From assembly GCF_030815415.1 (NCBI RefSeq), contig NZ_JAUSWW010000003.1, positions 1-64,000 on the forward strand: a stretch of 64,000 bases of DNA, read 5' to 3'. Of this stretch, positions 1 through 64,000 are shown one piece after another (position 1 is the first letter of the stretch; every line of letters begins with the position of its first letter). The notes beneath the pieces are model-generated. The model did no database searches. It was not told the DNA's origin and was given only the letters and a program-made list of their open reading frames with translations. The position numbers and the translations under genes were made by a program. Source of the DNA: Streptomyces canus. Lineage in GTDB: Bacteria; Actinomycetota; Actinomycetes; Streptomycetales; Streptomycetaceae.

Positions 1-47
1 GCGCGCGGTCTGCTCCGCAGACACGACGCGCCGCCGCTACGCGGCGG
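1..47. repeat. Left arm of 47-bp inverted repeat
   Basis: Positions 1-47 read on the other strand at 1340-1386 with a single mismatch. The pair encloses about 1.3 kb holding one intact gene (597-1103). Each arm itself contains two triloop hairpins. The arms could be recombination substrates, ends of a small mobile unit, or paired regulatory/structural elements; there is no transposase inside. Confidence 0.7.
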
Positions 48-198
48 GTCCCCGGGCTTCGCCCGGGAGGGGCGGAACTCCGTTCCGCCTGCCGGATCAC
101 TCCGTGATCCGGGCATCTGGCCTCCGGTCAGATGCGTCTCGTACCGGCCTGCTCCGCAGTCCTAGTACGAGACCTCGGCAGTGCCCTCCGGGCCTGCC
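8..198. repeat. Array of eight consecutive triloop hairpins
   Basis: Nearly the whole stretch is a run of back-to-back inverted repeats, each with a three-base loop of the form TNC closed by C-G: stems at 8-13/17-22, 31-37/41-47, 51-57/61-67, 71-78/82-89, 92-100/104-112, 113-122/126-135 (one G-T pair), 149-152/156-159 nested inside 136-144/165-173, and 177-186/190-198 (one bulge). Stem length grows from 6 to 10 bp across the first six. Packed short-loop palindromes are known from Streptomyces telomeres and from some actinobacterial plasmids; no coding function is visible. Whether this is a replicon end cannot be told from the window. Confidence 0.75.
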
Positions 199-215
199 AG
201 AAAGAGCGGCTGGCT

Positions 216-596
216 ACAAGAGGGGGCGCCTCCTGGGGAGTTGGGGAGAGGGGCACAGTCCTCGCGGCATCGGACTGTGCGTCAAAGTTGGGACTAGATG
301 AGTTCTGGGACTAAGCGGTACCCCCCTCTCCCTCCTGCTTCAGGGTCTGGTATTTGACGTTGACTCAGCCTCCTTGTGCGGTGCGTCATTTCACGTATCG
401 GCTGCATTCTGGGTTTACTTCGGATGCCCTCCGAACCCGCTTGAGAGTCACGAACAGTAACTGTCCTAATTCCGCCCCTGCTTGTTCCGCTCGCTCTATT
501 CCGATGGGCCTGGGGCCGTAATAGAATTACTGCGTTCGGTGAGGCGGCAACCTCACCGGGCGGGAATTCTCTCCAAGTAAGTGAAGGGGTAGTGCA
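216..596. other. Intergenic region upstream of the 597 gene
   Basis: No convincing reading frame: the frames here lack plausible starts and recognisable protein content. The stretch is less GC-rich than its surroundings. A small palindrome with 5-bp arms and a 3-bp centre lies at 518-530, about 65 bp upstream of the next start codon, and could be part of a promoter or operator. Confidence 0.4.
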
Positions 597-1103
597 ATGG
601 CGAAGCTGAAGCCGATTTCTCCGACCCGGATTGCGGAGGCCCGTGAGGAGGCCTACGCGGTGCTGGCCCGTCTGATGGGCCAGTTGGCGCCGGGCGAGCA
701 TGTGGTGCGGCTGGGCGTGACCATGGACGGCCAGGAGAAGCCGCTGTGCGCGGCGCTCCCGCTGAGCGTGGAGGGTGAGGGCGGCCCGGAGGATCTGGTG
801 GGCGCCGAGGAGAAGTACCTGGAGAACATGGCGTTTCTGCTGATGGTCGGGCTGGCGCAGCCGCTGTCGTACGGCACGCTGTTTCTGCGGTCGCCCGCGC
901 AGGGCGCGGAGGGCGCGCCCGTCATCCGGGCCTGGCATCTGGCCTACTGCACGCTCAGCGAGTGCACCGCGTCCGAGGCGGCCGAGCTGATCGGCGACCG
1001 TGAACCGGCCGTGTTCGTGGACGCTTTCGGGCTGCACGGCAGCGACGAGGACGAGGGTGAGGGTGAGGCGGTCTACCCGCCCATCGCCTACACCGTTCTG
1101 TAG
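597..1103 (+). CDS. Hypothetical protein (168 aa)
   Basis: I do not recognise this protein. It starts at ATG 597 with a purine-rich GAAGGGG ribosome site about 10 bases upstream. It is soluble by composition, with no signal peptide or membrane segment; the C-terminal part has an acidic run (DEDEGEGE) around residues 152-160. It is the only intact gene between the two arms of the 47-bp inverted repeat and is followed at 1239-1282 by a very strong stem-loop, so it is probably a single-gene transcript. Plasmid or phage cargo is the best guess from context only. Confidence 0.7.
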   Translation: MAKLKPISPTRIAEAREEAYAVLARLMGQLAPGEHVVRLGVTMDGQEKPLCAALPLSVEGEGGPEDLVGAEEKYLENMAFLLMVGLAQPLSYGTLFLRSPAQGAEGAPVIRAWHLAYCTLSECTASEAAELIGDREPAVFVDAFGLHGSDEDEGEGEAVYPPIAYTVL

Positions 1104-1216
1104 CTGCCCCTGGGGCGGGCTGGGATGGCGACCTGGCCCGCACCCTGCCCCGTGCACCCGCCGGGCGGGGCAGGGCGGGTGGGGTGCTGGCCAAGGGACC
1201 CCGGCACCCCCACCCG

Positions 1217-1299
1217 CGACGCGGAGCGTCGTAGACAGACGACGGAGGGGCGGCCCGCATCAGCGGGCCGCCCCTCCGTCGTGCATCGCGTAGCGATGC
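1217..1299. terminator. Strong stem-loop flanked by triloop hairpins
   Basis: A perfect 20-bp GC-rich stem (1239-1258 with 1263-1282, loop ATCA) follows the 597 gene. It lacks a T-tract, as is usual for strong Streptomyces terminators. It is flanked by two triloop hairpins, 1217-1231 (loop GGA) and 1283-1299 (loop GTA), of the same family as those at the left edge but in the opposite orientation. Confidence 0.7.
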
Positions 1300-1339
1300 C
1301 ACCGCTGCTCTCGTCCGGGCGCGGAGCGGCCCGGGGTGT

Positions 1340-1386
1340 CCGCCGCGTAGCGGCGGCGCGTCGCGTCTGCGGAGCAGACCGCGCGC
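1340..1386. repeat. Right arm of 47-bp inverted repeat
   Basis: Inverted copy of 1-47 with one mismatch; contains hairpins at 1340-1356 (loop GTA) and 1365-1379 (loop GGA). The 1365-1379 hairpin and its flanks recur at 4461-4475 with a paired base change that preserves the stem. Confidence 0.7.
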
Positions 1387-1474
1387 AAAAGAATTCCGAA
1401 GAGCAGGGCAGAAATGGGCGGCGCTTTTAGAGTGACCGCATTTCGCTGCGCCCCATTATGTTGCTGCGATTTGC

Positions 1475-1538
1475 CTGCTGGCGGGGAACGGCAGATCCGG
1501 CGGGTCGGCAAAACCATACCGGAACTCCCCGCCAGCAG
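1475..1538. repeat. 12-bp perfect inverted repeat, 40-bp spacer
   Basis: CTGCTGGCGGGG at 1475-1486 pairs with CCCCGCCAGCAG at 1527-1538. It lies in the non-coding region upstream of the iteron-like array. Function unknown; a protein-binding site is plausible. Confidence 0.6.
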
Positions 1539-1889
1539 CGCTTCTCTCCAAGAAGCTCTTCTATCGTAGGTGATGTCTTCGCGGCGCAGGGTTGGTGCGT
1601 GCCTTTTGATCGCGCTGGGTGCCGGCCGCGCGCTGCGCCCCGCTCCCCGCACTCGTCTGCTGCGTCGGCTGTGTCCGGCACCCGAGCGCGGAGGCCCCGC
1701 CGACGCGCAAGCAGAGGAGGACGGCGCCCCGATCCTCCGATGTGCTCCCGTACCCGTCCCCGCCCTTCCCTTTCCCTTCTCCTTGTCTCGTCTGGGGTGC
1801 GTGGGGGTGTGCAGAGGGGGATGTCAGCAGGCGTACCAAGCCTGATTGTTGGGGTGACCAGGGGTGACGCGGAGATGTTCCAGGAGGCT

Positions 1890-1971
1890 GCGCAACCTCC
1901 AGCGCAACACCCTGGCGCAACCTCCAGCGCAACACCCTGGCGCAACCTCCAGCGCAACTCCCAGCGCAACA
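1890..1971 (+). repeat. Iteron-like GCGCAAC direct repeats
   Basis: A 25-bp unit is present in two exact tandem copies (1890-1914, 1915-1939), a third with changed end (1940-1964) and a partial copy. Each full unit contains two GCGCAAC heptamers 12-13 bp apart, giving seven heptamers in about 80 bp. The array ends just before the -35 box of the 2063 promoter, so it could be an initiator-binding iteron set or an operator. Confidence 0.7.
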
Positions 1972-1975
1972 GGGG

Positions 1976-2004
1976 TTCCATCCGAACGGTACACACACTA
2001 TTAT
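1976..2004 (+). promoter_or_regulatory. Promoter of the 2063 gene
   Basis: TTCCAT (1976-1981), a 17-bp spacer and TATTAT (1999-2004) make a plausible sigma-70-type promoter. The AT-rich block ACACTATTATT around the -10 box occurs again upstream of the 3141 gene (3065-3074), which argues that it is functional and co-regulated. Confidence 0.5.
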
Positions 2005-2062
2005 TTGAAGTCCTGGGGGAGGCGACCCCCGGGAACCGCAAGGACCGACGAAGGGGAAAGAC

Positions 2063-2434
2063 GTGGAACTGACGATCAGTGACGGGATCGTGCGCGGGGT
2101 GCGCGGCGCGGACGCTCCCATGACCGAGCGTGCGATTCGTGCCCGCACGATCGCGAACCTGTTGCCGCTGCTGTGCGCGCGGGCAGGGGTGAAGGTCGTG
2201 CACAACTCCGACCGGAATTACACCGGAATTCGGTTCGAGACCAAGGCCGCTGGTCCGGTCGTCCTGGAAATGCCGACGGGTGAGGAGCCTTACCGTCTGG
2301 TTCAGGAGTTCATCGACCCGGACAAGGCGGGGCGCATGGAAGTTGAGTTACGGCGATTCCCGCAGATCTACAAGCCCCATGGAGTTGCGTACATGGCGGC
2401 CGATTTCCTCCGGTCGAACGGGTTCCTGAAGTAG
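2063..2434 (+). CDS. Hypothetical protein (123 aa)
   Basis: Unrecognised small basic protein. The start is GTG 2063, chosen because a good ribosome site (AAGGGGAAAG, 2052-2061) sits just upstream and the promoter at 1976-2004 leads into it. No membrane segment or known motif is visible. It is the first gene after the iteron-like array and is followed by the 2501 gene and a tiny coupled gene, so a plasmid-maintenance role is possible but only inferred from position. Confidence 0.65.
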   Translation: MELTISDGIVRGVRGADAPMTERAIRARTIANLLPLLCARAGVKVVHNSDRNYTGIRFETKAAGPVVLEMPTGEEPYRLVQEFIDPDKAGRMEVELRRFPQIYKPHGVAYMAADFLRSNGFLK

Positions 2435-2500
2435 TCCGCACGGGGGCACCCCGGTTGAGGAGCCCCCTCCCCGGCATCACCGAAAAGGAGAAGGGACGCC

Positions 2501-2866
2501 ATGGAGAACACGCGGATTCCAGAGCAGGCCCGGGAAATCGGAGCGCCGCTCACGGACGCCGAAAAGGAGCAGGCTCGTTACGCGCTGCGGGAGTTGGCGT
2601 GCAGCGAACGGGACCCGGACGCCATGCGGGTGTCACACGAGCAGCTGGATGTAGTCCGGTCGTTCTTCGAGTTGGGTTGGGCGATGGGTGTGCGCACCGG
2701 TCACACCGGCCCGGCCATGGCTGACGTGCCGGTCGACCGGGAGACGGTTGACCGCGCGTTCGTCGACCTGCTGTTGTCCGAGCGGCTGGCGAATCAGTGC
2801 GGGCCGGTGCTGTGGCAGAAGGTCAGGTATCACGGCAGCGTGACGCGGCGTCACGGCGTCTACTAA
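2501..2866 (+). CDS. Hypothetical protein (121 aa)
   Basis: Unrecognised. ATG 2501 is preceded by a strong AAGGAGAAGGG ribosome site. The protein looks soluble and largely helical, with a charged N-terminal half and a short basic C-terminus. Its stop codon overlaps by context with the GTG of the next small gene (TAAGTG), suggesting translational coupling. Confidence 0.65.
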   Translation: MENTRIPEQAREIGAPLTDAEKEQARYALRELACSERDPDAMRVSHEQLDVVRSFFELGWAMGVRTGHTGPAMADVPVDRETVDRAFVDLLLSERLANQCGPVLWQKVRYHGSVTRRHGVY

Positions 2867-3025
2867 GTGCAGGCGATCACGGCGCAGGCCGGACCGGTCG
2901 GGGCGGCTCACAGCGTCCGCTACGACCTGTGCGAGGTGATCGGCGGCGTTCCGGTGTCCGCTGTCACGCGCGTACGGCGGCAGAGTCTGACGCCGCTTCC
3001 GGATTTCCGCGCGCCGCTGGTGTAA
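2867..3025 (+). CDS. Small hypothetical protein (52 aa), coupled to the previous gene
   Basis: A 52-codon frame starts with GTG 2867 directly after the TAA of the 2501 gene and ends with TAA at 3023-3025, immediately before the stem-loop/promoter at 3034-3073. The product begins MQAITAQAG and has no recognised motif. Support is the tight coupling and that it fills the space exactly up to the regulatory hairpin; there is no independent ribosome site. Confidence 0.45.
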   Translation: MQAITAQAGPVGAAHSVRYDLCEVIGGVPVSAVTRVRRQSLTPLPDFRAPLV

Positions 3026-3033
3026 GTGTGCAG

Positions 3034-3073
3034 GTCAGGGGTGGGTTTACTCACCCCTGACAAACACTATTAT
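3034..3073 (+). promoter_or_regulatory. Stem-loop overlapping the promoter of the 3141 gene
   Basis: A 10-bp perfect inverted repeat (3034-3043 with 3052-3061, 8-base loop) overlaps a promoter made of TTTACT (3046-3051), 16 bp and TATTAT (3068-3073). The right arm fills the -35/-10 spacer, so the palindrome may be an operator as well as a terminator for the upstream genes. The ACACTATTATT block matches that at 1994-2004. Confidence 0.55.
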
Positions 3074-3140
3074 TGACGTTGTTCGGGGGTGGTGGCTCCG
3101 TCCCCCGGCCCGCAGAGACCAACAGCGAAGGGGAAACCGC

Positions 3141-4314
3141 ATGACTCAGCAGTTCGCCGAGCGCGCTACGAACGTAGCCCCCACCGGTGCCCGCAACGCC
3201 GACCTGTCCGATCTGGTCCGCATCCTGGAGGACGGGCAGCGCCGGAAGCTGGACGTCATCGCCCCCGCGTCCGCGCTACGGATGCACGAGGGAACGTGCA
3301 CGTCGAAGGAGTCGAGTCCCAGATCACGACCAGCGGTGTGACGGTCGTCGACGGCATCTACCGCCCCACCGTCGTGGCCGACGAGGGAATCTCGGACAAG
3401 CTCCGCATCCGCTGGCCTACCTGCGCCGCATGCGCGCGGAAAACGTCCCGCTGCTGGACGAGAACGTCAACGCGTGGATGCGGCAGGAGCCGGAGCGCCG
3501 TTTCATGCTCCGTGCGTTCCGGGGCGAGAACGGCCCCGGCATGCCCGGCGAGGGCGTGGCCCGCGCGCTGCTGTCCGACAGCTACAAGCTGATGGACAAC
3601 CTCGACATGCTGCTCGCCGCCCTCGACGGGGTGGAGCAGTCCGGGCACCCCACCCGGATCACGGGGTGCGACCTCACCGACCGGCGCATGTACGTGCGCG
3701 TCGAGTCCGAAGCGGTAGCGATCCAGGCCCGCAACCTGCTGCGCGGCTACCGCTCCCCGTTCGACGGCCGCAGCGGTGACGAACTCCCGATGATCTCGGC
3801 CGGGTTCGTCATCACCAACAGCGAGGTCGGCGCGGGGGCGTACACCATCACCCCGCGCGCGGTCATCCAGGTCTGCCGCAACGGTCTGACCGAGACGAAG
3901 GACGTCATGCGCGCCGTGCACCTCGGAGGCAGGCAGGACGAGGGCGTTGTGTCCTGGTCCGGCCAGACCCAGCGCAAGACGCTGGAGCTGATCACTTCCA
4001 AGACCACCGACGCCGTGCGCACCTTCCTGTCACGGGAGTACGTCGAGGCGAAGGTGCACGCGATGGAGGCTGCCGCCGGGAAGACGCTGGACGAGCCGAC
4101 GAAGACCATCGAGCACGTCACCAAGTCGCTCAGCATCGGCAACGAGACGAAGGACCGCATCCTTTCCCACTTCATCCGGGGCGGTCAGATGACGGCCGGG
4201 GGCGTGATGCAGGCCGTCACGTCGACCGCGCAGACCCTCACCGACGCCGACGAGGCTGCCGCCCTGGAAGCGCTCGCGATTCCGGCCCTCACGGCCGCCG
4301 CCGCGCACGGCTGA
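3141..4314 (+). pseudogene. DUF932-type plasmid/phage protein, broken by two single-base losses
   Basis: Three successive frames together give one protein of the DUF932 family (found on plasmids and phages; biochemical role unknown): frame from ATG 3141 to about 3290, a second to about 3415, and the third to the stop at 4314. The breaks fit loss of one C in GAGGG(C)AACG near 3290 and one C in CGC(C)TGG near 3413; restoring them gives a continuous reading. The family-like core (ALLSDSYKLMDNLDML and FVITNSEVGAGAYTI) is in the third part. The start has a good AAGGGG ribosome site. Either a real pseudogene or consensus errors. Confidence 0.7.
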
Positions 4315-4320
4315 CAGACC

Positions 4321-4362
4321 CCCGTGCGGGCCGGGCAACTCCCCCAGCCGGGCCCGCACGGG
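4321..4362. terminator. Terminator after the DUF932-type gene
   Basis: A 12-bp GC-rich perfect stem (4321-4332 with 4351-4362) starts 6 bp after the stop codon. There is no T-tract, as is common in Streptomyces. Confidence 0.6.
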
Positions 4363-4405
4363 CCCGACCAATCCGAGAGCGCGGAGCACGCGACCAAGCC
4401 CCGCA

Positions 4406-4475
4406 GGGAGCGCGGAGCGCTCCCGCCCCGCCCCCTGCCGCGGAGCAGCCCGCGCGACGCGTCGGCGGAGCCGAC
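4406..4475. repeat. Triloop hairpins related to those at 1-198 and 1217-1386
   Basis: Hairpins at 4406-4424 (8-bp stem) and 4461-4475 (6-bp stem), both with GGA loops. The second and its CGCG-rich flanks match 1365-1379 and flanks except for one changed base in each arm, T-A becoming G-C, so base pairing is kept. Confidence 0.6.
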
Positions 4476-4567
4476 CGCGCGCCAGAACATCCGTTGCGCC
4501 CTGGGCGCAGCGCGGCCGCCGGCCTTTGAGGCCCACCACCCACCGCCCCGCCCCGTGAGGAGTTCTC

Positions 4568-5056
4568 ATGTTTGCACGCCCGGAGCTCGCCCACCCCGGA
4601 GACAACGCCATCGCGGCCGCCATGAGCCGCACGCTCACCGCCCTGTCCGCCGTCTTCCAGGCACTCGGAGACGGTGAGCACACCCTGAACCTCGTGGCCC
4701 AGCGGACCGACCACACGTTCGTCACCGGCCGTACCGATCTCTCCATCGGCATGGAGCCGCTGCGCCTGGCCGTCCTGGACGAAGACGCGTTCTGCGCCCT
4801 GCGCATGCTGCTCGTCTTCGCGCTGGAGGGCAGCACCATGCGCAGCGCAGTCCTGATCGCCACCACGGCCGCCGAGCCCAACCCCCGCGCGTGCGGCTGG
4901 TCCGTGCGTGACGGATGGCTGCACCCCCTGGACACAGACGCCCTCCAGGCCGCCGTCATTCCGTGCCCCGACGTGGCCGCCGTAGAGCGCGCGGTCTACC
5001 CCGCCCCCGCTCTCCCCCAGCTCCCCGACTCCGACGAGGAGGCCCCGCATGCCTGA
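4568..5056 (+). CDS. Hypothetical protein, first of a tandem paralogous pair (162 aa)
   Basis: Unrecognised family. ATG 4568 follows a GTGAGGAG ribosome site. It is a paralogue of the next gene: both have an N-terminal DNA(I/T)A..MxRxLxAL helix, a shared middle (AVLIATT versus AVLVATT) and the same CGW.VR.G.LHPMDT-like block near residue 110-125. The 3' end overlaps the next start by 8 bases. No membrane segment or catalytic motif is seen. Likely plasmid or phage accessory proteins of unknown role. Confidence 0.65.
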   Translation: MFARPELAHPGDNAIAAAMSRTLTALSAVFQALGDGEHTLNLVAQRTDHTFVTGRTDLSIGMEPLRLAVLDEDAFCALRMLLVFALEGSTMRSAVLIATTAAEPNPRACGWSVRDGWLHPLDTDALQAAVIPCPDVAAVERAVYPAPALPQLPDSDEEAPHA

Positions 5057-5516
5057 GCTCCCACAGCCCGACAACGCCGCCACGGCGTTGGCCATGGGCC
5101 GCGCCCTGCACGCGCTGACCGCGTTGTTCCCAGCCCTCGGCGAAGGAAGCCACGAATTGCACATCAACGCCGAGCGGACGGACGGCACCGAGATGAACGC
5201 CGACCTGTACGTGACCGTCGAGCCAGGTACCTCGCGCGTGGAGCACTCCGCCGACGAGTACGTGCAGTTCTTCGTACTCCTGACGTTCGCCCTGGAGAAC
5301 AGCACCGTGCATGACGCCGTCCTGGTCGCCACGACCACCGACGCAGGCATACGCACGTGCGGGTGGGAGGTACGGGCCGGACGGCTGCACCCCATGGACA
5401 CAGCCGAACTCCACCAGACCGTCACGTCCCTGCCCGCAGACGACGCCGCCCCCGTCGTGGTCTGTCACGCCCCCGTACTGCACCGCCCCCACGGAACCGC
5501 GAAGGACCACTCATGA
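5049..5516 (+). CDS. Hypothetical protein, second of a tandem paralogous pair (155 aa)
   Basis: Paralogue of the preceding gene, starting at ATG 5049 inside its last codons, with a GAGGAG-type site upstream in the coding region. It keeps the alternating hydrophobic core and the CGWEVRAGRLHPMDT block. Its stop overlaps the ATG of the next small gene (ATGA), so at least three genes are translationally coupled. Function unknown. Confidence 0.65.
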   Translation: MPELPQPDNAATALAMGRALHALTALFPALGEGSHELHINAERTDGTEMNADLYVTVEPGTSRVEHSADEYVQFFVLLTFALENSTVHDAVLVATTTDAGIRTCGWEVRAGRLHPMDTAELHQTVTSLPADDAAPVVVCHAPVLHRPHGTAKDHS

Positions 5517-5690
5517 GCGACAAGCCCGCCATCACGCCGGACGGCTACTGCACCAACACCAAGCCGGTACCCGGCACCTGGGAAGTTCGTCACGATGCAC
5601 GGCCGCCGCTACGCGAACTGTCCCTGTGGCCGCCGTCCCAGCCTGACCGACCGGGGCAACCTCCGCCGACACAAGCCGCCCAAGGAGTAG
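5513..5690 (+). pseudogene. Small Cys-rich protein with a one-base frameshift
   Basis: From ATG 5513 the frame reads MSDKPAITPDGYCTNTKPV and then, after TGG at about 5580, becomes non-coding in character. If one G is removed (TGG-GAAG to TGG-AAG) it continues as KFVTMHGRRYANCPCG... and ends cleanly with LRRHKPPKE at TAG 5690. The restored product of about 58 aa, with cysteines and histidines spaced like a small zinc-binding module, is typical of plasmid/phage genes. Translation might also restart at ATG 5595 in the second frame. Confidence 0.5.
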
Positions 5691-5858
5691 CCCCGCAGAC
5701 GCGTCCACGCCCCTCCCCCGGTGCGGGGCGTGGACGGCCCCGCCCCGGCCAGCGCACCACTGGCCGACTGCCGCCCCGCGCCCGCACCTCCCCCTTCGGC
5801 GAGCGCGGGGCGGCACACCCCCCAGCCCATCCAGTCGAGTCCCGAGGAGTCGCAGCCC

Positions 5859-6335
5859 ATGACCAGCCCGAGCCTGACCATCGACACGCCCGCCGGCCCC
5901 GTGCACGCCACCGCCGGCCCCCGCCAGGACGACGCCGTCGTGTTCGAGCTTGGCGGGGCGATGCGCGGCAGCGTGCACGTCACCGGCAGCACCGACCCCC
6001 ACCACTGGGACCAGTTCACCGCCGTACGCGCCTGCCTCGGACCCGTGAACGCCTACACGACCACCGCCCCCGACCAGGACCTCCCCAGGCTCGCCCGCAG
6101 CCGCACCGGCTACCGCGGCAGCCTCACCCTCTACCGCTACGCCGCCCGCCCCGCAGAGTCGCTGTCCCCGATGACGTCCGCCGCTGCCCACCCGCCATCG
6201 CAGAAGACGGCCGCGGTACTCACCGCCGTCCTGCGCGGCTGCGCGGAGCACGTCGCGCAGCGTGCCGACCTGCCCGCGATCCTCGAGGCCTCCCGCCTGG
6301 CTGTGCCGGCTTCTTCGGGAGTCGTTTGTTGGTGA
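5859..6335 (+). CDS. Hypothetical protein, possibly truncated at its C-terminus (158 aa)
   Basis: Start ATG 5859 with a GAGGAG site 10 bases upstream; the longer upstream frame is proline-rich noise. The protein reads as two beta-rich segments (AGPVHATAGPRQDDAVVFEL, then GYRGSLTLYRYA) and a C-terminal helix. The last residues (ASSGVVCW) look unrelated, and the sequence GTGCCGGCTT repeats at 6309 and 6355 around the stop, hinting at a recombination junction with the next region. No known family recognised. Confidence 0.5.
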   Translation: MTSPSLTIDTPAGPVHATAGPRQDDAVVFELGGAMRGSVHVTGSTDPHHWDQFTAVRACLGPVNAYTTTAPDQDLPRLARSRTGYRGSLTLYRYAARPAESLSPMTSAAAHPPSQKTAAVLTAVLRGCAEHVAQRADLPAILEASRLAVPASSGVVCW

Positions 6336-6542
6336 CGTCGGGAGTCACCCAGGGAGGTGCCGGCTTGATCAATGTCAGTGCCTCTTGATGTCACTCAGCA
6401 CGCTCACGTATCGCAATGCGAGGTATTTGAGCCGTTGTGTCCTCTCGCAGTGCGTGCGCCGCGTGGACGGTCGAGCGGCATCGGGCCTCCTCCCTCGGCG
6501 GTACTGCGTAGTGTTGGGATCCGGACGGATCTTGGGGGGCTT

Positions 6543-7178
6543 GTGAGTCTGAGGAACGCTTACTTGGGGACCGCCGCGCAGGCCGTAGCGTTGCTGGACG
6601 CACCGGAAGTGGCGGCCTCGTGGGAGAAGCCCAGCGCGTTGGCGCAGTGGACTGTCGGTGGTCTGGCAGGCCACCTCGCGTATCAGATCTTCAGCGTGGA
6701 TCCGGCGCTGGAGGAGCCTGCCTCTGAGCACGAACCCATCCCTGTGTCGGAACACTATGCGCGGGCAGTGTGGATCGACGCGCCGCTCGACGACGAGATC
6801 AGCTCCGGGATTCGAGCCAAGGGTGAAGACATCTCGTCCGAAGGCGTGCGGCGGCTGGTCGAGCGGGCCCATGCCGTGCTCGACCAGCAGCGAACCGGCC
6901 TTGAGAAGGTGCATGGCGACTGGGTGGTGTTCATGCCGCAGACAGGGTGGGCGCTGAGCCTGGACGATTTCCTCGTGACCCGGATGGTCGAGCTCGCTGT
7001 GCATATGGACGACCTGGCGGTCAGTGTGGGCCTCGGCGCTCCGGAACTTCCAGGCTCTGCCCTCGATCCCGTTGTTGCGCTGTTGACCGGGCTTGCCGTC
7101 CGGCGTCACGGCCAAGTGGCGGTGCTGCGCGCCTTGACTCGCGCGGAACGGGCACCGGCTGCGATCAACGTGTTCTGA
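6543..7178 (+). CDS. Maleylpyruvate isomerase-like, mycothiol-dependent DinB-fold protein
   Basis: A 211-aa protein with the actinobacterial maleylpyruvate-isomerase N-terminal pattern: an early SWEKPSALAQWTVGGLAGHLAYQ segment split as W..PSAL..W.VGGL.GHL, and a later V.HMDDLAVSVGL block contributing the His/Asp that bind metal in this fold. Members use mycothiol as cofactor or act in small-molecule modification. Start GTG 6543 was chosen for its GGGGGG site and because the upstream extension has no homologous look. It stands alone, with the remnant of an istB gene behind it, so it was probably brought in or left by IS activity. Confidence 0.75.
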   Translation: MSLRNAYLGTAAQAVALLDAPEVAASWEKPSALAQWTVGGLAGHLAYQIFSVDPALEEPASEHEPIPVSEHYARAVWIDAPLDDEISSGIRAKGEDISSEGVRRLVERAHAVLDQQRTGLEKVHGDWVVFMPQTGWALSLDDFLVTRMVELAVHMDDLAVSVGLGAPELPGSALDPVVALLTGLAVRRHGQVAVLRALTRAERAPAAINVF

Positions 7179-7186
7179 ACGTTGCG

Positions 7187-7300
7187 TCAGCTCGCTTCGA
7201 CCCGTTCGGCCCGGGCTTTGGTGTGGGCAAGGCGGTAGGACTCGGTGCCGGTCTGGATGATGGCGCCGTTGAAGGTCAGGCGGTCGCCGATGACCGCGCA
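7187..7300 (-). pseudogene. C-terminal remnant of an IstB-like IS21-family helper ATPase
   Basis: Read on the minus strand this stretch encodes a tail ending GDRLTFNGAIIQTGTESYR followed by LAHTKARAERVEAS and a stop, which is the characteristic C-terminus of IstB. Only about 38 codons remain; the ATPase core and the transposase gene istA are missing. It marks the scar of an IS21-type insertion between blocks 1 and 2. Confidence 0.7.
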
Positions 7301-7684
7301 AACTCGGTCAGATGGTGACTCCCACAATCACATCGAAACGGCTCCCACAGCCACGCACATAACCACCCGCCAGCGCGACACCCCCGCTCTGCTGCACTTC
7401 CTGACCTGGTCCGTCTCCTACCACCAAGCCGAGGCCGTCCGCCTAGAGCGCGAAGCCCGTACCACCCTCACCGCGCGGAAGGCCGCCGAAGCCGCATGAC
7501 AGACCGCCCTACAGTGGCTCACCCTCTGCCCGCATCCGGTCCTGCTGCTGGCCGACCGCCCCGACTCGCTGACCCAGACGATCAGGGGCTTGCAGTGGTG
7601 GGCCCCCTACTGCGTTAACGCGGCCGCCGAGAAGCGCGAGCGCGCCAACCACGCCCAGGCGCGTTCCGATGGACCAAGCCCCGT
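7301..7684 (+). other. Gap with decayed plus-strand coding sequence
   Basis: No intact gene. A plus-strand frame reads ...LLHFLTWSVSYHQAEAVRLE to a stop at 7499; shifting one frame there continues as QTALQWLTLCPHPVLLLADR to about 7660. The two halves look like one unknown protein with a frameshift, but I cannot name it or find a start. Confidence 0.3.
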
Positions 7685-8146
7685 CTACGGCTCCGCTCGA
7701 ACCCCGCTGGACCAAGAACTTGCACCCAGCACGCGGTACATGCCGATCGAGTCGTGCGTGGCCGTGTCGGCGAAGCCGAACTTCTCGTAGAGGAAGCGGG
7801 CTGGGCCGTCCGCGATCAGGGAGACGTAGGCGGTGGCGGGCGCCCGGCGTTCCAGTTCCTCGGTGAGCGCGGCCATGATGCGCTTGCCGAGGCCGCGGCC
7901 CTGATGTGCGGGGTGAACGCAGATGTCGACGATCTGGAACGCGGTACCGCCGTCGCCGATGATCCGGCCCATGCCTATAGGCTCGCCTGCGTGGTGGAGC
8001 ACCACGCCGTGCCAGGTGTTGGGCAGGGCGAGCGCCACCGCTTCCGGGTCCTTGTCCGAGAGGCCGGCATCGGTGCGCAGGCGGCGGAAGTCCTCGACTG
8101 AGGGCACTCCCGCGCTCAACTCGTACGGGTCGCTCAAGCCGTCCAC
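7685..8146 (-). CDS. GNAT family N-acetyltransferase
   Basis: A 153-aa protein with the GNAT acetyl-CoA motif A, VHPAHQGRGLGKRIMAAL (about residues 77-94), preceded by the strand QIVDICV and followed by the SLIADGPARFLYEKFGF region that closes the fold. The family transfers an acetyl group from acetyl-CoA to an amine; the substrate here is unknown. Start is GTG 8146 with a GGGAAG-type site. The last dozen residues (SSWSSGVRAEP) look atypical and may reflect junction with the decayed region downstream. It lies in the same direction as the secreted protein and MFS pump upstream. Confidence 0.8.
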   Translation of the reverse strand: MDGLSDPYELSAGVPSVEDFRRLRTDAGLSDKDPEAVALALPNTWHGVVLHHAGEPIGMGRIIGDGGTAFQIVDICVHPAHQGRGLGKRIMAALTEELERRAPATAYVSLIADGPARFLYEKFGFADTATHDSIGMYRVLGASSWSSGVRAEP

Positions 8147-8172
8147 TTCCCATCATGCGCTCGGCTCACTGG

Positions 8173-8700
8173 TCAGTGACCGGATTCCGCGTGGTCGCCG
8201 TGGTCGCTGAGCTGTGCTTCGAACCAATCGTGCAGGGCGTCGACCAGGACGGGCTCTTCGGTGGTGTAGGTCAGCGTGGCGCCGTCGGCACGTTCCCGGT
8301 AGCGCACCTCGATGCGTTTGTAGCCGTCTTCCAGTTCCGCCAGACCCGGCATGCTGTCGCCGTGGATCTGGGCGGGGTCGCCGAAGTCTCCCTGGCTGAA
8401 CGCTTTGGCCTCCTGCTGGAGGTGGGTGCGTATGAGGTTGACCTGCGTGGCGTCGTCGGGTTGGTCGGCGACAACGTCCTGGACGCCGCCCGTCTTAGTC
8501 GGGGTGAAGTGGTGGGTGGTCGCTTCGAGGTCGAAGGGCATCACGGTCCGGCCGCGTTCGGCGACCGTTTCCTGTCGGCTGGTTTGCCCGTTGCCGTCCT
8601 CTTGCTGCGTGCTGCTGATCAGGAGGGCTATGCCCAGTGCCGCGCCAACGCCTACCGCGGTGATACCGGCCGTGAGTAGCCGGCGCTTGCGGTGATTCAT
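8173..8700 (-). CDS. Membrane-anchored or secreted hypothetical protein (175 aa)
   Basis: The N-terminus has MNHRKRRLL followed by a hydrophobic segment to about residue 29, so it is exported and probably anchored. The mature part starts near VMPFDLEATTHHFTPT and contains DQPDDATQVNLIRTHLQQEA, FSQGDFGDPAQIHGDSMPGL and ends with a His/Asp-rich tail. Similar actinobacterial proteins are often labelled aspartate carbamoyltransferase in databases, but no ATCase motif is visible, so I do not accept that name. Start ATG 8700. Neighbours are an MFS pump and a GNAT enzyme on the same strand. Confidence 0.6.
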   Translation of the reverse strand: MNHRKRRLLTAGITAVGVGAALGIALLISSTQQEDGNGQTSRQETVAERGRTVMPFDLEATTHHFTPTKTGGVQDVVADQPDDATQVNLIRTHLQQEAKAFSQGDFGDPAQIHGDSMPGLAELEDGYKRIEVRYRERADGATLTYTTEEPVLVDALHDWFEAQLSDHGDHAESGH

Positions 8701-8827
8701 GCATTGCCTCCGTGGGTGCTTCGCAGGCGTGAGGGACGCCCGCGCTGTTGTGGGTGGGTTCGCGCTGTGATGCGTCGGCCGGCAGAGCGCATAGGCCGAG
8801 TGGTCGGCTGCGGCGGCGCACCTGGGC

Positions 8828-10234
8828 TCACTGGCGCGTGGCGGGAATCAGCCACAGGACGATGACGGCGGAGACCGCGGCCGTGCCGGTGGCGACGAGG
8901 AACGCGTCATCGAAGCCGGAGGCGCTCTGGACTCCGGTGTGGGCGGCGATGCTCGTGGCGGCGGCGCTGGAGACTGCCGCGGCGCCGACCGAGGCGCCAA
9001 ACTCGTGGAAGGTGCTGACGATGCCTGAGGTCACTCCGGCCTCGTGGGCAGCGACGGTGGCGAGCGCGGTGGCGGAGGCGACGACGAACAAGGCGCCCAG
9101 TCCTGCCGCGGCAACGCTCACACCGGTGACCATCGCGGTGGTGCCGGACCAGAGCACCGGAACGAGGAACCCGGCGGCCGCGACAGCGAGCGAGACCACA
9201 GCCAGCAGCCGTGCTCCCAGTCGGCCGATCACCCGGCCTGCGGCCGCGGCGGCGGCCATGGTCAGCAGCGCCACCGGCAGGAACAGCGCTCCGGTCATCA
9301 AGGCCCCGTGGCCCTGCAGGTTCTGCAGGTAGAAGGAGCCGAGGAAGAAGGCCCCCACCATCAGCGCCGTCGTCACAGCGATCACGAAGGTACCCGCCAC
9401 GACCGGCCGCCGACCCAGCAGACCCAGGTCCATCAGCGGTGCCGCCGCCCGGCGTTGCCAGAGAGCGAAAGCCGCGTAGCCGACTACCGAGCCGAGGACC
9501 AGAGCCACCGTGACGAAGTTCAGCCAGCCGTGGTCACCGACACGAATCAGGGCGTAAATGAGGGCACCGGTCGCAGCGGCGACCAGAGCGGCGCCGGGTA
9601 TGTCGAGGGAGCCGGTGCCCGCTCGGGGCAGACTCGGCAGGATCCGGGCGAGCGAGACGAGGACGCCCAGGCCGACGGGAACGTTGACGAAGAAGACCCA
9701 GGCCCAGCCCGGACCTGCCGTTATCAGCCCGCCCAGCAGTACGCCGAGTGCGGCGCCCCCGCCGCCGAGCGCCGACCAGACGCCCAGCGCACGGTTCCGC
9801 TCGTCGCCGTCGAACAGCCGCACCACCACCGACAAGGCGGCGGGCGAGAGCAGCGCGGCACCCGCCCCCTGAGCAATGCGTGCCGCGAGCAGCAGCGGGG
9901 CGCCGGTAGCGAGTCCGGCGGCCAAAGAGGCAGCGGTGAACACGGCGAGCCCGGTCAGGACGACCCGCTTGGGACCGAACAGGTCCGCGGCCCGGCCACC
10001 GAGCAGCATGAGGCTTCCGAACGTGAGGGCGTATCCGCTGACCACCCACGTCAACGCCGCGCGACCCAGGTCCAGTTCGGCGCCCATCTCAGGCAGCGCG
10101 ATCGCGACCACGGTGATGTCGAGGATCAGCATCAGCTGAGCCAGCCCCAGTAGTCCCAGGATCGGCCAGCGCAGCGGATGCGGTGCATCCAGTGCGCGGG
10201 TGGTGGTGGTTTCCGTGTCGCTCATGACGCTCAC
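8828..10234 (-). CDS. MFS drug efflux transporter, DHA2 (EmrB/QacA) type
   Basis: A 468-aa polytopic protein with about 14 hydrophobic segments. It starts PILGLLGLAQLMLILDITVV, the usual first helix of DHA2 exporters ending in the LDITVV motif, and has GGRAADLFGPKR as the cytoplasmic loop motif A and a motif-C-like GGGGAALGVLLGGLI. It would export a drug or metabolite using the proton gradient. Start is ATG 10234 or ATG 10225. It is divergently transcribed from a TetR regulator across a 96-bp region with a paired operator, so it is very probably repressed by that protein. Confidence 0.85.
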   Translation of the reverse strand: MSVMSDTETTTTRALDAPHPLRWPILGLLGLAQLMLILDITVVAIALPEMGAELDLGRAALTWVVSGYALTFGSLMLLGGRAADLFGPKRVVLTGLAVFTAASLAAGLATGAPLLLAARIAQGAGAALLSPAALSVVVRLFDGDERNRALGVWSALGGGGAALGVLLGGLITAGPGWAWVFFVNVPVGLGVLVSLARILPSLPRAGTGSLDIPGAALVAAATGALIYALIRVGDHGWLNFVTVALVLGSVVGYAAFALWQRRAAAPLMDLGLLGRRPVVAGTFVIAVTTALMVGAFFLGSFYLQNLQGHGALMTGALFLPVALLTMAAAAAAGRVIGRLGARLLAVVSLAVAAAGFLVPVLWSGTTAMVTGVSVAAAGLGALFVVASATALATVAAHEAGVTSGIVSTFHEFGASVGAAAVSSAAATSIAAHTGVQSASGFDDAFLVATGTAAVSAVIVLWLIPATRQ

Positions 10235-10244
10235 CCCTCATCAC

Positions 10245-10312
10245 TAAGTCGTACAGCAGTGTTCAGGTTATACGTCCCGGGGGGTATAAGCCAAACAGCC
10301 CTGTACGACTTA
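10245..10312. promoter_or_regulatory. Paired operator between the MFS pump and TetR genes
   Basis: TAAGTCGTACAG (10245-10256) and its exact inverse CTGTACGACTTA (10301-10312) bracket the divergent promoters; a second inverted repeat with 6-bp arms (TTATAC/GTATAA) lies between them. This is the layout expected for TetR auto- and divergent repression. Confidence 0.65.
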
Positions 10313-10330
10313 CTGCGGTAGTGTGGGCGC

Positions 10331-10951
10331 ATGGGCAGCAAGAACTCCTCGGCCACCAAACGTGCCGACGCTCTGCGCAGCATCGAGGCGATCGTGCAGG
10401 CCGCGACCGAATGCCTCGGACAGAACCCGGAGGCGAGCCTGAGCGAGATCGCCCGGGCCGCGGGCGTGGGCAGAGTGACGATGTATGCGCACTTCACCTC
10501 CCGCGCGGAGGTCGTCGATGCCGCGATGAGCCGCGCCATCGACCGGGGCAACGAGGTGCTGGACACCGTCGATTTGACCGGTGATCCGCTGCTCGCCCTG
10601 TCCCGCTACATCGAGGCCGGCTGGCACCTCGTGGACCAGGCCCGGGCGTTGCTCACCGCCGCCCAACGGGAACTCTCCGCCGGACGCATCCGCGAACTGC
10701 ACGCCGGCCCCGCCGCCCGCGTCGAGGCACTCGTCGCCCACGGCCGCGCCGAGGGAGCCTTCCGTACGGACCTGTCGAACGCCTGGATGGTCAGCGTCCT
10801 GCACGCGGTCATGCACAGCGCGGCGGAGGAGATCCGCGCCGGCCGCCTCACCTCCGACCGCGCCGCCGACCACATCACCGCCACCGTGATCGCCGCCTTC
10901 ACACCCCCCGGCACACCGGTACCCGAGATGGGCGGCGGAGTCGGCCCGTAA
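10331..10951 (+). CDS. TetR family transcriptional regulator
   Basis: A 206-aa protein with an N-terminal TetR-type helix-turn-helix (ASLSEIARAAGVGRVTMYAHF, about residues 36-56; the tyrosine-histidine-phenylalanine ending is the hallmark of the family) and a variable alpha-helical ligand domain. It is divergent from the efflux gene, and the matching operator arms sit between them, so it probably represses both and is released by a transported compound. The ligand cannot be predicted. Confidence 0.85.
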   Translation: MGSKNSSATKRADALRSIEAIVQAATECLGQNPEASLSEIARAAGVGRVTMYAHFTSRAEVVDAAMSRAIDRGNEVLDTVDLTGDPLLALSRYIEAGWHLVDQARALLTAAQRELSAGRIRELHAGPAARVEALVAHGRAEGAFRTDLSNAWMVSVLHAVMHSAAEEIRAGRLTSDRAADHITATVIAAFTPPGTPVPEMGGGVGP

Positions 10952-11024
10952 CCCGTGCCGAAGAAGCCACGGTCCGGAGTGGTGCTGGTGAAGCCAGTTC
11001 GGCCCGTACGGTGATCTGCCCCGT

Positions 11025-11770
11025 CTACGCCGCCACGACGACGGCAGCAGGTCGGCCGAGGAGGTCATCGATCGCCCCGCGTCCCTTGCCGCCGGCCTCG
11101 GGCATGAAGTGGGCGTAGTAGTCCAAGGCAATGGTCGGGCTCGAGTGGCCCAGCCAGCGAGCCAGGGTGACGACGGACTCCCCCGCTTCGAGGATGACCG
11201 AGGCGTATGTGTGCCGGAGCACGTGGAAGCCGTCCTTGCGAGACGCCTTCCACCGCTCGCCCTTCTTCCGCTCGGGGATGACGCCGGCGGCAGGGCGTTG
11301 CCGTACGTCGTGGTGATGACGAGCGGAAACTTCTTCGTCTCTCGGCCGGTCTCGGGGCCGCCCCACGGCAGCTCGACCTCCACCGCGGGGTAGTCCATGA
11401 AGTACACGGACAGTGCCGCCGCGACCGAGGGAGGCATGCCGACGACGCGAGTCTTGCCGCCCTTCGGCAGGGTGAAGTACAAGCGCCCGTTGAGAAGTTG
11501 TACCTGCCGGCGGATACGCAGGACCCTACGGGCGAAGTCGACGTCCTCCGGCGACAGTGCGAAGATCTCTCCCTGCCTCAGCCCGCAGCCCAGCGCGAGC
11601 ACGACCACGATCTGGTACCGCGCGTTGAGCGCGTCCCGTACGCGTTGTGCGGTCTCCAGCGGCCGGCGCCGCCACCGCTGCACGGACGTTTCATCTCCGC
11701 GGGAGCTACGACGCGCAGGCCACAGGTCGCGGTGTTCGCGGAGGCTCCGCCGGGCTTCTCCGAGTAACAG
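11025..11770 (-). pseudogene. Tyrosine recombinase (integrase) remnant, frameshifted and N-truncated
   Basis: Pieces in different minus frames carry the C-terminal catalytic domain: LALGCGLRQGEIFALSPEDV with the first arginine, then after a shift near 11300 HVLRHTYASVILEAG with the His-x-x-Arg pair, ARWLGHSSPTIALDYYAH with the second histidine and the tyrosine nucleophile. A further shift occurs near 11685, upstream of which the core-binding domain is not recognisable. All catalytic residues survive but not in one frame, so it is not functional as read. No adjacent tRNA or att repeat was found. Confidence 0.75.
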
Positions 11771-11900
11771 TCACCAGCACCGATTTTGAGGCAGGACCGT
11801 TGAATCTGACGCACTCGATTCAGGGTCAAGGCCCGCTCGCGTGGCACGGCCCAGCAGCAGATGCAGCAGAAGTCGAGCGGTGGACAAGCGTGCCCCGTCC

Positions 11901-12290
11901 CTAATGTGTGAGGTTCTCGTCATCTTCCGAATCGGGTGGCAAGGCGGCATTCAGAGTTTCGGTGACAACAACGTGGATGAGGCGTTCGAGGTCGCTCGGG
12001 CTCAGGAAGTTAATTGTCCCGTCGGTGCGGTCCAACACGCCCACGACGTTGCGTTCCACGGCATCGGGCGGGGGCGCGGATTCACGAGTCTTCAGGTCGT
12101 TGTAGGCGGTCCAGGCCAGGGTCGCGACGGCAACGATGAGCGAGGCGATCGCAACAGGGTCGCTGTATTGTTCCGGCCTGTTAGTGGGGCGCTGGCGCAG
12201 TTCTATCTCCACCTCGTACGGCAGGCCGGGGTAGTGGTCCCTTAGCTGCCTCGCGGCGGCTCGGGCACCTCGTCGCACGGGATCGTTCAT
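11901..12290 (-). CDS. Small membrane partner of the CHAT-NTPase protein (129 aa)
   Basis: Its ATG (12290) overlaps the stop of the 1279-aa CHAT gene (ATGA), so the two are one translational unit. The protein has an N-terminal charged region, one predicted membrane helix (AIASLIVAVATLAW, about residues 47-62) and a C-terminal acidic tail after a helical stretch (SPSDLERLIHVVVTETLN). No known domain is recognised. A single-pass membrane protein tied to a protease-NTPase could be its substrate, membrane anchor or effector; this is inference from arrangement. Confidence 0.6.
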   Translation of the reverse strand: MNDPVRRGARAAARQLRDHYPGLPYEVEIELRQRPTNRPEQYSDPVAIASLIVAVATLAWTAYNDLKTRESAPPPDAVERNVVGVLDRTDGTINFLSPSDLERLIHVVVTETLNAALPPDSEDDENLTH

Positions 12291-15200
12291 GGTCGGTCCT
12301 CTTCAGGCGGTAGCGGCTCAAGGAGACAGCGGAGCACATCGGGTGGCAGGCGGTGCCCGGTTATTGATCGCCAGGCCTCCTCCACGGCAGTGACGCCCAG
12401 AGCCTCGGTGAGACGCCGCAGGTGCACGGGGCCACCTCTGGTTACCAGGTGGGGATTTCCGTCGGACAGGCACAGGGCCACGCATGCGACCGTCCATTGC
12501 AGGGACTCCTGGATTCGCTTTTGTTCCCAGGTAATAAGTCCCAGCGTATGGTAAGCGGCACTCATGCCGGGCCGGTCGCGGAGTTTCTCGGCGATCTCGC
12601 GAGACCGTTCAATCCACTGTTCAGCGTCGTCCAGTCGTTTCTGCAGTCCGGTGACTATGCAGAGCTGGTGGTATGTCCTAGCCAGACGAGGCCCGTCCTC
12701 GAGGGCTTCGCTGATTTTCGCCGATAGCAGGTACCACGCCTCGGCGTCGGCCCACTGCTCACGCTTCTGCGAGACCAGCCCGAGCTGGTGGTAGACGGTG
12801 GCCTTGCCGGCCTGGTCGGCGAGGTCCTCAGCGGTCTGCAGTGCATCGTGGTACCACCGTTCCGCCTCGTCCAGCAGCCCCTGTTCCAGAGCGAGAGTGC
12901 CCCGCTGGACGGTGAGGCTGGCCCTTCTGCCCTTGTCACCAAACTTCTCTTCGATGTCGATGGCCTCATCCAAGAGGTCCTCGGCTTCTTTCCACAGACT
13001 GCGCCGTTGGGCGATCGTGCTCAGACGCGCCTGGACGCGAGCGATCCCCACCCAAACGCCGAGTTTCTCGTAGATCGAGTGGGCCAGCCGGTAGTGTTCT
13101 TCGGCGGCGTCGAGCCAATCTCGCTGCTGAGCGACGATGCCACGATCATGATGGATCTGGGCCGACGCCTGCTGGTCGCCGATCCTCTGCTGAATCTCGA
13201 GGGCCTTCTCGTAATGCTTGTCGGCTTCGTCCAGCTGCCCTTGCAGTAGGGCGACACCCCCCAACTCGCTGTGGCAGTCTGCGTGACGGGAGTCGGGCGG
13301 GGTGGGTAACTGCTCCAGAGCCTTTAGAATGTCGCCGAAACCGCTACGGGCCTCATCGAGGCGACGGGCCCTGATCTGGTCGTGGGCTACGGCCCCTGTC
13401 ATGAACAGCCACAGAGCTCCCGCCGGAGTGTCCAGGTCGGGCGGACCGCCCTGGGGACCTGAGACAAGGCGGCGAACGCGGTCGGCCCATGCTCGCGTCT
13501 CCTCAGCCAGCCCGTTGCGCTGCCAGTACTCGTTCAGGGGCTGGGCCACCAGCTGAGCCTCCTGCCACTGACCGTGGTCAAGAGCATGGCCGAAGGCTGT
13601 GCTCATCGTCCGCACGTGGTGGCGGAGCAGACGCAGAGCGCGGGACGCGTCCGCGCTCTCCAGCTGCTGGCTCAGCCAGGCTCCGAACGTTACGCAGGCC
13701 GACAGGAACGCGGGGCCGGCAGAGCTGCCCCATCCGGGCGCGTTGGCGGGTGCCTGCGGGGATGTCTGGGCGGCGAGATGAGCGGGCAGAGCGGGGTGGA
13801 TTCGGTACAGGTCATCGCCCGTCCTCGTCAGCAGTCCCACCTGGGTCGCCCGCCCGAGCAGTTCATCCCATGCCTGCGCGGTGCGCCCGCGGAACAGCTC
13901 CGGGCAGTGCGGCGCCTGTGAGAACGCCGCCAACAGGTCGCTGTCGGCGATCCCGCGGAACAGCGTGAGGACGGTGAGGGTTCGCTGATCGTCAGCCGAG
14001 AGGTGGGTGAAGGAGTACGCGATGCTGGCGGCCAGCGAGGTTGTCCTGCCGTCGTCCTCGGGTTCGGGCAGGGCAGCATTTCCTTGCAGAGCGGCGAGCA
14101 GTTCCGCCGGCTCGGTGGTATTCAGGTGGGGAAGAATCAGGCGCATGCTGAGCGGGTGGCCGTCGAGCCACTGCAGGAGCTCTCCGAAGGCCGGTGACTG
14201 CCGGCGTTGCCGGGCGTGGGCAAAAGGAGCGAGGAGCAGGTCGGCGTACTGGTGCGTCTCCTCTGTCTCCAGGCTGGACACGGCGATTCGGCACACGTCT
14301 CCGAGCCACGTTTCGTGAGTGCGGCTGGTGAGGATGACAGCGCTGCGGCCGCCCGCGGCCACACGGTGGAGGAACTCACGTAACTCGTCGCGTTCAGGTT
14401 GCGTGAGAGGCGGCGTGGCTTGGGCGGGATCGGGCATCGAGTGAACCGTCTCGACATTGTCCCAGATCAGCAGCATCCGCCGGGTGCGGAGCGCCTCCTC
14501 GACGTGCATGCGCCGTCCAGCGTCGTCCAGCTGCGTGAAGTAGTCGCCGCCGGGCAGCCGTTGCCCAACGGCGTTGATCACCCCGTCGAGGCCGAAGGTG
14601 GCAACACCGGGTTCGAAGGAGTGCCAGATCACCGAGGACGGGTCGTCGACGGCGCCGGTGTCGCGGCACCACCGTCCGAATGCTTTGACCAGTTCGCTTT
14701 TCCCGGTGCCGGCAGGCCCGTGCAGGACCGCGACGCGTTGCCGACGAATGACGGATTCGAGGGTATGGAAGAGGGTGTCACGTCCGACGAACTCTCCGTC
14801 GGCGGTCAGGCTGTCATCCGTGGGTTCCGCCGCCTGTGCGCCATGTTGCGAGGATCCGCCACCCCGGGGCCGAGCCCGGAGCTGCGGAAAGCAGACCTCG
14901 CCGCGCGCGTACAGGACGGGAACCATCCAGTCCGCCAGCGGCAGACTCCCCTTCGGGGAGGGCCGGCCGTTGTCGCTCGCCAGTCGCGCACGCCCCGCCG
15001 CTACGGCCTCCGCGACCCGCCCGCCGGTGAACAGGTGCTCGTAGAACGCCGTCATGAACTCTGCTGCTGCCCTCACATAGACCTGATAGGCCATGGCGAC
15101 AACGGCGGTGGTTCCTTCCTGAAGCAACCGGGTGGCGACCGCGGCTTCCACATGGGAGCCGATCGCCGCGGAATGACAGGCATTCAGCACGACCACCGGC

Positions 15201-16126
15201 ACCTTCGCATGCGTAAGCACGCGGGCAATGTGAGCTGCGGGCACCTGGTGTCTGCTCCCGGCGGCGTGCTCGAACGCGAGCGTGCCTTGAGGTTCCGGCC
15301 CGGCCGCGGGGCTGGTCCCGCCCGCGCCCGCTGCGTGCGGGACTGGGCCGAAGCTACCGTGTCCGTCGAAGTGCACGATCTGAAAGGGCTGCCCCTCTGC
15401 CTGGGCCTCCGCCAGGACCTCCTCGAGACGCTGCAGGGTGGGCGGACGCAACACGGCCAGGTCGACCTGGCCGTCGATGTTCTCCAGGCAGCGCAGCAGC
15501 GGCCGGGCAATCATCCGGTACGCCACGTCCTTGGTCCCCCTGGGCCGGGAGATCACCATCAGGACCCGTAAGCGGGAACCGGGCACCATGGACACGTGCC
15601 GCATCCGCGCCGTGGTCAGGGTGCGAGAGATCGCCACCTGGTCCAGCGCGATCGGAGCGGGCCGTGCTGGGTCCGCCATGAGTTCCCAAGGCAGAGCAAG
15701 CGGTTCGGCTGCCGGCGAGACAATAGCGATCTCAAGGAGGCCACCGCGGGACCGCGCCCGCAGATAGGCGTCACGGGGCGGACCAGAGCCGAACACGGAC
15801 TCGAAGATAGCGGTCCCCCACGTCGGCAGCCGGTCCTGCACTCGGCTCCCGCGGTCGCTGTACACGCCGAAGGGCGTGGTCAGGTAATGCTCGAGGTACC
15901 AGCGCAGTTCTTCCAGGTCGTCCGCGTCCAAGGGCCAGATCAACGGTGTCGGCGGAGCGACTCTCGTTGGATGTTGCTCGCCCGACGGCCATTCCTGCAC
16001 CGTCACGAGTCCGTCGGCCGCCACTTCGATCAGCAAACGCTCTGTCACAACCCCGCCCCGAAGGAAGATCGGGGCGCCCTCGCCGAGCCCCCACTGCCGC
16101 CTGAACTTAGGCACCCGCACACCCAC
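12287..16126 (-). CDS. CHAT protease - STAND NTPase - TPR protein (1279 aa)
   Basis: Domains in order: an N-terminal region, a caspase-like CHAT domain (about 130-415) with the catalytic His in VHFDGHGSFG (His256) and Cys in VVLNACHSA (Cys317); a NB-ARC/NACHT-like P-loop NTPase with Walker A GPAGTGKS (470-477), Walker B RMLLIWDN (550-557) and ILTSRTHETW as a sensor-like strand; and a long C-terminal array of tetratricopeptide repeats (about 950-1230, e.g. LDEADKHYEKALEIQQRIGD). In STAND proteins TPRs sense a ligand, the NTPase oligomerises and the N-terminal effector is activated. Start may be ATG 16126 or GTG 16048 (TERLLIEV...). Best inference: defence or regulated proteolysis. Confidence 0.85.
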   Translation of the reverse strand: MGVRVPKFRRQWGLGEGAPIFLRGGVVTERLLIEVAADGLVTVQEWPSGEQHPTRVAPPTPLIWPLDADDLEELRWYLEHYLTTPFGVYSDRGSRVQDRLPTWGTAIFESVFGSGPPRDAYLRARSRGGLLEIAIVSPAAEPLALPWELMADPARPAPIALDQVAISRTLTTARMRHVSMVPGSRLRVLMVISRPRGTKDVAYRMIARPLLRCLENIDGQVDLAVLRPPTLQRLEEVLAEAQAEGQPFQIVHFDGHGSFGPVPHAAGAGGTSPAAGPEPQGTLAFEHAAGSRHQVPAAHIARVLTHAKVPVVVLNACHSAAIGSHVEAAVATRLLQEGTTAVVAMAYQVYVRAAAEFMTAFYEHLFTGGRVAEAVAAGRARLASDNGRPSPKGSLPLADWMVPVLYARGEVCFPQLRARPRGGGSSQHGAQAAEPTDDSLTADGEFVGRDTLFHTLESVIRRQRVAVLHGPAGTGKSELVKAFGRWCRDTGAVDDPSSVIWHSFEPGVATFGLDGVINAVGQRLPGGDYFTQLDDAGRRMHVEEALRTRRMLLIWDNVETVHSMPDPAQATPPLTQPERDELREFLHRVAAGGRSAVILTSRTHETWLGDVCRIAVSSLETEETHQYADLLLAPFAHARQRRQSPAFGELLQWLDGHPLSMRLILPHLNTTEPAELLAALQGNAALPEPEDDGRTTSLAASIAYSFTHLSADDQRTLTVLTLFRGIADSDLLAAFSQAPHCPELFRGRTAQAWDELLGRATQVGLLTRTGDDLYRIHPALPAHLAAQTSPQAPANAPGWGSSAGPAFLSACVTFGAWLSQQLESADASRALRLLRHHVRTMSTAFGHALDHGQWQEAQLVAQPLNEYWQRNGLAEETRAWADRVRRLVSGPQGGPPDLDTPAGALWLFMTGAVAHDQIRARRLDEARSGFGDILKALEQLPTPPDSRHADCHSELGGVALLQGQLDEADKHYEKALEIQQRIGDQQASAQIHHDRGIVAQQRDWLDAAEEHYRLAHSIYEKLGVWVGIARVQARLSTIAQRRSLWKEAEDLLDEAIDIEEKFGDKGRRASLTVQRGTLALEQGLLDEAERWYHDALQTAEDLADQAGKATVYHQLGLVSQKREQWADAEAWYLLSAKISEALEDGPRLARTYHQLCIVTGLQKRLDDAEQWIERSREIAEKLRDRPGMSAAYHTLGLITWEQKRIQESLQWTVACVALCLSDGNPHLVTRGGPVHLRRLTEALGVTAVEEAWRSITGHRLPPDVLRCLLEPLPPEEDRP

Positions 16127-16567
16127 CCGTCCGACGAAAGCCTCAGAACGGTCTGAAATGTCGGATCGCAGTACACCTCTAATAAGAGGGGTTTCACTTC
16201 ATCAACGAGCATGTCCGAATATGTCGACAATCCCGGTGGTCGCGGGTTCCGTTCTTCTTTGGAGTATTTACGCGGCGTAGTGGGCTGCAGGCCTCGTCGC
16301 TCGTGGCAGCCGAACGGCCGCAAGGCGTAGGAAGGTTCCCATTTCACTGAGCGGGTGACGTCGCGGGCGGGTACAGCGTGTTTCCGCGCCGATGACGGCG
16401 TGGCCAGCGTTTCACAGCCTGTGGCCCAGGCTCAGCGGTTGCGCGTCTCCCGCACGTCGGCGGCGACTTCGTCGGTGTCGCGGTGCCCCACCTTGCCGCT
16501 GGAGACCGCAGTCTCTCTGAACTGTACGTACTGTCTTGCATCTTGCGCTTCTCGGTGTAGGTCATAC
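16127..16567. other. Intergenic region upstream of the CHAT gene
   Basis: No supported gene. The stretch is the AT-richest near here and contains a short palindrome CCTCT-TATT-AGAGG-like element at about 16178-16191 (minus-strand sense), close upstream of the CHAT gene, which may belong to its promoter. The right half is the decayed upstream part of the PAPS-reductase-like remnant. Confidence 0.35.
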
Positions 16568-17277
16568 ATCTTCGATCTGCTGACCTTCATCACGGAGCGG
16601 GGCGACTGGCCCTGGCTGGGACGGGCCCGCACCTGCACCGGCCCGTGGAAGACCAAGATGGTGTACCAGGGGTTCACCCCGCAGGTCCGCGCGCTCAGGA
16701 AGGAGACGGACGGGCCGCTGATGTTCGCCAACGTGCTCGGGATACGGGCCGAGGAGAGCGCGGAGCGCCGTAACCGGGAGGTGTGGCGCCGTAGATCCGA
16801 CGACTCGGCCCGGGTCGTCGACGAGTGGCTGCCCGCCCACCAGGTGAGCACCAAGGAGGCTGGGCACGCACGGTCAGTGCGGGGCTGCCCTATCACTGGT
16901 GCTACGACTCGTACCCCGGCGCCCAGGACCGGGCTGGTTCGAGTCGCTGTTCGTGCTCGGCCTGCACCCTGGCCAACCACCGTGCTCTGCTGCTGGCCGC
17001 CGGGCGCCGGCTGCGGCTGGCCGAGCTGTGCGCGCTGGTCGAGCGGGTCCGTCAGGTGCCGTTCAATCCGAACATCACCATGGCCGAGCTCATCGCGCTG
17101 TCCCGTCGGCGCGACGCCCCGGACCCTGGCCTCGAGGTGGAGGAGACCGAGGACTTCGAGCGGATGGAACGCGACGTCCACGCCGCTTTGCGCAAGCCGC
17201 CCACGTGGGACTCCAAAGCCCGTACCGGGCCGGGCGAGCTCCTGCACCGTGCCGCCGGATGCGATGGCTGCAGCTGA
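16568..17277 (+). pseudogene. PAPS-reductase-like (CysH/DndC superfamily) remnant
   Basis: The frame beginning IFDLLTFITERGDWPWLGRA resembles the middle of phosphoadenosine-phosphosulfate-reductase-fold enzymes (substrate-loop TGPWKTKM, then ANVLGIRAEESAERRN), and the next part, in another frame after about 16857, carries a Cys-rich segment (SRCSCSACTLANHRALL) and C-terminal helices to a stop at 17277. The N-terminal ATP-binding PP-motif is absent and one base is missing near KEA/WARTVS. Members work in sulfate reduction, DNA phosphorothioation or related sulfur transfer; this copy is broken. Confidence 0.55.
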
Positions 17278-17318
17278 CCACCACACCGCCGCGCACCGCT
17301 ATCCGGGAGCGATACTCG

Positions 17319-17657
17319 ATGACGACGACCCAGCGCATCCTCGACCTCGCTGCGGCGGCACCGGCCAGCCACGTCGAGGATCTGGTGCTGCTCCTGGGCG
17401 AGGCGAACGAGCTGTACCAGCAGGGCCTGCAGGATCTGCACCAGGAGACGGCAGAACGCCTCGGTCAACTGGCCACCGCAGACCTGCTGGCCGCTGCACA
17501 GACCGCCGGCATGCCCTGCGATGCCGCGCAGGACCGTGCCGAGGTGATCCTGCTCCTGGCCCTGGCCAAGTGGGAAAGGACACCGGCCGCCATGGCCTTC
17601 ATAGAAATGGCCGAGGCCGCCGCCCGCCGCGGAGTCTGCCTGATCCCCGAAGAGTAG
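17319..17657 (+). CDS. Hypothetical protein (112 aa), intact member of a duplicated pair
   Basis: Start ATG 17319 (MTTTQRILDLAAAAP). The protein is almost entirely helical, with a Gln/Glu/Leu-rich centre (LYQQGLQDLHQETAERLGQL) suggesting a coiled coil, and no known domain. Most of the gene (from 17382) is repeated 1.1 kb downstream at 18510-18841, where the frame is interrupted. Function unknown. Confidence 0.55.
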   Translation: MTTTQRILDLAAAAPASHVEDLVLLLGEANELYQQGLQDLHQETAERLGQLATADLLAAAQTAGMPCDAAQDRAEVILLLALAKWERTPAAMAFIEMAEAAARRGVCLIPEE

Positions 17658-17718
17658 GCCTCGAGCCGTCAGCACGGCCGCCGTCGAGAAAACGCTGTGC
17701 CGCGGGCTGGACCTCCCA
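17382..17718 (+). repeat. Direct repeat, copy 1
   Basis: About 335 bp repeated in the same orientation at 18510-18841 with scattered substitutions and a few small indels. It covers the 3' two-thirds of the 17319 gene and about 60 bp beyond its stop. The two copies flank the 17910 gene. Confidence 0.8.
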
Positions 17719-17909
17719 TGGCCCTCAACCGGTCCCATGCAAAGGTCGGGGCGCTGGTCAAAGCATCACTGTGCTCAAGTCCTACAGCACGGCGCCTCAG
17801 ACGCGAGTGCAGGCATGGAGTGCATCTACGGATCTGTGGGCGTGCTGGCCTGAGAAGCACACCACATCACACGCCGACGCACCCAGGTTTGAGGACGTGA
17901 CCGCTGCCC

Positions 17910-18500
17910 GTGGCCTTGGGTGTCGGAGGCAGAATCTACGTCGTGTCCAACTCGTACGCACAACCGATTCTGAGAACAGCGGACCTCTCCGAGAGTTTGC
18001 GCATTGTCGAACGGTTGCTCGGAATCGCCGATCTCCAGGGCCTCGAAGTCGATTTCGAGGTACGGGTCTCCTCGGAGCAGGTCCTTTCGGCACTGCTGGA
18101 ACTGATTCCGGACGCCGAATGGTGGGCCGAAGGGGACCCGGACGGCTCGTCGGAGGAAGGGGACGATCCTGCGGCGCATCTCCCCATCCGGCTGCGGGGC
18201 TGGGCCATGCCTCCCGAAGCGGTGGAGCCGTTCTTCAAAGCGATGGGAGACAGCCCTGCGTCAGCCCGATGGGATTTCAACGCCTGGCCCGAGGCTCCTG
18301 AAGTGGGTCTGGGTGTCGGCGGTACAAGGGGTGCGTTCGTGACACTGTGCGTGAATGTCCGCGATGTCAATCTGTGGGAGCCCTCGGCGGATCACACAGT
18401 CTTCGTCCACGTCAAGCAGGTCGAGGCAGAACGCGCGCCGTGGCTCGCAGCTCAGGTCGGTCTGACAGTGATCGGCGACCTGGTGATGGCCCCGTACTGA
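17910..18500 (+). CDS. Hypothetical immunity-like protein (196 aa)
   Basis: Soluble, acidic protein lacking any motif I can name; GTG 17910 or GTG 17943 (VSNSYAQPILRTADL) could be the start. Alternating strands and tryptophan-rich turns (IPDAEWWAEG, RLRGWAMPPEAVEPF) resemble the small acidic immunity proteins of polymorphic toxin systems, but no toxin gene is adjacent. It lies precisely between the two copies of a 335-bp direct repeat, so it looks inserted. Confidence 0.5.
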   Translation: MALGVGGRIYVVSNSYAQPILRTADLSESLRIVERLLGIADLQGLEVDFEVRVSSEQVLSALLELIPDAEWWAEGDPDGSSEEGDDPAAHLPIRLRGWAMPPEAVEPFFKAMGDSPASARWDFNAWPEAPEVGLGVGGTRGAFVTLCVNVRDVNLWEPSADHTVFVHVKQVEAERAPWLAAQVGLTVIGDLVMAPY

Positions 18501-18509
18501 ACAAAGAAC

Positions 18510-18841
18510 CTGGTGCTGCTCCTGGGCGAGGCGAATGAGCTGTACCAGCAGGGCCTGCAGGATCTGCACCAGGAGGTGGCAGAACGCCTCGGTCAACTGG
18601 CCACCGCGGACCTGCTGGCCGCTGCACAGACGGCCGGCATGCCCTGCGATGCCGCGCAAGACCGCGCCGAGGTGATCCTGCTGCTGGCCCTGGCCTAATG
18701 GGGCAGGACGCCGGCCGCCATGGCCTTCATCGACATGGCCGAGGCCGCCGCGCGCCGCGGAGTCTGTTTGGTCCCCGAGGAGGCCGGGAGCTGTCAGCGC
18801 GGCCCGTCGAAAAAGCGATGTGCCGCGGGCTGGACCTCCCA
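18510..18841 (+). pseudogene. Truncated second copy of the 17319 gene (direct repeat, copy 2)
   Basis: Starts 9 bp after the stop of the 17910 gene, without the 5' end of the original gene, and carries a nonsense change (TAA at 18696 where copy 1 has AAG). The region after the stop still matches copy 1 up to 18841, so it is a DNA duplication and not a second gene family member. Confidence 0.75.
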
Positions 18842-18917
18842 CCGGAACTTCTGCCATTATTTTCTTTACATGCCGGGTTGGCCGGCGCACTGCTGAACAG
18901 AAGGGGACAGTTCTGCC

Positions 18918-19631
18918 ATGACCTCGCACCGTGAACCTCGTCTGGCCGACGCTGCCGAGATCGCGGCTGAACACGGTCTGACGCCAGCGCGGATCAGCCA
19001 GTTCTACACCGAGCGCACCGAAAACACCGCCGGCACGGCGTTTCCCGAGCCTGTCGACAAGCGCGGCCGGGCGCGTCTGTGGGACCACGCGGAGGTCACC
19101 GAGTGGTTTTCGCATCGCTCCTCGGCGCGGCTCACCCAGCACAGGCCGCCTTCCCTCGATCCGGAGACGTTGCTGAACGCCTCGGACGCCTCGAGGTACC
19201 TCGGCTACAAGAACGCCAACCAGGTCAACACCTTCGTGCGGGACCACCCCGGCTACTTCCCCGAACCGGACGTCGTCGAAGAGATGGGCACGGCCGAGAA
19301 CCCCTACCGCCGCCAGCTGTGGAAGGTGGCGACCCTGCAGGAGTGGATGGCCAGCCGGCCCGGCCGTGGACGGCGAGCCGGAGCCAAGCCCGCGCCGCCG
19401 CTGCCCGAGGTCTCCGCCGACGGTGATCTTGAGGAGCTGCTGGGGGCGAGCCAGGCGGCCGCGCTGCTGGGATACAAGAGTGTCGGTTCCTTCTCCAGCG
19501 CCTTGTCCCAGGGCAACCTTCCGCTGCTGAAGTCCGTCGACGGTGTCGCCGACTCAGGGCGCCAGAAGGGGCGCCGGCGGTGGACACGCCGGCGCATCCT
19601 GGACCAGGCCGCCCAGCGGTCCAGGAAGTAG
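18918..19631 (+). CDS. DNA-binding protein with three AlpA/MerR-like winged-helix segments
   Basis: A 237-aa protein starting at ATG 18918 behind a GAAGGGGA site. Three similar segments are visible: residues about 9-66 (AAEIAAEHGLTPARISQFYT ... LWDHAEVTEWF), 87-145 (NASDASRYLGYKNANQVNTF ... LWKVATLQEWM) and 175-230 (GASQAAALLGYKSVGSFSSA ... RRWTRRRILDQ). Each has the excisionase-like pattern of a helix-turn-helix followed by a trp-containing wing. Likely a regulator of the nearby replication-relaxation gene or an accessory factor in DNA processing; tandem HTH modules suit binding of repeated sites such as those at 19841-19937. Confidence 0.65.
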   Translation: MTSHREPRLADAAEIAAEHGLTPARISQFYTERTENTAGTAFPEPVDKRGRARLWDHAEVTEWFSHRSSARLTQHRPPSLDPETLLNASDASRYLGYKNANQVNTFVRDHPGYFPEPDVVEEMGTAENPYRRQLWKVATLQEWMASRPGRGRRAGAKPAPPLPEVSADGDLEELLGASQAAALLGYKSVGSFSSALSQGNLPLLKSVDGVADSGRQKGRRRWTRRRILDQAAQRSRK

Positions 19632-19840
19632 CACCTGGCGGTGAGCAGACCTGCGCGCACCGCCCCTATGAACGCGGCTCCCGGTATGGGGAGTTGGTCC
19701 CTTGCGGACCGGGAGTCGCACGATGGCCGGCACGGCGTGGATCGCCACCACGCCCCGCAGCAGCACCTGCTGCTGCGGATCGGCCATCGCTCATGTTCCG
19801 ACGGCGCGCGCGGATGGCTCTACCGCGTCATCCGCCAGTG
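19632..19840. other. Intergenic region between the multi-HTH and replication-relaxation genes
   Basis: No credible gene: the frames that cross it overlap neighbouring genes and have no recognisable content. It leads into the repeat-rich regulatory block at 19841-19937. Confidence 0.35.
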
Positions 19841-19937
19841 CCGTGGTCTGCCCAGACCACGGCACAGACCATGAGGTTGTTCTGGGATCGTGACCGTGGT
19901 CGGGGTCTCGTGGTCGGGGCCATGGTCTGGGCAGACC
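19841..19937 (+). promoter_or_regulatory. Operator-like GTGGTC repeats upstream of the first replication-relaxation gene
   Basis: Contains a 10-bp inverted repeat (CCGTGGTCTG 19841-19850 with 19853-19862), then GGATCGTGACCG (19885-19896), TGGTCGGGG (19897-19905), TGGTCGGGG (19911-19919) and TGGTCTGGGCAGACC (19923-19937). The order GGATCGTGACCG-TGGTCGGGG recurs on the minus strand at 32551-32572. Could be an operator for a shared regulator or part of a transfer origin. Confidence 0.6.
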
Positions 19938-19952
19938 GGTTGTGTGTCTTTC

Positions 19953-20867
19953 ATGACCCGTTCTTCTTCAGGTGTTCCGGCCGCCGAACTGGCCCCCAGC
20001 CCTTGTGAACCGTTGCGCTTGCAGGTCCTGACCGCGCTCGCCCTGCACCGGATGGCCACGACCGGCCAGCTGCTCCAGATGCTGCGGCCAACCGGCTCTC
20101 GCCAACTGGTTTCCCGGGCGCTGAACAAGTTGCGCTCCGCGGGCTTGGTCGACCTCACGCCGCTGCCGGACGTGGACCGGCCGCGGACGCATGCCTGGTA
20201 CCTCACCCCGGACGGGGTGCTTCTGGCCCGCGATCATCCCCTCCTGCGGGGGCGCCCGCCGTACCCCATCACCTCGGCAACGGCAGCGTCGCTGAAGACG
20301 CCGCACACGCTGACCGTCGTACGGTCCCACCTGCCGTTCGCGGCCGACGCACGCCGGCTCGGGCATGAGCACGGCCCGTGGGACTGGACTCCTGAGGTGG
20401 CGCATTCCATCGGTGAGGGCGAGCGGCTCGTGGCTGACGCCGTCCTGCACTACACCGTCGTCGACGGCGAACACCGGCGAAAGCTGCGCGCGTTCGTGGA
20501 GGTCGATCGCACGACCATGAGCAGCGAGCGCCTGGCCGTGAAGTTGATCGAGTACGCCAGACTGTTCCACTACGAAGCCCAGCCCGTCGGACGCCGCCGA
20601 CCCCTCTCCACCGGCCCGGCGTGGCTGCGCTGGTATCCGGTCTTCCCCCGCATTCTCTTTGTCCTCACCGGTGCCTCCCGGGCCCGGCTGGAGGACCGCA
20701 TCAGCGACTTGCAGGCGATGGTCGCCCACCACCCGCTCGTCGCAGCCCTCGCCCGCGAGGTGCAGCTGGGAGCCGCCGTCCTCGAGGACATCGAGGAGCA
20801 CACTCCCTCCGGGCCGGTGTGGGTGCCGCTGACCGGGGGCGAGCCCCGCCCGTGGACCGATCTGTGA
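19953..20867 (+). CDS. Replication-relaxation family protein, copy 1 (304 aa)
   Basis: Matches the replication-relaxation family (PF13814 type) of actinobacterial plasmids and integrative elements, proposed to act in plasmid replication or DNA transfer. The N-terminus is a winged-helix-like region (LTALALHRMATTGQLLQML), followed by the conserved RGRPPYPITSATAASL block and FVEVDRTTMSSERLAVKLIE. Start ATG 19953 gives exactly 304 aa, the same length as copy 2 at 45103; the longer GTG 19890 start would run through the operator repeats. Unlike copy 2 it is not in the transfer operon. Paralogue or remnant of a second element. Confidence 0.75.
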   Translation: MTRSSSGVPAAELAPSPCEPLRLQVLTALALHRMATTGQLLQMLRPTGSRQLVSRALNKLRSAGLVDLTPLPDVDRPRTHAWYLTPDGVLLARDHPLLRGRPPYPITSATAASLKTPHTLTVVRSHLPFAADARRLGHEHGPWDWTPEVAHSIGEGERLVADAVLHYTVVDGEHRRKLRAFVEVDRTTMSSERLAVKLIEYARLFHYEAQPVGRRRPLSTGPAWLRWYPVFPRILFVLTGASRARLEDRISDLQAMVAHHPLVAALAREVQLGAAVLEDIEEHTPSGPVWVPLTGGEPRPWTDL

Positions 20868-20967
20868 CCACGTCGACCGTGCGCGTGTACCAAGGGGATC
20901 GGAAGTCGGAACCCGGGCAGCAAGAGAATGAACTCGGCGCATTCCCTACGACTTGAGAACCCGTTGT

Positions 20968-21783
20968 TCACCGCATGAGGACGGTGACGTCGCGGTCGGC
21001 GAAGGTCTCAAGGAGAACCTGGAATTCGGCGGCGGTGCCACTGCCAGTCTCCGGATGACCGGTCAGGTCTGTAATCACCGTGTTCGAGTGCAGCCATTCC
21101 AGGGTGAACGGTGGCTTGGCGCCAAAGCCCCCGCGCAGGCAGTCGTCCACGGCAGCGAGGTTCCATCCGAAGTACCCGCCGGGGCCGTTGATAGCTTCTC
21201 CCAGCGCGCAGTAGAAGCTGTTGATATCGGCGACCTGCCGACCATCCAGGGGGAACACCTGCCCTGGTGCAGCATCTTCGGGGTGTCCGCGACGCTGGTC
21301 CATGCGGGACCACAGCGCGACGGACAACCACGCCTTGCGGCCTACCGCGTCGAGGTCCTCCCACATGCCCTTGCGGTCGAGGTTCCCTGTTCGGAGCAGG
21401 TCCCAGATTTCCGCGGCCCCAGGGAGTAGTTCATCGCACCATAGGCGTACTTCGACATCGAACAGGCCGTCGCCGTGCACGGACGGCCTCGAAGCCGTCG
21501 CGGTCACCCCGTTGACGAAGTAGGAACCCATTTCGATGCCTTCAACATCGAGGAACGCCAGATGGGCCCCGCCTGCCGTCGCTCTTCGGCTCCCCAGATG
21601 CTCGAGGCTGGTCAGGAACTTTCCCTGCGGCGAGCACCCCAGCAGTTCAACCTGGCGAAGACTGTCTTCTCGAGGGTCGAACAACCCGTTGGCGTCCTGC
21701 ACGAACCCCCAGAACTCGTCATCGTCCTCGTCACTGGTCAAGGCGTATTTACGTCCCTTGCCAGCCCCACCCGCTGGGTCCAT
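20968..21783 (-). CDS. Barstar family protein with N-terminal extension (271 aa)
   Basis: The C-terminal half (about residues 180-270) has the barstar pattern: FPLDGRQVADINSFYCALGE, then GPGGYFGWNLAAVDDCLRGG with the Gly-Tyr/Phe-Gly-x-Asn-x-x-Ala loop that plugs the ribonuclease active site, and FTLEWLHSN. Barstar-type proteins bind and neutralise barnase-like RNases. The 180-residue N-terminal part (GIEMGSYFVNGV, DVEVRLWCDEL) is not a known domain to me. No RNase toxin is encoded next to it, so it is an orphan immunity gene or defends against toxins of other cells. Confidence 0.7.
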   Translation of the reverse strand: MDPAGGAGKGRKYALTSDEDDDEFWGFVQDANGLFDPREDSLRQVELLGCSPQGKFLTSLEHLGSRRATAGGAHLAFLDVEGIEMGSYFVNGVTATASRPSVHGDGLFDVEVRLWCDELLPGAAEIWDLLRTGNLDRKGMWEDLDAVGRKAWLSVALWSRMDQRRGHPEDAAPGQVFPLDGRQVADINSFYCALGEAINGPGGYFGWNLAAVDDCLRGGFGAKPPFTLEWLHSNTVITDLTGHPETGSGTAAEFQVLLETFADRDVTVLMR

Positions 21784-21954
21784 GACACCTCCTGCGCGGG
21801 GAGCCTACCGACGGCTCCACCCAGGGGCAGCTGGATTCAGGGCAGCCAGCCTACGAAGACGATCAAGTCAACGCTCCACCGCCACAGTAGGTCGGCGGGA
21901 TGGAAGGCAGGTTCTGAGCCTGGCGAAACTCCATCAGGGGTGGGAGAGCGGAGG
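21784..21954. other. Non-coding gap
   Basis: Nothing recognisable on either strand; together with the remnant at 21955-22146 and the following 120 bp it forms a 480-bp stretch without an intact gene. Confidence 0.35.
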
Positions 21955-22146
21955 AAGCAGACCGTCGCCCGGCCAGAACTCCGGTTCGGCGACGAGGCTG
22001 GTGAGGAACATGTCGACCTCGGCCAGGACGGCGGCGCGCTCCTGCAGTCCGTGGGTGATGCACTGGTCGGCGGCGGCGTCGAAGGCCCGCACCTGGCTGT
22101 TGGGGCAGACGCAGACAAGGGCGCGCCCGATCTCGGTCTATCCGAG
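21955..22146 (-). pseudogene. Decayed copy of the 3' end of the 29511-30968 gene
   Basis: The minus strand here matches 29541-29729 over about 190 bp, starting at AAGCAG-CC-TCGCCCGGCCAGAAC-like sequence and including the segment coding for EVDRFLTSLI in the intact gene. Substitutions and small indels break the frame. It shows that a second, related element once stood here, next to replication-relaxation copy 1. Confidence 0.7.
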
Positions 22147-22267
22147 CCATCTGGCTGCCTGTCTCAGTCAACCTTGGCCATCTGCTGTTCTGTCTCGCTT
22201 TTTCTGAGCCGCTGCCGCGCTTGACTGCCTACGGTTGTGCGACTGATGACAAGCGACGGGGGCAACG

Positions 22268-23116
22268 ATGCGCATCGCGGTGACGGGGGCGGCGGGCAGC
22301 CTGGGCCGGCGGGTGGTGCAGTTGCTCGCGGACCGGGCCGACGTGGACGTCGTAGCGATGACCAGGCGGAAGCTGCCTGCCGAGGCGGTACCGCCGCAGG
22401 TGGAGGTCGCCGTTGCCGACTACGCCGATCCGCCCGCTCTGCGTGCGGCGCTGAAGGGCGTGGATACTCTGGTCTTCGTCTCCAGCGACGGGCCCGATGC
22501 ACGAGTGCTGCTGCACCACCGCAACGTTGTCGCCGCCGTGGCGGCCGAGCGCGTCGGCCATGTCGCGGCGCTGAGCAGCGTTGACGCCGACATGGCGTCC
22601 CCGTTCTGCTACGCCGTCGTCAACCGGCTCACCGAAGATCTACTTCTGGCCTCCGGCGTCCCGTGCTCGTTCGCCAGGGCTTCGCTGTACATCGAGTTCT
22701 TCCAAGCCTGGCTCACCGAGGCGCGAGCGACCGGGCAGCTGAGGCTCCCGGCAGCGGATGGCCGGATCTCCCTGGTGGCGCGCGAGGACGTGGCCCGCGC
22801 CCTCGCCGCACTCGCGGTGGGTGAGCCGACCGGCCGTCACCACGACATCACGGGAGCCGAATCGGTGGACCTGGCAGGCATCGCCTCGATCGCGGCGGAG
22901 GTGTGGGAGACGCCTGTCGCCTACGTGGACATCCCGGCTGACACGTACTGTGCCGAGACGGCGGCGACTGGTCTGGATCCCTGGTGGCTCTACGCCTTTT
23001 CGTCCATGTTCGCCTCGGTACGCGAGCAGCGCTGGGATCGAGTCAGAAACGACTACACTCAGCTAACCAGCCGCTCCCCCATCGCTCTCCGCGACGTCCT
23101 ATCAGCATACGGGTGA
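22268..23116 (+). CDS. NAD(P)-binding SDR, NmrA-like oxidoreductase family
   Basis: A 282-aa protein with an N-terminal Rossmann motif (MRIAVTGAAGSLGRRVVQLL, Gly-x-x-Gly-x-x-Gly type) and the atypical-SDR/NmrA layout: VDTLVFVSS strand, YAVVNRLTEDLLLASGVPCS with a degenerate active-site region, and a C-terminal substrate-binding part. Such proteins reduce quinones or flavin-like substrates or serve as redox sensors. Start ATG 22268 is preceded by a weak GGGGG site. It stands alone between a decayed remnant and immunity-like genes. Confidence 0.75.
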   Translation: MRIAVTGAAGSLGRRVVQLLADRADVDVVAMTRRKLPAEAVPPQVEVAVADYADPPALRAALKGVDTLVFVSSDGPDARVLLHHRNVVAAVAAERVGHVAALSSVDADMASPFCYAVVNRLTEDLLLASGVPCSFARASLYIEFFQAWLTEARATGQLRLPAADGRISLVAREDVARALAALAVGEPTGRHHDITGAESVDLAGIASIAAEVWETPVAYVDIPADTYCAETAATGLDPWWLYAFSSMFASVREQRWDRVRNDYTQLTSRSPIALRDVLSAYG

Positions 23117-23170
23117 GAGAGCCGGACACCGCGGAGCGGGCAACGACGACGCTCAGCGGGGGCAACTCCC

Positions 23171-23644
23171 GTGACATCCGGCATGCGCATCACGTGGATG
23201 CTGGGGGCACACGGGTGGGCCGACTGCACCCTTGAGGATCGGCACGCCAAGGCCGAGTTCACCGCGTCCTACATCACCAGTGCGCCCGAGGAGTTCCTGA
23301 CCGCAGTGGCCCGGCTCGTCGCAGGGGAGACGGAAACCCGTGTCCAGTTCGAGGCCGAACCGACCGCCTACCGGTGGATCTTCTATCGCGAATCCGACGA
23401 TAGCTGGATCCGCGTGCTGGAACTGCGTGACGGCAGCGATCACGACAACAGGGGAACCGAGATCTGGTCGAGTCAGCTCGACATCAACCAACTCGCCCGC
23501 GCCGTGATCCGCTGCTTCGACGAGGTCGCAAAGACCCATGGCGAGAGCGGCTACCGAGGCAAGTGGGGCGAGCACTTCCCCCGAACCGAACTCGAAGCCC
23601 TCAGACGCCTTTGGAACGACCATCGGCATCCGCACGGTGCCTAG
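23171..23644 (+). CDS. Hypothetical immunity-like protein (157 aa)
   Basis: Start GTG 23171 or ATG 23183 (MRITWMLGAHGWADC). Short acidic beta-rich protein with tryptophan/tyrosine-rich strands (YRWIFYRESDDSWIRVLEL) and a C-terminal helix; no named domain. Similar small proteins are common in actinobacterial immunity-gene clusters. The next gene starts 33 bp downstream in the same direction. Confidence 0.5.
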   Translation: MTSGMRITWMLGAHGWADCTLEDRHAKAEFTASYITSAPEEFLTAVARLVAGETETRVQFEAEPTAYRWIFYRESDDSWIRVLELRDGSDHDNRGTEIWSSQLDINQLARAVIRCFDEVAKTHGESGYRGKWGEHFPRTELEALRRLWNDHRHPHGA

Positions 23645-23676
23645 CCGGATCCGCGCCAGACCTGCGAAGGAGACCG

Positions 23677-24048
23677 ATGAGCCAGATCAGGGAAATGAGC
23701 GAGCGCGAGTACTTCGCCTGCGTCGGCCGGCGTCCCGGCATGTTCGTCGGCACCGCCTCGTCGTTCCACCAGCTGACCGCCTTCCTCACCGGCTACGACC
23801 AGCACGCGATACGCCATGGCGGACAGGGGCTCACGGGCTGGCACGAGTGGCTCGTCGCCCGCCGCGGCCGCAGTTGCAACCACGCGTGGCCCGGACAGGT
23901 CCTGCATATCGCGCTCCCAGAGGGCTGGAACAACATCGCCGACCTGCCCTCCAAGGACGAGAAGCACGCGATCAAGGTCCTGTTCCAGCTCCTCGACGAA
24001 TTCGCCGCCGGACGCGAGGCAAGTCCTGGTCCTCAGAACTCAGATTGA
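23677..24048 (+). CDS. Hypothetical protein (123 aa), immunity-like
   Basis: ATG 23677 is preceded by GAAGGAG. The pattern YFACVGRRPGMFVGTASSFH then LTAFLTGYDQHA and WHEWLVARRGRS is one I associate with unnamed Streptomyces proteins near contact-dependent toxin/immunity clusters. The last residues (SPGPQNSD) are probably not native, since the downstream 230 bp to 24277 contain nothing recognisable. Confidence 0.5.
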   Translation: MSQIREMSEREYFACVGRRPGMFVGTASSFHQLTAFLTGYDQHAIRHGGQGLTGWHEWLVARRGRSCNHAWPGQVLHIALPEGWNNIADLPSKDEKHAIKVLFQLLDEFAAGREASPGPQNSD

Positions 24049-24277
24049 GCAAGACGCCGACCGCACCTGCGTCTCGCTCAATCCGAACCACCGCTGGTCA
24101 CAGCTCCGACGTGGTCCACCTTCAGCGAGACGGGTCAGTACGCCTCCGGCGCGATGAGCCTGCGGCAGCCCGGCTGACGCTGTTTCCCGTGCCCGTGGGG
24201 AAGTTCTCCCGGCGGGCGGCGCAGCACTGCCCTGGCTCGCCAACCGGCGGCGGGCATGGGCAGGGAAGCCTCGGCAG

Positions 24278-24997
24278 TCACGCGCGGGTTCGAAGGGGGT
24301 GTGCCTCGCGCTGGGCAACCAGTTCGTTCGCCAGGTCACCGGGACCGGTCGCGCTCAGGGCCCAGAGGCTGCTGACGCGGCGAGCCAGCAGCCAGAGCGG
24401 GCCATTCATAGGGCTGTGGAAGGGCTGTACAGGAATGCCGTAAGCATCGAAGGGATCGGCGTCGAGATAGCGCAGACCGCCGCTGCCGCACAGACAGTGG
24501 GTGCTGCCGGTGGCTTCCGCGAGATCCGCCAGGCGCTCGGAGCGGCCTGGGCGGGTCGGGATCTCACTGCCGGCTAACACGTTCCCTGGCCAGCCGAGGA
24601 CGGCGAGCAGGGCAGTCGTCGACGTCCTGGCGATGTCGGCCACGCGGTGCGAGGTGTCGAGCGTGTCCAGGACCTGGTCGAGGACATCGGACACGGCTTG
24701 CCAATGGGGGCTTCGGCCGTAGTACTGCCGCACGAGCAACTGGACCGTCCTGCGCGAGCGGCGGGGGTCAACGAGCCGAGCCTGGCTGATCAACGTCGGA
24801 CGCACCTGGGGAAGGTGCGTGGGGAGCGTGAGCCACTGCTGGCGTGCGGGCTCATCCCGATCGGCGAGACGGGCCCGGTGCTGGTAGTCGCGGCGCGTGA
24901 ACTGGACGTCGTCCAGGATGATCCACCGGTCGGCTGCGAACAGCTTGGCCAGCGTGGACAACCTCGGGAAGAGGTTCGGCTGGTGGATCGCGCACAC
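24278..24997 (-). CDS. WbqC-like family protein
   Basis: Carries the WbqC-family signature near its N-terminus: CAIHQPNLFPRLSTLAKLFA followed by DRWIILDDVQFTRRDYQHRA and, later, LCGSGGLRYLDADPF and GIPVQPFH. Family members lie in cell-surface polysaccharide and natural-product clusters and are thought to act on nucleotide-sugar or acyl intermediates; the reaction is not settled. I place the start at GTG 24997, 17 bp after the upstream gene; a longer frame to ATG 25072 would overlap that gene. Same strand as YdcF-like, UDP-glucose dehydrogenase and Nudix genes. Confidence 0.75.
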   Translation of the reverse strand: MCAIHQPNLFPRLSTLAKLFAADRWIILDDVQFTRRDYQHRARLADRDEPARQQWLTLPTHLPQVRPTLISQARLVDPRRSRRTVQLLVRQYYGRSPHWQAVSDVLDQVLDTLDTSHRVADIARTSTTALLAVLGWPGNVLAGSEIPTRPGRSERLADLAEATGSTHCLCGSGGLRYLDADPFDAYGIPVQPFHSPMNGPLWLLARRVSSLWALSATGPGDLANELVAQREAHPLRTRA

Positions 24998-25013
24998 CCC
25001 GCCCCGTGGTGGG

Positions 25014-25702
25014 TCAGGTGCCGATGAGGCGGCTGTCGAAGCCGGCCCGAAGAAGGCGCTCGTAAGCGTCATGCACCTCCCCCGGTACATCCTGCTCGAC
25101 GGCGAAGCCGAGCTTCGGGTACTCGATCACCCTCTGCAGGTCGCCCACGAGCATGTCGACGACGAACTTGTCGTCGCCGATCGACTTGATGTAGTCGTCC
25201 AAATCCAGTGGCTCGGAGGCGCACACGACCTCGGCCTCGGGCCACAGCTTGCGGCAGGTCGCATACGAGCGGCGCTCCATGTACGGCTTGGAGACCAGCA
25301 GCAGCGAGTCCACCTGGACGCCGGCCTCGGCCAGCAACTCCCAGGAGAACGTGATGTTCTGGCCGGTGTTCGCGGCCTTCGGCTCCACGAGGATCGCCTC
25401 GTCCGGCACACCTAGGCCGAGGGCATGCTCCCGGTAGTGCACGGCCTCGCCGCGCGGAAAACGGGCCCGGGTGGTGGGCTGTTGCCGCCGCTGAACACCA
25501 CGACTGGAAAGAAGCCGACGCGGTAGAGGTCGGCGGCCGCACTCGCCACGCCGAGGTCGTGGCTGCCCAGGCCGATCGCCGCCGAGCAGGGGCGCAGTTC
25601 GTGTCCCATCTGGTGGTAGTTCCAGATCAGCGTCGCGTCGTGGAACTGCTCGTCGGTGATCTGGCGCTGCTGGTGCTGCGGCACTGGCACTCCCTGGCTC
25701 AT
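25014..25702 (-). pseudogene. YdcF/DUF218 (ElyC-SanA-YdcF) family protein, one-base frameshift
   Basis: From ATG 25702 the frame reads MSQGVPVPQHQ...DEQFHDATLIWNYHQMGHEL...AAIGLGSHDLGVASAAADLY...VVVFSGGNSP and then breaks; the adjacent frame continues ARFPRGEAVHYREHALGLGV and AILVEPKAANTGQNI to the stop at 25014. These are the DUF218 landmarks (GLGSHD, FSGGNS, ExxxNTxxN). Loss of one C in the run AGCCC-ACC near 25478 explains the break. The family binds or modifies small envelope-linked molecules. May be a real pseudogene or a consensus error. Confidence 0.7.
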
Positions 25703-25911
25703 CCTTGCCGACCGTTTCGGATGCCCTCGATGTTGCGCAGCTGGTGGGCTCAGCCCGAACTGCCGGGTGCCTCCTGTGCGCCTGGTCGAGGACGGACGCC
25801 CATCATTGCGGGCCGGTGCATCCGACAGGTGGAGAGTTTCGGCGAGCAGGTCTGTTCCCTGGGCGAGGAAGGGGTGTTTCCCTGGCTGGGCCCGCGGCGG
25901 CGGGGAGGGAC

Positions 25912-27225
25912 TCAGGGGCGTCCGAGGGCGCGGAAGGTCCAGCCGGCTTCGTGCCAGGCGGCGGGGTCGAGGGTGCCGCGGCCGTCGATGACCTTCGGGG
26001 TGGCGGTGCGGGCGGCGAGGCGGTGTGGGTCGATGCGCGGAAACTGCGGCCACTCGGTCAGGTGCAGGAGCAGGTCGGCGTCTTGGACGGCGGCGGTGGG
26101 GTCGTCGACGTAGTCGAGTTCGGGGTGGAGCTTGCGGGCGTTGTCGAGGGCCTGGGGGTCGGTGACGGTGACGTGGGCGCCGAGCTCGTGGAGTTGGTGG
26201 GCGAGGGCGGGTGAGTCGCGGATGTCGTCGGTCTCGGGCTTGAAGGCGGCGCCCCAGACGGTGATCCGCTGGCCGGCGAGGGTGCCGCCGGCCTGTTCGC
26301 GGGCACAGTCGACCATGCGTTCACGGCGCCGGTTGTTGATCGCGTCGACCTCGCCAAGGATCGTCAGGGCCTGCTCGACGCCGAGTTCTGCGGCGCGTGC
26401 CATGAACCCGCGGATGTCCTTGGGCAGGCAGCCGCCGCCGAAGCCGAGGCCGGGCCGCATACCGCGGCGGCCGATGCGTACGTCGTGGCCGAGGATGTCG
26501 GCGAGCTGTTCGACGTCGGCGCCGGATGCCTCGCAGACCTCGGCCATCGCATTGATGAAGGAGATCTTCGTGGCGAGGAAGGCGTTCGCGGACGCCTTGG
26601 CGAGTTCGGCCGTGGCCCAGTCAGTGACGATCGTCGGCGTCCCCGCCGTGATGATGTTCTCAAAGCACCGCCGCAGTACCGCCTCGGCCCAGGAGTGCTC
26701 AGTGTCGAAGCCGAGGACGAGGCGGTCGGGACGCAGGGTGTCCTCAATGGCGAAGGACTCGCGCAGGAACTCCGGGTTCCAGGCGACCTCGACCGCATCG
26801 CCGGCCGGCGCGAACTCATGGAGCAGGTCGCGGACCCGGGGGGCGGTGCCGACCGGGACGGTCGACTTCACCGCGATGACGGCAGCGCGCGTGAGCCGGG
26901 GTGCGAGCTGGCGGACAGCGGAGAACAGGTGGCTGAGGTCGTAGGCGTGCTCGCCGGGCAGCTGAGGGGTGCCGACCCCGATGAAGTGCAGGTCGGCGAA
27001 GGCGGCGGCCTCGGCGTAGGAGGCGGTGAAGGTGAGCCGGCCGCTGCGGGTGTGCTGGGCGAGGAGGTCATCGAGGTCGCGTTCGAAGAACGGGGCCTTG
27101 TCCGAGTTCAGAACGGCGACCTTGTCCATGTCGCAGTCCATGCCGAGGACCTCGTGGCCGAGTTCGGCCATGCAGGCCGCGTGGGTGGCGCCGAGGTAGC
27201 CGCAGCCGACGACGGTGAGTTTCAT
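25912..27225 (-). CDS. UDP-glucose/GDP-mannose 6-dehydrogenase family
   Basis: A 437-aa enzyme that would oxidise an NDP-hexose to an NDP-uronic acid with two NAD. It has the N-terminal Rossmann motif VGCGYLGATHAACMAELGHE, the GVGTPQLPGE strand, VKSTVPVGTA, WNPEFLRESFAIED, the catalytic-cysteine loop GFGGGCLPKDIRGF, and the C-terminal NAD/UDP domain with WGAAFKPETDDIRDSP. Start ATG 27225 with an AAGGGA site; the upstream extension is not conserved-looking. It lies 55 bp after the Nudix gene on the same strand, which suggests a nucleotide-sugar pathway. Confidence 0.85.
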   Translation of the reverse strand: MKLTVVGCGYLGATHAACMAELGHEVLGMDCDMDKVAVLNSDKAPFFERDLDDLLAQHTRSGRLTFTASYAEAAAFADLHFIGVGTPQLPGEHAYDLSHLFSAVRQLAPRLTRAAVIAVKSTVPVGTAPRVRDLLHEFAPAGDAVEVAWNPEFLRESFAIEDTLRPDRLVLGFDTEHSWAEAVLRRCFENIITAGTPTIVTDWATAELAKASANAFLATKISFINAMAEVCEASGADVEQLADILGHDVRIGRRGMRPGLGFGGGCLPKDIRGFMARAAELGVEQALTILGEVDAINNRRRERMVDCAREQAGGTLAGQRITVWGAAFKPETDDIRDSPALAHQLHELGAHVTVTDPQALDNARKLHPELDYVDDPTAAVQDADLLLHLTEWPQFPRIDPHRLAARTATPKVIDGRGTLDPAAWHEAGWTFRALGRP

Positions 27226-27280
27226 GAACGGGTGTCCCTTCGGGGTGGGGCCGCCGCCCGGCGGCCCCACCAGGACAAGG

Positions 27281-27715
27281 TCAGGCGGGCCGGGCGGCCA
27301 GATGGCGGTGGATCCCGTCCCGGATGAACGGCGGGATCGTGAGGGTGGCGAGGTGTTCGGGGGCGAAGAACTGGAGCTTGACGCCCTCCGCGAGGGGCAG
27401 CGTGGTCTCGTCGCCGTCCCAGGAGGCGGCGAAGAACGTGATCAGCTGCCCGGAGCCGTGCTCGTCACGGATCTCGAAGAGCTCGGTCAGGCCGTCGACG
27501 CTCAGGCCGGCTTCCTCGTCGAGCTCGCGGACGATCGTCTCGCACGGTTTTTCCCCGGGGTCGCAGCCGCCGCCCAGCACGCTCCAGTGATCTGGCCAGG
27601 CGATGCCGGGCAGGTCGTCACGCAGGTGGAGGAGGAGTTCGCCGCGGCGGTTGGCGATGATCGCGACTGCTCCGCGGGCGGTGGCCGGGCTGTCGGCGGT
27701 GGTGTTCTGGTGCAT
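27281..27715 (-). CDS. Nudix hydrolase
   Basis: A 144-aa protein with a full Nudix box, GGGCDPGEKPCETIVRELDE followed by EAGL (about residues 49-72; consensus GX5EX7REUXEEXGU). It should hydrolyse a nucleoside diphosphate linked to another group; the closest reading is an ADP-sugar or dNTP-type substrate but this cannot be fixed from sequence. Start ATG 27715. It sits between the asparagine-synthase tail and the UDP-sugar dehydrogenase on the same strand. Confidence 0.85.
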   Translation of the reverse strand: MHQNTTADSPATARGAVAIIANRRGELLLHLRDDLPGIAWPDHWSVLGGGCDPGEKPCETIVRELDEEAGLSVDGLTELFEIRDEHGSGQLITFFAASWDGDETTLPLAEGVKLQFFAPEHLATLTIPPFIRDGIHRHLAARPA

Positions 27716-27743
27716 CGGGACACCGTAGTAAGGCCGTTGGGGC

Positions 27744-28010
27744 TCATGCGGCAGCCCTCACCGTCTGGTCATGAAACCAGGCGGCCGCCATGAGGGCCTG
27801 CATCCTCGTGCGGTCGAACCGCCCGCCCGGCTTGAGCCCGCCCTCCAGCAGCGGCCTCAAAGACCCGGGGGCCTCGGTCAGGGCGGTGTGGATCTGGGCG
27901 TTGGCCCAGCCTGCCAGGGGCCCGTTCAGCCACGACGGGACCGGGCTGGCGAAGCCGAGCTTGTCCCGGCCCGCGCAGGGTTCGGGAGCAAGACGTGTCC
28001 CTTCTGTATT
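27744..28010 (-). pseudogene. C-terminal remnant of an asparagine-synthase-like gene
   Basis: The minus strand reads GRDKLGFASPVPSWLNGPLA, then ALTEAPGSLRPLLEGGLKPG and a stop at 27744. The KxGFxxPxxxWL pattern is the C-terminal landmark of AsnB-type amidotransferases. Upstream of about 28010 the similarity stops where the 28099 transcription unit begins, so the rest of the gene was lost at this junction. Confidence 0.6.
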
Positions 28011-28050
28011 CCCGACGGGAGTGAGCAGCAGAGTTCGCCAGCCCGTTTAT

Positions 28051-28098
28051 ATCAATCTCCAGTTGCAATTAAGGGACAGTGGAGTGCACACTCTCCTC
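28051..28098 (+). promoter_or_regulatory. Promoter/operator of the 28099-29023 unit
   Basis: An unusually AT-rich stretch (ATATCAATCTCCAGTTGCAATTAAGG) is followed by a small palindrome GAGTG-CA-CACTC (28082-28093) just before the start codon. The palindrome overlaps the ribosome-site position, so it may be an autoregulatory operator for the HTH-like first gene. Confidence 0.45.
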
Positions 28099-28365
28099 AT
28101 GAGCGACACTCCACGCGTCCGCGCCCGGCAGGCCGAGCTCACCCCGGCCCAGCGCCTGGAGCTCGATGAGCTGCAAGCAGCCATCGCTCAGGCGAAGGAA
28201 GCGTTCGCGCACGCCGCGGGGCGTATCGCCGTGGAGCTGGGCAGAGGAGGTAACTCCGCCGTCGCCCGGCACCTGGATGTCACCCCTCAGCACATTTCCA
28301 CCCTTGCCCTCGCCTACAAGGCCCAGCAGGCAGACACAGCCAGCGAGGAGGAGGTGGCGGCATGA
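28099..28365 (+). CDS. Small HTH-like protein (88 aa)
   Basis: ATG 28099 is chosen because the promoter and palindrome lie directly upstream; the longer frame runs through the asparagine-synthase remnant. The protein is helical with a segment VARHLDVTPQHISTLALAYK that fits a helix-turn-helix. It overlaps the next gene by ATGA. As the first gene of a three-gene coupled unit with a small palindrome at its start it could be an antitoxin-like autoregulator. Confidence 0.55.
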   Translation: MSDTPRVRARQAELTPAQRLELDELQAAIAQAKEAFAHAAGRIAVELGRGGNSAVARHLDVTPQHISTLALAYKAQQADTASEEEVAA

Positions 28366-28703
28366 CGAGTGCACCCAAGCCATCGGGCGTCCCGCCGATG
28401 CCCGAGCGAAACACCAAAGCGCTGCGCGCCGCGATCGCTCAACACACTCCGCAGCTGCTCGCCGACTACGACCGGCACTGGGACGCCGCAATCGGACAGC
28501 CCCGCTACACCGCTCCGGTACCGGCCTTTCTCGCCCGCTGGTGGACCGAGTTCGCCCTTGCCCGCGACCCTGACCTCGACCGCCACGTTCGTGAGCTGGA
28601 AGAGCGCGCCGCTGACGCCGCCACCAACGACCAGGCCCTGCAGTTGCTGACCCAGGCCGCCCATCTGCGCCGTGAAGCCGCAAAGGTGGAGCCCGGTCAG
28701 TGA
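28362..28703 (+). CDS. DUF6247-like protein (113 aa)
   Basis: ATG 28362 overlaps the previous stop. The pattern TKALRAAIAQHTPQLLADYD then VPAFLARWWTEFALARDPDL resembles actinobacterial DUF6247 proteins, which are frequently encoded beside small toxin-like genes. No catalytic motif is visible. It overlaps the following gene by GTGA. Confidence 0.5.
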   Translation: MTSAPKPSGVPPMPERNTKALRAAIAQHTPQLLADYDRHWDAAIGQPRYTAPVPAFLARWWTEFALARDPDLDRHVRELEERAADAATNDQALQLLTQAAHLRREAAKVEPGQ

Positions 28704-29023
28704 ACTTCGCCTTCATGGGCCCGCCGTGGCAGATGGACTGGGTCCGCTCGGCGCGCGCCGATCACGATGCGCTGCCCCCGCCTGTGCGCGCCCTGGTAGA
28801 AGACGTCCGTGCCGAACTCGTCACGGTCAAAGACCCCTACTTCCGCGGCATCGACAACCTGCCCGATCTACCCGAGGGCTGTTGGGTGGAACCCGGACGC
28901 TCAACCGTGCCCGACGGCCCGCACATCGCCTACTTCGACCACGGCCGCGGATGGCTGCGCTACGTCTTCATCCGCCGCACGACCGACCCGCAGATCATCG
29001 TCGAAGAAGTCTTCTGGCAGTAA
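28700..29023 (+). CDS. Small RelE-like hypothetical protein (107 aa)
   Basis: GTG 28700 overlaps the stop of the DUF6247-like gene. The protein has helices near the N-terminus and then strands DGPHIAYFDHGRGWLRYVFI followed by a last strand to the end, a topology that recalls RelE/ParE toxins, although no family signature is certain. With the HTH-like first gene this suggests a toxin-antitoxin type unit for element maintenance; that is inference. Confidence 0.5.
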   Translation: MNFAFMGPPWQMDWVRSARADHDALPPPVRALVEDVRAELVTVKDPYFRGIDNLPDLPEGCWVEPGRSTVPDGPHIAYFDHGRGWLRYVFIRRTTDPQIIVEEVFWQ

Positions 29024-29510
29024 CCACTCCTGGTGGGGGCGGATGCCGGGGCCCTCAAGCTGTGGGACGTAGGCGACGGTCGCAGCGGGGCAGCCTACGC
29101 AGAGACGGACAAAGCACTGGCGTCCTTTGATGTCTGCAGTCGCCCATCGGGGGGGTGTGATGTTGGTACGGGTTCAAAGGATGGGTGCGCACTGCCAGTC
29201 GCGTGAACAACCCGGCCGAGAACCCGAAAGCGCCAAGACGCCAGGTCAGCAGCACGGCTGCAGGCGGATCACGTGAATCGACCCCGCCAGAGCCGCGACG
29301 CTTGCCCTCAGGGACGCCATCGCGCCGATCAGGAAGCCCCGCGTCCCTGTGCGCGTGTCCGTTCGAAGCGGGGCCCGGGGCGAGCGGAATCTGTCAGGCC
29401 GCTCTGACATCGGCAGCAGAATCTGCCGGGACAGCGGTGGTTGCGGTCTGTGGGCTTGGTAGGCAGCCAGCGGAGCTCCGCCCAGACTTCGTACGCTTCG
29501 TAGCCGAACA
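29024..29510. other. Gap without a recognisable gene
   Basis: 487 bp between two converging transcription units. Frames exist on both strands but none shows a family resemblance, a good start or coding-like composition throughout. No clear terminator hairpin was picked out. Confidence 0.35.
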
Positions 29511-30968
29511 TCAGCTGACATCCCCGGAGATGCTCGGGGAAAGCAGGCCTTCGCCCGGCCAGAACGGCCGCTCGGTGATGAGGCTGGTGAGGAACCTGTC
29601 GACCTCGGCCAGGACAGCGGCGCGCTCCTGCGGCCCATAGGTGATGACCTGGCCGGCGGCGTCGAAGACCCGCACCTGGCTGGTGGGGCCGACGCAGACA
29701 AGGGCGCGCCCGATCTCGGGTAGCCCGAGGCTGAGGGCGTCACACTCTCCCGTACGGACGAGCTGGACGAGGTCGGTGGTGACCGTCTCCCAGTCGCCGA
29801 CCGCAGGCCAGCCTGTACCGCCGTTCAGCTCATGGGTGAGCGTGGACAGCGGAATGATCTCGCCCGGCTGGCGTCCCCGGGTGAGGCGGTCATGTATCCG
29901 GGCGCCGTCGGGCTGGCGCACCTGGGGGTGGAGCAGGGAGTCGGCGGCGACCACGGTGGTGTTGATCTCCTGGGTGCCAGAGTCGGGGTAGTACGCCTCG
30001 TGCGCGAAGAGCAGATAGGTGTCCGTGGCGCAGGCTGAGTCGTCGGCCTGGCTATGCATGGGCTGGGGTCCCTTCACCAGTAGTGACGTGCCGGGCGCGG
30101 ATGCTGGGGTTGGCCGGGCTGCTCGCTCGAAGCCGGGCGGGAGCGGGCCCAACGGGCCTTCACCGCCAGGGGGCTGGTCCGCTGGTCCGGACGTTGATGC
30201 GGCGCGGGTGCGCTCGAGGGTCTGGGTGACGTGGTCGGCGAGCTGGACCATCAGCCGCTCCCGGTCGATGAGGTGCGCCGAGGCCGCCAGGGTGTCCTGG
30301 CCCTGGAGCAAACCGGCGGCATCCCACAGCAGGTGGTGGCCGAGTGCGGCCGAGCGGCGCAGTTCGGGGCGGTCGCTGTGGGCGGCCGCGTGAACGAGGA
30401 CGGTGTGCAGGGTGGCGAGGCGCTGCAGGTAGCGGCATGAAGGGTCGCCCTCGACGAGGTGGACGTGTGCGCGGGCCCACGCGTCCAGCCGGCCGGGCAG
30501 GTGCTGGGCGAGCAGCGGGGCGAGCAGCATCGCCGGCACCGTGGCATTCGTGGGGGCACCGCGGCTGAGGGCGAACAGGCCGACCAGCGCGCCGATGAGG
30601 GCGACGACGGCAGCGGAGAACCGAAGGGATCCGGGGACGGTGTCCAGGACGAGGTGCCTGGCGGGGCGTCGGGTCAGCCAGCGCCGGGCGATGCGCTGCC
30701 TGCGGCTGGCCCGCGGGGCGAGCACCCCGATCTGATGGGGGATCTCGGGCTGGCTGCCGTCGCCGGGGACGGTCCAGGCCAGCCACCCCCAGGGGGTGCG
30801 TTCGTGGACGAGGACGAGTTCGCACGCGGGCGAGCAAGTGTGGTCGCGGATGTGGCCGGTGAACAGGGCGCGGGACCGTTCCCTGTCCCACCGCCCCGGG
30901 TCGCGGGCGAAGGGCCGCTGGTGATGCGCGGCCGCGGTCGGCGGCGGAGTGTGGACGGTGTCCGTCAC
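29511..30968 (-). CDS. Membrane protein with a separate C-terminal domain (485 aa)
   Basis: GTG 30968 overlaps the stop of the upstream gene (TGTGA). Residues 1-100 include WDRERSRALFTGHIRDH and a Cys-containing segment; two membrane helices follow (SAAVVALIGALVGLFALSRG and NATVPAMLLAPLLAQHL), then a cytoplasmic helical part (LVEGDPSCRYLQRLATLHTV). At codon 304 there is an internal ATG (about 30059) with an AAGGGA site, after which the remaining 182 residues form an independent-looking domain (YLLFAHEAYYPDSGTQEINT). That part may also be translated alone. A decayed copy of its 3' end lies at 21955-22146. Role in transfer inferred from location. Confidence 0.6.
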   Translation of the reverse strand: MTDTVHTPPPTAAAHHQRPFARDPGRWDRERSRALFTGHIRDHTCSPACELVLVHERTPWGWLAWTVPGDGSQPEIPHQIGVLAPRASRRQRIARRWLTRRPARHLVLDTVPGSLRFSAAVVALIGALVGLFALSRGAPTNATVPAMLLAPLLAQHLPGRLDAWARAHVHLVEGDPSCRYLQRLATLHTVLVHAAAHSDRPELRRSAALGHHLLWDAAGLLQGQDTLAASAHLIDRERLMVQLADHVTQTLERTRAASTSGPADQPPGGEGPLGPLPPGFERAARPTPASAPGTSLLVKGPQPMHSQADDSACATDTYLLFAHEAYYPDSGTQEINTTVVAADSLLHPQVRQPDGARIHDRLTRGRQPGEIIPLSTLTHELNGGTGWPAVGDWETVTTDLVQLVRTGECDALSLGLPEIGRALVCVGPTSQVRVFDAAGQVITYGPQERAAVLAEVDRFLTSLITERPFWPGEGLLSPSISGDVS

Positions 30969-32398
30969 AGGATGCTGCCTTCCATCGGGTCGGCCGCAAC
31001 GGAGCCGCACGTCGTGCAGCGGCCGTCGCTGTCGGGGTGGGCGCGCCGAGGCGTGGGCCCCGGGCAGGTGCGGCACGGCGGCCAGCCGAGGCAGGTGGGG
31101 CAGAGGTCCTCGCCGGGGGCGGTGGCGGGCACGCCGCAGCCGGTGCATTCGACGAGGGCGCGATAGGTGAGGGCCTCGCCCACCGTGCGCGCGGCCGCGG
31201 AGCTGGCCGCAGGCGGCTGCGGGTCGTCCCAGACGGGCTCGTCGTGGTGGTCGGCCGCGAGGGCAGGCGGGGGGTAGGCCTGGGCGGCTCGCAGGCGGGC
31301 GGCGATGATCGCGCCGACCGTGGTGCGAACCGGGTGGGGCAGGGGCCGGGCGGCGATGACGTGGAGGAGCTGCTCGCGGCTCCAGCCGGATTCCAGCATC
31401 ACCGTGACGACGCGGCCTTGGTCGGTCAGCGCCTGCCCGGTCAGCAGCAGTTCGGGCCGTGCCGCTGCGAGTTCGAGCAGCAGGTGGATCCCGGGGTGCA
31501 TCTCATCCGCGGCAGGGACGGCCGGCGGGGAGGTCGGCGTGCGGGGCTGGTCCGTCCGTTCACGTGCCGGCGGCGCTTGGTCGCACGGACGGAAGGGGCT
31601 GGTGTTCTGCTGGTTGGTCTTCTTAACGATGGTGTTCTTAGTGCCGGGGTCAGCCAACGTAGGCTCAGCCAGTCCTGGAAAACCCGACTCTGGTGGTGAG
31701 CTGGGGTTTTCCAGGTCGGGCAGGTCGGTGATGACGTAGAGCGCCGGGCCGAGCGTGCCGTCGGGGTTGCGCTCGCGGGTGCGGTAGAGGAATCCGTACC
31801 GTTCCAGCTGGTGGAGCCCTGTGGTGATGGCGTCGACGCCTTCGCGGCCGCGGCGCACCAGTTCGGCGCCGGTGACCTGCCAGCCGTCGCGGTGCGTGCT
31901 GACGTACCCGAAGATCCCCTTCGCCTTGAACGACAACCGGGAGTCCCGGAACAAGCCGTTGGCGATCTGCGTGAACTGATCGCCCGCCATCACCCCGCGA
32001 CGGATGCCCGCCGCAGAGCCAGCGTCGTGTTCGCCTTGGACTGCGAGGGTGGCGGTGGCGTCCAGGAGCGGGACGTCGAGTGGGGCGGCAGGGCGGTCGG
32101 TGATCGAGTAGGTGACCTCGCCGAGCGTTCCGTCCGCTCGCCGCAGGCGTTCGCGGATGAGGTAGCCGTGCTGTTGGAGTTCCTTCAGGCCGGCGCGGAT
32201 CGCCTCGCGTCCGTCGGGGCCGACGGCGACGAGGTGGGCGAGGGTGACCTGCCAGCCGTCCCGGTGGGTGCTGACGTACCCGAAGATCCCCTTCGCCTTG
32301 AACGACAACCGGGAGTCCCGGAACAAGCCGTTGGCGATCTGCGTGAACTGATCGCCCGCCATCACGCCCCGGCGGACCCCCGCCCCGAAGCGGCTCAC
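30965..32398 (-). CDS. Winged-helix protein with duplicated N-terminal module and Cys-rich tail (477 aa)
   Basis: Residues 7-52 and 131-176 are almost the same sequence (RRGVMAGDQFTQIANGLFRD ... GIFGYVSTHRDGWQVT), each followed by a second helix and a wing (DGTLGEVTYSITD, DGTLGPALYVITD), so it has two full winged-helix modules. This resembles plasmid replication or transfer regulators of actinobacterial elements. The C-terminus carries four CxxC-type pairs (CTGC, CPTC, CRTC, CTTC), likely zinc-binding. It faces the transfer operon across the repeat-rich divergent region and is the best candidate to bind there. Start ATG 32398; other starts are within the first module. Confidence 0.75.
   Translation of the reverse strand: MSRFGAGVRRGVMAGDQFTQIANGLFRDSRLSFKAKGIFGYVSTHRDGWQVTLAHLVAVGPDGREAIRAGLKELQQHGYLIRERLRRADGTLGEVTYSITDRPAAPLDVPLLDATATLAVQGEHDAGSAAGIRRGVMAGDQFTQIANGLFRDSRLSFKAKGIFGYVSTHRDGWQVTGAELVRRGREGVDAITTGLHQLERYGFLYRTRERNPDGTLGPALYVITDLPDLENPSSPPESGFPGLAEPTLADPGTKNTIVKKTNQQNTSPFRPCDQAPPARERTDQPRTPTSPPAVPAADEMHPGIHLLLELAAARPELLLTGQALTDQGRVVTVMLESGWSREQLLHVIAARPLPHPVRTTVGAIIAARLRAAQAYPPPALAADHHDEPVWDDPQPPAASSAAARTVGEALTYRALVECTGCGVPATAPGEDLCPTCLGWPPCRTCPGPTPRRAHPDSDGRCTTCGSVAADPMEGSIL
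31872..32384 (-). repeat. Two ~140-bp near-identical DNA repeats encoding the HTH modules
   Basis: Segments 31872-32011 and 32245-32384 are nearly identical in DNA, including at third codon positions, over the part coding the first half of each winged-helix module. The rest of each module has diverged. This points to recent gene conversion or strong constraint on the DNA. Confidence 0.7.
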
Positions 32399-32524
32399 CG
32401 GACTGTCTCCATGGCGGGCCGTACGCGGTGTCCAGGGCAGCGCGTACGGCCCGCCGCGTGGGGGCGGGCTGCGGGCCTGGATGCGCGATCGTGGGTGACT
32501 TCCATACCGTCAGCTCACCCGGCA

Positions 32525-32624
32525 CCCCAGACCAGAAGGCCGACCACCAGCCCCGACCAACGGTCACGATCCGACAACTTGCGCTCTGCACAAGCCTGGT
32601 ACGGCCCATGGTCGGGCCGTACCA
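32525..32624 (-). promoter_or_regulatory. Operator-like repeats facing the HTH gene
   Basis: Read on the minus strand: GGATCGTGACCG (32572-32561), TGGTCGGGG (32559-32551), TGGTCGGCC, and TGGTCTGGGG, the same order as at 19885-19932. Upstream of these is an 11-bp inverted repeat (32597-32607 with 32614-32624) whose centre contains ATGGTC. Shared binding sites for one regulator are the simplest explanation. Confidence 0.6.
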
Positions 32625-32640
32625 CGCATCCCGGCACTGC

Positions 32641-32842
32641 TGCGCAATCGGTGCGCAAGACCGACTGCGCAGCCCTTCCGGCGTCCTGCGCAATCGACTT
32701 GTGCAGGCGACTGCGCAGCCCTTGTCGGCGTCCTGCGCACCGGTGCGCGGATCCTGCGCAATCGACTTGTGCGGGTGACTGCGCAGCCCGGCCGACATGG
32801 GGACGCGCCACTGCTTGCCCGACCGCTTCAGATGGCTGCGCA
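32641..32842. repeat. TGCGCA repeat array
   Basis: The palindromic hexamer TGCGCA begins at 32641, 32652, 32666, 32687, 32712, 32734, 32755, 32780 and 32837, mostly 21-25 bp apart, i.e. on about the same DNA face. Longer direct repeats (ATCGACTTGTGC then GACTGCGCAGCCC) underlie part of it. The hexamer continues into the first transfer gene (33337-33508). Confidence 0.75.
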
Positions 32843-32928
32843 GCGCGCATCTGACGTCCCGGCAACCGCTGGGAGTTCCCCCTGGAGACAGGGCGTCGCG
32901 GAGTGTCGAAATGTCGTGGTGCGGTTCG

Positions 32929-33059
32929 TGGTCTGGCCGTACCACAGGCCGTACCAGGGGTTTGTGTCCCTTTCGTAATCGTGGTCGGGCCTTCGTGGTC
33001 TGCCGTGTGGTCTGGGGCGGCGGGTTGTCTCGGGTCAGAAGCAACGACTGGTTCTGACC
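32929..33059 (+). promoter_or_regulatory. Operator repeats and RBS-proximal inverted repeat of the transfer operon
   Basis: TGGTCTGGCC (32929), TGGTCGGGCC (32982), TGGTCTGCC (32996) and TGGTCTGGGG (33008) precede an inverted repeat GGTCAGAA (33033-33040) / TTCTGACC (33052-33059) that ends 12 bp before the ATG of the first gene. GGCCGTACCAGG near 32948 mirrors the same string on the minus strand near 32614, so both divergent promoters carry related sites. Confidence 0.6.
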
Positions 33060-33071
33060 TGGGAGTTCGGA

Positions 33072-34001
33072 ATGTCTCGTGCCAAGCAGATGGCGGAGGA
33101 GCAGGCTGTTCCTGCGACCGCTGCGGGGGCCCGGCTGCAGCAGATGCGGCGCCGGGTCCGCCTGACCCGGCTGAGCGTGTGGGCGGTGATGGCGGCCGGG
33201 CCCGTCGCGCTGGCCGTCGCCGTGGCCAGCCCGGCGACCGTGGTCCGTGCGGCCCCCGCGACGAAGCCGGCCACCGTGAAGACGGCCGTGCCGGGCAACC
33301 CGTCCGGCTACGCCTCGGTGTTCCTCACCGCGTGGCTGCGCAGCCGCGCAGGCGACGAGCGCAGTGCGCAGGCCCGGCTTGCGCAGTCGATGGCCCCGGG
33401 CGTTGATCTTCCCGAGGTGTCGGCTGCGCAGCCCGGGCCCGAGGCGGTCGTGGCGGTGCGCAGTGCGCAGCAGGCCGGCCAGGCGTGGTCCGTGACGCTG
33501 GCTGCGCAGTACGGCGACGGAGCGGTGTGCTACTTCGCGGTGCCGGTCCTCGCCGATCGCGCAGGGGCCTCGTTCACGGTGTCCGCTGCCCCTGCGGTGG
33601 TGGCGTCCCCGTCGCGCATTGAGGGGCCGCCGTCGCCGTACACAGTGACGGTGCCGGCCAACGGTGATCTACCGTCCGACGTCGGGGAGTTCCTGGCCGC
33701 CTATCTGACCGGCGCCGGGGAGGTCGACCGCTACCTCGCTCCCGGGGTGCGCCTGGCACCGGTCTCCCCCGCCCCCTACAAGACCGTCACGGTCGATCAA
33801 CTGCTGGCCGCCGATGAGGCGGCGGCCGCCGCATCCGTCCCCACGGACGGGACACGGGTTGGGGTGATGGTCCAGGCAGAGGCCCGGGACGCGGACGGGC
33901 GGTGGCCACTGGCGTACGAGCTCACGCTCACTGCCCGCTCCGGCCGGTGGGAAGTGTCCGCGCTTCAGTCGGGCACCGCTCAGGGCGGGGGCACCCGATG
34001 A
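33072..34001 (+). CDS. TcpC/VirB8-like conjugal transfer protein
   Basis: A 309-aa bitopic protein: about 30 cytoplasmic residues with basic QMRRRVRLTRL, one membrane helix (WAVMAAGPVALAVAVASP, about 38-56) and a large exported part with two similar alpha+beta halves (NPSGYASVFLTAWLRSRAGD ... and DLPSDVGEFLAAYLTGAGEV ...), as in the TcpC family that forms the membrane platform of Gram-positive type IV transfer systems. First gene of the operon; start ATG 33072. The DNA coding the first half contains seven TGCGCA hexamers that continue the upstream array. Confidence 0.8.
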   Translation: MSRAKQMAEEQAVPATAAGARLQQMRRRVRLTRLSVWAVMAAGPVALAVAVASPATVVRAAPATKPATVKTAVPGNPSGYASVFLTAWLRSRAGDERSAQARLAQSMAPGVDLPEVSAAQPGPEAVVAVRSAQQAGQAWSVTLAAQYGDGAVCYFAVPVLADRAGASFTVSAAPAVVASPSRIEGPPSPYTVTVPANGDLPSDVGEFLAAYLTGAGEVDRYLAPGVRLAPVSPAPYKTVTVDQLLAADEAAAAASVPTDGTRVGVMVQAEARDADGRWPLAYELTLTARSGRWEVSALQSGTAQGGGTR

Positions 34002-34342
34002 CAACCACCGTGCCCGGCCAGATGCTCGCGGGGAAGCTGGACGATCTCGGCGACGCGTGGATCACCATGTTCCAGGACTGGGCGACCAAAGGTCTGCAGG
34101 CCGGTCTGCTCGTCCTGGTCGTCGTCATCATGATCCAGAAATTCAGTCTGAAGGCCGGGATCGGCGCCCTGCTGCTGATGATCGTCGCGCTGGGGCTGTA
34201 CAACTCACGCGACTCGCTCGCGGACATGTTCGAGGACGAGGTCAACAACCCCTCCCAGGGCGCACCCCCCGTCCCCGGCACGGCCCGCTCCGAGCTCCCG
34301 GTCTCCCGCGTGCACGCGCCCGGCGCCGGAGGCTGGCTGTGA
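33998..34342 (+). CDS. Small membrane transfer protein (114 aa)
   Basis: ATG 33998 overlaps the stop of the TcpC-like gene (ATGA). Residues about 30-47 (LQAGLLVLVVVIMIQKF) and 50-66 (KAGIGALLLMIVALGL) form two membrane helices and the rest is a charged, proline-containing tail. Position and topology match the TcpD or VirB2/VirB3-like small subunits of actinobacterial transfer operons; the family is too short to name with certainty. Confidence 0.65.
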   Translation: MTTTVPGQMLAGKLDDLGDAWITMFQDWATKGLQAGLLVLVVVIMIQKFSLKAGIGALLLMIVALGLYNSRDSLADMFEDEVNNPSQGAPPVPGTARSELPVSRVHAPGAGGWL

Positions 34343-34830
34343 CCGCCGCCAGCGGCGGTCGGGTGGGCCGCTTCTACACTGCCGCGCGGCGCCACCCGTG
34401 GGTGCTGGGCAAGGTCGCCGACTGGAAGATCCCGCTGGGTCCGTACACGCCCGCGCAGATCGCGGTCGCCGTCGTCGGCGGCTTCCTGCTCATCAAGACC
34501 ATCGGCTGGTGGTCGTGGATGGGGCCCCTCCCGCTGGTGGCCTGGCTGCTGACGATCTGGGTGGTCCGCCGCCCGAGGATCCGGGGGCGTGCCCCGATGC
34601 AGGCGGCGCTGGGCTGGGTGCTGTTGGGGTGGCAGCCACAGGGCGGCCGCATCGGTGGGCGGGCCGCCCGCGATCGTGCTGCCCGCCCCTTGGTCGGGGG
34701 TTTCACGATCGAGGACGTGCCCCGCCCTGTTCTGTCCACCCCGCCGCTTCGTCTGGCAGCGGGGGTAGGGCCGGTGTCGGGGGTCCAGCAACTGCTCAGC
34801 CGTGCCGGGCAGGGCGGGGGTGTGCGGTGA
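34339..34830 (+). CDS. TcpE/PrgI-like membrane transfer protein (163 aa)
   Basis: GTG 34339 overlaps the preceding stop (GTGA). Two closely spaced membrane helices (QIAVAVVGGFLLIKTI and GPLPLVAWLLTIWVV, about 47-85) follow a short basic N-terminus, and the rest is cytoplasmic with a conserved-looking end near the ATPase gene. A short two-helix protein immediately upstream of the VirB4-like ATPase is the usual place of VirB3/TcpE/PrgI, which recruits that ATPase. Confidence 0.65.
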   Translation: MTAASGGRVGRFYTAARRHPWVLGKVADWKIPLGPYTPAQIAVAVVGGFLLIKTIGWWSWMGPLPLVAWLLTIWVVRRPRIRGRAPMQAALGWVLLGWQPQGGRIGGRAARDRAARPLVGGFTIEDVPRPVLSTPPLRLAAGVGPVSGVQQLLSRAGQGGGVR

Positions 34831-37514
34831 GGGTGCCGTTCCGTCACATCGCTGGGCACCTGGTCTGGTCGACGCACGGCAGCGTGTGGGCGATCTACCG
34901 CCTGCACCCGGGCCCGGATGCCCAAGGCCAGGTCGAGGAGAGCGTCCAGGGCACCTATGTGCCTGCCGCGGTCCGCGACGAACAACTCGCCAAGATCACA
35001 CACATGGTGCGTTCCCTGTCCGGGGCACCACGGTTGTTCGGGCTAGCCGCCCAGGTCGATCCCGGCGAGATCGCCCTGAAGATGATCGACGGCATCGAGC
35101 CCGCCGACACCGCGCCGGGCACGGATCACCCGTGGGTGGAGAACGTCGAGGCCACCCTGGATCTGCTGGACGACCAGGAGATGCACCGCCGCACCCTGTG
35201 GCTGGCCGTGCCGCTGGAGACCGAGACCTCCGGGCTCCAGATGGCGGCGTCGCTCGGCTCGGCCTGGGCAGAGCTGGCTCCCCTGCTCGGCATGCGCCCC
35301 GACCCCATCGCTCGCCGTGAGGTGAGTGCCTATCGCGAGCAGGCCGCCCGGGTCGAGGCCGCGCTCGCCGGCGGGATCGCGTTCCGTCCGGCCCGCCCGG
35401 CGGAGGTCGTATGGATGATCCAGCACACCCTGCACCGCGGCGTTGCCGAACCCCTGCTGGCCGAGGCAGAGAACAGCGACCTGTACGGCGGGCAGCTGCG
35501 GGACGGGGTGCTGCGCTCCCCCAGCTACGCCGACCTCGGACAGGTACGTCTACATGAGGGCGGCATCGACCCCGACCTGGACGACGTCGGTGACCTCAAG
35601 AGCGCGGGCCCGATCACCCGCTCTGGCCGCACGGCCTGGTGGCGGATCAACGGTGGTTCGCCGCTGGGGCGGCGGTGGCTGCAGGTCGAATCCGACGCCG
35701 GGACCGGCTACCAGGCCCACCTGGCGCTGGCCGAGTGCCCGCCCGCGGTCAGCCAGGACGCCGCGGATCTGTTGGCCCAGCTGGAATCCCTGGACTTTCC
35801 CGTCGACTACACCATCGACCTCACCCTGGTGCCTGCGGAGAAGGCGCGGGCGCAGGTGCAGCGCAAGAAGAACGAACTCATCGACCAGGCCGACCAGTAC
35901 GACGCCCGCCCCACCGGCATGCCCGCATCCCTCAGCGAAGCCGCCCGCGACCTGGGCGAGTTGGATGCGCGGCTGTCGCGTACCTCGGTGGAGGTCGAGG
36001 TGCAGTCGGTGACCGTGCTGACGGTGTGGGGGCCGACCGCCGCCATCTGCGACTCCCGCGCCCGCGCCCTGGCCGCCCTCCTCAGCGGGGCCGATTACCG
36101 AGCCGTGCGCCCGGCCGGCCTGCAGGAAGCCCTGTTCACGCTGGGGCTGCCCGGGACGGTGCGGCCGGGTGTGGTGCGGGAGTTCACTCAGCATCAGGTC
36201 AGTGAGGACTGGGCGCTGTCCGGGGCCTTCACGCTCGCGGAGGTCGGCGACCCGAACGGGATGTTCCTCGGGATCGACTTGGACTGCGGCACCACCCGCC
36301 CCGTCATGATCAACGTGGCGGATGCGCCAAAGCAGGATGCCTCCGCCTCGATGGGCATCGTCGGCGACCTGGGGGCGGGCAAGAGTGTCCTGCAGAAGCT
36401 GATCGCGGAGGCGGTGTGGGCGCGCGGAGGCTGCGCGATCTGCATCGACCGCACCCCGGTCAGGGAGTGGGCGACCTTCGCCCGCACCGCCGCCCGGGGC
36501 CGGGTGCAGATCATCGACGCCGCGCAGGCCGAGGTGTCCATCGACCCGCTACGTATGTTTCCCGGCCCGGAGGGCCGCCACTACGCCCTGTCCTACCTCA
36601 CCCTGCAGCTCGGCATCGGCCCGATGAGCACCAACGGCGAAGTCCTGCACCACGCCGTCGAACACGCCGCCGCGAGCGAGAACCCGTCCATGCATCGGGT
36701 GCTTCAGGTCCTGGAGGAGATGGCCACGGGTGAAGCGGGCAGGCGGCAGGACGCGGCCGCCACCCTGGCCGGTCTCATCCGCGTGGTTGCCACCAACTCG
36801 CTTGCGGCGATGGTGTTCGACCCGGCGCTGCCGCCGGTACGGCTGGACGCTTCCACGGCGCACGACATGATCGTCATCACGACGGCCGGGCTGAAGCTGC
36901 CGCCGAAGGCTGCGTTCGTCAATCCGGAGGTGCTGCACCAGCAGCCTTTGGAAGCGCTGATCGGCCGGGCGGTCCTCTACCTGATCGCAGCCCTCGCCCG
37001 GCAGACCGCGTTCGAAGACCCCGCACGCTTCACGTCTGTGGTCCTGGACGAGCTGTACTGGCTCACCTCCTCCGCGGAGGGCACCGCGCTGGTCCACGAG
37101 ATCCTCCACGACGGCCGCAAGCACGGTGCCGGACTGCTGGCCGGCTCACACGACGCAGCCGAACTGGGCCCGGACCGCGGGCTGATGGCCTACCGGGCCC
37201 TGGCCCGCACCGCGGACCGTGAACGCGCCCGCCGCGGCCTGGACTTCATCGGCCTCGACCCCGACGACCCAGAACTACTCCGTCTGGTGACCACCGGCCT
37301 GTCCCCGATCGGCCAAAAGGGCCGCGAGGGCGAGTTCCTGCTGACCTGCCCCCGCCAGAACACCGGCCGGATCAAGGCTGTCATCCCCCGCATCGCGCGC
37401 ATCGCCACGTCCATCACGACCACCCCGGGACGCCGCATAACCACGCCTGCTCCTGCTGCGGTCGAAAAGCCCTGCGGCGAGAGCGTCGGTGCATACCCGA
37501 AGGGATACGCCTGA
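34827..37514 (+). CDS. VirB4-like conjugation ATPase (SCO6880-type)
   Basis: An 895-aa protein; start GTG 34827 overlaps the upstream stop (GTGA). The N-terminal half is the VirB4-type domain with HLVWSTHGSVWAIYRLHP; the C-terminal half is a RecA-like ATPase with Walker A GDLGAGKS (about residue 512) and Walker B VVLDELYWL (about 737), followed by HDGRKHGAGLLAGSHDAAEL as a motif-C-like segment. It would power assembly or DNA/protein export by the transfer machine at the inner face of the membrane. It is the best-conserved gene of the operon and has no internal damage. Confidence 0.85.
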   Translation: MRVPFRHIAGHLVWSTHGSVWAIYRLHPGPDAQGQVEESVQGTYVPAAVRDEQLAKITHMVRSLSGAPRLFGLAAQVDPGEIALKMIDGIEPADTAPGTDHPWVENVEATLDLLDDQEMHRRTLWLAVPLETETSGLQMAASLGSAWAELAPLLGMRPDPIARREVSAYREQAARVEAALAGGIAFRPARPAEVVWMIQHTLHRGVAEPLLAEAENSDLYGGQLRDGVLRSPSYADLGQVRLHEGGIDPDLDDVGDLKSAGPITRSGRTAWWRINGGSPLGRRWLQVESDAGTGYQAHLALAECPPAVSQDAADLLAQLESLDFPVDYTIDLTLVPAEKARAQVQRKKNELIDQADQYDARPTGMPASLSEAARDLGELDARLSRTSVEVEVQSVTVLTVWGPTAAICDSRARALAALLSGADYRAVRPAGLQEALFTLGLPGTVRPGVVREFTQHQVSEDWALSGAFTLAEVGDPNGMFLGIDLDCGTTRPVMINVADAPKQDASASMGIVGDLGAGKSVLQKLIAEAVWARGGCAICIDRTPVREWATFARTAARGRVQIIDAAQAEVSIDPLRMFPGPEGRHYALSYLTLQLGIGPMSTNGEVLHHAVEHAAASENPSMHRVLQVLEEMATGEAGRRQDAAATLAGLIRVVATNSLAAMVFDPALPPVRLDASTAHDMIVITTAGLKLPPKAAFVNPEVLHQQPLEALIGRAVLYLIAALARQTAFEDPARFTSVVLDELYWLTSSAEGTALVHEILHDGRKHGAGLLAGSHDAAELGPDRGLMAYRALARTADRERARRGLDFIGLDPDDPELLRLVTTGLSPIGQKGREGEFLLTCPRQNTGRIKAVIPRIARIATSITTTPGRRITTPAPAAVEKPCGESVGAYPKGYA

Positions 37515-37894
37515 TGCCCACCACTGCGTCGTCGTCCTTCCCCTCCGCCCGCTCCAGACGGCTGGCCGCCGTGGCGAGCGTGCTGACCGTGATCACCGTC
37601 GCGGCCGCCGTCGTCGCCCTGGTGGTGGGGGCGAGCCTGCGGGAGTCGTGGTGGCCGCGCACCGGAGCCGCGTTCGCCGCCGAGACCTCTTCACCTCGCC
37701 AGGATCCCTGCGAGGTGATCGTGGGACCGGCCAAGGAGTACTGCGAGCGCGGGGTGTCCGCCTCGATCTCGTCTCCTGCCGCTGCTCGGCAGGATCTTGG
37801 TGATGCGGTGTGGCGGCTGGTGCCCGCCGGAGCAGGCCTGGCGGCCCTGGTGATCTGGCGGCGCCGCAGCGCCACGGCGCGAGGGCGGGCCTGA
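37514..37894 (+). CDS. Small membrane protein with CxxIxGPAKEYCER motif (126 aa)
   Basis: ATG 37514 overlaps the stop of the ATPase gene by one base. A first membrane helix (AAVASVLTVITVAAAVVALV) leads to an exported segment containing DPCEVIVGPAKEYCERG and a second helix (LVPAGAGLAALVIW). The same Cys-bounded motif occurs in the exported loop of the next, much larger protein (DTCDLIKGPAKEYCERS), so the two probably contact each other or a common partner outside the membrane. Unnamed transfer subunit. Confidence 0.65.
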   Translation: MPTTASSSFPSARSRRLAAVASVLTVITVAAAVVALVVGASLRESWWPRTGAAFAAETSSPRQDPCEVIVGPAKEYCERGVSASISSPAAARQDLGDAVWRLVPAGAGLAALVIWRRRSATARGRA

Positions 37895-40741
37895 ATGTTG
37901 CGCCCCGACCGCGCCACGCTCCGCTCGGCCGGCCTTCTGGCGGTCCTCACCGGTGTGTTCGTCATGGTCAACAGCCAGGTCGTGTACGCGGCGAGCAGCG
38001 CCAGCGAGACCGGTGACCTGCTGTCCCCGCTGAACGTCACCAGCAGCGAGGGCGTGCCGATCAACGGCTACGAGCTCAATGCCCAGGGCGGTTCTATCTT
38101 CAGTTTCCAGGCGCAGTCGCTCTCGTTCGCCTTGTCTGGGCTGTTCACCGTGATCCGGTTGCTGGTCGGGTTGGCCGGGTGGGCGATCGAGCTCGCGTTC
38201 CGGTTCCCGCTGCTGAAGATCCTCATCAAGCCGGCGCAGCGGGTCGCTGACGCGTACGAGACGGTCGTGGTCGACACCCTGGGGCTGAAGGGGCTGTTGC
38301 TGGCCTGGGCGTTCGTGTTCGCCGCCTTCATGATCGTGCGGGGGCGGGTCGGCCGCGGTCTGGGCGAGATCTTCCTGACGCTGACGATCGCGGCGTTCGC
38401 CGCGTCGACGTTTGTGCGCCCCGATTACCTGCTCGCCCAGGACGGTCCGCTCGGGCAGACCCAGCAGGTAGCCGCTGAGGTCGCGCAGGAGAGCGTGAGT
38501 TCGTACGACTGGGGCGGCAAGCTCGCGAGTCTGGGTCCGTGCGACCGGATGGCCGGGGTGCAGGAGGCCAAGTGCCTTGAGCAGGAGGCTCAAGCGCCGG
38601 TTGCCGCCACTGACGTGGCCCGTCCGCTGCAGGACTCGATCAGCAACGCGCTGATCGTCAAGCCCTACATGCTGCTGCAGTACGGCCGCATCCTGGACCC
38701 GGCCAAGACGTCCGACCGCAAGGCCTATGCCGTCCATCTGAAATGGATCACCGGCGGCTACAAGGCAGGAGCCCAGGACCAGCAGGGCGAAAAGGAGGGG
38801 GACAAGGACACCTGTGACCTGATCAAGGGGCCGGCCAAGGAGTACTGCGAACGATCCATCAACCCCGGTGCTGCCGTCGATGACCCGACAGAGGATCTGC
38901 CCGCTGTGGGGTGGGTGCCGGGGCAGTCGCTGGGGGACATCGACAGTGCCGCCTTCAGTGAGGAAGGCCAGCAGTTCGCCGCGTTCCTCGAGGACCTCGA
39001 AGACGCCGGGCCCGTCGGCAAGGCCTGTGCCGCTTATGCGCAGAAGCCCACCTGGTGGCGGGTCGGCGGCGCCGCACTGCTGCTCGTCGCGGCGTTCTTC
39101 ATCTGCGGCATGCTGCTGTCCAGCGCGATCGTGCTGCTGGGCACCCAGGGCATCGGCGCGGCTGCCGCGGCCGCCGGAGGGCTGGCCTTCATCGCCGGGA
39201 TGCTTCCCGGCCCGGCGCGGCAGTCGGTGTGGAAGTGGCTGTCGATCTGGGGCATCGCGATCCTGGCCATGGTCGGGATCTGCGCGTTCGTGCCGTTCTT
39301 CGGGATCGCTGTGGATGCCACCATCACCAACGGCCCCGACCTGATGGTCGAACGCATCCTCCTGATCGACGTGCTGGCGATCGCCGGCGCGGCCGGGCAC
39401 CGCCGCCTGCTGACCGGCATCACCTCCTTCGGGCGGCGCATGGCCATGCGGATGCGGTACGCCAAGGTCGGCGGCACCCACCTGCCCGGCGACAGCTCCG
39501 AACTCGGCGCCGCCCTGGCCATGAACTCCCCCGCCGCGCTCGGCGGATACGGCGGCGGTCTGCGCGCCTTCTCCGGCGGCGGGGGCCGGTTCGCCATCCT
39601 CGGCACCCGGCAGCGGCTGATGGGTGCGCTCACCTCGGTGTTCGACGGGGCGGGCATGCCGGTGGACACCGGAAGGGTGTTCGCCGACGCGAGGGCCGAA
39701 GCCGGGCGGGGTCTGGCCCCGGTCACTGCGGCGGCGGCCGCGGGCGGGCTGGGCGCACGGCTCGGCCTGACCGGCGCCCGCCTGGGCGCCAAGGGTGCGC
39801 ACTGGCTGCTGATCGGCCGCCGCCCGGATGCGGAGAAGTTGGACCGCTGGCGCAAGCCCACCGCCGACGGAGACCCACACGCCGGTGGCTCGCCGGGCAG
39901 CGCAGGCGGCGGCTCGGGCGGCACCGGGCCGCGCCGGCCCGGCGGGCCGCCGGACCGCTACCGCAACGAGGACGGCCAGGTCGTCGACCACGCGACCGGC
40001 CGGGTGCTGCACGACCAGCACTCGGATCGCACCCTGCTGTCGACGCGGGCTCACAACCGGCTGGTCCGCTACCGCGGTTACCGCATCCTCAACCGCGGCG
40101 GCCGGCTCGTCTACGGGGCAACACACGGTCTGCCCGACAACGTCCGCCGAGCCCGGACAGGAGGCTCGCGCTACTCCCAGGATGCCCGTCAGCAGGCACG
40201 GGTGTGGGGCAACACGGTTCGCGAGGACGGCCGCGCCTGGGCGGACACGGGCCGTCACGTCGCCCAGGTGTTGCGCGATCACACTGATGACAGGGGCGGA
40301 ACCGGTCCCTTCACCGGCCGCCGCCTCTCCACCACCGCGCCGGCCACCACCTCCGCTCGCCCCGCATCCACCAGCCCAGCCTCCAACAGCCGGGCCTCCA
40401 GCGGCGCGGCGCATGCGCCCCCGGGGGCGGCGCCGACGGCCGGTGGGCCTCAGTCGGCGTCGGCCCCGGTTCCCCGCAGGCTGCCCGGCGCCACCGGCGG
40501 TGGTCGGCGGGCAGCGCCCAACTGGCCTCCCCTTGGCGGCTCTTCGTCCGGACCGCCCGCTCCCTCCGAGCCACCTCCGCCCAGACGGGCACGGCCAGGT
40601 GGACCGTCCCTACAGCCGGACCGCACCAGCGGCCGGTCGCGCCAGGAGGCGCGGGACATGATCCAGCGGCTCATGCGGCGCAACGAAGAGCGGGCACGCC
40701 GCCCCCAGCCCGGTCCGGACGAGGGCGGTGAGCAGGAGTGA
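37895..40741 (+). CDS. VirB6/TrbL-like polytopic transfer channel protein (948 aa)
   Basis: Starts at ATG 37895 directly after the previous stop. Signal-like first helix (GLLAVLTGVFVMVNSQVVYA), helices around 75-110, 120-150 and 155-175, an exported loop of about 200 residues with four cysteines and the motif CDLIKGPAKEYCER, then four or more helices (ALLLVAAFFICGMLLSSAIV, GAAAAAAGGLAFIAG, LSIWGIAILAMVGICAF) and a 400-residue cytoplasmic tail rich in Gly, Pro, Arg and Ser. This layout matches the VirB6/TrbL component of actinobacterial T4SS-like operons. It overlaps the next gene by GTGA. Confidence 0.75.
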   Translation: MLRPDRATLRSAGLLAVLTGVFVMVNSQVVYAASSASETGDLLSPLNVTSSEGVPINGYELNAQGGSIFSFQAQSLSFALSGLFTVIRLLVGLAGWAIELAFRFPLLKILIKPAQRVADAYETVVVDTLGLKGLLLAWAFVFAAFMIVRGRVGRGLGEIFLTLTIAAFAASTFVRPDYLLAQDGPLGQTQQVAAEVAQESVSSYDWGGKLASLGPCDRMAGVQEAKCLEQEAQAPVAATDVARPLQDSISNALIVKPYMLLQYGRILDPAKTSDRKAYAVHLKWITGGYKAGAQDQQGEKEGDKDTCDLIKGPAKEYCERSINPGAAVDDPTEDLPAVGWVPGQSLGDIDSAAFSEEGQQFAAFLEDLEDAGPVGKACAAYAQKPTWWRVGGAALLLVAAFFICGMLLSSAIVLLGTQGIGAAAAAAGGLAFIAGMLPGPARQSVWKWLSIWGIAILAMVGICAFVPFFGIAVDATITNGPDLMVERILLIDVLAIAGAAGHRRLLTGITSFGRRMAMRMRYAKVGGTHLPGDSSELGAALAMNSPAALGGYGGGLRAFSGGGGRFAILGTRQRLMGALTSVFDGAGMPVDTGRVFADARAEAGRGLAPVTAAAAAGGLGARLGLTGARLGAKGAHWLLIGRRPDAEKLDRWRKPTADGDPHAGGSPGSAGGGSGGTGPRRPGGPPDRYRNEDGQVVDHATGRVLHDQHSDRTLLSTRAHNRLVRYRGYRILNRGGRLVYGATHGLPDNVRRARTGGSRYSQDARQQARVWGNTVREDGRAWADTGRHVAQVLRDHTDDRGGTGPFTGRRLSTTAPATTSARPASTSPASNSRASSGAAHAPPGAAPTAGGPQSASAPVPRRLPGATGGGRRAAPNWPPLGGSSSGPPAPSEPPPPRRARPGGPSLQPDRTSGRSRQEARDMIQRLMRRNEERARRPQPGPDEGGEQE

Positions 40742-41886
40742 GGCCGGCCCGACGGCGCGTCAGGCGCTGGGTGTGTGGGGTGGCGCTGCTGATGTTCACC
40801 GCCGTGTGCTGCGCCGCCCCGGTGGGAAACGCGATCAGCGCGTACGTCGCCCTGCAGAGTGCGCAGGACGACAGCGGAATCGCCGAGGGCGGCAGTTCAG
40901 CGGATATCCCGGCCCGGATGCTGATGGCGTACAAGAAGGCCGTGCAGCTGGTCGGCACGCATGTCCCGAAGTGCCGGGGTATGCGCTGGCCGGTCCTGGC
41001 CGGGATCGCCAAGGTCGAGTCCAACCACGCGACCGGCCATGGCATCGCCGCCAGCGGCGACATCCGCCCCCGGATTTACGGGTTGCTCCTCAACGGTTCC
41101 GGGGCGGGCGGCAACACCACGGCTTTCCCCGACACCGACGGCGGCCGGTGGGACGGTACCGCCAGCGGGGAGCGTGCTGTTGGCCCGTTCCAGTTCCTGC
41201 CCTCCACCTGGCACGGCGTCGGCAAGGACGCCAACGGCGACCAGGTCGCCGATCCGCACAATGCCGACGATGCCGCGCTCGGCGCCGCGATCTACCTGTG
41301 CGGGAACGGACGCGACCTGACCAAGCGGGCCCAGCTCAAGGCCGCGATCTTCCAGTACAACCACTCCAGCGCGTACGTAGCGAACGTGCTCGGGTGGATC
41401 GACCAGTACACGGCAGCAGCCACCGGCCCGGACCTGGGGGGCGTCTCGGGGACGGTCCGTACCGTCATCAACGCGGCGCTCGCCCAGCGGGGCGTGCCGT
41501 ATTCGTGGGGCGGCGGCAACGCCCAGGGCCCGTCGTACGGGATCTGCTGCTCGCCCAGCGGGAAGAGCGGCACACGTATCAAGGGCTTCGACTGCTCAGG
41601 GTTGACGACCTACGCCTACGCCAAGGTGGGCATTCGGCTGCCGCGTACCGCGGCTGCACAAGCCGGCGTCGGCCGGCGCATCCCGGCGAGCCTCGGCGCT
41701 GGCGCGCTCAAGCCCGGCGATCTCGTCTTCTACGCGTACGCCCCCGGCCGCGATTCGACGATCTATCACGTCGGGATCTATCTGGGCGGCGGTCAGATGG
41801 TCAACGCCGCCCGCCCCGGCACGATGGTCCGCCTCGACGCGGTCGACGCCATGTCCGGCTATGCGGGAGGAGCACGGCTGCTGTGA
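40738..41886 (+). CDS. Lytic transglycosylase - NlpC/P60 peptidoglycan hydrolase
   Basis: A 382-aa exported enzyme: signal peptide (CGVALLMFTAVCCAAPVGNA), a transglycosylase domain with the catalytic-type Glu in GIAKVESNHATGHGI (about residue 92) and the conserved AVGPFQFLPSTW motif, then an NlpC/P60 domain with catalytic Cys in IKGFDCSGLTTYAY (about 285) and His in IYHVGIYLGGG (about 342). It would open the cell wall locally for the transfer channel, like VirB1 or Tra-associated hydrolases in Gram-positive plasmids. Start GTG 40738 overlaps the preceding stop. Confidence 0.85.
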   Translation: MRPARRRVRRWVCGVALLMFTAVCCAAPVGNAISAYVALQSAQDDSGIAEGGSSADIPARMLMAYKKAVQLVGTHVPKCRGMRWPVLAGIAKVESNHATGHGIAASGDIRPRIYGLLLNGSGAGGNTTAFPDTDGGRWDGTASGERAVGPFQFLPSTWHGVGKDANGDQVADPHNADDAALGAAIYLCGNGRDLTKRAQLKAAIFQYNHSSAYVANVLGWIDQYTAAATGPDLGGVSGTVRTVINAALAQRGVPYSWGGGNAQGPSYGICCSPSGKSGTRIKGFDCSGLTTYAYAKVGIRLPRTAAAQAGVGRRIPASLGAGALKPGDLVFYAYAPGRDSTIYHVGIYLGGGQMVNAARPGTMVRLDAVDAMSGYAGGARLL

Positions 41887-42506
41887 CCACTCCCCCGCGC
41901 TCACCGCGCCTGCTGGTGCTGAGCACCGTCGTCCTCGTTGTTTGTGGCGTCGCTCTGCTGGCCGTGCCACACGGTCAGGAGCAGCCGGCCCCGGGCTCGT
42001 CGCCGGTCTCCGTGACCAGGGTTCCGTCATCGGCGGCCGCCGCGCCTTCGGTCATCGCGGCGCCGTCCATGCCGCGCGCTGCCTCGCCATCGCCGGTCGT
42101 TCCGCCGGCTCCGCCGCCCCATGGCGAGGGGGCGGCTGGCGACCGGGCCATCCAGCAGACGCTGGAGGCGGCCTGGCCCGCGGACCTTCCCACCGCCGAC
42201 GAACGAGAGCTGCTCGCCACCGGTCGAGCGCTGCTGCGCGCGGACGCCACCGGCGTTGGCCGCGAGAAATGGCCAGAGATCTTCCCTCACTCCCCTGCCG
42301 TGGCCCCGGCATTCGCCACCGCCCGTTTCCGTATCCAGGCCGCGATCGCCCGCCAAGACGGCCGCCCGGACAAGGCGGTGGTGCATCTGGTGTGGGCCAG
42401 CGCGGACCGCGGCGGCACCTTCACCGACCTGCGCATCACCGACTGGTACTTCACCCGCACCACAACGAAGGGAGCACCGGCATGGACGCCGCAGCCCCGT
42501 ACCTGA
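41883..42506 (+). CDS. Membrane-anchored exported protein (207 aa)
   Basis: GTG 41883 overlaps the stop of the hydrolase gene. One membrane helix (LLVLSTVVLVVCGVALLAV, about 9-27), a proline/serine/alanine-rich linker to about 85 and a compact exported domain (AIQQTLEAAWPADLPTADER ... FRIQAAIARQDGRPDKAVVH ... DLRITDWYFTRT). The linker-plus-domain form suggests a wall-spanning subunit of the transfer apparatus; no named family. Confidence 0.65.
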   Translation: MTTPPRSPRLLVLSTVVLVVCGVALLAVPHGQEQPAPGSSPVSVTRVPSSAAAAPSVIAAPSMPRAASPSPVVPPAPPPHGEGAAGDRAIQQTLEAAWPADLPTADERELLATGRALLRADATGVGREKWPEIFPHSPAVAPAFATARFRIQAAIARQDGRPDKAVVHLVWASADRGGTFTDLRITDWYFTRTTTKGAPAWTPQPRT

Positions 42507-45112
42507 CCCACCGGGCCGATACGGCGGCCTCCGGGCAAGCACTCGGCCTGCTCACCGGCCTGATCGACACCGCCGGCTGGCTCTATGCCCACTGGTATGT
42601 GCTCGCCGGGGCCATCGCCGTGTGCTGGGGCGCGGGCGAGTGGGCGGTCCGTGCGATTGCGGCGCACGCCTCGGCCGAACGGATGGCTCTGGAGCTTGTC
42701 CCCAACCGGCACTTCGACCCGGGCCTTGAGGTGATCTTCAGGCGCGGTGTCCAGCTCGCCCGCGCGTCCACGGCGATGCCCTGGTGGGCGCCGCGCCGGG
42801 CGAAGAGCGTGCAGATCCGGCTGCGTGCGGACGGCAGTACGCCGTTGCGCTACCGCATCGAAGGACCGGCCGGCGGGGAACGGCTGCTGTCCATCACCCC
42901 GTTCGGACCGGACATCACCGTCAACCAGGCCCGGCCGATCGTGGATGAGCCCCGCAAGCACACCGTGCGCGCCGAGTTCCTCCTGCGCGGCAAACTCACG
43001 GCCCCGCTGCGCGACGTGCCGCTCGACCCCGATCCTCTGCAGCCGCTCGTCGACGCCGTGTCCGACCTGCGGGCCGAGCTCGGCGACCTCGCCGAGATAC
43101 GCCTCGACATCCAGCGCGCCCCCAAATGGGCCCTGCGGGCGGGCCGCCTGCAGCTGATGAGTGCCGCGCGCCGCTCCGAACGCCGGGAGGCACAGCGATC
43201 CGCGCGCTGGCTGCGGCAGGACGCCAGCGGTATCGAGGACTCCTGGAGCGGGCAGCTGCAACACCTCCTCAGCGACCACTCCGGCTCCGGTGCCGGGCGG
43301 CGGCTGGTGATGCCGCCGGTGCCCCGCCGCATCGAGCCGGCCGAGGCGCTGGGCAAGCTCGCCGAGGACGACCACCTGGTGCGCGTGCAGCTGCTCGTGC
43401 TGTGCGCCTCCAACACCGAAGGCCGCGCCCAGGCCAGGCTCGCCCAACTCCAGGCCGCGTTCGACGTGTTCGGCGGCCGCTCGCGGTGGGCGATGCGCGG
43501 CTGGCGGCTGGGGCCGTGGCGGATCGGCGCCGACCACTGGCCCACCCGGCGTGCGTTCGAGCGCCGCTGGACGCGGGGGCACTGCCAGCCGCCGCGCGCG
43601 AACTGGGTGCGGCTGGAGGAGCTCACCGGGCTGCTCAAGCCGCCGACCGTGAACTGCCGGCTGCCGGTGCTCGCCGGGGACCTGCCGACCTTCACCTTCG
43701 GCGATCCCGCGTTGCTGCTGCAGGGCACCTACCGTGGTCCGGACGGCAAGCCACGGCTGGTCGCCACGTACGCCGAGGAGACCTTGTTCGAGGTCGGGAC
43801 GGGCAAGGCGGGCGGCGGCAAGACCGAGCGCGCGCTGGCGCAGGCGATCGGCTGGGCGCACGCGGGCGGAGGGCTGGTCTTCGTCGACCCGCACCGCGAC
43901 TCCTGGCCGCGGGCCACCCCGTTCCTGGCACACGACCACCTGATGCACCGGATCGCACTCATCGACCTCAACGCTCTGGGCGCCAACCCGCGGGTGAGTT
44001 CGTGGAATCCGCTCGGCATGCACCACGGCCAGACAGCCCACGAGGTCGTCGAAGCGATCACCGACGCTTATGGGGCCGCACTGGCCTGGGACGACGCGAG
44101 CGCCCCGCGCGCGCTCACCATCCTCACCGCCGCGCTCACCGTCCTGGTCACGGTCAACGAGAGAGCCTGCCAGGCCGGCCGGCCCGCGGACCAGGCCACG
44201 ATCTTCCACGTCCGGGCTCTGCTCACCGACGCCCGCTTCCGCACGGCCGCACTCGCCACGGTCGCCGACCAGCTGGACGAGGAGAGCCGCTCATGGTGGA
44301 AAGTGGTGTTCCCGACGCTGCCGCCGGACGCGTTCGCCGTGGTCCTCAACCCGATCGCCCGCCTGGCCGCCAACCCCGTCACCCGCGCCTTCCTCGGCCA
44401 GCCCATCGGCGCCTACAACATCCGCACGGCAATGGACACCCGGATGATCGTGTGGGTGTGCCCGGGCGGCAACGGGCCCACCGACCGCCTGCTGACCGCG
44501 CTCCTCGCCCGCGACCTGCTGCGCGCCGCACGCTCCCGGCGAGACACACCCGAGAAGCAGCGGGTGCCGTTCCGCCCCTACTTCGACGAACTGATCACCC
44601 TGACCGGCGCGGCCCCGGAAACCATCGCCGCAATGTTCGAGGACCTGCGCAAGTACCGCTGCCACGTCCACGGCATGACCCAGCTGCTGTCCCGGCTGCC
44701 CACCCCGGTCCGGCTGTCCCTGCTGCAGAACGCTTCCACCCTGGCCACCACCGCCGGATCGAAGTCCGCGATCGCCCCGGTCACCGCCGAGTGGGGCGAC
44801 AACCCCAGCCCGGACCGGGTCGCCACCATGGAGCGCTTCGAGCACTACATCTCCCTGACCGTGCACGGCCACCGTGTCGGACCCGTCCAGCTGCGCGGCC
44901 CCCACCTCGACGACGTCTTCGCCGCCCAGGCCCGCCCCGGTCAGGTTCCCGAACTGGAGCGGGCCGCCCACGACAACGCCGGGGCGCTCCCGCTGGACCG
45001 GCTCACCGCACGCGCCGCGCAGCAGCTGGGCCGGGTCGCGGCCTTCCTCGCCGCGCACGCTCCTGCCGGCGCCGCTGCCCACCTGTCGAAAGTGGAAAAC
45101 GAATGGACCTGA
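42482..45112 (+). CDS. VirD4/TraG-like conjugation ATPase (coupling-protein type)
   Basis: An 876-aa protein starting at ATG 42482 inside the last codons of the previous gene, with a GAAGGGAG site. One N-terminal membrane helix (YVLAGAIAVCWGAGEWAV), a large middle domain, and a C-terminal RecA-like ATPase with Walker A GTGKAGGGKTERAL (about 438) and Walker B PYFDELITL (about 698), followed by HVHGMTQLLSRL. In this operon type (SCO6878-like) it is taken as the coupling protein that hands DNA to the channel. Undamaged. Confidence 0.85.
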   Translation: MDAAAPYLTHRADTAASGQALGLLTGLIDTAGWLYAHWYVLAGAIAVCWGAGEWAVRAIAAHASAERMALELVPNRHFDPGLEVIFRRGVQLARASTAMPWWAPRRAKSVQIRLRADGSTPLRYRIEGPAGGERLLSITPFGPDITVNQARPIVDEPRKHTVRAEFLLRGKLTAPLRDVPLDPDPLQPLVDAVSDLRAELGDLAEIRLDIQRAPKWALRAGRLQLMSAARRSERREAQRSARWLRQDASGIEDSWSGQLQHLLSDHSGSGAGRRLVMPPVPRRIEPAEALGKLAEDDHLVRVQLLVLCASNTEGRAQARLAQLQAAFDVFGGRSRWAMRGWRLGPWRIGADHWPTRRAFERRWTRGHCQPPRANWVRLEELTGLLKPPTVNCRLPVLAGDLPTFTFGDPALLLQGTYRGPDGKPRLVATYAEETLFEVGTGKAGGGKTERALAQAIGWAHAGGGLVFVDPHRDSWPRATPFLAHDHLMHRIALIDLNALGANPRVSSWNPLGMHHGQTAHEVVEAITDAYGAALAWDDASAPRALTILTAALTVLVTVNERACQAGRPADQATIFHVRALLTDARFRTAALATVADQLDEESRSWWKVVFPTLPPDAFAVVLNPIARLAANPVTRAFLGQPIGAYNIRTAMDTRMIVWVCPGGNGPTDRLLTALLARDLLRAARSRRDTPEKQRVPFRPYFDELITLTGAAPETIAAMFEDLRKYRCHVHGMTQLLSRLPTPVRLSLLQNASTLATTAGSKSAIAPVTAEWGDNPSPDRVATMERFEHYISLTVHGHRVGPVQLRGPHLDDVFAAQARPGQVPELERAAHDNAGALPLDRLTARAAQQLGRVAAFLAAHAPAGAAAHLSKVENEWT

Positions 45113-46017
45113 CCACCGCCCAGCCCAAGGACCGGACGCAGGCGGGATTCATTCCCAGTCCCGCCGAAACTCTCAAGCATCAGCTGCTGGCCACGCTCGC
45201 ACTGCACCGCATGGCCGCCACCCACCAGCTGCACGTCCTGCTGCGGCCCGACCGCTCCCGCCAGTCGGTCTCGGAGCAGCTGAACGACCTGTTCGGCGAG
45301 CACCTGGTCGGCTTCGTCGTGCTGCCCAAGTCCCACCGCACCCGGGTCTGGTACCTCACGCCCAAGGGCGTCCGCCTCACCCGGGACTGGCCCGCGCTGC
45401 GGGGCCGTCCGCCGTACCCGATCACCTCGGCCACCGCGGCGTCCTTGAGAACACCGCACACCCTCACGGTCCTGCGCACCCACCTGGCGTTCGTCGCGGA
45501 CGCCCGCCGCCGCGGCGACGAGCACGGCCACCTGGACTGGACCCCGGAGGCGTTCCACGCGATCGGCGACGGCGAGAGGATCGTGGCCGACGCCGTCATG
45601 CACTACACGCTCATCGAGGGCCAACAGCGGCGCAAGCTGCGGGCGTTCGTCGAAGTCGACCGCGCCACCATGAGCAGCGAGCGCCTGGCGGCGAAGCTGA
45701 TCGAGTACGCGAGATTGTGGACGTACGAACCGCAGCCGATCGGCCGACGCCAGCGGGCGGGCGGGCCCGGCTGGCTGCGCTGGTACCCGGTGTTCCCCCG
45801 CATCCTGTTCGTCCTGACCGGCGCCGGACGCCAGGCGATGAACAACCGGATCAGCGACCTCAAAGCCATGGCCGCCCACCACCCCCTCGTAGCGGACCTG
45901 GCCCGCGAAGTACCGCTGGGCGCCGCTGTCCTGGACGACCTCGAAGAACACGGCCCCACCGCCCACGTGTGGGTACCGCTGGCCGGCGGCGACTGCCGCC
46001 CCTGGACACAGCTGTGA
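45103..46017 (+). CDS. Replication-relaxation family protein, copy 2 (304 aa)
   Basis: ATG 45103 overlaps the end of the coupling-type ATPase gene, and the protein ends the transfer operon. It shares with copy 1 the N-terminal HTH-like part (LATLALHRMAATHQLHVLL), RGRPPYPITSATAASLRTPH, AFVEVDRATMSSERLAAKLI and the same C-terminus, at identical length. The family is thought to process or unwind plasmid DNA at an origin, and its place beside the coupling ATPase fits a relaxase-like role here. No histidine triad of classical MOB relaxases is visible. Confidence 0.8.
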   Translation: MDLTTAQPKDRTQAGFIPSPAETLKHQLLATLALHRMAATHQLHVLLRPDRSRQSVSEQLNDLFGEHLVGFVVLPKSHRTRVWYLTPKGVRLTRDWPALRGRPPYPITSATAASLRTPHTLTVLRTHLAFVADARRRGDEHGHLDWTPEAFHAIGDGERIVADAVMHYTLIEGQQRRKLRAFVEVDRATMSSERLAAKLIEYARLWTYEPQPIGRRQRAGGPGWLRWYPVFPRILFVLTGAGRQAMNNRISDLKAMAAHHPLVADLAREVPLGAAVLDDLEEHGPTAHVWVPLAGGDCRPWTQL

Positions 46018-46170
46018 CGCGGCACGTGGGGCCCCCGGGGCGAATGTCGCAGCCTTGCAACTACCCCGAAAACCCCTTGAAGTTTGCGCACGCGAACCAT
46101 AAATTGAGTGCCGCGAAGATAGGTGCGTGACAGCGAAAGCCTTACATGTAGCCGAACTTGGGAGTTCCCG

Positions 46171-46398
46171 ATGACGCAAGCACCGGAGTCGATTCGCAAC
46201 GACGAAGCATATGGAGCAGGTGAGTGGCCGCCCCTGACACGGGCCGTCTCCTACGTCGGGAGCGCCTGCGTCATCCAGGGCACCGGCGACTTCGACCCGC
46301 AGGACCTCACGGCTGTCCGCCGCCGCTTCCCCGGCCGGTACGTGTCCCTGGACGGCGACGTGATCACCGTATGGCCGCCCTGCGGGCCGGCCCGGTGA
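46171..46398 (+). CDS. Small hypothetical protein (75 aa)
   Basis: ATG 46171 follows a GGGAG site. Short acidic protein with a possible beta-strand pair (VSYVGSACVIQGTGDF and RYVSLDGDVITVW). No family recognised. It stands 150 bp after the transfer operon and 100 bp before the lipoprotein gene on the same strand; a separate promoter is likely, as the 150 bp in front is relatively AT-rich. Confidence 0.5.
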   Translation: MTQAPESIRNDEAYGAGEWPPLTRAVSYVGSACVIQGTGDFDPQDLTAVRRRFPGRYVSLDGDVITVWPPCGPAR

Positions 46399-46502
46399 CC
46401 GGCCGTTCGGGGCTGCCGCTGCTCCTTGGGCCTGGCCGGCCCTCGCAACCGGAGGTACAGGCGCCTGCCGATCGTTCATCCGACCCGAAAGGACACAGAT
46501 CC

Positions 46503-47087
46503 ATGAGGAGACGTGGCACCACAGGGTTCAGAAGGCACCTGCCCACCGTGGGGATCACGGTGGGGCTGGCGCTGGCAGTGGCCGGCTGCTCGGACTCCGG
46601 CAGCAGCACGCTGCCGGACCGTGCTGCGGCGGCCGCCCCGCAAGGGGGCAGTGCCCTACCGCGCAGCCCGCAGGAACGAACGGCGGCACCACAGGCGGAG
46701 CTGCTCGGCCGCAATGGGCTGGTCCTGACGATCACGGTGGCCGAGCGGGACCGGGCGGCCGGCTATCTCACGGTCCGCGGCGACCTCACGAACAACGGAC
46801 CCGAGACGACCGCGGTCCCGGCCGCATTACGCGGCAACGAGGTGGACGTCCTCAGGACCGGGTCGTCGCTGGCCGGTGCGACGGTCGTCGACTTCTCAGC
46901 CCGCAAGCGCTACTACGTCCTGCGCGACACCGACGACCGCCCACTCACCACGACCGGACTGTCCACCCTCAAGCCCGGAGAGAGCACACGGGTCTTCATG
47001 CAGTTCCCCGCGCCACCGCCGAGCACCACCACCGTCGGCTTCCACCTGCCCCTGTTCGACACCGCCAACATCGCGATCTCCGGGTGA
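46503..47087 (+). CDS. Lipoprotein (194 aa)
   Basis: Signal peptide with lipobox LAVAGC (Cys29) after a basic N-terminus, so it is anchored to the outer face of the membrane. The mature part has a DUF4352-like look: ITVAERDRAAGYLTVRGDLT, NNGPETTAVP, and LKPGESTRVFMQFPAPP, a beta-sandwich of the type found in exported actinobacterial proteins. The next exported protein starts 13 bp downstream. Confidence 0.7.
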   Translation: MRRRGTTGFRRHLPTVGITVGLALAVAGCSDSGSSTLPDRAAAAAPQGGSALPRSPQERTAAPQAELLGRNGLVLTITVAERDRAAGYLTVRGDLTNNGPETTAVPAALRGNEVDVLRTGSSLAGATVVDFSARKRYYVLRDTDDRPLTTTGLSTLKPGESTRVFMQFPAPPPSTTTVGFHLPLFDTANIAISG

Positions 47088-47100
47088 GGTGACGGTCTTC

Positions 47101-47406
47101 ATGCGATCGATCCGCTTCTTCCTCACCGGCCTGCTCGCCGCCGGGGCGGCCGGGACCGTCGCCCTGAGCGCAGCGGTCGGCATCCCAACGGCGGACACGA
47201 GTCCCGCTCCCGGCGCGGTGAGGTCTGCCGATCCCTCAATAGCCGACAGCGGCACGGGCAGTTCCGGCCTCGCGCTCCGCCCAGGAGCCACGCTCGCGCC
47301 GCCCAAGATCCTCGACATCGGCTCGGATCCGGTCGACATCACTCAGCTGATCTCGGACCAGGACAGCGCCGAACGCCGACAGGCCCCGGACAAGGAGAAG
47401 CAGTGA
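47101..47406 (+). CDS. Secreted small protein (101 aa)
   Basis: ATG 47101 with a GAGGTG site overlapping the end of the lipoprotein gene region. An N-terminal signal (FFLTGLLAAGAAGTVALSAA) precedes a Ser/Pro-rich linker and a final stretch PPKILDIGSDPVDITQLISD that resembles the lead-in to OmpA-like domains, but no such domain follows. Either a short exported companion of the lipoprotein or a truncated protein. Confidence 0.55.
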   Translation: MRSIRFFLTGLLAAGAAGTVALSAAVGIPTADTSPAPGAVRSADPSIADSGTGSSGLALRPGATLAPPKILDIGSDPVDITQLISDQDSAERRQAPDKEKQ

Positions 47407-47695
47407 CGTTCACGCAACTGCTACTTCCCGGTACTGCGGGTCCCGGGGATCGTGTGCGGCCGAAACAAGCGAATACACACCCCCATAGGTCGCCTTCTGG
47501 CCCCGCATGTGACCAGAGACGCCCCGAGTGGTTTCGGTCAACTCGCCGCTCGCAGAGCGTAGTTGGCTGGCATATGCGTTACCTTGCGCTCACTCACAAG
47601 CATCACAGCAGCTGGAAGCGGCCGTGCGCCCAAAGCGCCGATGAGCGGCGGGCGGAAACAGCGGTCCTGTCGCACGCGTCGTACGGGGAGACAAC
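47407..47695. other. Intergenic region before the second lipoprotein
   Basis: 289 bp without a supported gene. It is relatively AT-rich in its middle (around 47560-47600), so it probably holds the promoter of the 47696 unit, but no consensus boxes can be assigned with confidence. Confidence 0.35.
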
Positions 47696-48313
47696 ATGAC
47701 ACGAGCACACCGACACGTATCCCGGCCTGTCGCCGTTCGCATCCGAAAGCACGCCGCTCTGCTGGCCGTGACCGGCCTGGCCCTGCTCACCGCGTGCAGT
47801 GACACCGACGGGGACTCCGACAGCACCGCATCGGCTTCTCCATCAGTGGCCAGGAGCGAGCCAGCCTCTGCTACGCCTTCCGTGAGTGCAGACCCTCAGG
47901 CGGCAGAAGAGACGGCCGTCCTCAAGGCCTATTCCGCTTTCTGGGCGGAGCAAGTCAAGGCGTACTCCAAGGGAAATACGCAGGGGACCGACTTCGCCCA
48001 GTACGCCGCCGCCGAAGCCAAGTCGAGCACCGAGGCCGACCTCAAGGATCTGCGGTCCAAGGGCATCGTGACGACGGGTGCCCCCACGCACGAGGCCGAA
48101 GTCGACCGTCTGTCATCGGCGAAGCAGGTGCCCTCGGCTCAGCTGACGGACTGCCTGGACAGCGCCGACTGGAAGTTCATCTACAGCAAGACCCGCAAGC
48201 CAGTGCAGATGCCGGAGAACCGGCTCGTTCGCTACGTCACGAAGGTAGACGCTGAGAAGTGGGGGAAGCAGTGGAAGATCGTCAACGTCACGCCCCAGCA
48301 AGACGCCTGCTGA
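47696..48313 (+). CDS. Lipoprotein (205 aa)
   Basis: ATG 47696 with a GGGGAGA site. Signal peptide (LLAVTGLALLTAC) with lipobox Cys34, a Ser/Asp/Thr-rich spacer, then a helical NTF2-like region (AVLKAYSAFWAEQVKAYSKG ... FAQYAAAEAKSSTEADLKDL) with two cysteines near the C-terminus. Proteins like this are common in Streptomyces Tad-type pilus loci. It overlaps the next gene. Confidence 0.7.
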   Translation: MTRAHRHVSRPVAVRIRKHAALLAVTGLALLTACSDTDGDSDSTASASPSVARSEPASATPSVSADPQAAEETAVLKAYSAFWAEQVKAYSKGNTQGTDFAQYAAAEAKSSTEADLKDLRSKGIVTTGAPTHEAEVDRLSSAKQVPSAQLTDCLDSADWKFIYSKTRKPVQMPENRLVRYVTKVDAEKWGKQWKIVNVTPQQDAC

Positions 48314-49164
48314 CGCGCACCACTCTCGCACTGGCCCCCGTGACCGCCCTGTCGCTGCTGTGGCCCTCACAGGCATTAGCCGGGCCGCCCGAGGGCGGCG
48401 ATTGCAGTGGGGCCGGCAAGTGGGTGGTGTGCGAGGCCGACAACGACACTTCAGCCCCGGGATCAGGCTCTCAACCAGCCGGCTCCGACAGCGGCAAGCA
48501 CAGTGCGAAGCCCGCGTGCACGGTCAGGAAGCTCGACCCGCAGCCGCCCAAGGGCAGCATGTACTGGAAGGGCGAGTCTCCCGGGGACGGCAAGGCGGTG
48601 TACGAGCGGGCCTGCGCCACCGGAGATGGTGGCACCCCGGTCTACACGTACTTCGTTGCCGACGATGCTGCAGACGTCCCGGCGGTCGACCCCGTTGTCG
48701 TGGCTCAGCAGGCCGTCAGCAAGATGCAGCTCACCGGTCCGGACATCGCAAATCCCCGCCCCGCCGGCAAGTACGTCGTGGGCATTCCCATGTGGATGTG
48801 GGTGAACAAGAGCCCCACAACGTTCGGACCGAACACCACCAGTGCCACCGCAGGCGGGGTGACCGTCACGGCAACCGCGAAGGTAACCAAGATCGTCTGG
48901 GGCATGGGCGACGGGACGACCGTCTCCTGCAATGGGGCTGGCACCACGTATGCGGCGTCGTATGGAAAACAGGAGTCGCCGACCTGCGGCCACACCTACA
49001 CGCGCAGCTCCGTCGCCAAAGCCGACGGCAAGTACACCGTCACCGCCACATCCACATGGACGGTGGACTGGCAGGTCAACGGAGGCGGCGAAGCTGGCCA
49101 GTTCACCGAGATCAGACAGTCCCAGGCACAAGTAGCGATCGGCGAACTGCAGGTCGTCAGATGA
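48271..49164 (+). CDS. Secreted protein (297 aa)
   Basis: Starts inside the end of the lipoprotein gene, most likely at GTG 48271 (site GGGGGAAG just upstream). Signal peptide ends near SQALA-GPPEG. The mature protein has eight or so cysteines (GDCSGAGKWVVCEAD, PACTVRKL, VSCNGAGTTY, PTCGHTY) and a central beta-rich region (PMWMWVNKSPTTFGPNTTSA, VTVTATAKVTKIVWGMGDGT) resembling a PKD-like fold. Exported companion of the pilus locus; function unknown. Confidence 0.65.
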   Translation: MEDRQRHAPARRLLTRTTLALAPVTALSLLWPSQALAGPPEGGDCSGAGKWVVCEADNDTSAPGSGSQPAGSDSGKHSAKPACTVRKLDPQPPKGSMYWKGESPGDGKAVYERACATGDGGTPVYTYFVADDAADVPAVDPVVVAQQAVSKMQLTGPDIANPRPAGKYVVGIPMWMWVNKSPTTFGPNTTSATAGGVTVTATAKVTKIVWGMGDGTTVSCNGAGTTYAASYGKQESPTCGHTYTRSSVAKADGKYTVTATSTWTVDWQVNGGGEAGQFTEIRQSQAQVAIGELQVVR

Positions 49165-49186
49165 AGCCCGCCGGAAGGAGAAAGCG

Positions 49187-49888
49187 TTGAGCACGACACA
49201 AGAACGCCCCGCGCCCTCGGCCGGCGTACCCCCACAGGGACAGGTCGCCAACCCGGTGCGGCCGCCGCGGGTATCAGCGCGCCGACGCCGCCCGGGCGTG
49301 ATTGCTTTGTCGCTGGCGCTGATTGCCGCCGGTGGCGCCGGGGTCGCGGTCCTGCTTCTGCAGGTCGCCCAGCGCACCGAGGTGGTGACCGTGGTCCGCG
49401 ACGTCCAGGTCGGCCAGGTGCTCACCGCGCAGGATCTGGGCCAGGCGTCCGTCGCGCTGGACCCGGCCGTCAAGGCGGTCGAGGCCGACGAGCTGGAGTC
49501 GGTGGTGGGCAAGCGGGCCGCCGTTGAGCTCAAGCCGGGCTCGCTGCTGGCTCCGTCGCAGGTGACGAAGGATTCTCTGGTCAAGGCGGGCGAGCAGTTG
49601 GTGCCGATCGGCTTGAAGCCGGAGCAGGTCCCGGCCACCGCCCTGGTGCCGGGCCAGAAGGTCCGCCTGGTGCACGTCCCCGCCCAGGGCGCGGCAGCGT
49701 CGGGGCCGGAGAGCGACACGGCGCCCAAGACGCTCGCGGGCCGGGTGGTCAAGGCCTCCGCGGCCGCTCCCGGCAGCGGTGTGGTGGTGGTCGATGTCGC
49801 CACCGCCGCCGCGGACGGTCCGACCGTCGCGGCGTGGGTGGCGGCCGGCACCCTGCGCCTGGTCCTCGATGCTCCGGACGGCAGCTGA
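49187..49888 (+). CDS. SAF-domain protein, CpaB/RcpC-like
   Basis: A 233-aa protein with a TTG start (49187) selected by its GGAGAAA site. One membrane helix (VIALSLALIAAGGAGVAVLL, about 45-64), then the SAF domain (TVVRDVQVGQVLTAQDLGQA ... RAAVELKPGSLLAPSQV) and a second beta part. CpaB/RcpC proteins help assemble or gate the Tad pilus in the envelope. First gene of the pilus locus; its stop overlaps the next start. Confidence 0.75.
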   Translation: MSTTQERPAPSAGVPPQGQVANPVRPPRVSARRRRPGVIALSLALIAAGGAGVAVLLLQVAQRTEVVTVVRDVQVGQVLTAQDLGQASVALDPAVKAVEADELESVVGKRAAVELKPGSLLAPSQVTKDSLVKAGEQLVPIGLKPEQVPATALVPGQKVRLVHVPAQGAAASGPESDTAPKTLAGRVVKASAAAPGSGVVVVDVATAAADGPTVAAWVAAGTLRLVLDAPDGS

Positions 49889-50724
49889 TGAGTGTGATCG
49901 CCCTGGCCGGCTGCAGCGGCGCACCCGGCGTGACCACCAGCGCGCTGGCCCTGCTACTGAACTGGCCGCTGGAGCGGGGCCGGAAGATGATCCTCGCCGA
50001 GTGCGACCCCGACGGCGGCGCGGTGCTGCACGGGCTGCTGCAGGGCACGCTCGGCGACCGCTACGGGCTACGCAATCTGTCCGTGGCCGTCCGCAAGGGC
50101 GAGTTCGGGGAGGCGTTCTGGCGCCAGCTGATCGACCTGAGCAGCGAGGACGGCCATAGGGAGTCGCCGCGGGACCGGATGCTGCTGCCCGGCATCACCG
50201 ATCCGGCGCAGGCGGCAAGCCTGGCCCCGGTGTGGAAAGCCCTCGCCGTCATGTTCCGCGGCATCGACGCCGAACACGGGCACGACGTACTGATCGACCT
50301 CGGGCGCAGTGGGGCGTTCGGCCCCTCCGGTGTGCTCGCCGAACAGGCCGACACGACGCTGGTGGTGGTACGCAACACGCTGCGCTGCCTGCAGGCCGCA
50401 CAGGCGCGAGTGAGCGCACTGGAGGAGCGCGTCGGCGGCGTCGGCCTGATCCTGATCGACGACGGCCCCTACCCCGCCGGTGAGGTGCAGCGGGTGCTGC
50501 AGGCGCCAGTGGTGGCGACCCTGCCGTATGCGCTGCAGGACGCGAAGGTGCTGTCCGACGGCGCCGAACAGCCACGCCGGTTCGCCAAATCCGGGCTGAT
50601 GAAGGCCGCCCGCACCGGCGCCACCCTGCTGGTCCAGCGAGCCGCCTGGCAACAGGCCCACCTCGCCCCCGGCACAGGCGCGGGTACGGGTGCGACCGGC
50701 GGGGAGGTGACCCATGCGCGGTAG
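49888..50724 (+). CDS. CpaE/TadZ-like MinD-type ATPase homologue
   Basis: ATG 49888 overlaps the preceding stop. A 278-aa ParA/MinD-fold protein with the deviant P-loop GCSGAPGVTTSALALLL (about residues 8-24), DPDGGAVLHGLLQG, HDVLIDLGRSG and a C-terminal LPYALQDAKVLSDGAE. The signature lysines of ParA/MinD are replaced, as in many actinobacterial Tad CpaE proteins. It probably positions the pilus machine or regulates the ATPase; hydrolysis is doubtful. Confidence 0.7.
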   Translation: MSVIALAGCSGAPGVTTSALALLLNWPLERGRKMILAECDPDGGAVLHGLLQGTLGDRYGLRNLSVAVRKGEFGEAFWRQLIDLSSEDGHRESPRDRMLLPGITDPAQAASLAPVWKALAVMFRGIDAEHGHDVLIDLGRSGAFGPSGVLAEQADTTLVVVRNTLRCLQAAQARVSALEERVGGVGLILIDDGPYPAGEVQRVLQAPVVATLPYALQDAKVLSDGAEQPRRFAKSGLMKAARTGATLLVQRAAWQQAHLAPGTGAGTGATGGEVTHAR

Positions 50725-52222
50725 GCCGCTGCACGACAACCCCACCGTGACCCCTCCCCCCGGCCGCGCGCCAGGGTGGCCACGCCAGACGAACGGCGTC
50801 CCCCTCGGGTCCGCGGCGAGCGGGGAGCATCTGGGGGCTGCGGTTGATCAGGTCGCGGTCGACTACCGGGTGGCCCGGCACATCGCCGGCCAGGTGGCCC
50901 GCCAGCGCGAGGAGCTGCTGAAGAAGAACCCGGAGGCGGACCGGGCCACCGAGGAACAGCAGTGCCTGAACTGGATCAATGAGGCCGTCGCGCTGTGGGC
51001 GGATGCCCAGGGCCTCGAGCGCGGGCTCAGCACGACTGCGGAGGAGGACGACGCGCTGCGGCGTGCCGTCTACGACCTGCTCTACCGGGCCGGGCGGCTG
51101 CAGCCGTACCTGGATGACGAGCGGGTCGAGGACATCATCATCCAGGGCCCGCATGAGGTGTGGCTGGACTACGGCGACGGCGAGCGCCGCAGAGTCGGCC
51201 CGATCGCGGACTCCGAAGAAGAACTCCTGGAGCTGCTGCGCGAGTTGGCGCGGGAGTCCGGACACAGCGAACGCACCATCTCCACCGCGAATCCCACTCT
51301 CGCGTTGTCGCTGCAGGACGGCTCCCGGCTGCAGGCCATCACGGGGCTCGGGCCGATGACCTATGCGGTCATCCGCCGCCACCGCGTCTCCCACGCGAAT
51401 CTCGACGACCTCGTACGGCTCGGGACCATCGACCCGATCCTGCGCGAGTTCCTCGGCGCGTGTGTCCGCGCGGAGAAGAACATCATGATCGCGGGGAAGC
51501 AGAAGGCCGGGAAGACCACCTTGTTGCGGGCGATGCTCAAAGAGTTCGACCCCGAGACCCGCTTTGCCACCATCCAGACCGAGGACGAACTCTTCGCCCA
51601 CAACAACGGCTACCACCGCCAAGTCGTCTCCCTGATCGGGCGCGAGTCCAACGGGGAGAAGGACGCCACCGGCCGCGGCGCCGGCGAGGTCACGCTGCTG
51701 GACCTGATGCACCCCGCCTTGCGGATGTCGCTGGAGCGGATAGTGGTCGGCGAGGTCCGCGGTCCCGAGATCGTCGCGATGATGCAGGCCCTGACCAATG
51801 GAGCAGGTGGCAACCTGTGCACGATCCACGCGCGTCGCCCCGACGTCATCGTCGACCGGATCGCCGAACTGTATGCGCTCGCGCAGGGGAACCTGTCCGA
51901 GCAGCTGGCTTACCGGCAGATGGCGAACGGGCTGGACTTCGTGGTGTTCGTCGACATGACCGACGAGACCCGGATCGGCGGCCGCCGCCACCGCTACGTA
52001 TCCCACGTCCTGGAGCTGACCGGGATCGGCGAGTCCGGCCGCCCGGCGATGAACGAAGTCTTTTCCCCCGGCGCGGAGTTCGGCGATGTGCGGGCGGTGC
52101 CGCGGATGGACCCCGGCTGCGTCGACGATCTGCGCCGGGTCGGCTTCGACTCCACGCTCCTGCAGCACCCCTACGGGGCCTGGGCGGCGCCGCTTCCGCT
52201 GAAGGTCGGGGCCGGCCGATGA
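50714..52222 (+). CDS. TadA/CpaF-type pilus secretion ATPase
   Basis: A 502-aa GspE-family ATPase that drives Tad pilus assembly. Visible motifs: N-terminal IIIQGPHEVWLDYGDG, Walker A MIAGKQKAGKTTLLRA (about residue 258-273), Asp-box region IQTEDELFAHNN, Walker B LERIVVGEVRGPE (about 339-351) and His-box LCTIHARRPD. The start at ATG 50714 overlaps the CpaE-like gene; a GTG slightly downstream is also possible. Confidence 0.85.
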   Translation: MRGRPLHDNPTVTPPPGRAPGWPRQTNGVPLGSAASGEHLGAAVDQVAVDYRVARHIAGQVARQREELLKKNPEADRATEEQQCLNWINEAVALWADAQGLERGLSTTAEEDDALRRAVYDLLYRAGRLQPYLDDERVEDIIIQGPHEVWLDYGDGERRRVGPIADSEEELLELLRELARESGHSERTISTANPTLALSLQDGSRLQAITGLGPMTYAVIRRHRVSHANLDDLVRLGTIDPILREFLGACVRAEKNIMIAGKQKAGKTTLLRAMLKEFDPETRFATIQTEDELFAHNNGYHRQVVSLIGRESNGEKDATGRGAGEVTLLDLMHPALRMSLERIVVGEVRGPEIVAMMQALTNGAGGNLCTIHARRPDVIVDRIAELYALAQGNLSEQLAYRQMANGLDFVVFVDMTDETRIGGRRHRYVSHVLELTGIGESGRPAMNEVFSPGAEFGDVRAVPRMDPGCVDDLRRVGFDSTLLQHPYGAWAAPLPLKVGAGR

Positions 52223-53160
52223 CCCTGTTGCTGGCATTGCTGTCGGGGATGGCCGTGGTCGGCGGGCTGATCGGCACCGTCGCCGGGATCGTCGGCACCA
52301 CCGCACCCCGCCGGGCCCCGCTGCGCCGGCGCTGGCAAGCCCTGCGCGCGGGCCAGGACCAGGGTGAGGAGGTGCGGCTGCGCCGGCGGACACTTGCCGT
52401 CTGCGCGCTCGTGGTCTTCGGCACGGTATGGCTGTTCTCCGGGAACTTTGTGGCCGGCGGCCTGTTGGGCGCGGCGGTGGTGGGGGTGCCGTGGCTGATC
52501 ACGCCGTCCAAGATCGCGGCCGAACGCATCGGCCAGCTGGAAGCCCTGAGCGAGTGGACCCAACGCCTGGCCGGGCTGCTCAGGTTGGGGATGGGCCTGG
52601 AACAGGCGATGATCACCAGCCGGAAGGGGGCACCGGACGCCCTCGCCCCCCAGATCGCGAGCCTGTCGGAGCGGCTGCGCCGCGGCTGGCGCCCCGAAGA
52701 AGCTCTGCGGGCCTTCGCCGGCGAACTCGACGACGTCACCGCGGACAAGGTGACCGCAGCGCTGATCCTCTCGGTCAATGACCGGGGACCGGGCCTGGCC
52801 CAGGCACTGGAGGACCTGGCGGGCACGGTCCGCGAGGAGGTCGGCCGCAAACGCTCCATCGAGGCGGACCGCGCCAAACCCCGCACCACCGTGCGGTGGA
52901 TGACCTTCATCACCCTGGGCGTGATCATCGCGGGGTTCTTCGTGCCCTCGTACACCAGGCCCTACTCCACCCTGCTGGGCCAGCTGGTGCTCGGCTTCCT
53001 GACCGCCGGGTTCGTCGCCGTTTTGGCGATGATGCGGCAGCTGGGCACCTTCCGCCGCATCCCCCGCTTCCTGATCACCGACCCGCGCAGCACTGTCCGT
53101 CTGCCCGCCCCGCACCTCGAGGCGGCGGTCGAGCGTGAGCCGGAAGGGACCCGGTCGTGA
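52219..53160 (+). CDS. TadB-like inner-membrane pilus protein
   Basis: ATG 52219 overlaps the stop of the ATPase gene (ATGA). A 313-aa protein with N-terminal membrane helices (LLALLSGMAVVGGLIGTVAG; VCALVVFGTVWLFSGNFVAG), the T2SSF domain (LAGLLRLGMGLEQAMITSRK ... LQALEDLAGTVREEVGRKRS-like) and two C-terminal helices (WMTFITLGVIIAGFFV; LVLGFLTAGFVAVLAM). TadB and TadC form the membrane platform moved by TadA. Confidence 0.8.
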   Translation: MTLLLALLSGMAVVGGLIGTVAGIVGTTAPRRAPLRRRWQALRAGQDQGEEVRLRRRTLAVCALVVFGTVWLFSGNFVAGGLLGAAVVGVPWLITPSKIAAERIGQLEALSEWTQRLAGLLRLGMGLEQAMITSRKGAPDALAPQIASLSERLRRGWRPEEALRAFAGELDDVTADKVTAALILSVNDRGPGLAQALEDLAGTVREEVGRKRSIEADRAKPRTTVRWMTFITLGVIIAGFFVPSYTRPYSTLLGQLVLGFLTAGFVAVLAMMRQLGTFRRIPRFLITDPRSTVRLPAPHLEAAVEREPEGTRS

Positions 53161-54044
53161 ACCTGTTTCCCGTCGTTGTCACGGGCGGCCTGGTGGGCGG
53201 GGGTGTCGCCTTGTTTGTGCGGGAACTGCTGGCGCCGCAGCCCGCCCTGGCCGCCGCCCTGGCCCGCAGCGCGCCCGGGACGTTGAGCATGCCCCAGGAG
53301 GAGGTGCTCGACCGGGACGAGGTGTGGGGGCGCTGGCTGCTGGCCCGTCTTCAGCGGCTGCCGGGCGTGAAGGTGCCGGCCAAGAATCTTGCCCTGCTCG
53401 GGCAGGGGCCGGGCGCCTTCATGCTGAAGAAGACGGCGCTCGCCGCCCTCGGGCTGCTGTGCCCGGTGCTGGTCACCATCCCGTGGATCATCGCGGGCGT
53501 CTCGCTGCCGTTCTACGTCCCGGCCGTGGTCGGACTCGCCATTGCGGGGCTGCTGTTCATCACTCCCGACCTCGCGGTGCGCGACCAGGCCAAACGGGCG
53601 CGGGAAGAATTCGCGCACGCCCTGTCCGCCTACCTCGACCTGGTCGCACTGAAGCGGGCCGCGGACGCCGGCCCCACCGAGGCCCTGGAGAAAGCGGCCG
53701 CGGTGGGCCATGGCTGGCCGTTTCTGTATCTGCAGGGCGCACTGCGCCGGGCCCGCCTGGAGAAAATCCCGCCCTACCAGGCGCTGACCGAACTCGCCGA
53801 CACCTACGACCTGCCGGGCCTGAGCGACGTCGCCGACATCATGCGCGGCTCGGCCACCGACGGCGCCGCCGTCTACAAAGCCCTGCGCGCACGGACGGCC
53901 GCGCTCAATACCGAGCTGCTCACCGCGCAGGCCGCCGAGGCGAACGCCGCCAGCGAGAAGATGACCGCCCCCGGCGCCTTGCTCGCCGTGCTGGTCATGC
54001 TCCTGATGGCATTCCCCGCAGTGATCCGCATGCTCACCGTGTGA
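53157..54044 (+). CDS. TadC-like inner-membrane pilus protein
   Basis: GTG 53157 overlaps the TadB stop. A 295-aa protein with helices near the N-terminus (VTGGLVGGGVALFVRELL; GLLCPVLVTIPWIIAG; VVGLAIAGLLFITPDL), the T2SSF core (ARLEKIPPYQALTELADTYD, LSDVADIMRGSATDGAAVYK) and a final helix (APGALLAVLVMLLMAFPAVI). It forms a pair with TadB as in other Tad loci. Confidence 0.8.
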   Translation: MNLFPVVVTGGLVGGGVALFVRELLAPQPALAAALARSAPGTLSMPQEEVLDRDEVWGRWLLARLQRLPGVKVPAKNLALLGQGPGAFMLKKTALAALGLLCPVLVTIPWIIAGVSLPFYVPAVVGLAIAGLLFITPDLAVRDQAKRAREEFAHALSAYLDLVALKRAADAGPTEALEKAAAVGHGWPFLYLQGALRRARLEKIPPYQALTELADTYDLPGLSDVADIMRGSATDGAAVYKALRARTAALNTELLTAQAAEANAASEKMTAPGALLAVLVMLLMAFPAVIRMLTV

Positions 54045-54088
54045 CCAACCCGATTCAACACTTTCGACTTGGTGGAGGAGCACTCCCG

Positions 54089-54304
54089 ATGAAGCACTTG
54101 GCAGCCCACAGTTACCGTGCCGTCCGCTTACTGACCGAGCGCCTGGAAGAGAGCCTGGCCGAGGCGGGCCGGCGTCCCGACCGGGGCGACATCAGCATCA
54201 CCACCGTCATCATCTGGGTGGCCGCCGTCACCGGCGCCCTGCTCATCGCCGGAACCATCGCCGTCGTGATCAACAAGTACAACACCAGCCTGAACGGCAT
54301 CTGA
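54089..54304 (+). CDS. Small Flp-pilin-like membrane protein (71 aa)
   Basis: ATG 54089 with a GGAGGAG site at good spacing, so it can be highly translated. A 40-residue basic N-terminal part precedes DRGDISITTVIIWVAAVTGA and one hydrophobic helix. Flp prepilins have Gly-x4-Glu/Tyr at the cleavage site; here it is Gly-Asp-Ile-Ser-Ile-Thr, lacking Glu at +5. By position (after TadC, before TadE) it is the best candidate for the major pilin. Confidence 0.6.
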   Translation: MKHLAAHSYRAVRLLTERLEESLAEAGRRPDRGDISITTVIIWVAAVTGALLIAGTIAVVINKYNTSLNGI

Positions 54305-54786
54305 TGCCCCGCCACGACCGGCTCAGGGACTGGTGGCGCGGGCGACGATGGCACGAGGACCGCGGCGATGCCTCCCTCCAGATGGCGATCGTCTACCCGT
54401 TCATCCTGCTCGCCACCATCGCCGTCATCCAGGCATCCCTGTGGTACTACGCCCGCTCCATCGCGCTGACCGCCGCCCGGGAAGGCCTGACCGCGGCCCG
54501 CGCGTATGAGGCTTCGCCCGCCGACGGCACCACCAAAGCCCGCGAGGTCCTGGGCAGGGCGGCGGGTGACAGCCTGCTCGGCTACACCGTCACCACCACC
54601 GGCAGCACCGCAGAACGCGTGCGCATCGAGGTATCGGGGACGGCCCAGTCGATGATCCCGGGCGTGGCAGGACTGCGGGTCAGCCAGTCGGCATCCGGCG
54701 CCGTAGAACGCTGGACGGTGCCGGGCCGTGGGTTCGCGAATTCTGAAGGTCCTACGGGCGGGAACCCCGGTCGCGGTGGCCCGTGA
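54304..54786 (+). CDS. TadE-like pseudopilin (160 aa)
   Basis: ATG 54304 overlaps the stop of the 71-aa gene. The start of the helix reads DRGDASLQMAIVYPFILLAT, the TadE layout with Gly at -1 but Gln in place of Glu at +5, followed by an exported part rich in beta structure (YTVTTTGSTAERVRIEVSGT). TadE-like minor pilins sit at the pilus base. The stop overlaps the next gene. Confidence 0.75.
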   Translation: MPRHDRLRDWWRGRRWHEDRGDASLQMAIVYPFILLATIAVIQASLWYYARSIALTAAREGLTAARAYEASPADGTTKAREVLGRAAGDSLLGYTVTTTGSTAERVRIEVSGTAQSMIPGVAGLRVSQSASGAVERWTVPGRGFANSEGPTGGNPGRGGP

Positions 54787-55319
54787 TGAGGGCGCCAGGG
54801 ACCTCGTGCCGTGTGAGACCTCACGCCAGTTCAGACACCGGGGCGGTGAACGCGCCCCGACGCAGGGCCTGTTGGACGCACGCGGGCCGGGCGGGCAGCG
54901 GCAGGGCGGACGACGGCAGCGTGGCGATCGAGGCCGCCATCATCGTCCCGCTACTGGTGATGTTCCTGTGCCTGGCGATCGCGGGCGGCCGGATCGTCAC
55001 CTCCGGGGCGAAGATCGACGCAGCGGCGGAGGACGCCGCACGGGAGGCGTCCATCCACCGCACCGTGGCCGCCGCCCAACAGGCCGCGCATACCGCGGCC
55101 GCCGAAACCCTCACCGATCAGGGCATCACGTGCGTCTCCACCAGAGTGGCCGTGGACGCCGGAGGTCTGGCCGTGCCGGTCGGTCAGGTCGGAACCGTCA
55201 CCGTGACGGTGACCTGCACGGTCACCCTCTCCGACCTGCTGCTGCCGGTCCCGGGAAGCCGCACCCTCACCTCCACCGCCACCTCGGTAGTGGATCAATA
55301 CCGGCAGCGGGAGGGCTGA
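54783..55319 (+). CDS. TadE-like pseudopilin (178 aa)
   Basis: GTG 54783 or ATG 54786. After a 40-residue basic lead comes DDGSVAIEAAIIVPLLVMFL, a canonical prepilin-type site (Gly, then Glu at +5) and membrane helix, followed by DAAAEDAAREASIHRTVAAA and an exported domain with one cysteine pair (GITCVSTR, VTCTVTLSD). This is the only clearly canonical cleavage site among the pilin-like proteins here. Confidence 0.75.
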   Translation: MMRAPGTSCRVRPHASSDTGAVNAPRRRACWTHAGRAGSGRADDGSVAIEAAIIVPLLVMFLCLAIAGGRIVTSGAKIDAAAEDAAREASIHRTVAAAQQAAHTAAAETLTDQGITCVSTRVAVDAGGLAVPVGQVGTVTVTVTCTVTLSDLLLPVPGSRTLTSTATSVVDQYRQREG

Positions 55320-55777
55320 TGAGGATGCGCTTCCAGCAGCGGGCCCGGCACGCTGCGTTCGATGACCGGGGTGGGGTGACGGTGTTCGTCGCGGTGTGCG
55401 TCATCGCGCTGATCGGCATCATCGGTGTCGCGGTCGACGGGGGCAGCAGGATGCGCGCCCTGGAGCGCGCCGACTTCGTTGCCGGTGAGGCCGCCCGGGC
55501 CGGCGGACAGGCCATCGACCCCGCCCAGGCCATCCCCGGTGAGGCGGTCGTGGTGGATCCGCAGGACGCGGTGGCCGCAGCCCGCGCCTACCTCGCCTCC
55601 GCCGACGCCACCGGCACCGTCGCCGTGTCGGGGGACGGCAAAACCCTCACGGTCGACGTCAGCGACGCCTACGACACGACGTTCCTGTCGGTTGCCGGGA
55701 TCGGCTCGCTGCCAGTATCCGGCCACGGCGAGGCCACCCTCCTGTACGGGCTCAACGCACCCGAAGGAAACACCTGA
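55319..55777 (+). CDS. TadG-like pilus protein (152 aa)
   Basis: ATG 55319 overlaps the TadE stop. DDRGGVTVFVAVCVIALIGI is the membrane helix with the Gly-x4 start; then GVAVDGGSRMRALERADFVA, the conserved loop of TadG/pilus assembly N-terminal domains, and a beta-rich exported end. It is much shorter than full TadG proteins, having no von Willebrand A domain. Its stop overlaps the ATG of the LysM-BTAD gene by one base. Confidence 0.75.
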   Translation: MRMRFQQRARHAAFDDRGGVTVFVAVCVIALIGIIGVAVDGGSRMRALERADFVAGEAARAGGQAIDPAQAIPGEAVVVDPQDAVAAARAYLASADATGTVAVSGDGKTLTVDVSDAYDTTFLSVAGIGSLPVSGHGEATLLYGLNAPEGNT

Positions 55778-58700
55778 TGGGCCCCACCCCCACCCCCGCC
55801 ACCACAGGCCGCCGCGTGGCCCGTACGGTCACGGCCGCGGCGAGCCTGCTCGTCCTGGCGAGCACGCTGGTGGGGCTGCCGCTGCTGCTGGCCTGGGCCA
55901 CCCCGGTGCTGTGGGAGGCCGGCCACGACGACCTCGCACACCTCCTCGACCGCCAGGACACCGGCTCAGCAGCCCTGCTGCTCATCACCTGCGTGGGCTG
56001 GATCGGCTGGGCGCAGTTCACGTACTGCACAGTGCGCGAGCTGGTCGCGCAGCTGCGCGGCCGGACCTGGCACGCCCCACGCGGGCTCGGCTCCTCCCAG
56101 CGCGCCGCGGCACTGCTGATCGGCAGCATCCTCGTGCTCCTGCCCACCAGTTCAGCGCTGGCCTCCGACGCCCAGGCCGCCCCCGCCGCAACCGCAGCCC
56201 GCCTGCCCGCCCAAGCCCACGCTGCGCACGACACCGGGACCGCCACGGCGAGTACATCGACGTCGGGCACATCGTCCCCGACCTACACGGTGCGCCAGCT
56301 GCGGCCCGCGGAGAGCCTGTGGAGCATCGCCGAGCAGGAACTGGGCGACGGCGAAAAGTGGCGCCAGATCGCCGCCCTGAATGAGGGCGCGGCCATGGCC
56401 GACGGTCAGGTGTTCCGCTCCAACGGGTTCCTGCAGCCCGGCTGGCAGCTGACGATGCCCAGCTCCTACAGCCCAGCGGGAGGCGCCCATACGCAGCTCG
56501 GCCAGGTTGCTCCGGCAGCAGCCGACGAGCCTGCGCAAGTGGAAGTCGTGGAGCCGGGTGACTCCCTGTCCAGCATCGCCGCGCAGGAACTCGAGGACGG
56601 CAACCGGTGGCCGGAACTCTTCACGGCGAGCAAGGATCAGCCGCAGCCGGACGGCCTGCCGGCCATCACCGACCCCGACGTGATCTACCCAGGCCAGCAC
56701 GTCACCGTACCCGCCACCCCCAACGAGTCAGACGAGGCAGACGCCCCGCCACCAGCGAGGGATCACACCGGCGACGAGGAACAGGACTCCCCACAGCCCG
56801 CTCCCCCGGAGACTGGGGCCCCCGACGAGGAACGGCAGCCCGGACACGACGACCAGGAGGCGCAGCCACCGGCGCCCAGCCCATCCACCACCACTGCACC
56901 CAAGCCTTCTGCCTCCAGCACACCCTCCAGCCCACCGACCCAGCGACCCGGACAGGAACAACAGCAGGAACAGGACCAGGACCAGGACCAGGACCAGGAC
57001 CAGGACCAGGAGCAGGGTGCTCCGCCCGCAGCCGGCTCTACGGATCCTGGGCCCAGCAGCAGCGGTGCGCCCTCGACCGCCACTCCCCCGGCGTCACCCG
57101 AAGTATCCGCCTCCGACGCGTCCTCCCCAACCGCGGCACCCACGGCCGAGTCGACTCCGGCCAGCAGCTCGCTGAACCTGCGCATCGTGCTCGGCGCCGG
57201 CGCACTGCTGGCAGCCGCCGTCACCGGGGCACTCGCCCTGCGCAGAACGCTGCAACGCCGCCGCCGCAAACCCGGCGAGACAATCGCCATCGCGTCGGAA
57301 CCCTCCACGGCCGAGGCCCAGTTGGCGGCCGCCGCCGAAGCCGGCGGCCCCGAGGCGAGCGGCGCCCGCCGCCTGGACCACGCCCTGCGCACCCTGGCCC
57401 ACCAACTACCCGACACCGACCACGCGCCGGGGCTGCCGCAGCTGCGGGCCGCGCGAATCGGCACGCACACCGTCGACGTCCTGCCCGAGGACCTCGCACA
57501 AGAGCCGGTAGCGCCGTTTTCGTCCGGGACAGCGGGGTGGTGGGCCCTGCCCGACGACGCCGACCTCCTGGACGAGGAGAGCGCCCGTGACGTGCCCGCC
57601 CCCTACCCGGGGCTGGTCACCCTCGGCAGCACAGACACGGGTGACCTGCTGCTCCTCAACCTCGCCGCCCTGCCCGCCCTGCTGCTCGACGGCAGCGCGG
57701 TACACATCACCGAGGTCTGCACCTCCCTCGCCCTCGAGCTGGGGATGAGCCCGTGGGCCAGCGACGTCGAAATCGTCACCATCGGGTTCGGCGAGGACCT
57801 GCCGCAGCTGCTGCCCACCACACGGATCGCCCACATGCGCCAAGCCGCGCACGCACTGCGCGACCTGAGCGAACGCCTGCTGGAAGCGCGCCAGCTGCCC
57901 GACACCCAGGACCAGCCCTATCTGCTGCTGTGCGCATCGGTACTGGACACAGACACGTCGTGGCGGTTCGCCGAACTCATCGACAAGGCCGGCCCGGTCC
58001 CCGTCACCCTGATCGCCCCGGCAACCTCGGCCGCCGCACACTTCCCCGACGCCGAGATCCTCAACGCCTCGCTCAACATCCCGCAGCACCTCGCCCACGC
58101 CGGCACCGACATCACTGTGCAGCGCCTGGAACACGCGGCTTACCTGCAGATCACCACGGCGCTCGCGGTGTCCGGGGAGTCGGCCCAGCCGGCCGAGGGC
58201 CCCTGGCGGGATGTCCCGGACGAACCCGACCAGCTGCCCCAGCCCGCGCCAGCCGAGTCCCCTGCACCGGCGACCGCCTCTGGCGAGGTCCCGGTTCCGC
58301 AGACCGCGGCGGATGCCGGCTCGACAGGTGGGGTCTTTGCGGCCCTGGTCGCGGCCAGTGCCGACCCGGCTGGGCTGCGTCTGCTGCCCGGGGCGTCACC
58401 TTCACCTGGCGGCGAGTCTGCGCCGGACACCGAGGGAACTCCGCTGGCAGCTACCGAGCCGGCTTCCGGCGCAGAGGCAGGAGGGAACGAGGATCCCAAG
58501 GACAGTGCCGGGAACGGTGAGGAGCCGGTGGGAGCGGAGGGCACGGCGCATGACCTGCGCGCGCCGGAGATCCGTGTCCTGGGGCCGGTCGAGGTGAACG
58601 GCGTCGCTGCCTCCGGGCATGGTCCGCGCAGCAGCCAGCTCGCCGCCTTGTTGTATTTCCGGCCGGGTCGCTCCGCCGACGTGCTGTGCACCGACATGGA

Positions 58701-59307
58701 CCCCCTCAATCCGTGGAGTGTGAACACCCTCAACTCCCGGCTACGCGGCCTGCGTGGCGCCCTGGGCAGCGACACCTCCGGCAATCCCTACGTTCCGCGG
58801 CGTCACACCGGCGAGGACCCCTACCGCCTCTCCCCCGAAGTGCGCTGTGACTGGACGAGATTCCTCCAGCTCGCCGAACGCGCGCTGCCCCAGGGACCAG
58901 CCGGTGTGCCGGACCTGGAACGAGCCCTCAGCCTGGTACGGGGCACACCGTTCGGCGGTAACCCCCTGCCCTGGGCCGAGCCTTTCCAGCAGGAGATGAT
59001 CACGAGGATCATCGACGTCGCGCACTCAGTGGCCACCCACCGCACCCCTCCTGGCCCGCTGCACGACCTCAGCGCGGCCCGGCGAGCCGTCGCGATCGGC
59101 ATCGGCGCCGACGACAGCGCCGAGCTGCTCTACCGGGACCTGATGCGCATCGAGCACACGGCCGGGAACCGCTCCGGCCTGCACACCGCCATCACCCGCA
59201 TCCAGCAGATCAACCAGACACTGGACTGCGATCTTGAGACGGCCACGGAGCAGTTGATCAACGATCTTCTGCACGGCAATGGAAGGAATCAACGCAAAGC
59301 CCCCTAG
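55777..59307 (+). CDS. Membrane-anchored LysM-BTAD protein (1176 aa)
   Basis: Two N-terminal helices (about 20-45, 65-85) and a third near 110-125; two LysM-like segments (RPAESLWSIAEQELGDGEKW, about 176; EPGDSLSSIAAQELEDGNRW, about 263); a long Pro/Gln/Ser linker with six Asp-Gln repeats (DNA GACCAG x6 at 56974-57009); a membrane helix (IVLGAGALLAAAVTGALAL, about 472); a cytoplasmic region; and a C-terminal OmpR-wHTH/BTAD-like part (IRVLGPVEVNGVA ... LNSRLRGLRGALGSD, from about 930). This resembles regulatory-scaffold proteins ending Streptomyces Tad loci. It could sense the wall and control pilus gene expression from the membrane. Confidence 0.75.
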   Translation: MGPTPTPATTGRRVARTVTAAASLLVLASTLVGLPLLLAWATPVLWEAGHDDLAHLLDRQDTGSAALLLITCVGWIGWAQFTYCTVRELVAQLRGRTWHAPRGLGSSQRAAALLIGSILVLLPTSSALASDAQAAPAATAARLPAQAHAAHDTGTATASTSTSGTSSPTYTVRQLRPAESLWSIAEQELGDGEKWRQIAALNEGAAMADGQVFRSNGFLQPGWQLTMPSSYSPAGGAHTQLGQVAPAAADEPAQVEVVEPGDSLSSIAAQELEDGNRWPELFTASKDQPQPDGLPAITDPDVIYPGQHVTVPATPNESDEADAPPPARDHTGDEEQDSPQPAPPETGAPDEERQPGHDDQEAQPPAPSPSTTTAPKPSASSTPSSPPTQRPGQEQQQEQDQDQDQDQDQDQEQGAPPAAGSTDPGPSSSGAPSTATPPASPEVSASDASSPTAAPTAESTPASSSLNLRIVLGAGALLAAAVTGALALRRTLQRRRRKPGETIAIASEPSTAEAQLAAAAEAGGPEASGARRLDHALRTLAHQLPDTDHAPGLPQLRAARIGTHTVDVLPEDLAQEPVAPFSSGTAGWWALPDDADLLDEESARDVPAPYPGLVTLGSTDTGDLLLLNLAALPALLLDGSAVHITEVCTSLALELGMSPWASDVEIVTIGFGEDLPQLLPTTRIAHMRQAAHALRDLSERLLEARQLPDTQDQPYLLLCASVLDTDTSWRFAELIDKAGPVPVTLIAPATSAAAHFPDAEILNASLNIPQHLAHAGTDITVQRLEHAAYLQITTALAVSGESAQPAEGPWRDVPDEPDQLPQPAPAESPAPATASGEVPVPQTAADAGSTGGVFAALVAASADPAGLRLLPGASPSPGGESAPDTEGTPLAATEPASGAEAGGNEDPKDSAGNGEEPVGAEGTAHDLRAPEIRVLGPVEVNGVAASGHGPRSSQLAALLYFRPGRSADVLCTDMDPLNPWSVNTLNSRLRGLRGALGSDTSGNPYVPRRHTGEDPYRLSPEVRCDWTRFLQLAERALPQGPAGVPDLERALSLVRGTPFGGNPLPWAEPFQQEMITRIIDVAHSVATHRTPPGPLHDLSAARRAVAIGIGADDSAELLYRDLMRIEHTAGNRSGLHTAITRIQQINQTLDCDLETATEQLINDLLHGNGRNQRKAP
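56974..57009 (+). repeat. Six tandem GACCAG hexamers inside the LysM-BTAD gene
   Basis: Exact hexamer repeat encoding (Asp-Gln)6 in the extracellular linker. Slippage here would change linker length by two residues per unit without a frameshift, so it may vary between strains. Confidence 0.8.
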
Positions 59308-59457
59308 GGAGCGTATGTGGTTGCGATCACCAGGTGGTCCGGGTGAGTTCTCTGAGCCAGATCATCGAGGCGCGCAGGTGGAGGCCGGCGAGGTGGGCTG
59401 CGACGGCGCCGTCCCCAAGTCCCTGTCCTGCACGGGGCCCCCGTCGCCCGTGCCTTC

Positions 59458-60153
59458 CTAGATCGTGCCGCTCCACGCCCGGCGGTTCTCCCGTCGGCGC
59501 ACATGGCCGCGCCAGCCCGCGAGCAGCGTCATGCCCGTCCATGCGGCGACTCCCGCGACGAGGCCGCCGAGCCTGCCTTCGGGGTCGACGTCCACGGCGT
59601 CCTCCAGGGGGACGGCGCCTTCCGGGTCGCGGAGGATCTCGATGCGGTCGCCCACCCGGTAACCGGGGTTGCTCCCCCGGTACTCGAGGGTCTCGTCGAG
59701 TTCACCGCCCGGCCCGACCAGTGTGAACCGGTGGTTCTTGCTCGCCGTTCCCGCCGCGCTGTCCGCGGTGATCGTGACGGTCTCGCGGACGCCACGTCGG
59801 TCGAGCGCCGCCTCGGGGGCGTACTGGACGGACCCGACGAGAATGAAGAGCGCGGGGACCACGGACAGGACGGCGAGCCACCACGCCCTGTGGAGCAGCC
59901 GCAGCACGATCACGAAGACCAGGCAGCCGAGCACGCCCGCCGCGATCGGGATGAAGTCCATGCCCAGCGTGACGTAGGCGAGTGCGGTGTTGCCGGCGGC
60001 GATCCCCCAGGCGACCAGCAGCACCCAGAGCGTGGCGAGTACCGACGCCCCGGCGCTCCTTCCCGTGCGCTGCCCACCTGGAGCGGGCACTCCAGCCCCG
60101 GCCGCGTCCCCGACACCGCCCGCCACGGGCGCGTTCATCCTCTGATCACTCAT
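59458..60153 (-). CDS. Membrane protein (231 aa)
   Basis: Start ATG 60153 (MSDQRMNAPVAG) on the minus strand. Four membrane helices (VLATLWVLLVAWGIAAG, AAGVLGCLVFVIVLRLL, WWLAVLSVVPALFILVG and, after an exported domain with GYRVGDRIEILRDPEGAVPL, a last helix near GLVAGVAAWTGMTLLAG). The DUF3592-like beta domain between helices 3 and 4 is typical of small actinobacterial membrane proteins. It is inserted between the BTAD gene and a duplicated copy of that gene's tail. Confidence 0.65.
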   Translation of the reverse strand: MSDQRMNAPVAGGVGDAAGAGVPAPGGQRTGRSAGASVLATLWVLLVAWGIAAGNTALAYVTLGMDFIPIAAGVLGCLVFVIVLRLLHRAWWLAVLSVVPALFILVGSVQYAPEAALDRRGVRETVTITADSAAGTASKNHRFTLVGPGGELDETLEYRGSNPGYRVGDRIEILRDPEGAVPLEDAVDVDPEGRLGGLVAGVAAWTGMTLLAGWRGHVRRRENRRAWSGTI

Positions 60154-60192
60154 CCGCGCAGCATACGAGGCGGCCCGAACGCCGTACCCACG

Positions 60193-60442
60193 TGGCCCGC
60201 TGCACCACCTCAGCGCGGCCAGACGAGCCGTCATGATCGGCATCGGCGCCGACGACAGCGCCGAGTTGCTCCACCGGGACCTGATGCGAATCGAGCACGC
60301 CGCCGGGAACCGCTCCGGCCTGCACACCACCATCACCCGGATCCAGCAGATCAACCAGACACTGGACTGCTCACTGGAAACGGAGACCGAGGACCTCATC
60401 CGCGAACTCCTCAACACCCCCGGGACAGCGACGGCACTGTAG
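60193..60442 (+). pseudogene. Duplicated 3' end of the LysM-BTAD gene
   Basis: About 230 bp match 59052-59280 in the same orientation, including IGIGADDSAELL and TRIQQINQTLDC, with changes and a different end (LIRELLNTPG). There is no upstream part of the gene. The two tails flank the membrane-protein gene 59458-60153, the same arrangement as the direct repeat at 17.4/18.5 kb. Confidence 0.75.
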
Positions 60443-60476
60443 GATCCGCGACTCAATGCACACTGACTGACGCGAC

Positions 60477-61391
60477 CTACTGCGTACCGTAGGCCGCCCA
60501 CCGCCCGAGGGTGAACTCGCCGCCCTCTTGCCGGACTTCCACGGCACCCGCCCCGCCGAAGTGTGCAGGGACGACCAACTCACGTTCGATAGCAGCTCGT
60601 TCGAGGATCCGACGGCGGCTGGCCGCTGCTTGTTCCGCATCCAGACAGAAGCAACTGCTGCAGGAGGGAGTGAGGATCTGCACCGGGCTGTGCAGAAGAT
60701 CGCCGACGAAGACCGCCCGGTCACTCCCGGATGCGAGCCGCAGTACGGACGAGCCGGGCGTGTGGCCTGGCGCAGACTCCAGAGTGAGGTACTCATCGAT
60801 GCGGTGGGTGCCGTCCCACAGGACGGTCTGCCCGGCCCGGTGGACGGGCGCGATGCTGTCCTCGTAGATCAGCCGGTCATCCTCCCGGCGGCCGCTCCCG
60901 TAGGCGTTGTCCGGTCCGAAGTGGAAGTCGTCCGCGGCGGGGATGAGGTACTGGGCGTTGGGGAACGTGGGCTCCCACCCTTCATCCACACCGACGGTGT
61001 TCCAACCGACGTGATCACCGTGGACGTGGGTGTTGACGACGACGTCGACGTCCTGCGGCCGGATTCCGACCCGCGCCAGCCCACTCAGGAAATCGCCCTG
61101 CCAGTGGTGGAATTGCGCCGAGCCTGGCCGCTCGCGCCCGTTCCCTACCCCGGTGTCGACCAGGATGGTCCGACCGCAGCTGCGCAGCACCCAGGTCTGC
61201 AGAGCCACCACCGCCCTGTCGCTGTCCGGTTCCCAGTGATCCGGCGCCAGCCAGTCCTCGTTGCCCTTCCACACCTCGGCGCCGGACTCCGGAACCAGGC
61301 TGCGTGCGGGCGCGAACGCCCCTTGCCACTCGACGACTCGGATGACCTCGACATCGCCGAGCACGATGCTCTGCATGCTCTCGCTCTTCAT
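60477..61391 (-). CDS. MBL-fold metallo-hydrolase
   Basis: Start ATG 61391 (MKSESMQSIVLGDVEV). The 304-aa protein has the metallo-beta-lactamase fold: VNTHVHGDHVGWNTV supplies the HxHxDH zinc ligands (about residues 118-127), ESAPGHTPGSSVL the next histidine, VFVGDLLHSP the bridging aspartate and VVPAHFGGAG the last histidine. The substrate could be a lactone, ester or phosphodiester. It is divergently transcribed from an AraC regulator with a 100-bp spacer, so it is probably controlled by that protein. Confidence 0.85.
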   Translation of the reverse strand: MKSESMQSIVLGDVEVIRVVEWQGAFAPARSLVPESGAEVWKGNEDWLAPDHWEPDSDRAVVALQTWVLRSCGRTILVDTGVGNGRERPGSAQFHHWQGDFLSGLARVGIRPQDVDVVVNTHVHGDHVGWNTVGVDEGWEPTFPNAQYLIPAADDFHFGPDNAYGSGRREDDRLIYEDSIAPVHRAGQTVLWDGTHRIDEYLTLESAPGHTPGSSVLRLASGSDRAVFVGDLLHSPVQILTPSCSSCFCLDAEQAAASRRRILERAAIERELVVPAHFGGAGAVEVRQEGGEFTLGRWAAYGTQ

Positions 61392-61491
61392 GCCATCGAC
61401 TCTAGGAAGGACAGATGAGCCTCTCAATGCCTGCACGGCTCGTTCAGATACGCATCCGTCTCACCACTGACGCTATGGGTATCCTCGCCCG
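61392..61491. promoter_or_regulatory. Divergent promoter region of the MBL and AraC genes
   Basis: 100 bp between the two start codons. No clear palindrome is evident; promoter boxes for both genes must lie here. Confidence 0.4.
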
Positions 61492-62421
61492 ATGGATGTG
61501 GTGAGCGACGCAGTCTCGGCAGTGCGCATCGGGCGTCCCTCTTCAAACCGTGTGCGGGTGAGCGGGAGCTGGTGCACGCGGCTCGCCCCGTACGACGGTG
61601 CCGGCTTCCATGTGGTGCTGGAGGGCAGCTGCTGGCTGCTGCCCGACAGTGGCTCTCCCCTCTCGCTCGGCGCGGGTGACGTGGTGCTGCTGCCGCACGG
61701 CACGGGACACGTGATCGCCGACAGTCCAGCCGATGCGATGACCGTGGAGCAGGCGGTGCCGTTCGAGCGGTGGCTCGAGGAGAGGGGGCCGCGCCGGCCC
61801 CGAGCCAGCTCGGGCGAGGTGCAGATGCTGTGCGGCAAGTACCGGCTCGACCGCAGTCGCATGCACCCGCTCATGGAGGAACTGCCGACAGTGGTCCACC
61901 TGCCGAACCGAGTGGGTGCCCATCTCGAACTGCGCGCCGCCGTCGACCTGCTGGGCCACGAGCTGGGCGCATCAGGGCCCGGCGCGTGCATTGCGGTGCC
62001 CAGCCTGCTCGACCTCCTCCTCGTCTACATGATCCGCTCCTGGGCGGCCCAGGGCACCAGCGGTGCCTGGCCGGCCGTACTGGGCGACCCAGTGGCGGCC
62101 GCCGCCCTACGGGCGCTGCACTCGGACCTGGCCGCCCCGTGGACCAACGACCGTCTGGCCGCCGAGGCAGGCGTGTCCCGCGCCACCCTGGCCCGCCGCT
62201 TCACCACCCTCGTCGGCCGCTCACCGATGGCATACCTCACCTGGTGGCGCCTGACGTTCGCCGCCACCCTGCTCCGCGACACCCCCGACCCCCTGGCCAC
62301 CATCGCCCGCCGCGTCGGCTACGGCACCCCCTACGCCCTCTCACATGCCTTCAGTCGGCAATTCGGTACCACCCCGGGGCAATACCGGACACAGACAGCA
62401 GGGCGATCTGCGTCCACGTGA
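61492..62421 (+). CDS. AraC family transcriptional regulator
   Basis: A 309-aa protein with an N-terminal cupin-like domain of the AraC_binding_2/cupin_6 sort (SGSWCTRLAPYDGAGFHVVL ... GDVVLLPHGTGHVI) and a C-terminal AraC double HTH (WTNDRLAAEAGVSRATLARR ... IARRVGYGTPYALSHAFSRQ, with FGTTPGQYR as the conserved end). Start ATG 61492. Likely activator or repressor of the divergent MBL gene, with a small molecule bound by the cupin part. Confidence 0.85.
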   Translation: MDVVSDAVSAVRIGRPSSNRVRVSGSWCTRLAPYDGAGFHVVLEGSCWLLPDSGSPLSLGAGDVVLLPHGTGHVIADSPADAMTVEQAVPFERWLEERGPRRPRASSGEVQMLCGKYRLDRSRMHPLMEELPTVVHLPNRVGAHLELRAAVDLLGHELGASGPGACIAVPSLLDLLLVYMIRSWAAQGTSGAWPAVLGDPVAAAALRALHSDLAAPWTNDRLAAEAGVSRATLARRFTTLVGRSPMAYLTWWRLTFAATLLRDTPDPLATIARRVGYGTPYALSHAFSRQFGTTPGQYRTQTAGRSAST

Positions 62422-62686
62422 AAGCCCTTGATGAACCCTCACCCTTGCTGCTCGCAGAAACCCACGCCAGACTGCACGCCGGTCCGGCGACCGGCCCGTA
62501 GGCCGACAGGCACGATGGCGCATGACGGACCGACATGGCCAGTGCCCATCTCCCGCTCATTCCGGCGTCCCCACAGAAACCAACGCGCACGAGATCATGG
62601 AACCTACAACCCAGCCTGTAGCAGTGCTTCGTGAGGTGCCGCTCAACCGGTCGTGCCGTACGCCACCCGATGGGTAATGTGCGGCC
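62422..62686. other. Gap after the AraC regulator
   Basis: 265 bp. A frame of 51 codons from about 62523 to 62678 exists but has no ribosome site, no recognisable protein and unremarkable codon usage, so I do not call a gene. Confidence 0.3.
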
Positions 62687-63006
62687 ATGGGGACAAAACT
62701 GGGCGAGGGTGATGGTTGCGAACTGCCCGCTACCGCCGTCTGCTGGCTCACCGACGAACCACAACCGGGCCTGATCCTGGTGGAGTTCGCCGCCCTCACC
62801 AACTCGTCGGCAAAACCGCCTACTTCGACGGAAACCTGCAGCCAACCTCGCCCTACCCCTGCCCCACCAGCATCCAGTGCACGATCGAAGAGATCGCCGA
62901 CGACGTCGCCACGGTGAGCACCTGGTGGCTGGAGGGCGGCCCCAACGACACACGCTTCGTCTTCGACGTCCCCCTGGAAACCCTCACGCCAATTACCGAC
63001 ACCTGA
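62687..63006 (+). pseudogene. Hypothetical protein with one-base frameshift (about 106 aa when restored)
   Basis: From ATG 62687 the frame reads MGTKLGEGDGCELPATAVCW...GLILVEFAA and then breaks near 62800; the next frame continues HQLVGKTAYFDGNLQPTSPY ... CTIEEIADDVATVSTWWLEG to a stop at 63006. Restoring one C in GCCGCC(C)CTC joins them. Short beta-rich protein, possibly an immunity-like gene. Confidence 0.5.
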
Positions 63007-63187
63007 CCTGCCGGCACCGCTCCGAGCTCCATCCCACAGCGGTCCACCAGAACCAGCAGAGGCATGTCCCCGGTACGGGCGCGAGGCCGCGAGCGCGGAG
63101 GCCTCCTCGGCGCACGGGTCGTAGGCAGCGGTAGTGCCGTACCCGGCCGAGTCCCAGTTGGCGCCCGCCTGGTGCTCTGAGTGGACG

Positions 63188-63370
63188 TTAAGTCCGTTTC
63201 TGGTACTGGCCTCGTCCGGGTTGGGTGAGGAAGCCTTGCCGGAGGAGGCGTGCGAGGCGGCTTCGGGTGATGTTGACGGCCGCTTCCTCGGTGGGCATAT
63301 CGCGGAGTTCGTGCAGTTCTCGGGCCGGGAATGCCTGGCGGGGGTGCTGGTTGAAGGTTTTCGCGATGGC
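63188..63370 (-). pseudogene. C-terminal fragment of a winged-helix protein
   Basis: On the minus strand AIAKTFNQHPRQAFPARELH then VNITRSRLARLLRQGFLTQP and GRGQYQKRT-stop, a wHTH-like tail often seen at the end of Streptomyces proteins. Its N-terminal part is replaced by transposase sequence from about 63370, so the gene was cut by an IS. Confidence 0.5.
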
Positions 63371-63868
63371 CTGGCATGGGCGGAGGCCGGCGGGACGACC
63401 ACGCCGATGACCAGGCCCAGAACGTCCACAGCCAGACCGCGCTTGATGCGCGACACCTTCTTGTTGCCGTCCAGTCCGGTCGTGGTCTTTGGGGACACCG
63501 GGCGGCCGCACGCACGGACTGGGTGTCGATGATCACGAGGGACAGATCCTCTAATCGGCGGGCATTCTCCCGCACCTGGCAGCGCAGGAGTTCCAGGATC
63601 CGCTGGTCCGGGCCGTCCTGGCGCCAGAGCGTGAAGTAGTAAAAACCGCCGACCAGGACGGCAGGTCATGCGGCAGATGGCGCCACTGACAGCCCGTCCG
63701 GTTCTGGTAGAAGATCGCGTTCACGACCTCCCGGAGATCACAGGACCCCCGGTCGCCGGTCGCTGGTCGCCGAGCGCGCCGCCCGGTCCTGCTTCCAGCC
63801 CGCGGTCATCGGCTCCAGCAAGGCCCACTGCTCGTCCGACAAGTCGCTCGGATACGGCTCTCTGTCCA
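63371..63868 (-). pseudogene. IS5-type transposase remnant
   Basis: In the minus direction pieces of one transposase appear in different frames: MDREPYPSDLSDEQWALLEP (from 63868), [53 protein letters not shown] with the first catalytic Asp, and GLDGNKKVSRIKRGLAVDVL with VIGVVV. The order and motifs fit IS5-family (IS1647-like) DDE transposases. Several frameshifts and loss of the C-terminal Glu region make it inactive. Terminal repeats could not be recognised. Confidence 0.7.
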
Positions 63869-64000
63869 TGACCCGAATCCCAGGATGTCCATGCCGACCA
63901 TCGGGCCCCCGTAGCGAGCAGTCACACGATCGAGCGGTCACGAACCGATGAATATCGGACTTGCCGTCCACTGAGTCTCGGCACTGCGTGCGGGCCCGAG

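Follow-up and report, generated by a model that had tools for sequence, protein, structure and literature searches.

A conserved array of the hexamer TGCGCA in non-coding DNA and inside tcpC in one clade of Streptomyces plasmid type IV transfer modules

Short DNA motifs kept beside or within plasmid genes have been described in several systems. The sps palindrome of spdA and spdA2, known from pIJ101 and other Streptomyces plasmids, is a 12-bp sequence present in two to three copies inside a coding gene, where it encodes SRDD/E; it is bound by a plasmid protein and can be removed silently (PMC4170104). Repeated short motifs also form Streptomyces transfer loci, the clt loci of pWTY27, pIJ101 and pJV1. 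These belong to TraA/TraB plasmids with a single FtsK-like translocase, lie beside the transfer gene, measure 54-175 bp, and in pWTY27 include 16 bp inside traA (PMC3583192). In the TcpC-type system of pCW3, the winged-HTH (wHTH) protein TcpK binds tandem 9-nt repeats of the oriT, which adjoin its gene and are located upstream of genes and not in tcpC (PMC6137059). In SCP2, a functional binding site, parS, lies inside parT; it is one 18-bp site in the binder's own gene and loads a diffusing clamp (PMC12260392). Transfer has been reported for pI of S. mirabilis, a plasmid with a TcpC/VirB4 cluster (PMC9195940). In the open literature on Streptomyces plasmid and linear-plasmid transfer, a coverage that excludes most subscription papers, neither a cis-acting transfer site for TcpC/VirB4-cluster plasmids nor an array of the kind described below was found, and no open paper pairing TGCGCA with Streptomyces was evidently about such an array, as judged from the search listing.

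The locus studied here resembles each of these systems in part. Like sps, it has a short palindrome kept inside a coding gene, but the word is 6 bp long, occurs in four to nine in-gene copies with more outside, and is read in two frames of a type IV secretion system (T4SS) gene. Instead of a 12-bp palindrome encoding SRDD/E inside spdA, TGCGCA in tcpC encodes Leu-Arg-Ser or Val-Arg-Ser at 33337 and 33457 and x-Ala-Gln at the other five positions, bearing out the two reading frames of the earlier note. Like clt, it is a repeated short motif beside a transfer gene, but the motifs differ, about 870 bp are covered, and the neighboring genes form a TcpC/VirB4 cluster. As at the pCW3 oriT, the gene of a wHTH protein stands beside the repeats, though it is missing from three of 31 array-positive genomes, and unlike the TcpK boxes the hexamers continue into tcpC. 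When a relationship of this wHTH protein to TcpK was sought, its alignment matched no PDB sequence at E ≤ 0.1, and TcpK was not among the best 50 of 747 Foldseek rows obtained with its structural model (mean pLDDT 57). Like parS of SCP2, the putative site lies within a plasmid gene. A single 16-18-bp inverted repeat serving as a loading site, as in single-site ParB/ParT parS, is not indicated, because no position flanking the hexamers exceeds 0.27 bits across 357 intergenic and 415 coding sites. The earlier note had called the spanning of coding DNA unusual; this applies to an array of this size, and smaller in-gene binding sites have been published (PMC4170104, PMC3583192, PMC12260392).

The window, meaning the whole stretch of 64,000 bases that was analysed, comprises bases 1-64000 of contig C3 (91,428 bases). 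The same genome contains a 251-kb contig, C2, and a 10.48-Mb contig, C1, which is taken as the chromosome. The left ends of C2 and C3 carry similar palindrome-rich DNA, which we take to resemble Streptomyces telomeres. Since the right end of C3 stops inside a gene of the DUF2637 family with no in-frame continuation into the left end, C3 is probably an incompletely assembled linear plasmid whose right arm is missing from the assembly. Its tcpC, the only one of the genome, is the first gene of a transfer cluster that also encodes T2SSF and TadE-like proteins (Table 1). The product of the divergent gene was modelled with two wHTH domains and matched nothing in Pfam below E 0.05. The two replication-relaxation proteins have 67% identity across the aligned region and share a conserved E-x-D followed by K, presumably a nuclease-like signature; a PDB search with the pair returned two matches only, at E 0.58 and 0.67. 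For the VirD4-like frame at 42503-45109, no PDB sequence match was found at E ≤ 0.01, and the enclosing frame matched no Pfam family. A large protein with CHAT, NTPase and TPR domains is encoded on the minus strand at 12287-16126.

Table 1 Features of the array locus and of related sites (window positions unless another replicon is named).
Feature	Position	Strand	Basis or detail
Intergenic array	32641..32842	.	Nine TGCGCA by direct count, starting at 32641, 32652, 32666, 32687, 32712, 32734, 32755, 32780 and 32837, between the divergent wHTH gene and tcpC; conserved in relatives
In-gene array	33337..33508	.	Seven TGCGCA by direct count, starting at 33337, 33365, 33380, 33425, 33457, 33464 and 33503, first half of tcpC; codon-shuffle test
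tcpC-like (VirB8-type) gene, first of transfer cluster	33072..34001	+	Pfam PF12642 TpcC, E 4.5e-8
Divergent gene, protein with two wHTH domains, phage-replication-initiator-like	30965..32398	-	PHROG E 1.9e-37 and 3.3e-27; structure model
Remaining transfer cluster	33998..59307	+	Presumed extent as one operon
VirB4-like ATPase	34833-37514	+	Transfer cluster
SLT/NlpC hydrolase	40738-41886	+	Transfer cluster
Replication-relaxation protein	45082-46017	+	Transfer cluster
TadA/CpaF-like ATPase	50714-52222	+	Transfer cluster
Second replication-relaxation gene	19953-20867	+	Operator-like repeat in front
Left block of TGGTCGGG/CCCGACCA repeats	32527..32616	.	Exact at 32552 and 32609; one-base variant at 32527
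Right block of TGGTCGGG repeats, before tcpC	32929..33015	.	Exact at 32982; one-base variants at 32929 and 33008
Operator-like TGGTCGGG repeat before second replication-relaxation gene	19835..19960	+	19897, 19911; variant at 19923
Stand-alone array	C2:9039-9265		Hexamer and CCCGACCA count
Stand-alone array	C1 near 199.2 kb		Hexamer and CCCGACCA count
Stand-alone array	NBC_00490, 9.6 kb from right end		Hexamer and CCCGACCA count
Stand-alone array	NBC_01248, 69 kb from right end		Hexamer and CCCGACCA count

The numbers and positions of the hexamers in both parts of the array agree exactly with the earlier note. TGCGCA was observed 47 times in the 64-kb window, against a mean of 30.75 (sd 5.79, maximum 45) in 100 shuffles. 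The whole 91.4-kb contig has 65 copies, 16 of which fall within 32600-33600, and the remainder amounts to 0.54 per kb; an equal density elsewhere on the replicon, the observation that was to count against the proposal, was thus not found. The intergenic gaps are 11, 14, 21, 25, 22, 21, 25 and 57 bp, so a spacing of 21-25 bp describes five of the eight. Helical phasing, which had been suggested as a sign of cooperative binding, found no support: pooled over 52 loci the spacing was irregular, with a mean cos(2*pi*gap/10.5) of 0.15 in the intergenic part (309 gaps) and -0.41 in the coding part (364 gaps).

Selection acts on the DNA word TGCGCA itself, both in non-coding DNA and inside tcpC, where it costs rare codons. 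Synonymous codons were shuffled within each of 22 tcpC genes such that the protein and codon usage of the gene were preserved. Together these genes hold 173 hexamers where 16.6 were expected, and the next palindromic hexamer, CGTACG, reached 34 against 14.7 in the same shuffle. For the tcpC of the window, seven hexamers were observed against 0.40 expected, and none of 2000 shuffles reached seven. The observed count was likewise reached in none of 2000 shuffles for 20 out of the 22 genes, and in four and one of 2000 for the remaining two. In the codon alignment, TAT, CTT, AGT, GGT and GCT precede GCG-CAG and thereby form the hexamers. A T-ending codon preceded GCG-CA in 109 of 114 cases, compared with 567 of 6716 (8.4%) elsewhere in the 22 genes; the corresponding figures were 17/17 versus 17/164 for TAT among Tyr codons, 14/14 versus 19/426 for CTT among Leu codons, and 31/32 versus 14/544 for AGT among Ser codons. 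Several hexamer-encoded residues are conserved in TcpC, as would be expected of a by-product of protein sequence or base composition, but the codon shuffles and the nine non-coding copies leave that explanation next to no chance, and a protein repeat or composition was ruled out as the source of the in-gene hexamers. The two frames, the shuffles and the retention of the word across the clade strongly support selection at the DNA level, as originally proposed. The tcpC gene thus appears to serve a second purpose, as a docking site for a DNA-binding protein, which makes it a clear case of one bacterial gene with a long second message in its DNA.

The intergenic region matched 21 Streptomyces plasmid records, the wHTH protein 89 and TcpC 189. 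The tcpC loci compared comprised 21 from plasmid records, 30 further loci, including the window's own, and 40 stretches around tcpC. In the window and its 21 plasmid relatives, zero to nine hexamers occur in the 680 bp before tcpC, four to nine inside it, many of them at nearly fixed positions, and zero to three in the next 2.5 kb. A clade was defined by an HMM score of at least 390 bits; after removal of eight duplicate copies it held 52 distinct tcpC genes, no pair being 99% identical or more, and all 52 carry four to nine in-gene hexamers. Upstream hexamers are absent at four of the 52 loci (L030, L084 and L098 over 700 bp; L094 over the 192 bp available). Among 33 more distant loci (128-371 bits), 29 have zero to two in-gene hexamers, one has three and three have five to seven; two of them with zero to two, L100 and L101, have 5 and 10 hexamers upstream only. 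By these computations the 16 hexamers form one conserved cis-acting array of one clade of Streptomyces plasmid type IV transfer modules. When the two top 7-mers of each of 28 hexamer-poor tcpC loci were compared, no fitting common word emerged as a replacement (GTGGTGA/ACTCACC recurred in two loci and GTGGTAA/CTTACCA in two). A genus-wide triple-hexamer pattern matched 78 of 150 genomes, many by chance according to a reversed control, and was not used for counts. A search of viral contigs returned no relatives of the replication-relaxation proteins or TcpC. In the 21 linear tcpC records, the median distance to the near end is 45.6 kb and 20 are oriented inward, figures of limited bearing on the array, since this orientation is shared by 15 of 17 less closely related tcpC plasmid records (manual count).

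The array is flanked by conserved blocks, each with repeats of TGGTCGGG or its complement (24 sequences aligned, 14 displayed), and the promoter-proximal stretches carry TGGTCGGG with few or no hexamers. The TGGTCGGG repeats are probably an ordinary operator separate from the hexamer array. As they recur at the promoters of three genes (wHTH, tcpC and second replication-relaxation), they probably serve as the operator of a single regulon. On the S. canus plasmid NZ_CP107987, DNA about 1 kb from the left end matches the left TGGTCGGG block and has no TGCGCA there; two further S. canus plasmids share this match.

The arrays extend beyond what the earlier note described: a further one was found at a second gene in relatives, and others on other replicons. 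On plasmid NZ_CP109230, of which 100 of 103 kb were counted, the hexamer count exceeds two per 1-kb bin in just three bins, a pair at tcpC (58-60 kb) and one at 33 kb. The array in the last of these runs across the 3' end of a gene and on into the following DNA; this gene is related to a C1 membrane-protein gene matching Pfam DUF2637 (E 4.8e-48). In DUF2637 relatives from other genomes, hexamers are often found some 167, 136, 126 and 106 bases ahead of the stop codon, and as many as eight follow it; six of the 34 DUF2637 loci lack hexamers around the 3' end. Ala-Gln-Glu at this 3' end is preceded by a T-ending codon in 10 of 11 genes, and the hexamer is thereby spelled in eight of them; over the pooled genes, with whole stop-to-stop frames counted, a T-ending codon was found in 49 of 147 cases against 7.7% elsewhere, a weaker preference than in tcpC. 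A DUF2637 relative is present on 18 of 21 tcpC plasmid records examined. It lies about 25 kb from tcpC in three genomes (G350, G292 and G235) and about 56 kb from it on C3, at about 89.7-91.4 kb, where the contig end cuts it; a fragment of the same gene with two hexamers was noted at 72.4 kb of C3. Each stand-alone array has seven to nine hexamers preceded by one to four CCCGACCA sites (Table 1), and a remnant with four hexamers and no CCCGACCA is located on C1 near 10412.3 kb. The C2-type element occurs in one of 392 genomes of the genus, the window's own, and its array part also on two PLSDB plasmids.

Candidate binders were compared across 31 array-positive and 25 array-negative genomes, 16 of 72 tcpC genomes having been dropped as intermediate or not fetched. 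The wHTH gene was present in 28 array-positive genomes and, at E ≤ 1e-100, in no array-negative one; three array-positive genomes lacked it at E ≤ 1e-10, and six of the array-negative genomes gave weak matches (E 1e-10 to 1e-28). A relative of the DUF2637 C-terminal part (E ≤ 1e-15) was found in 27 array-positive and no array-negative genomes. The three array-positive genomes without the wHTH gene have the DUF2637 relative, and the four without the DUF2637 relative have the wHTH gene. Fisher values of about 1e-12 for these associations are overstated, the genomes being related and the DUF2637 search having scored seven candidates per genome. Ten genomes have a DUF2637 relative and are not array-positive tcpC genomes, one of which (G255) retains tcpC fragments; the wHTH gene is absent from all ten at E ≤ 1e-10. 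Because 9, 11 and 5 hexamers stand at the DUF2637 loci in three such genomes (L238, L240 and L246), with one, two or none in the others, the balance leans slightly towards the DUF2637 protein as the putative binder. PDB matches of its C-terminus to TALE proteins (best E 1e-10) were taken as a repeat artefact, since no stretch passed alone. The binders proposed earlier, replication-relaxation and HTH proteins, were not singled out: the former are encoded near tcpC in array-positive and array-negative clusters alike, and the wHTH gene, for all its close association with the array, is missing from three genomes as stated above. An AlpA-like gene (18918-19631) was also rejected, with relatives in 32 of 72 tcpC genomes, including array-negative G025 and G043, and none in array-positive G067, G315, G242 and G205. 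At 13 loci the wHTH gene and tcpC stand apart, with additional DNA between them. The upstream array there adjoins tcpC alone in nine, the wHTH gene alone in two, both in one and neither in one, and its usual place by tcpC indicates that the array goes with the transfer genes.

Of the functions suggested earlier (origin of transfer, loading site or silencing), each is a candidate; what stands is that the array is part of the transfer module and restricted to a single tcpC clade. Tentatively, we favor a site of nucleoprotein assembly belonging to this module, most probably a transfer locus acting in cis, with the array at the DUF2637 3' end bound by the same protein. A dimeric protein would bind the palindromic hexamers and occupy roughly 0.9 kb where the transfer cluster begins; it would also bind the second array, and both might be used jointly. 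As a clt- or oriT-like locus, the array may mark plasmid DNA for the T4SS or tether it to the membrane. The DNA-level selection, the array in all 52 clade genes, its association with transfer genes, the DUF2637 relative on most plasmid records and the precedent of clt argue for this reading. Against it, arrays are also found on the chromosome and on one plasmid that has no tcpC, four clade loci have no hexamer upstream, and the most similar in-gene palindromes, sps, act on plasmid stability rather than transfer (PMC4170104). An oriT of the usual kind is not indicated by the PLSDB entries, which give a relaxase type for seven of the 21 plasmid records and none for 14.

That same effect of sps, a palindrome inside a Streptomyces plasmid gene, would suit a partition or stability site, centromere-like or sps-like, that keeps the plasmid in spores, and repeat arrays are described as centromeres of type Ib, II and III systems (PMC13245405). 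We consider this improbable: the ParB gene is about 31 kb from the tcpC array on the plasmid counted over 100 of 103 kb, and the array follows one tcpC clade, with loci outside it mostly lacking one. Somewhat better placed, though still unlikely, is a silencing or regulatory array, in which a repressor or bridging protein would coat the region of the divergent promoters as well as the first half of tcpC, possibly loop to the DUF2637 array, and keep the transfer cluster off. The placement of the array, flanked by divergent promoter regions and reaching into the first gene, fits, but the promoter-proximal stretch has TGGTCGGG instead, and the DUF2637 array is at the 3' end of its gene, away from the promoter. 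There is little likelihood that the hexamers are iterons of a replication origin for the adjoining protein, even with its replication-initiator-type domains and the distribution of its gene over array-positive and array-negative genomes. The array is not always accompanied by that gene, as seen in the three genomes that lack the gene and at those separated loci where the array lies by tcpC alone; PLSDB replicon types of array plasmids differ (clusters 43, 14, 1910, 1915, 1974, 1982 or none), the DnaB-like helicase gene of NZ_CP109230 is about 51 kb away, and the spacing is irregular. Returning to the transfer locus, a bolder extension, which we regard as a long shot, is that the hexamer is an address label of the transfer machine: a membrane-anchored protein, for which DUF2637 with its long C-terminal part is a candidate, would bind arrays at both ends of the T4SS cluster, so that the pore is built on the DNA to be exported, possibly without a classical relaxase, and stand-alone arrays would let the machine mobilise the second plasmid and the chromosome arms. 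A conserved array that prevails over codon preference in a gene for a structural part of the transfer system offers a concrete site to test and a bait for the DNA-binding protein.

Several other elements were noted on array-bearing replicons. Beside the C1 array near 199.2 kb, a frame (L012:8583-9047) resembles, by eye, the C-terminal part of a replication-relaxation protein. RAMP/type III CRISPR-associated genes are present on NZ_CP109230 (L227:20138-29430). Two mirrored clusters of GTGCGCAC-type repeats, unlike the TGCGCA array, occur near both chromosome ends, at 190.8 kb (L012:847-987) and 10283.4 kb of C1.
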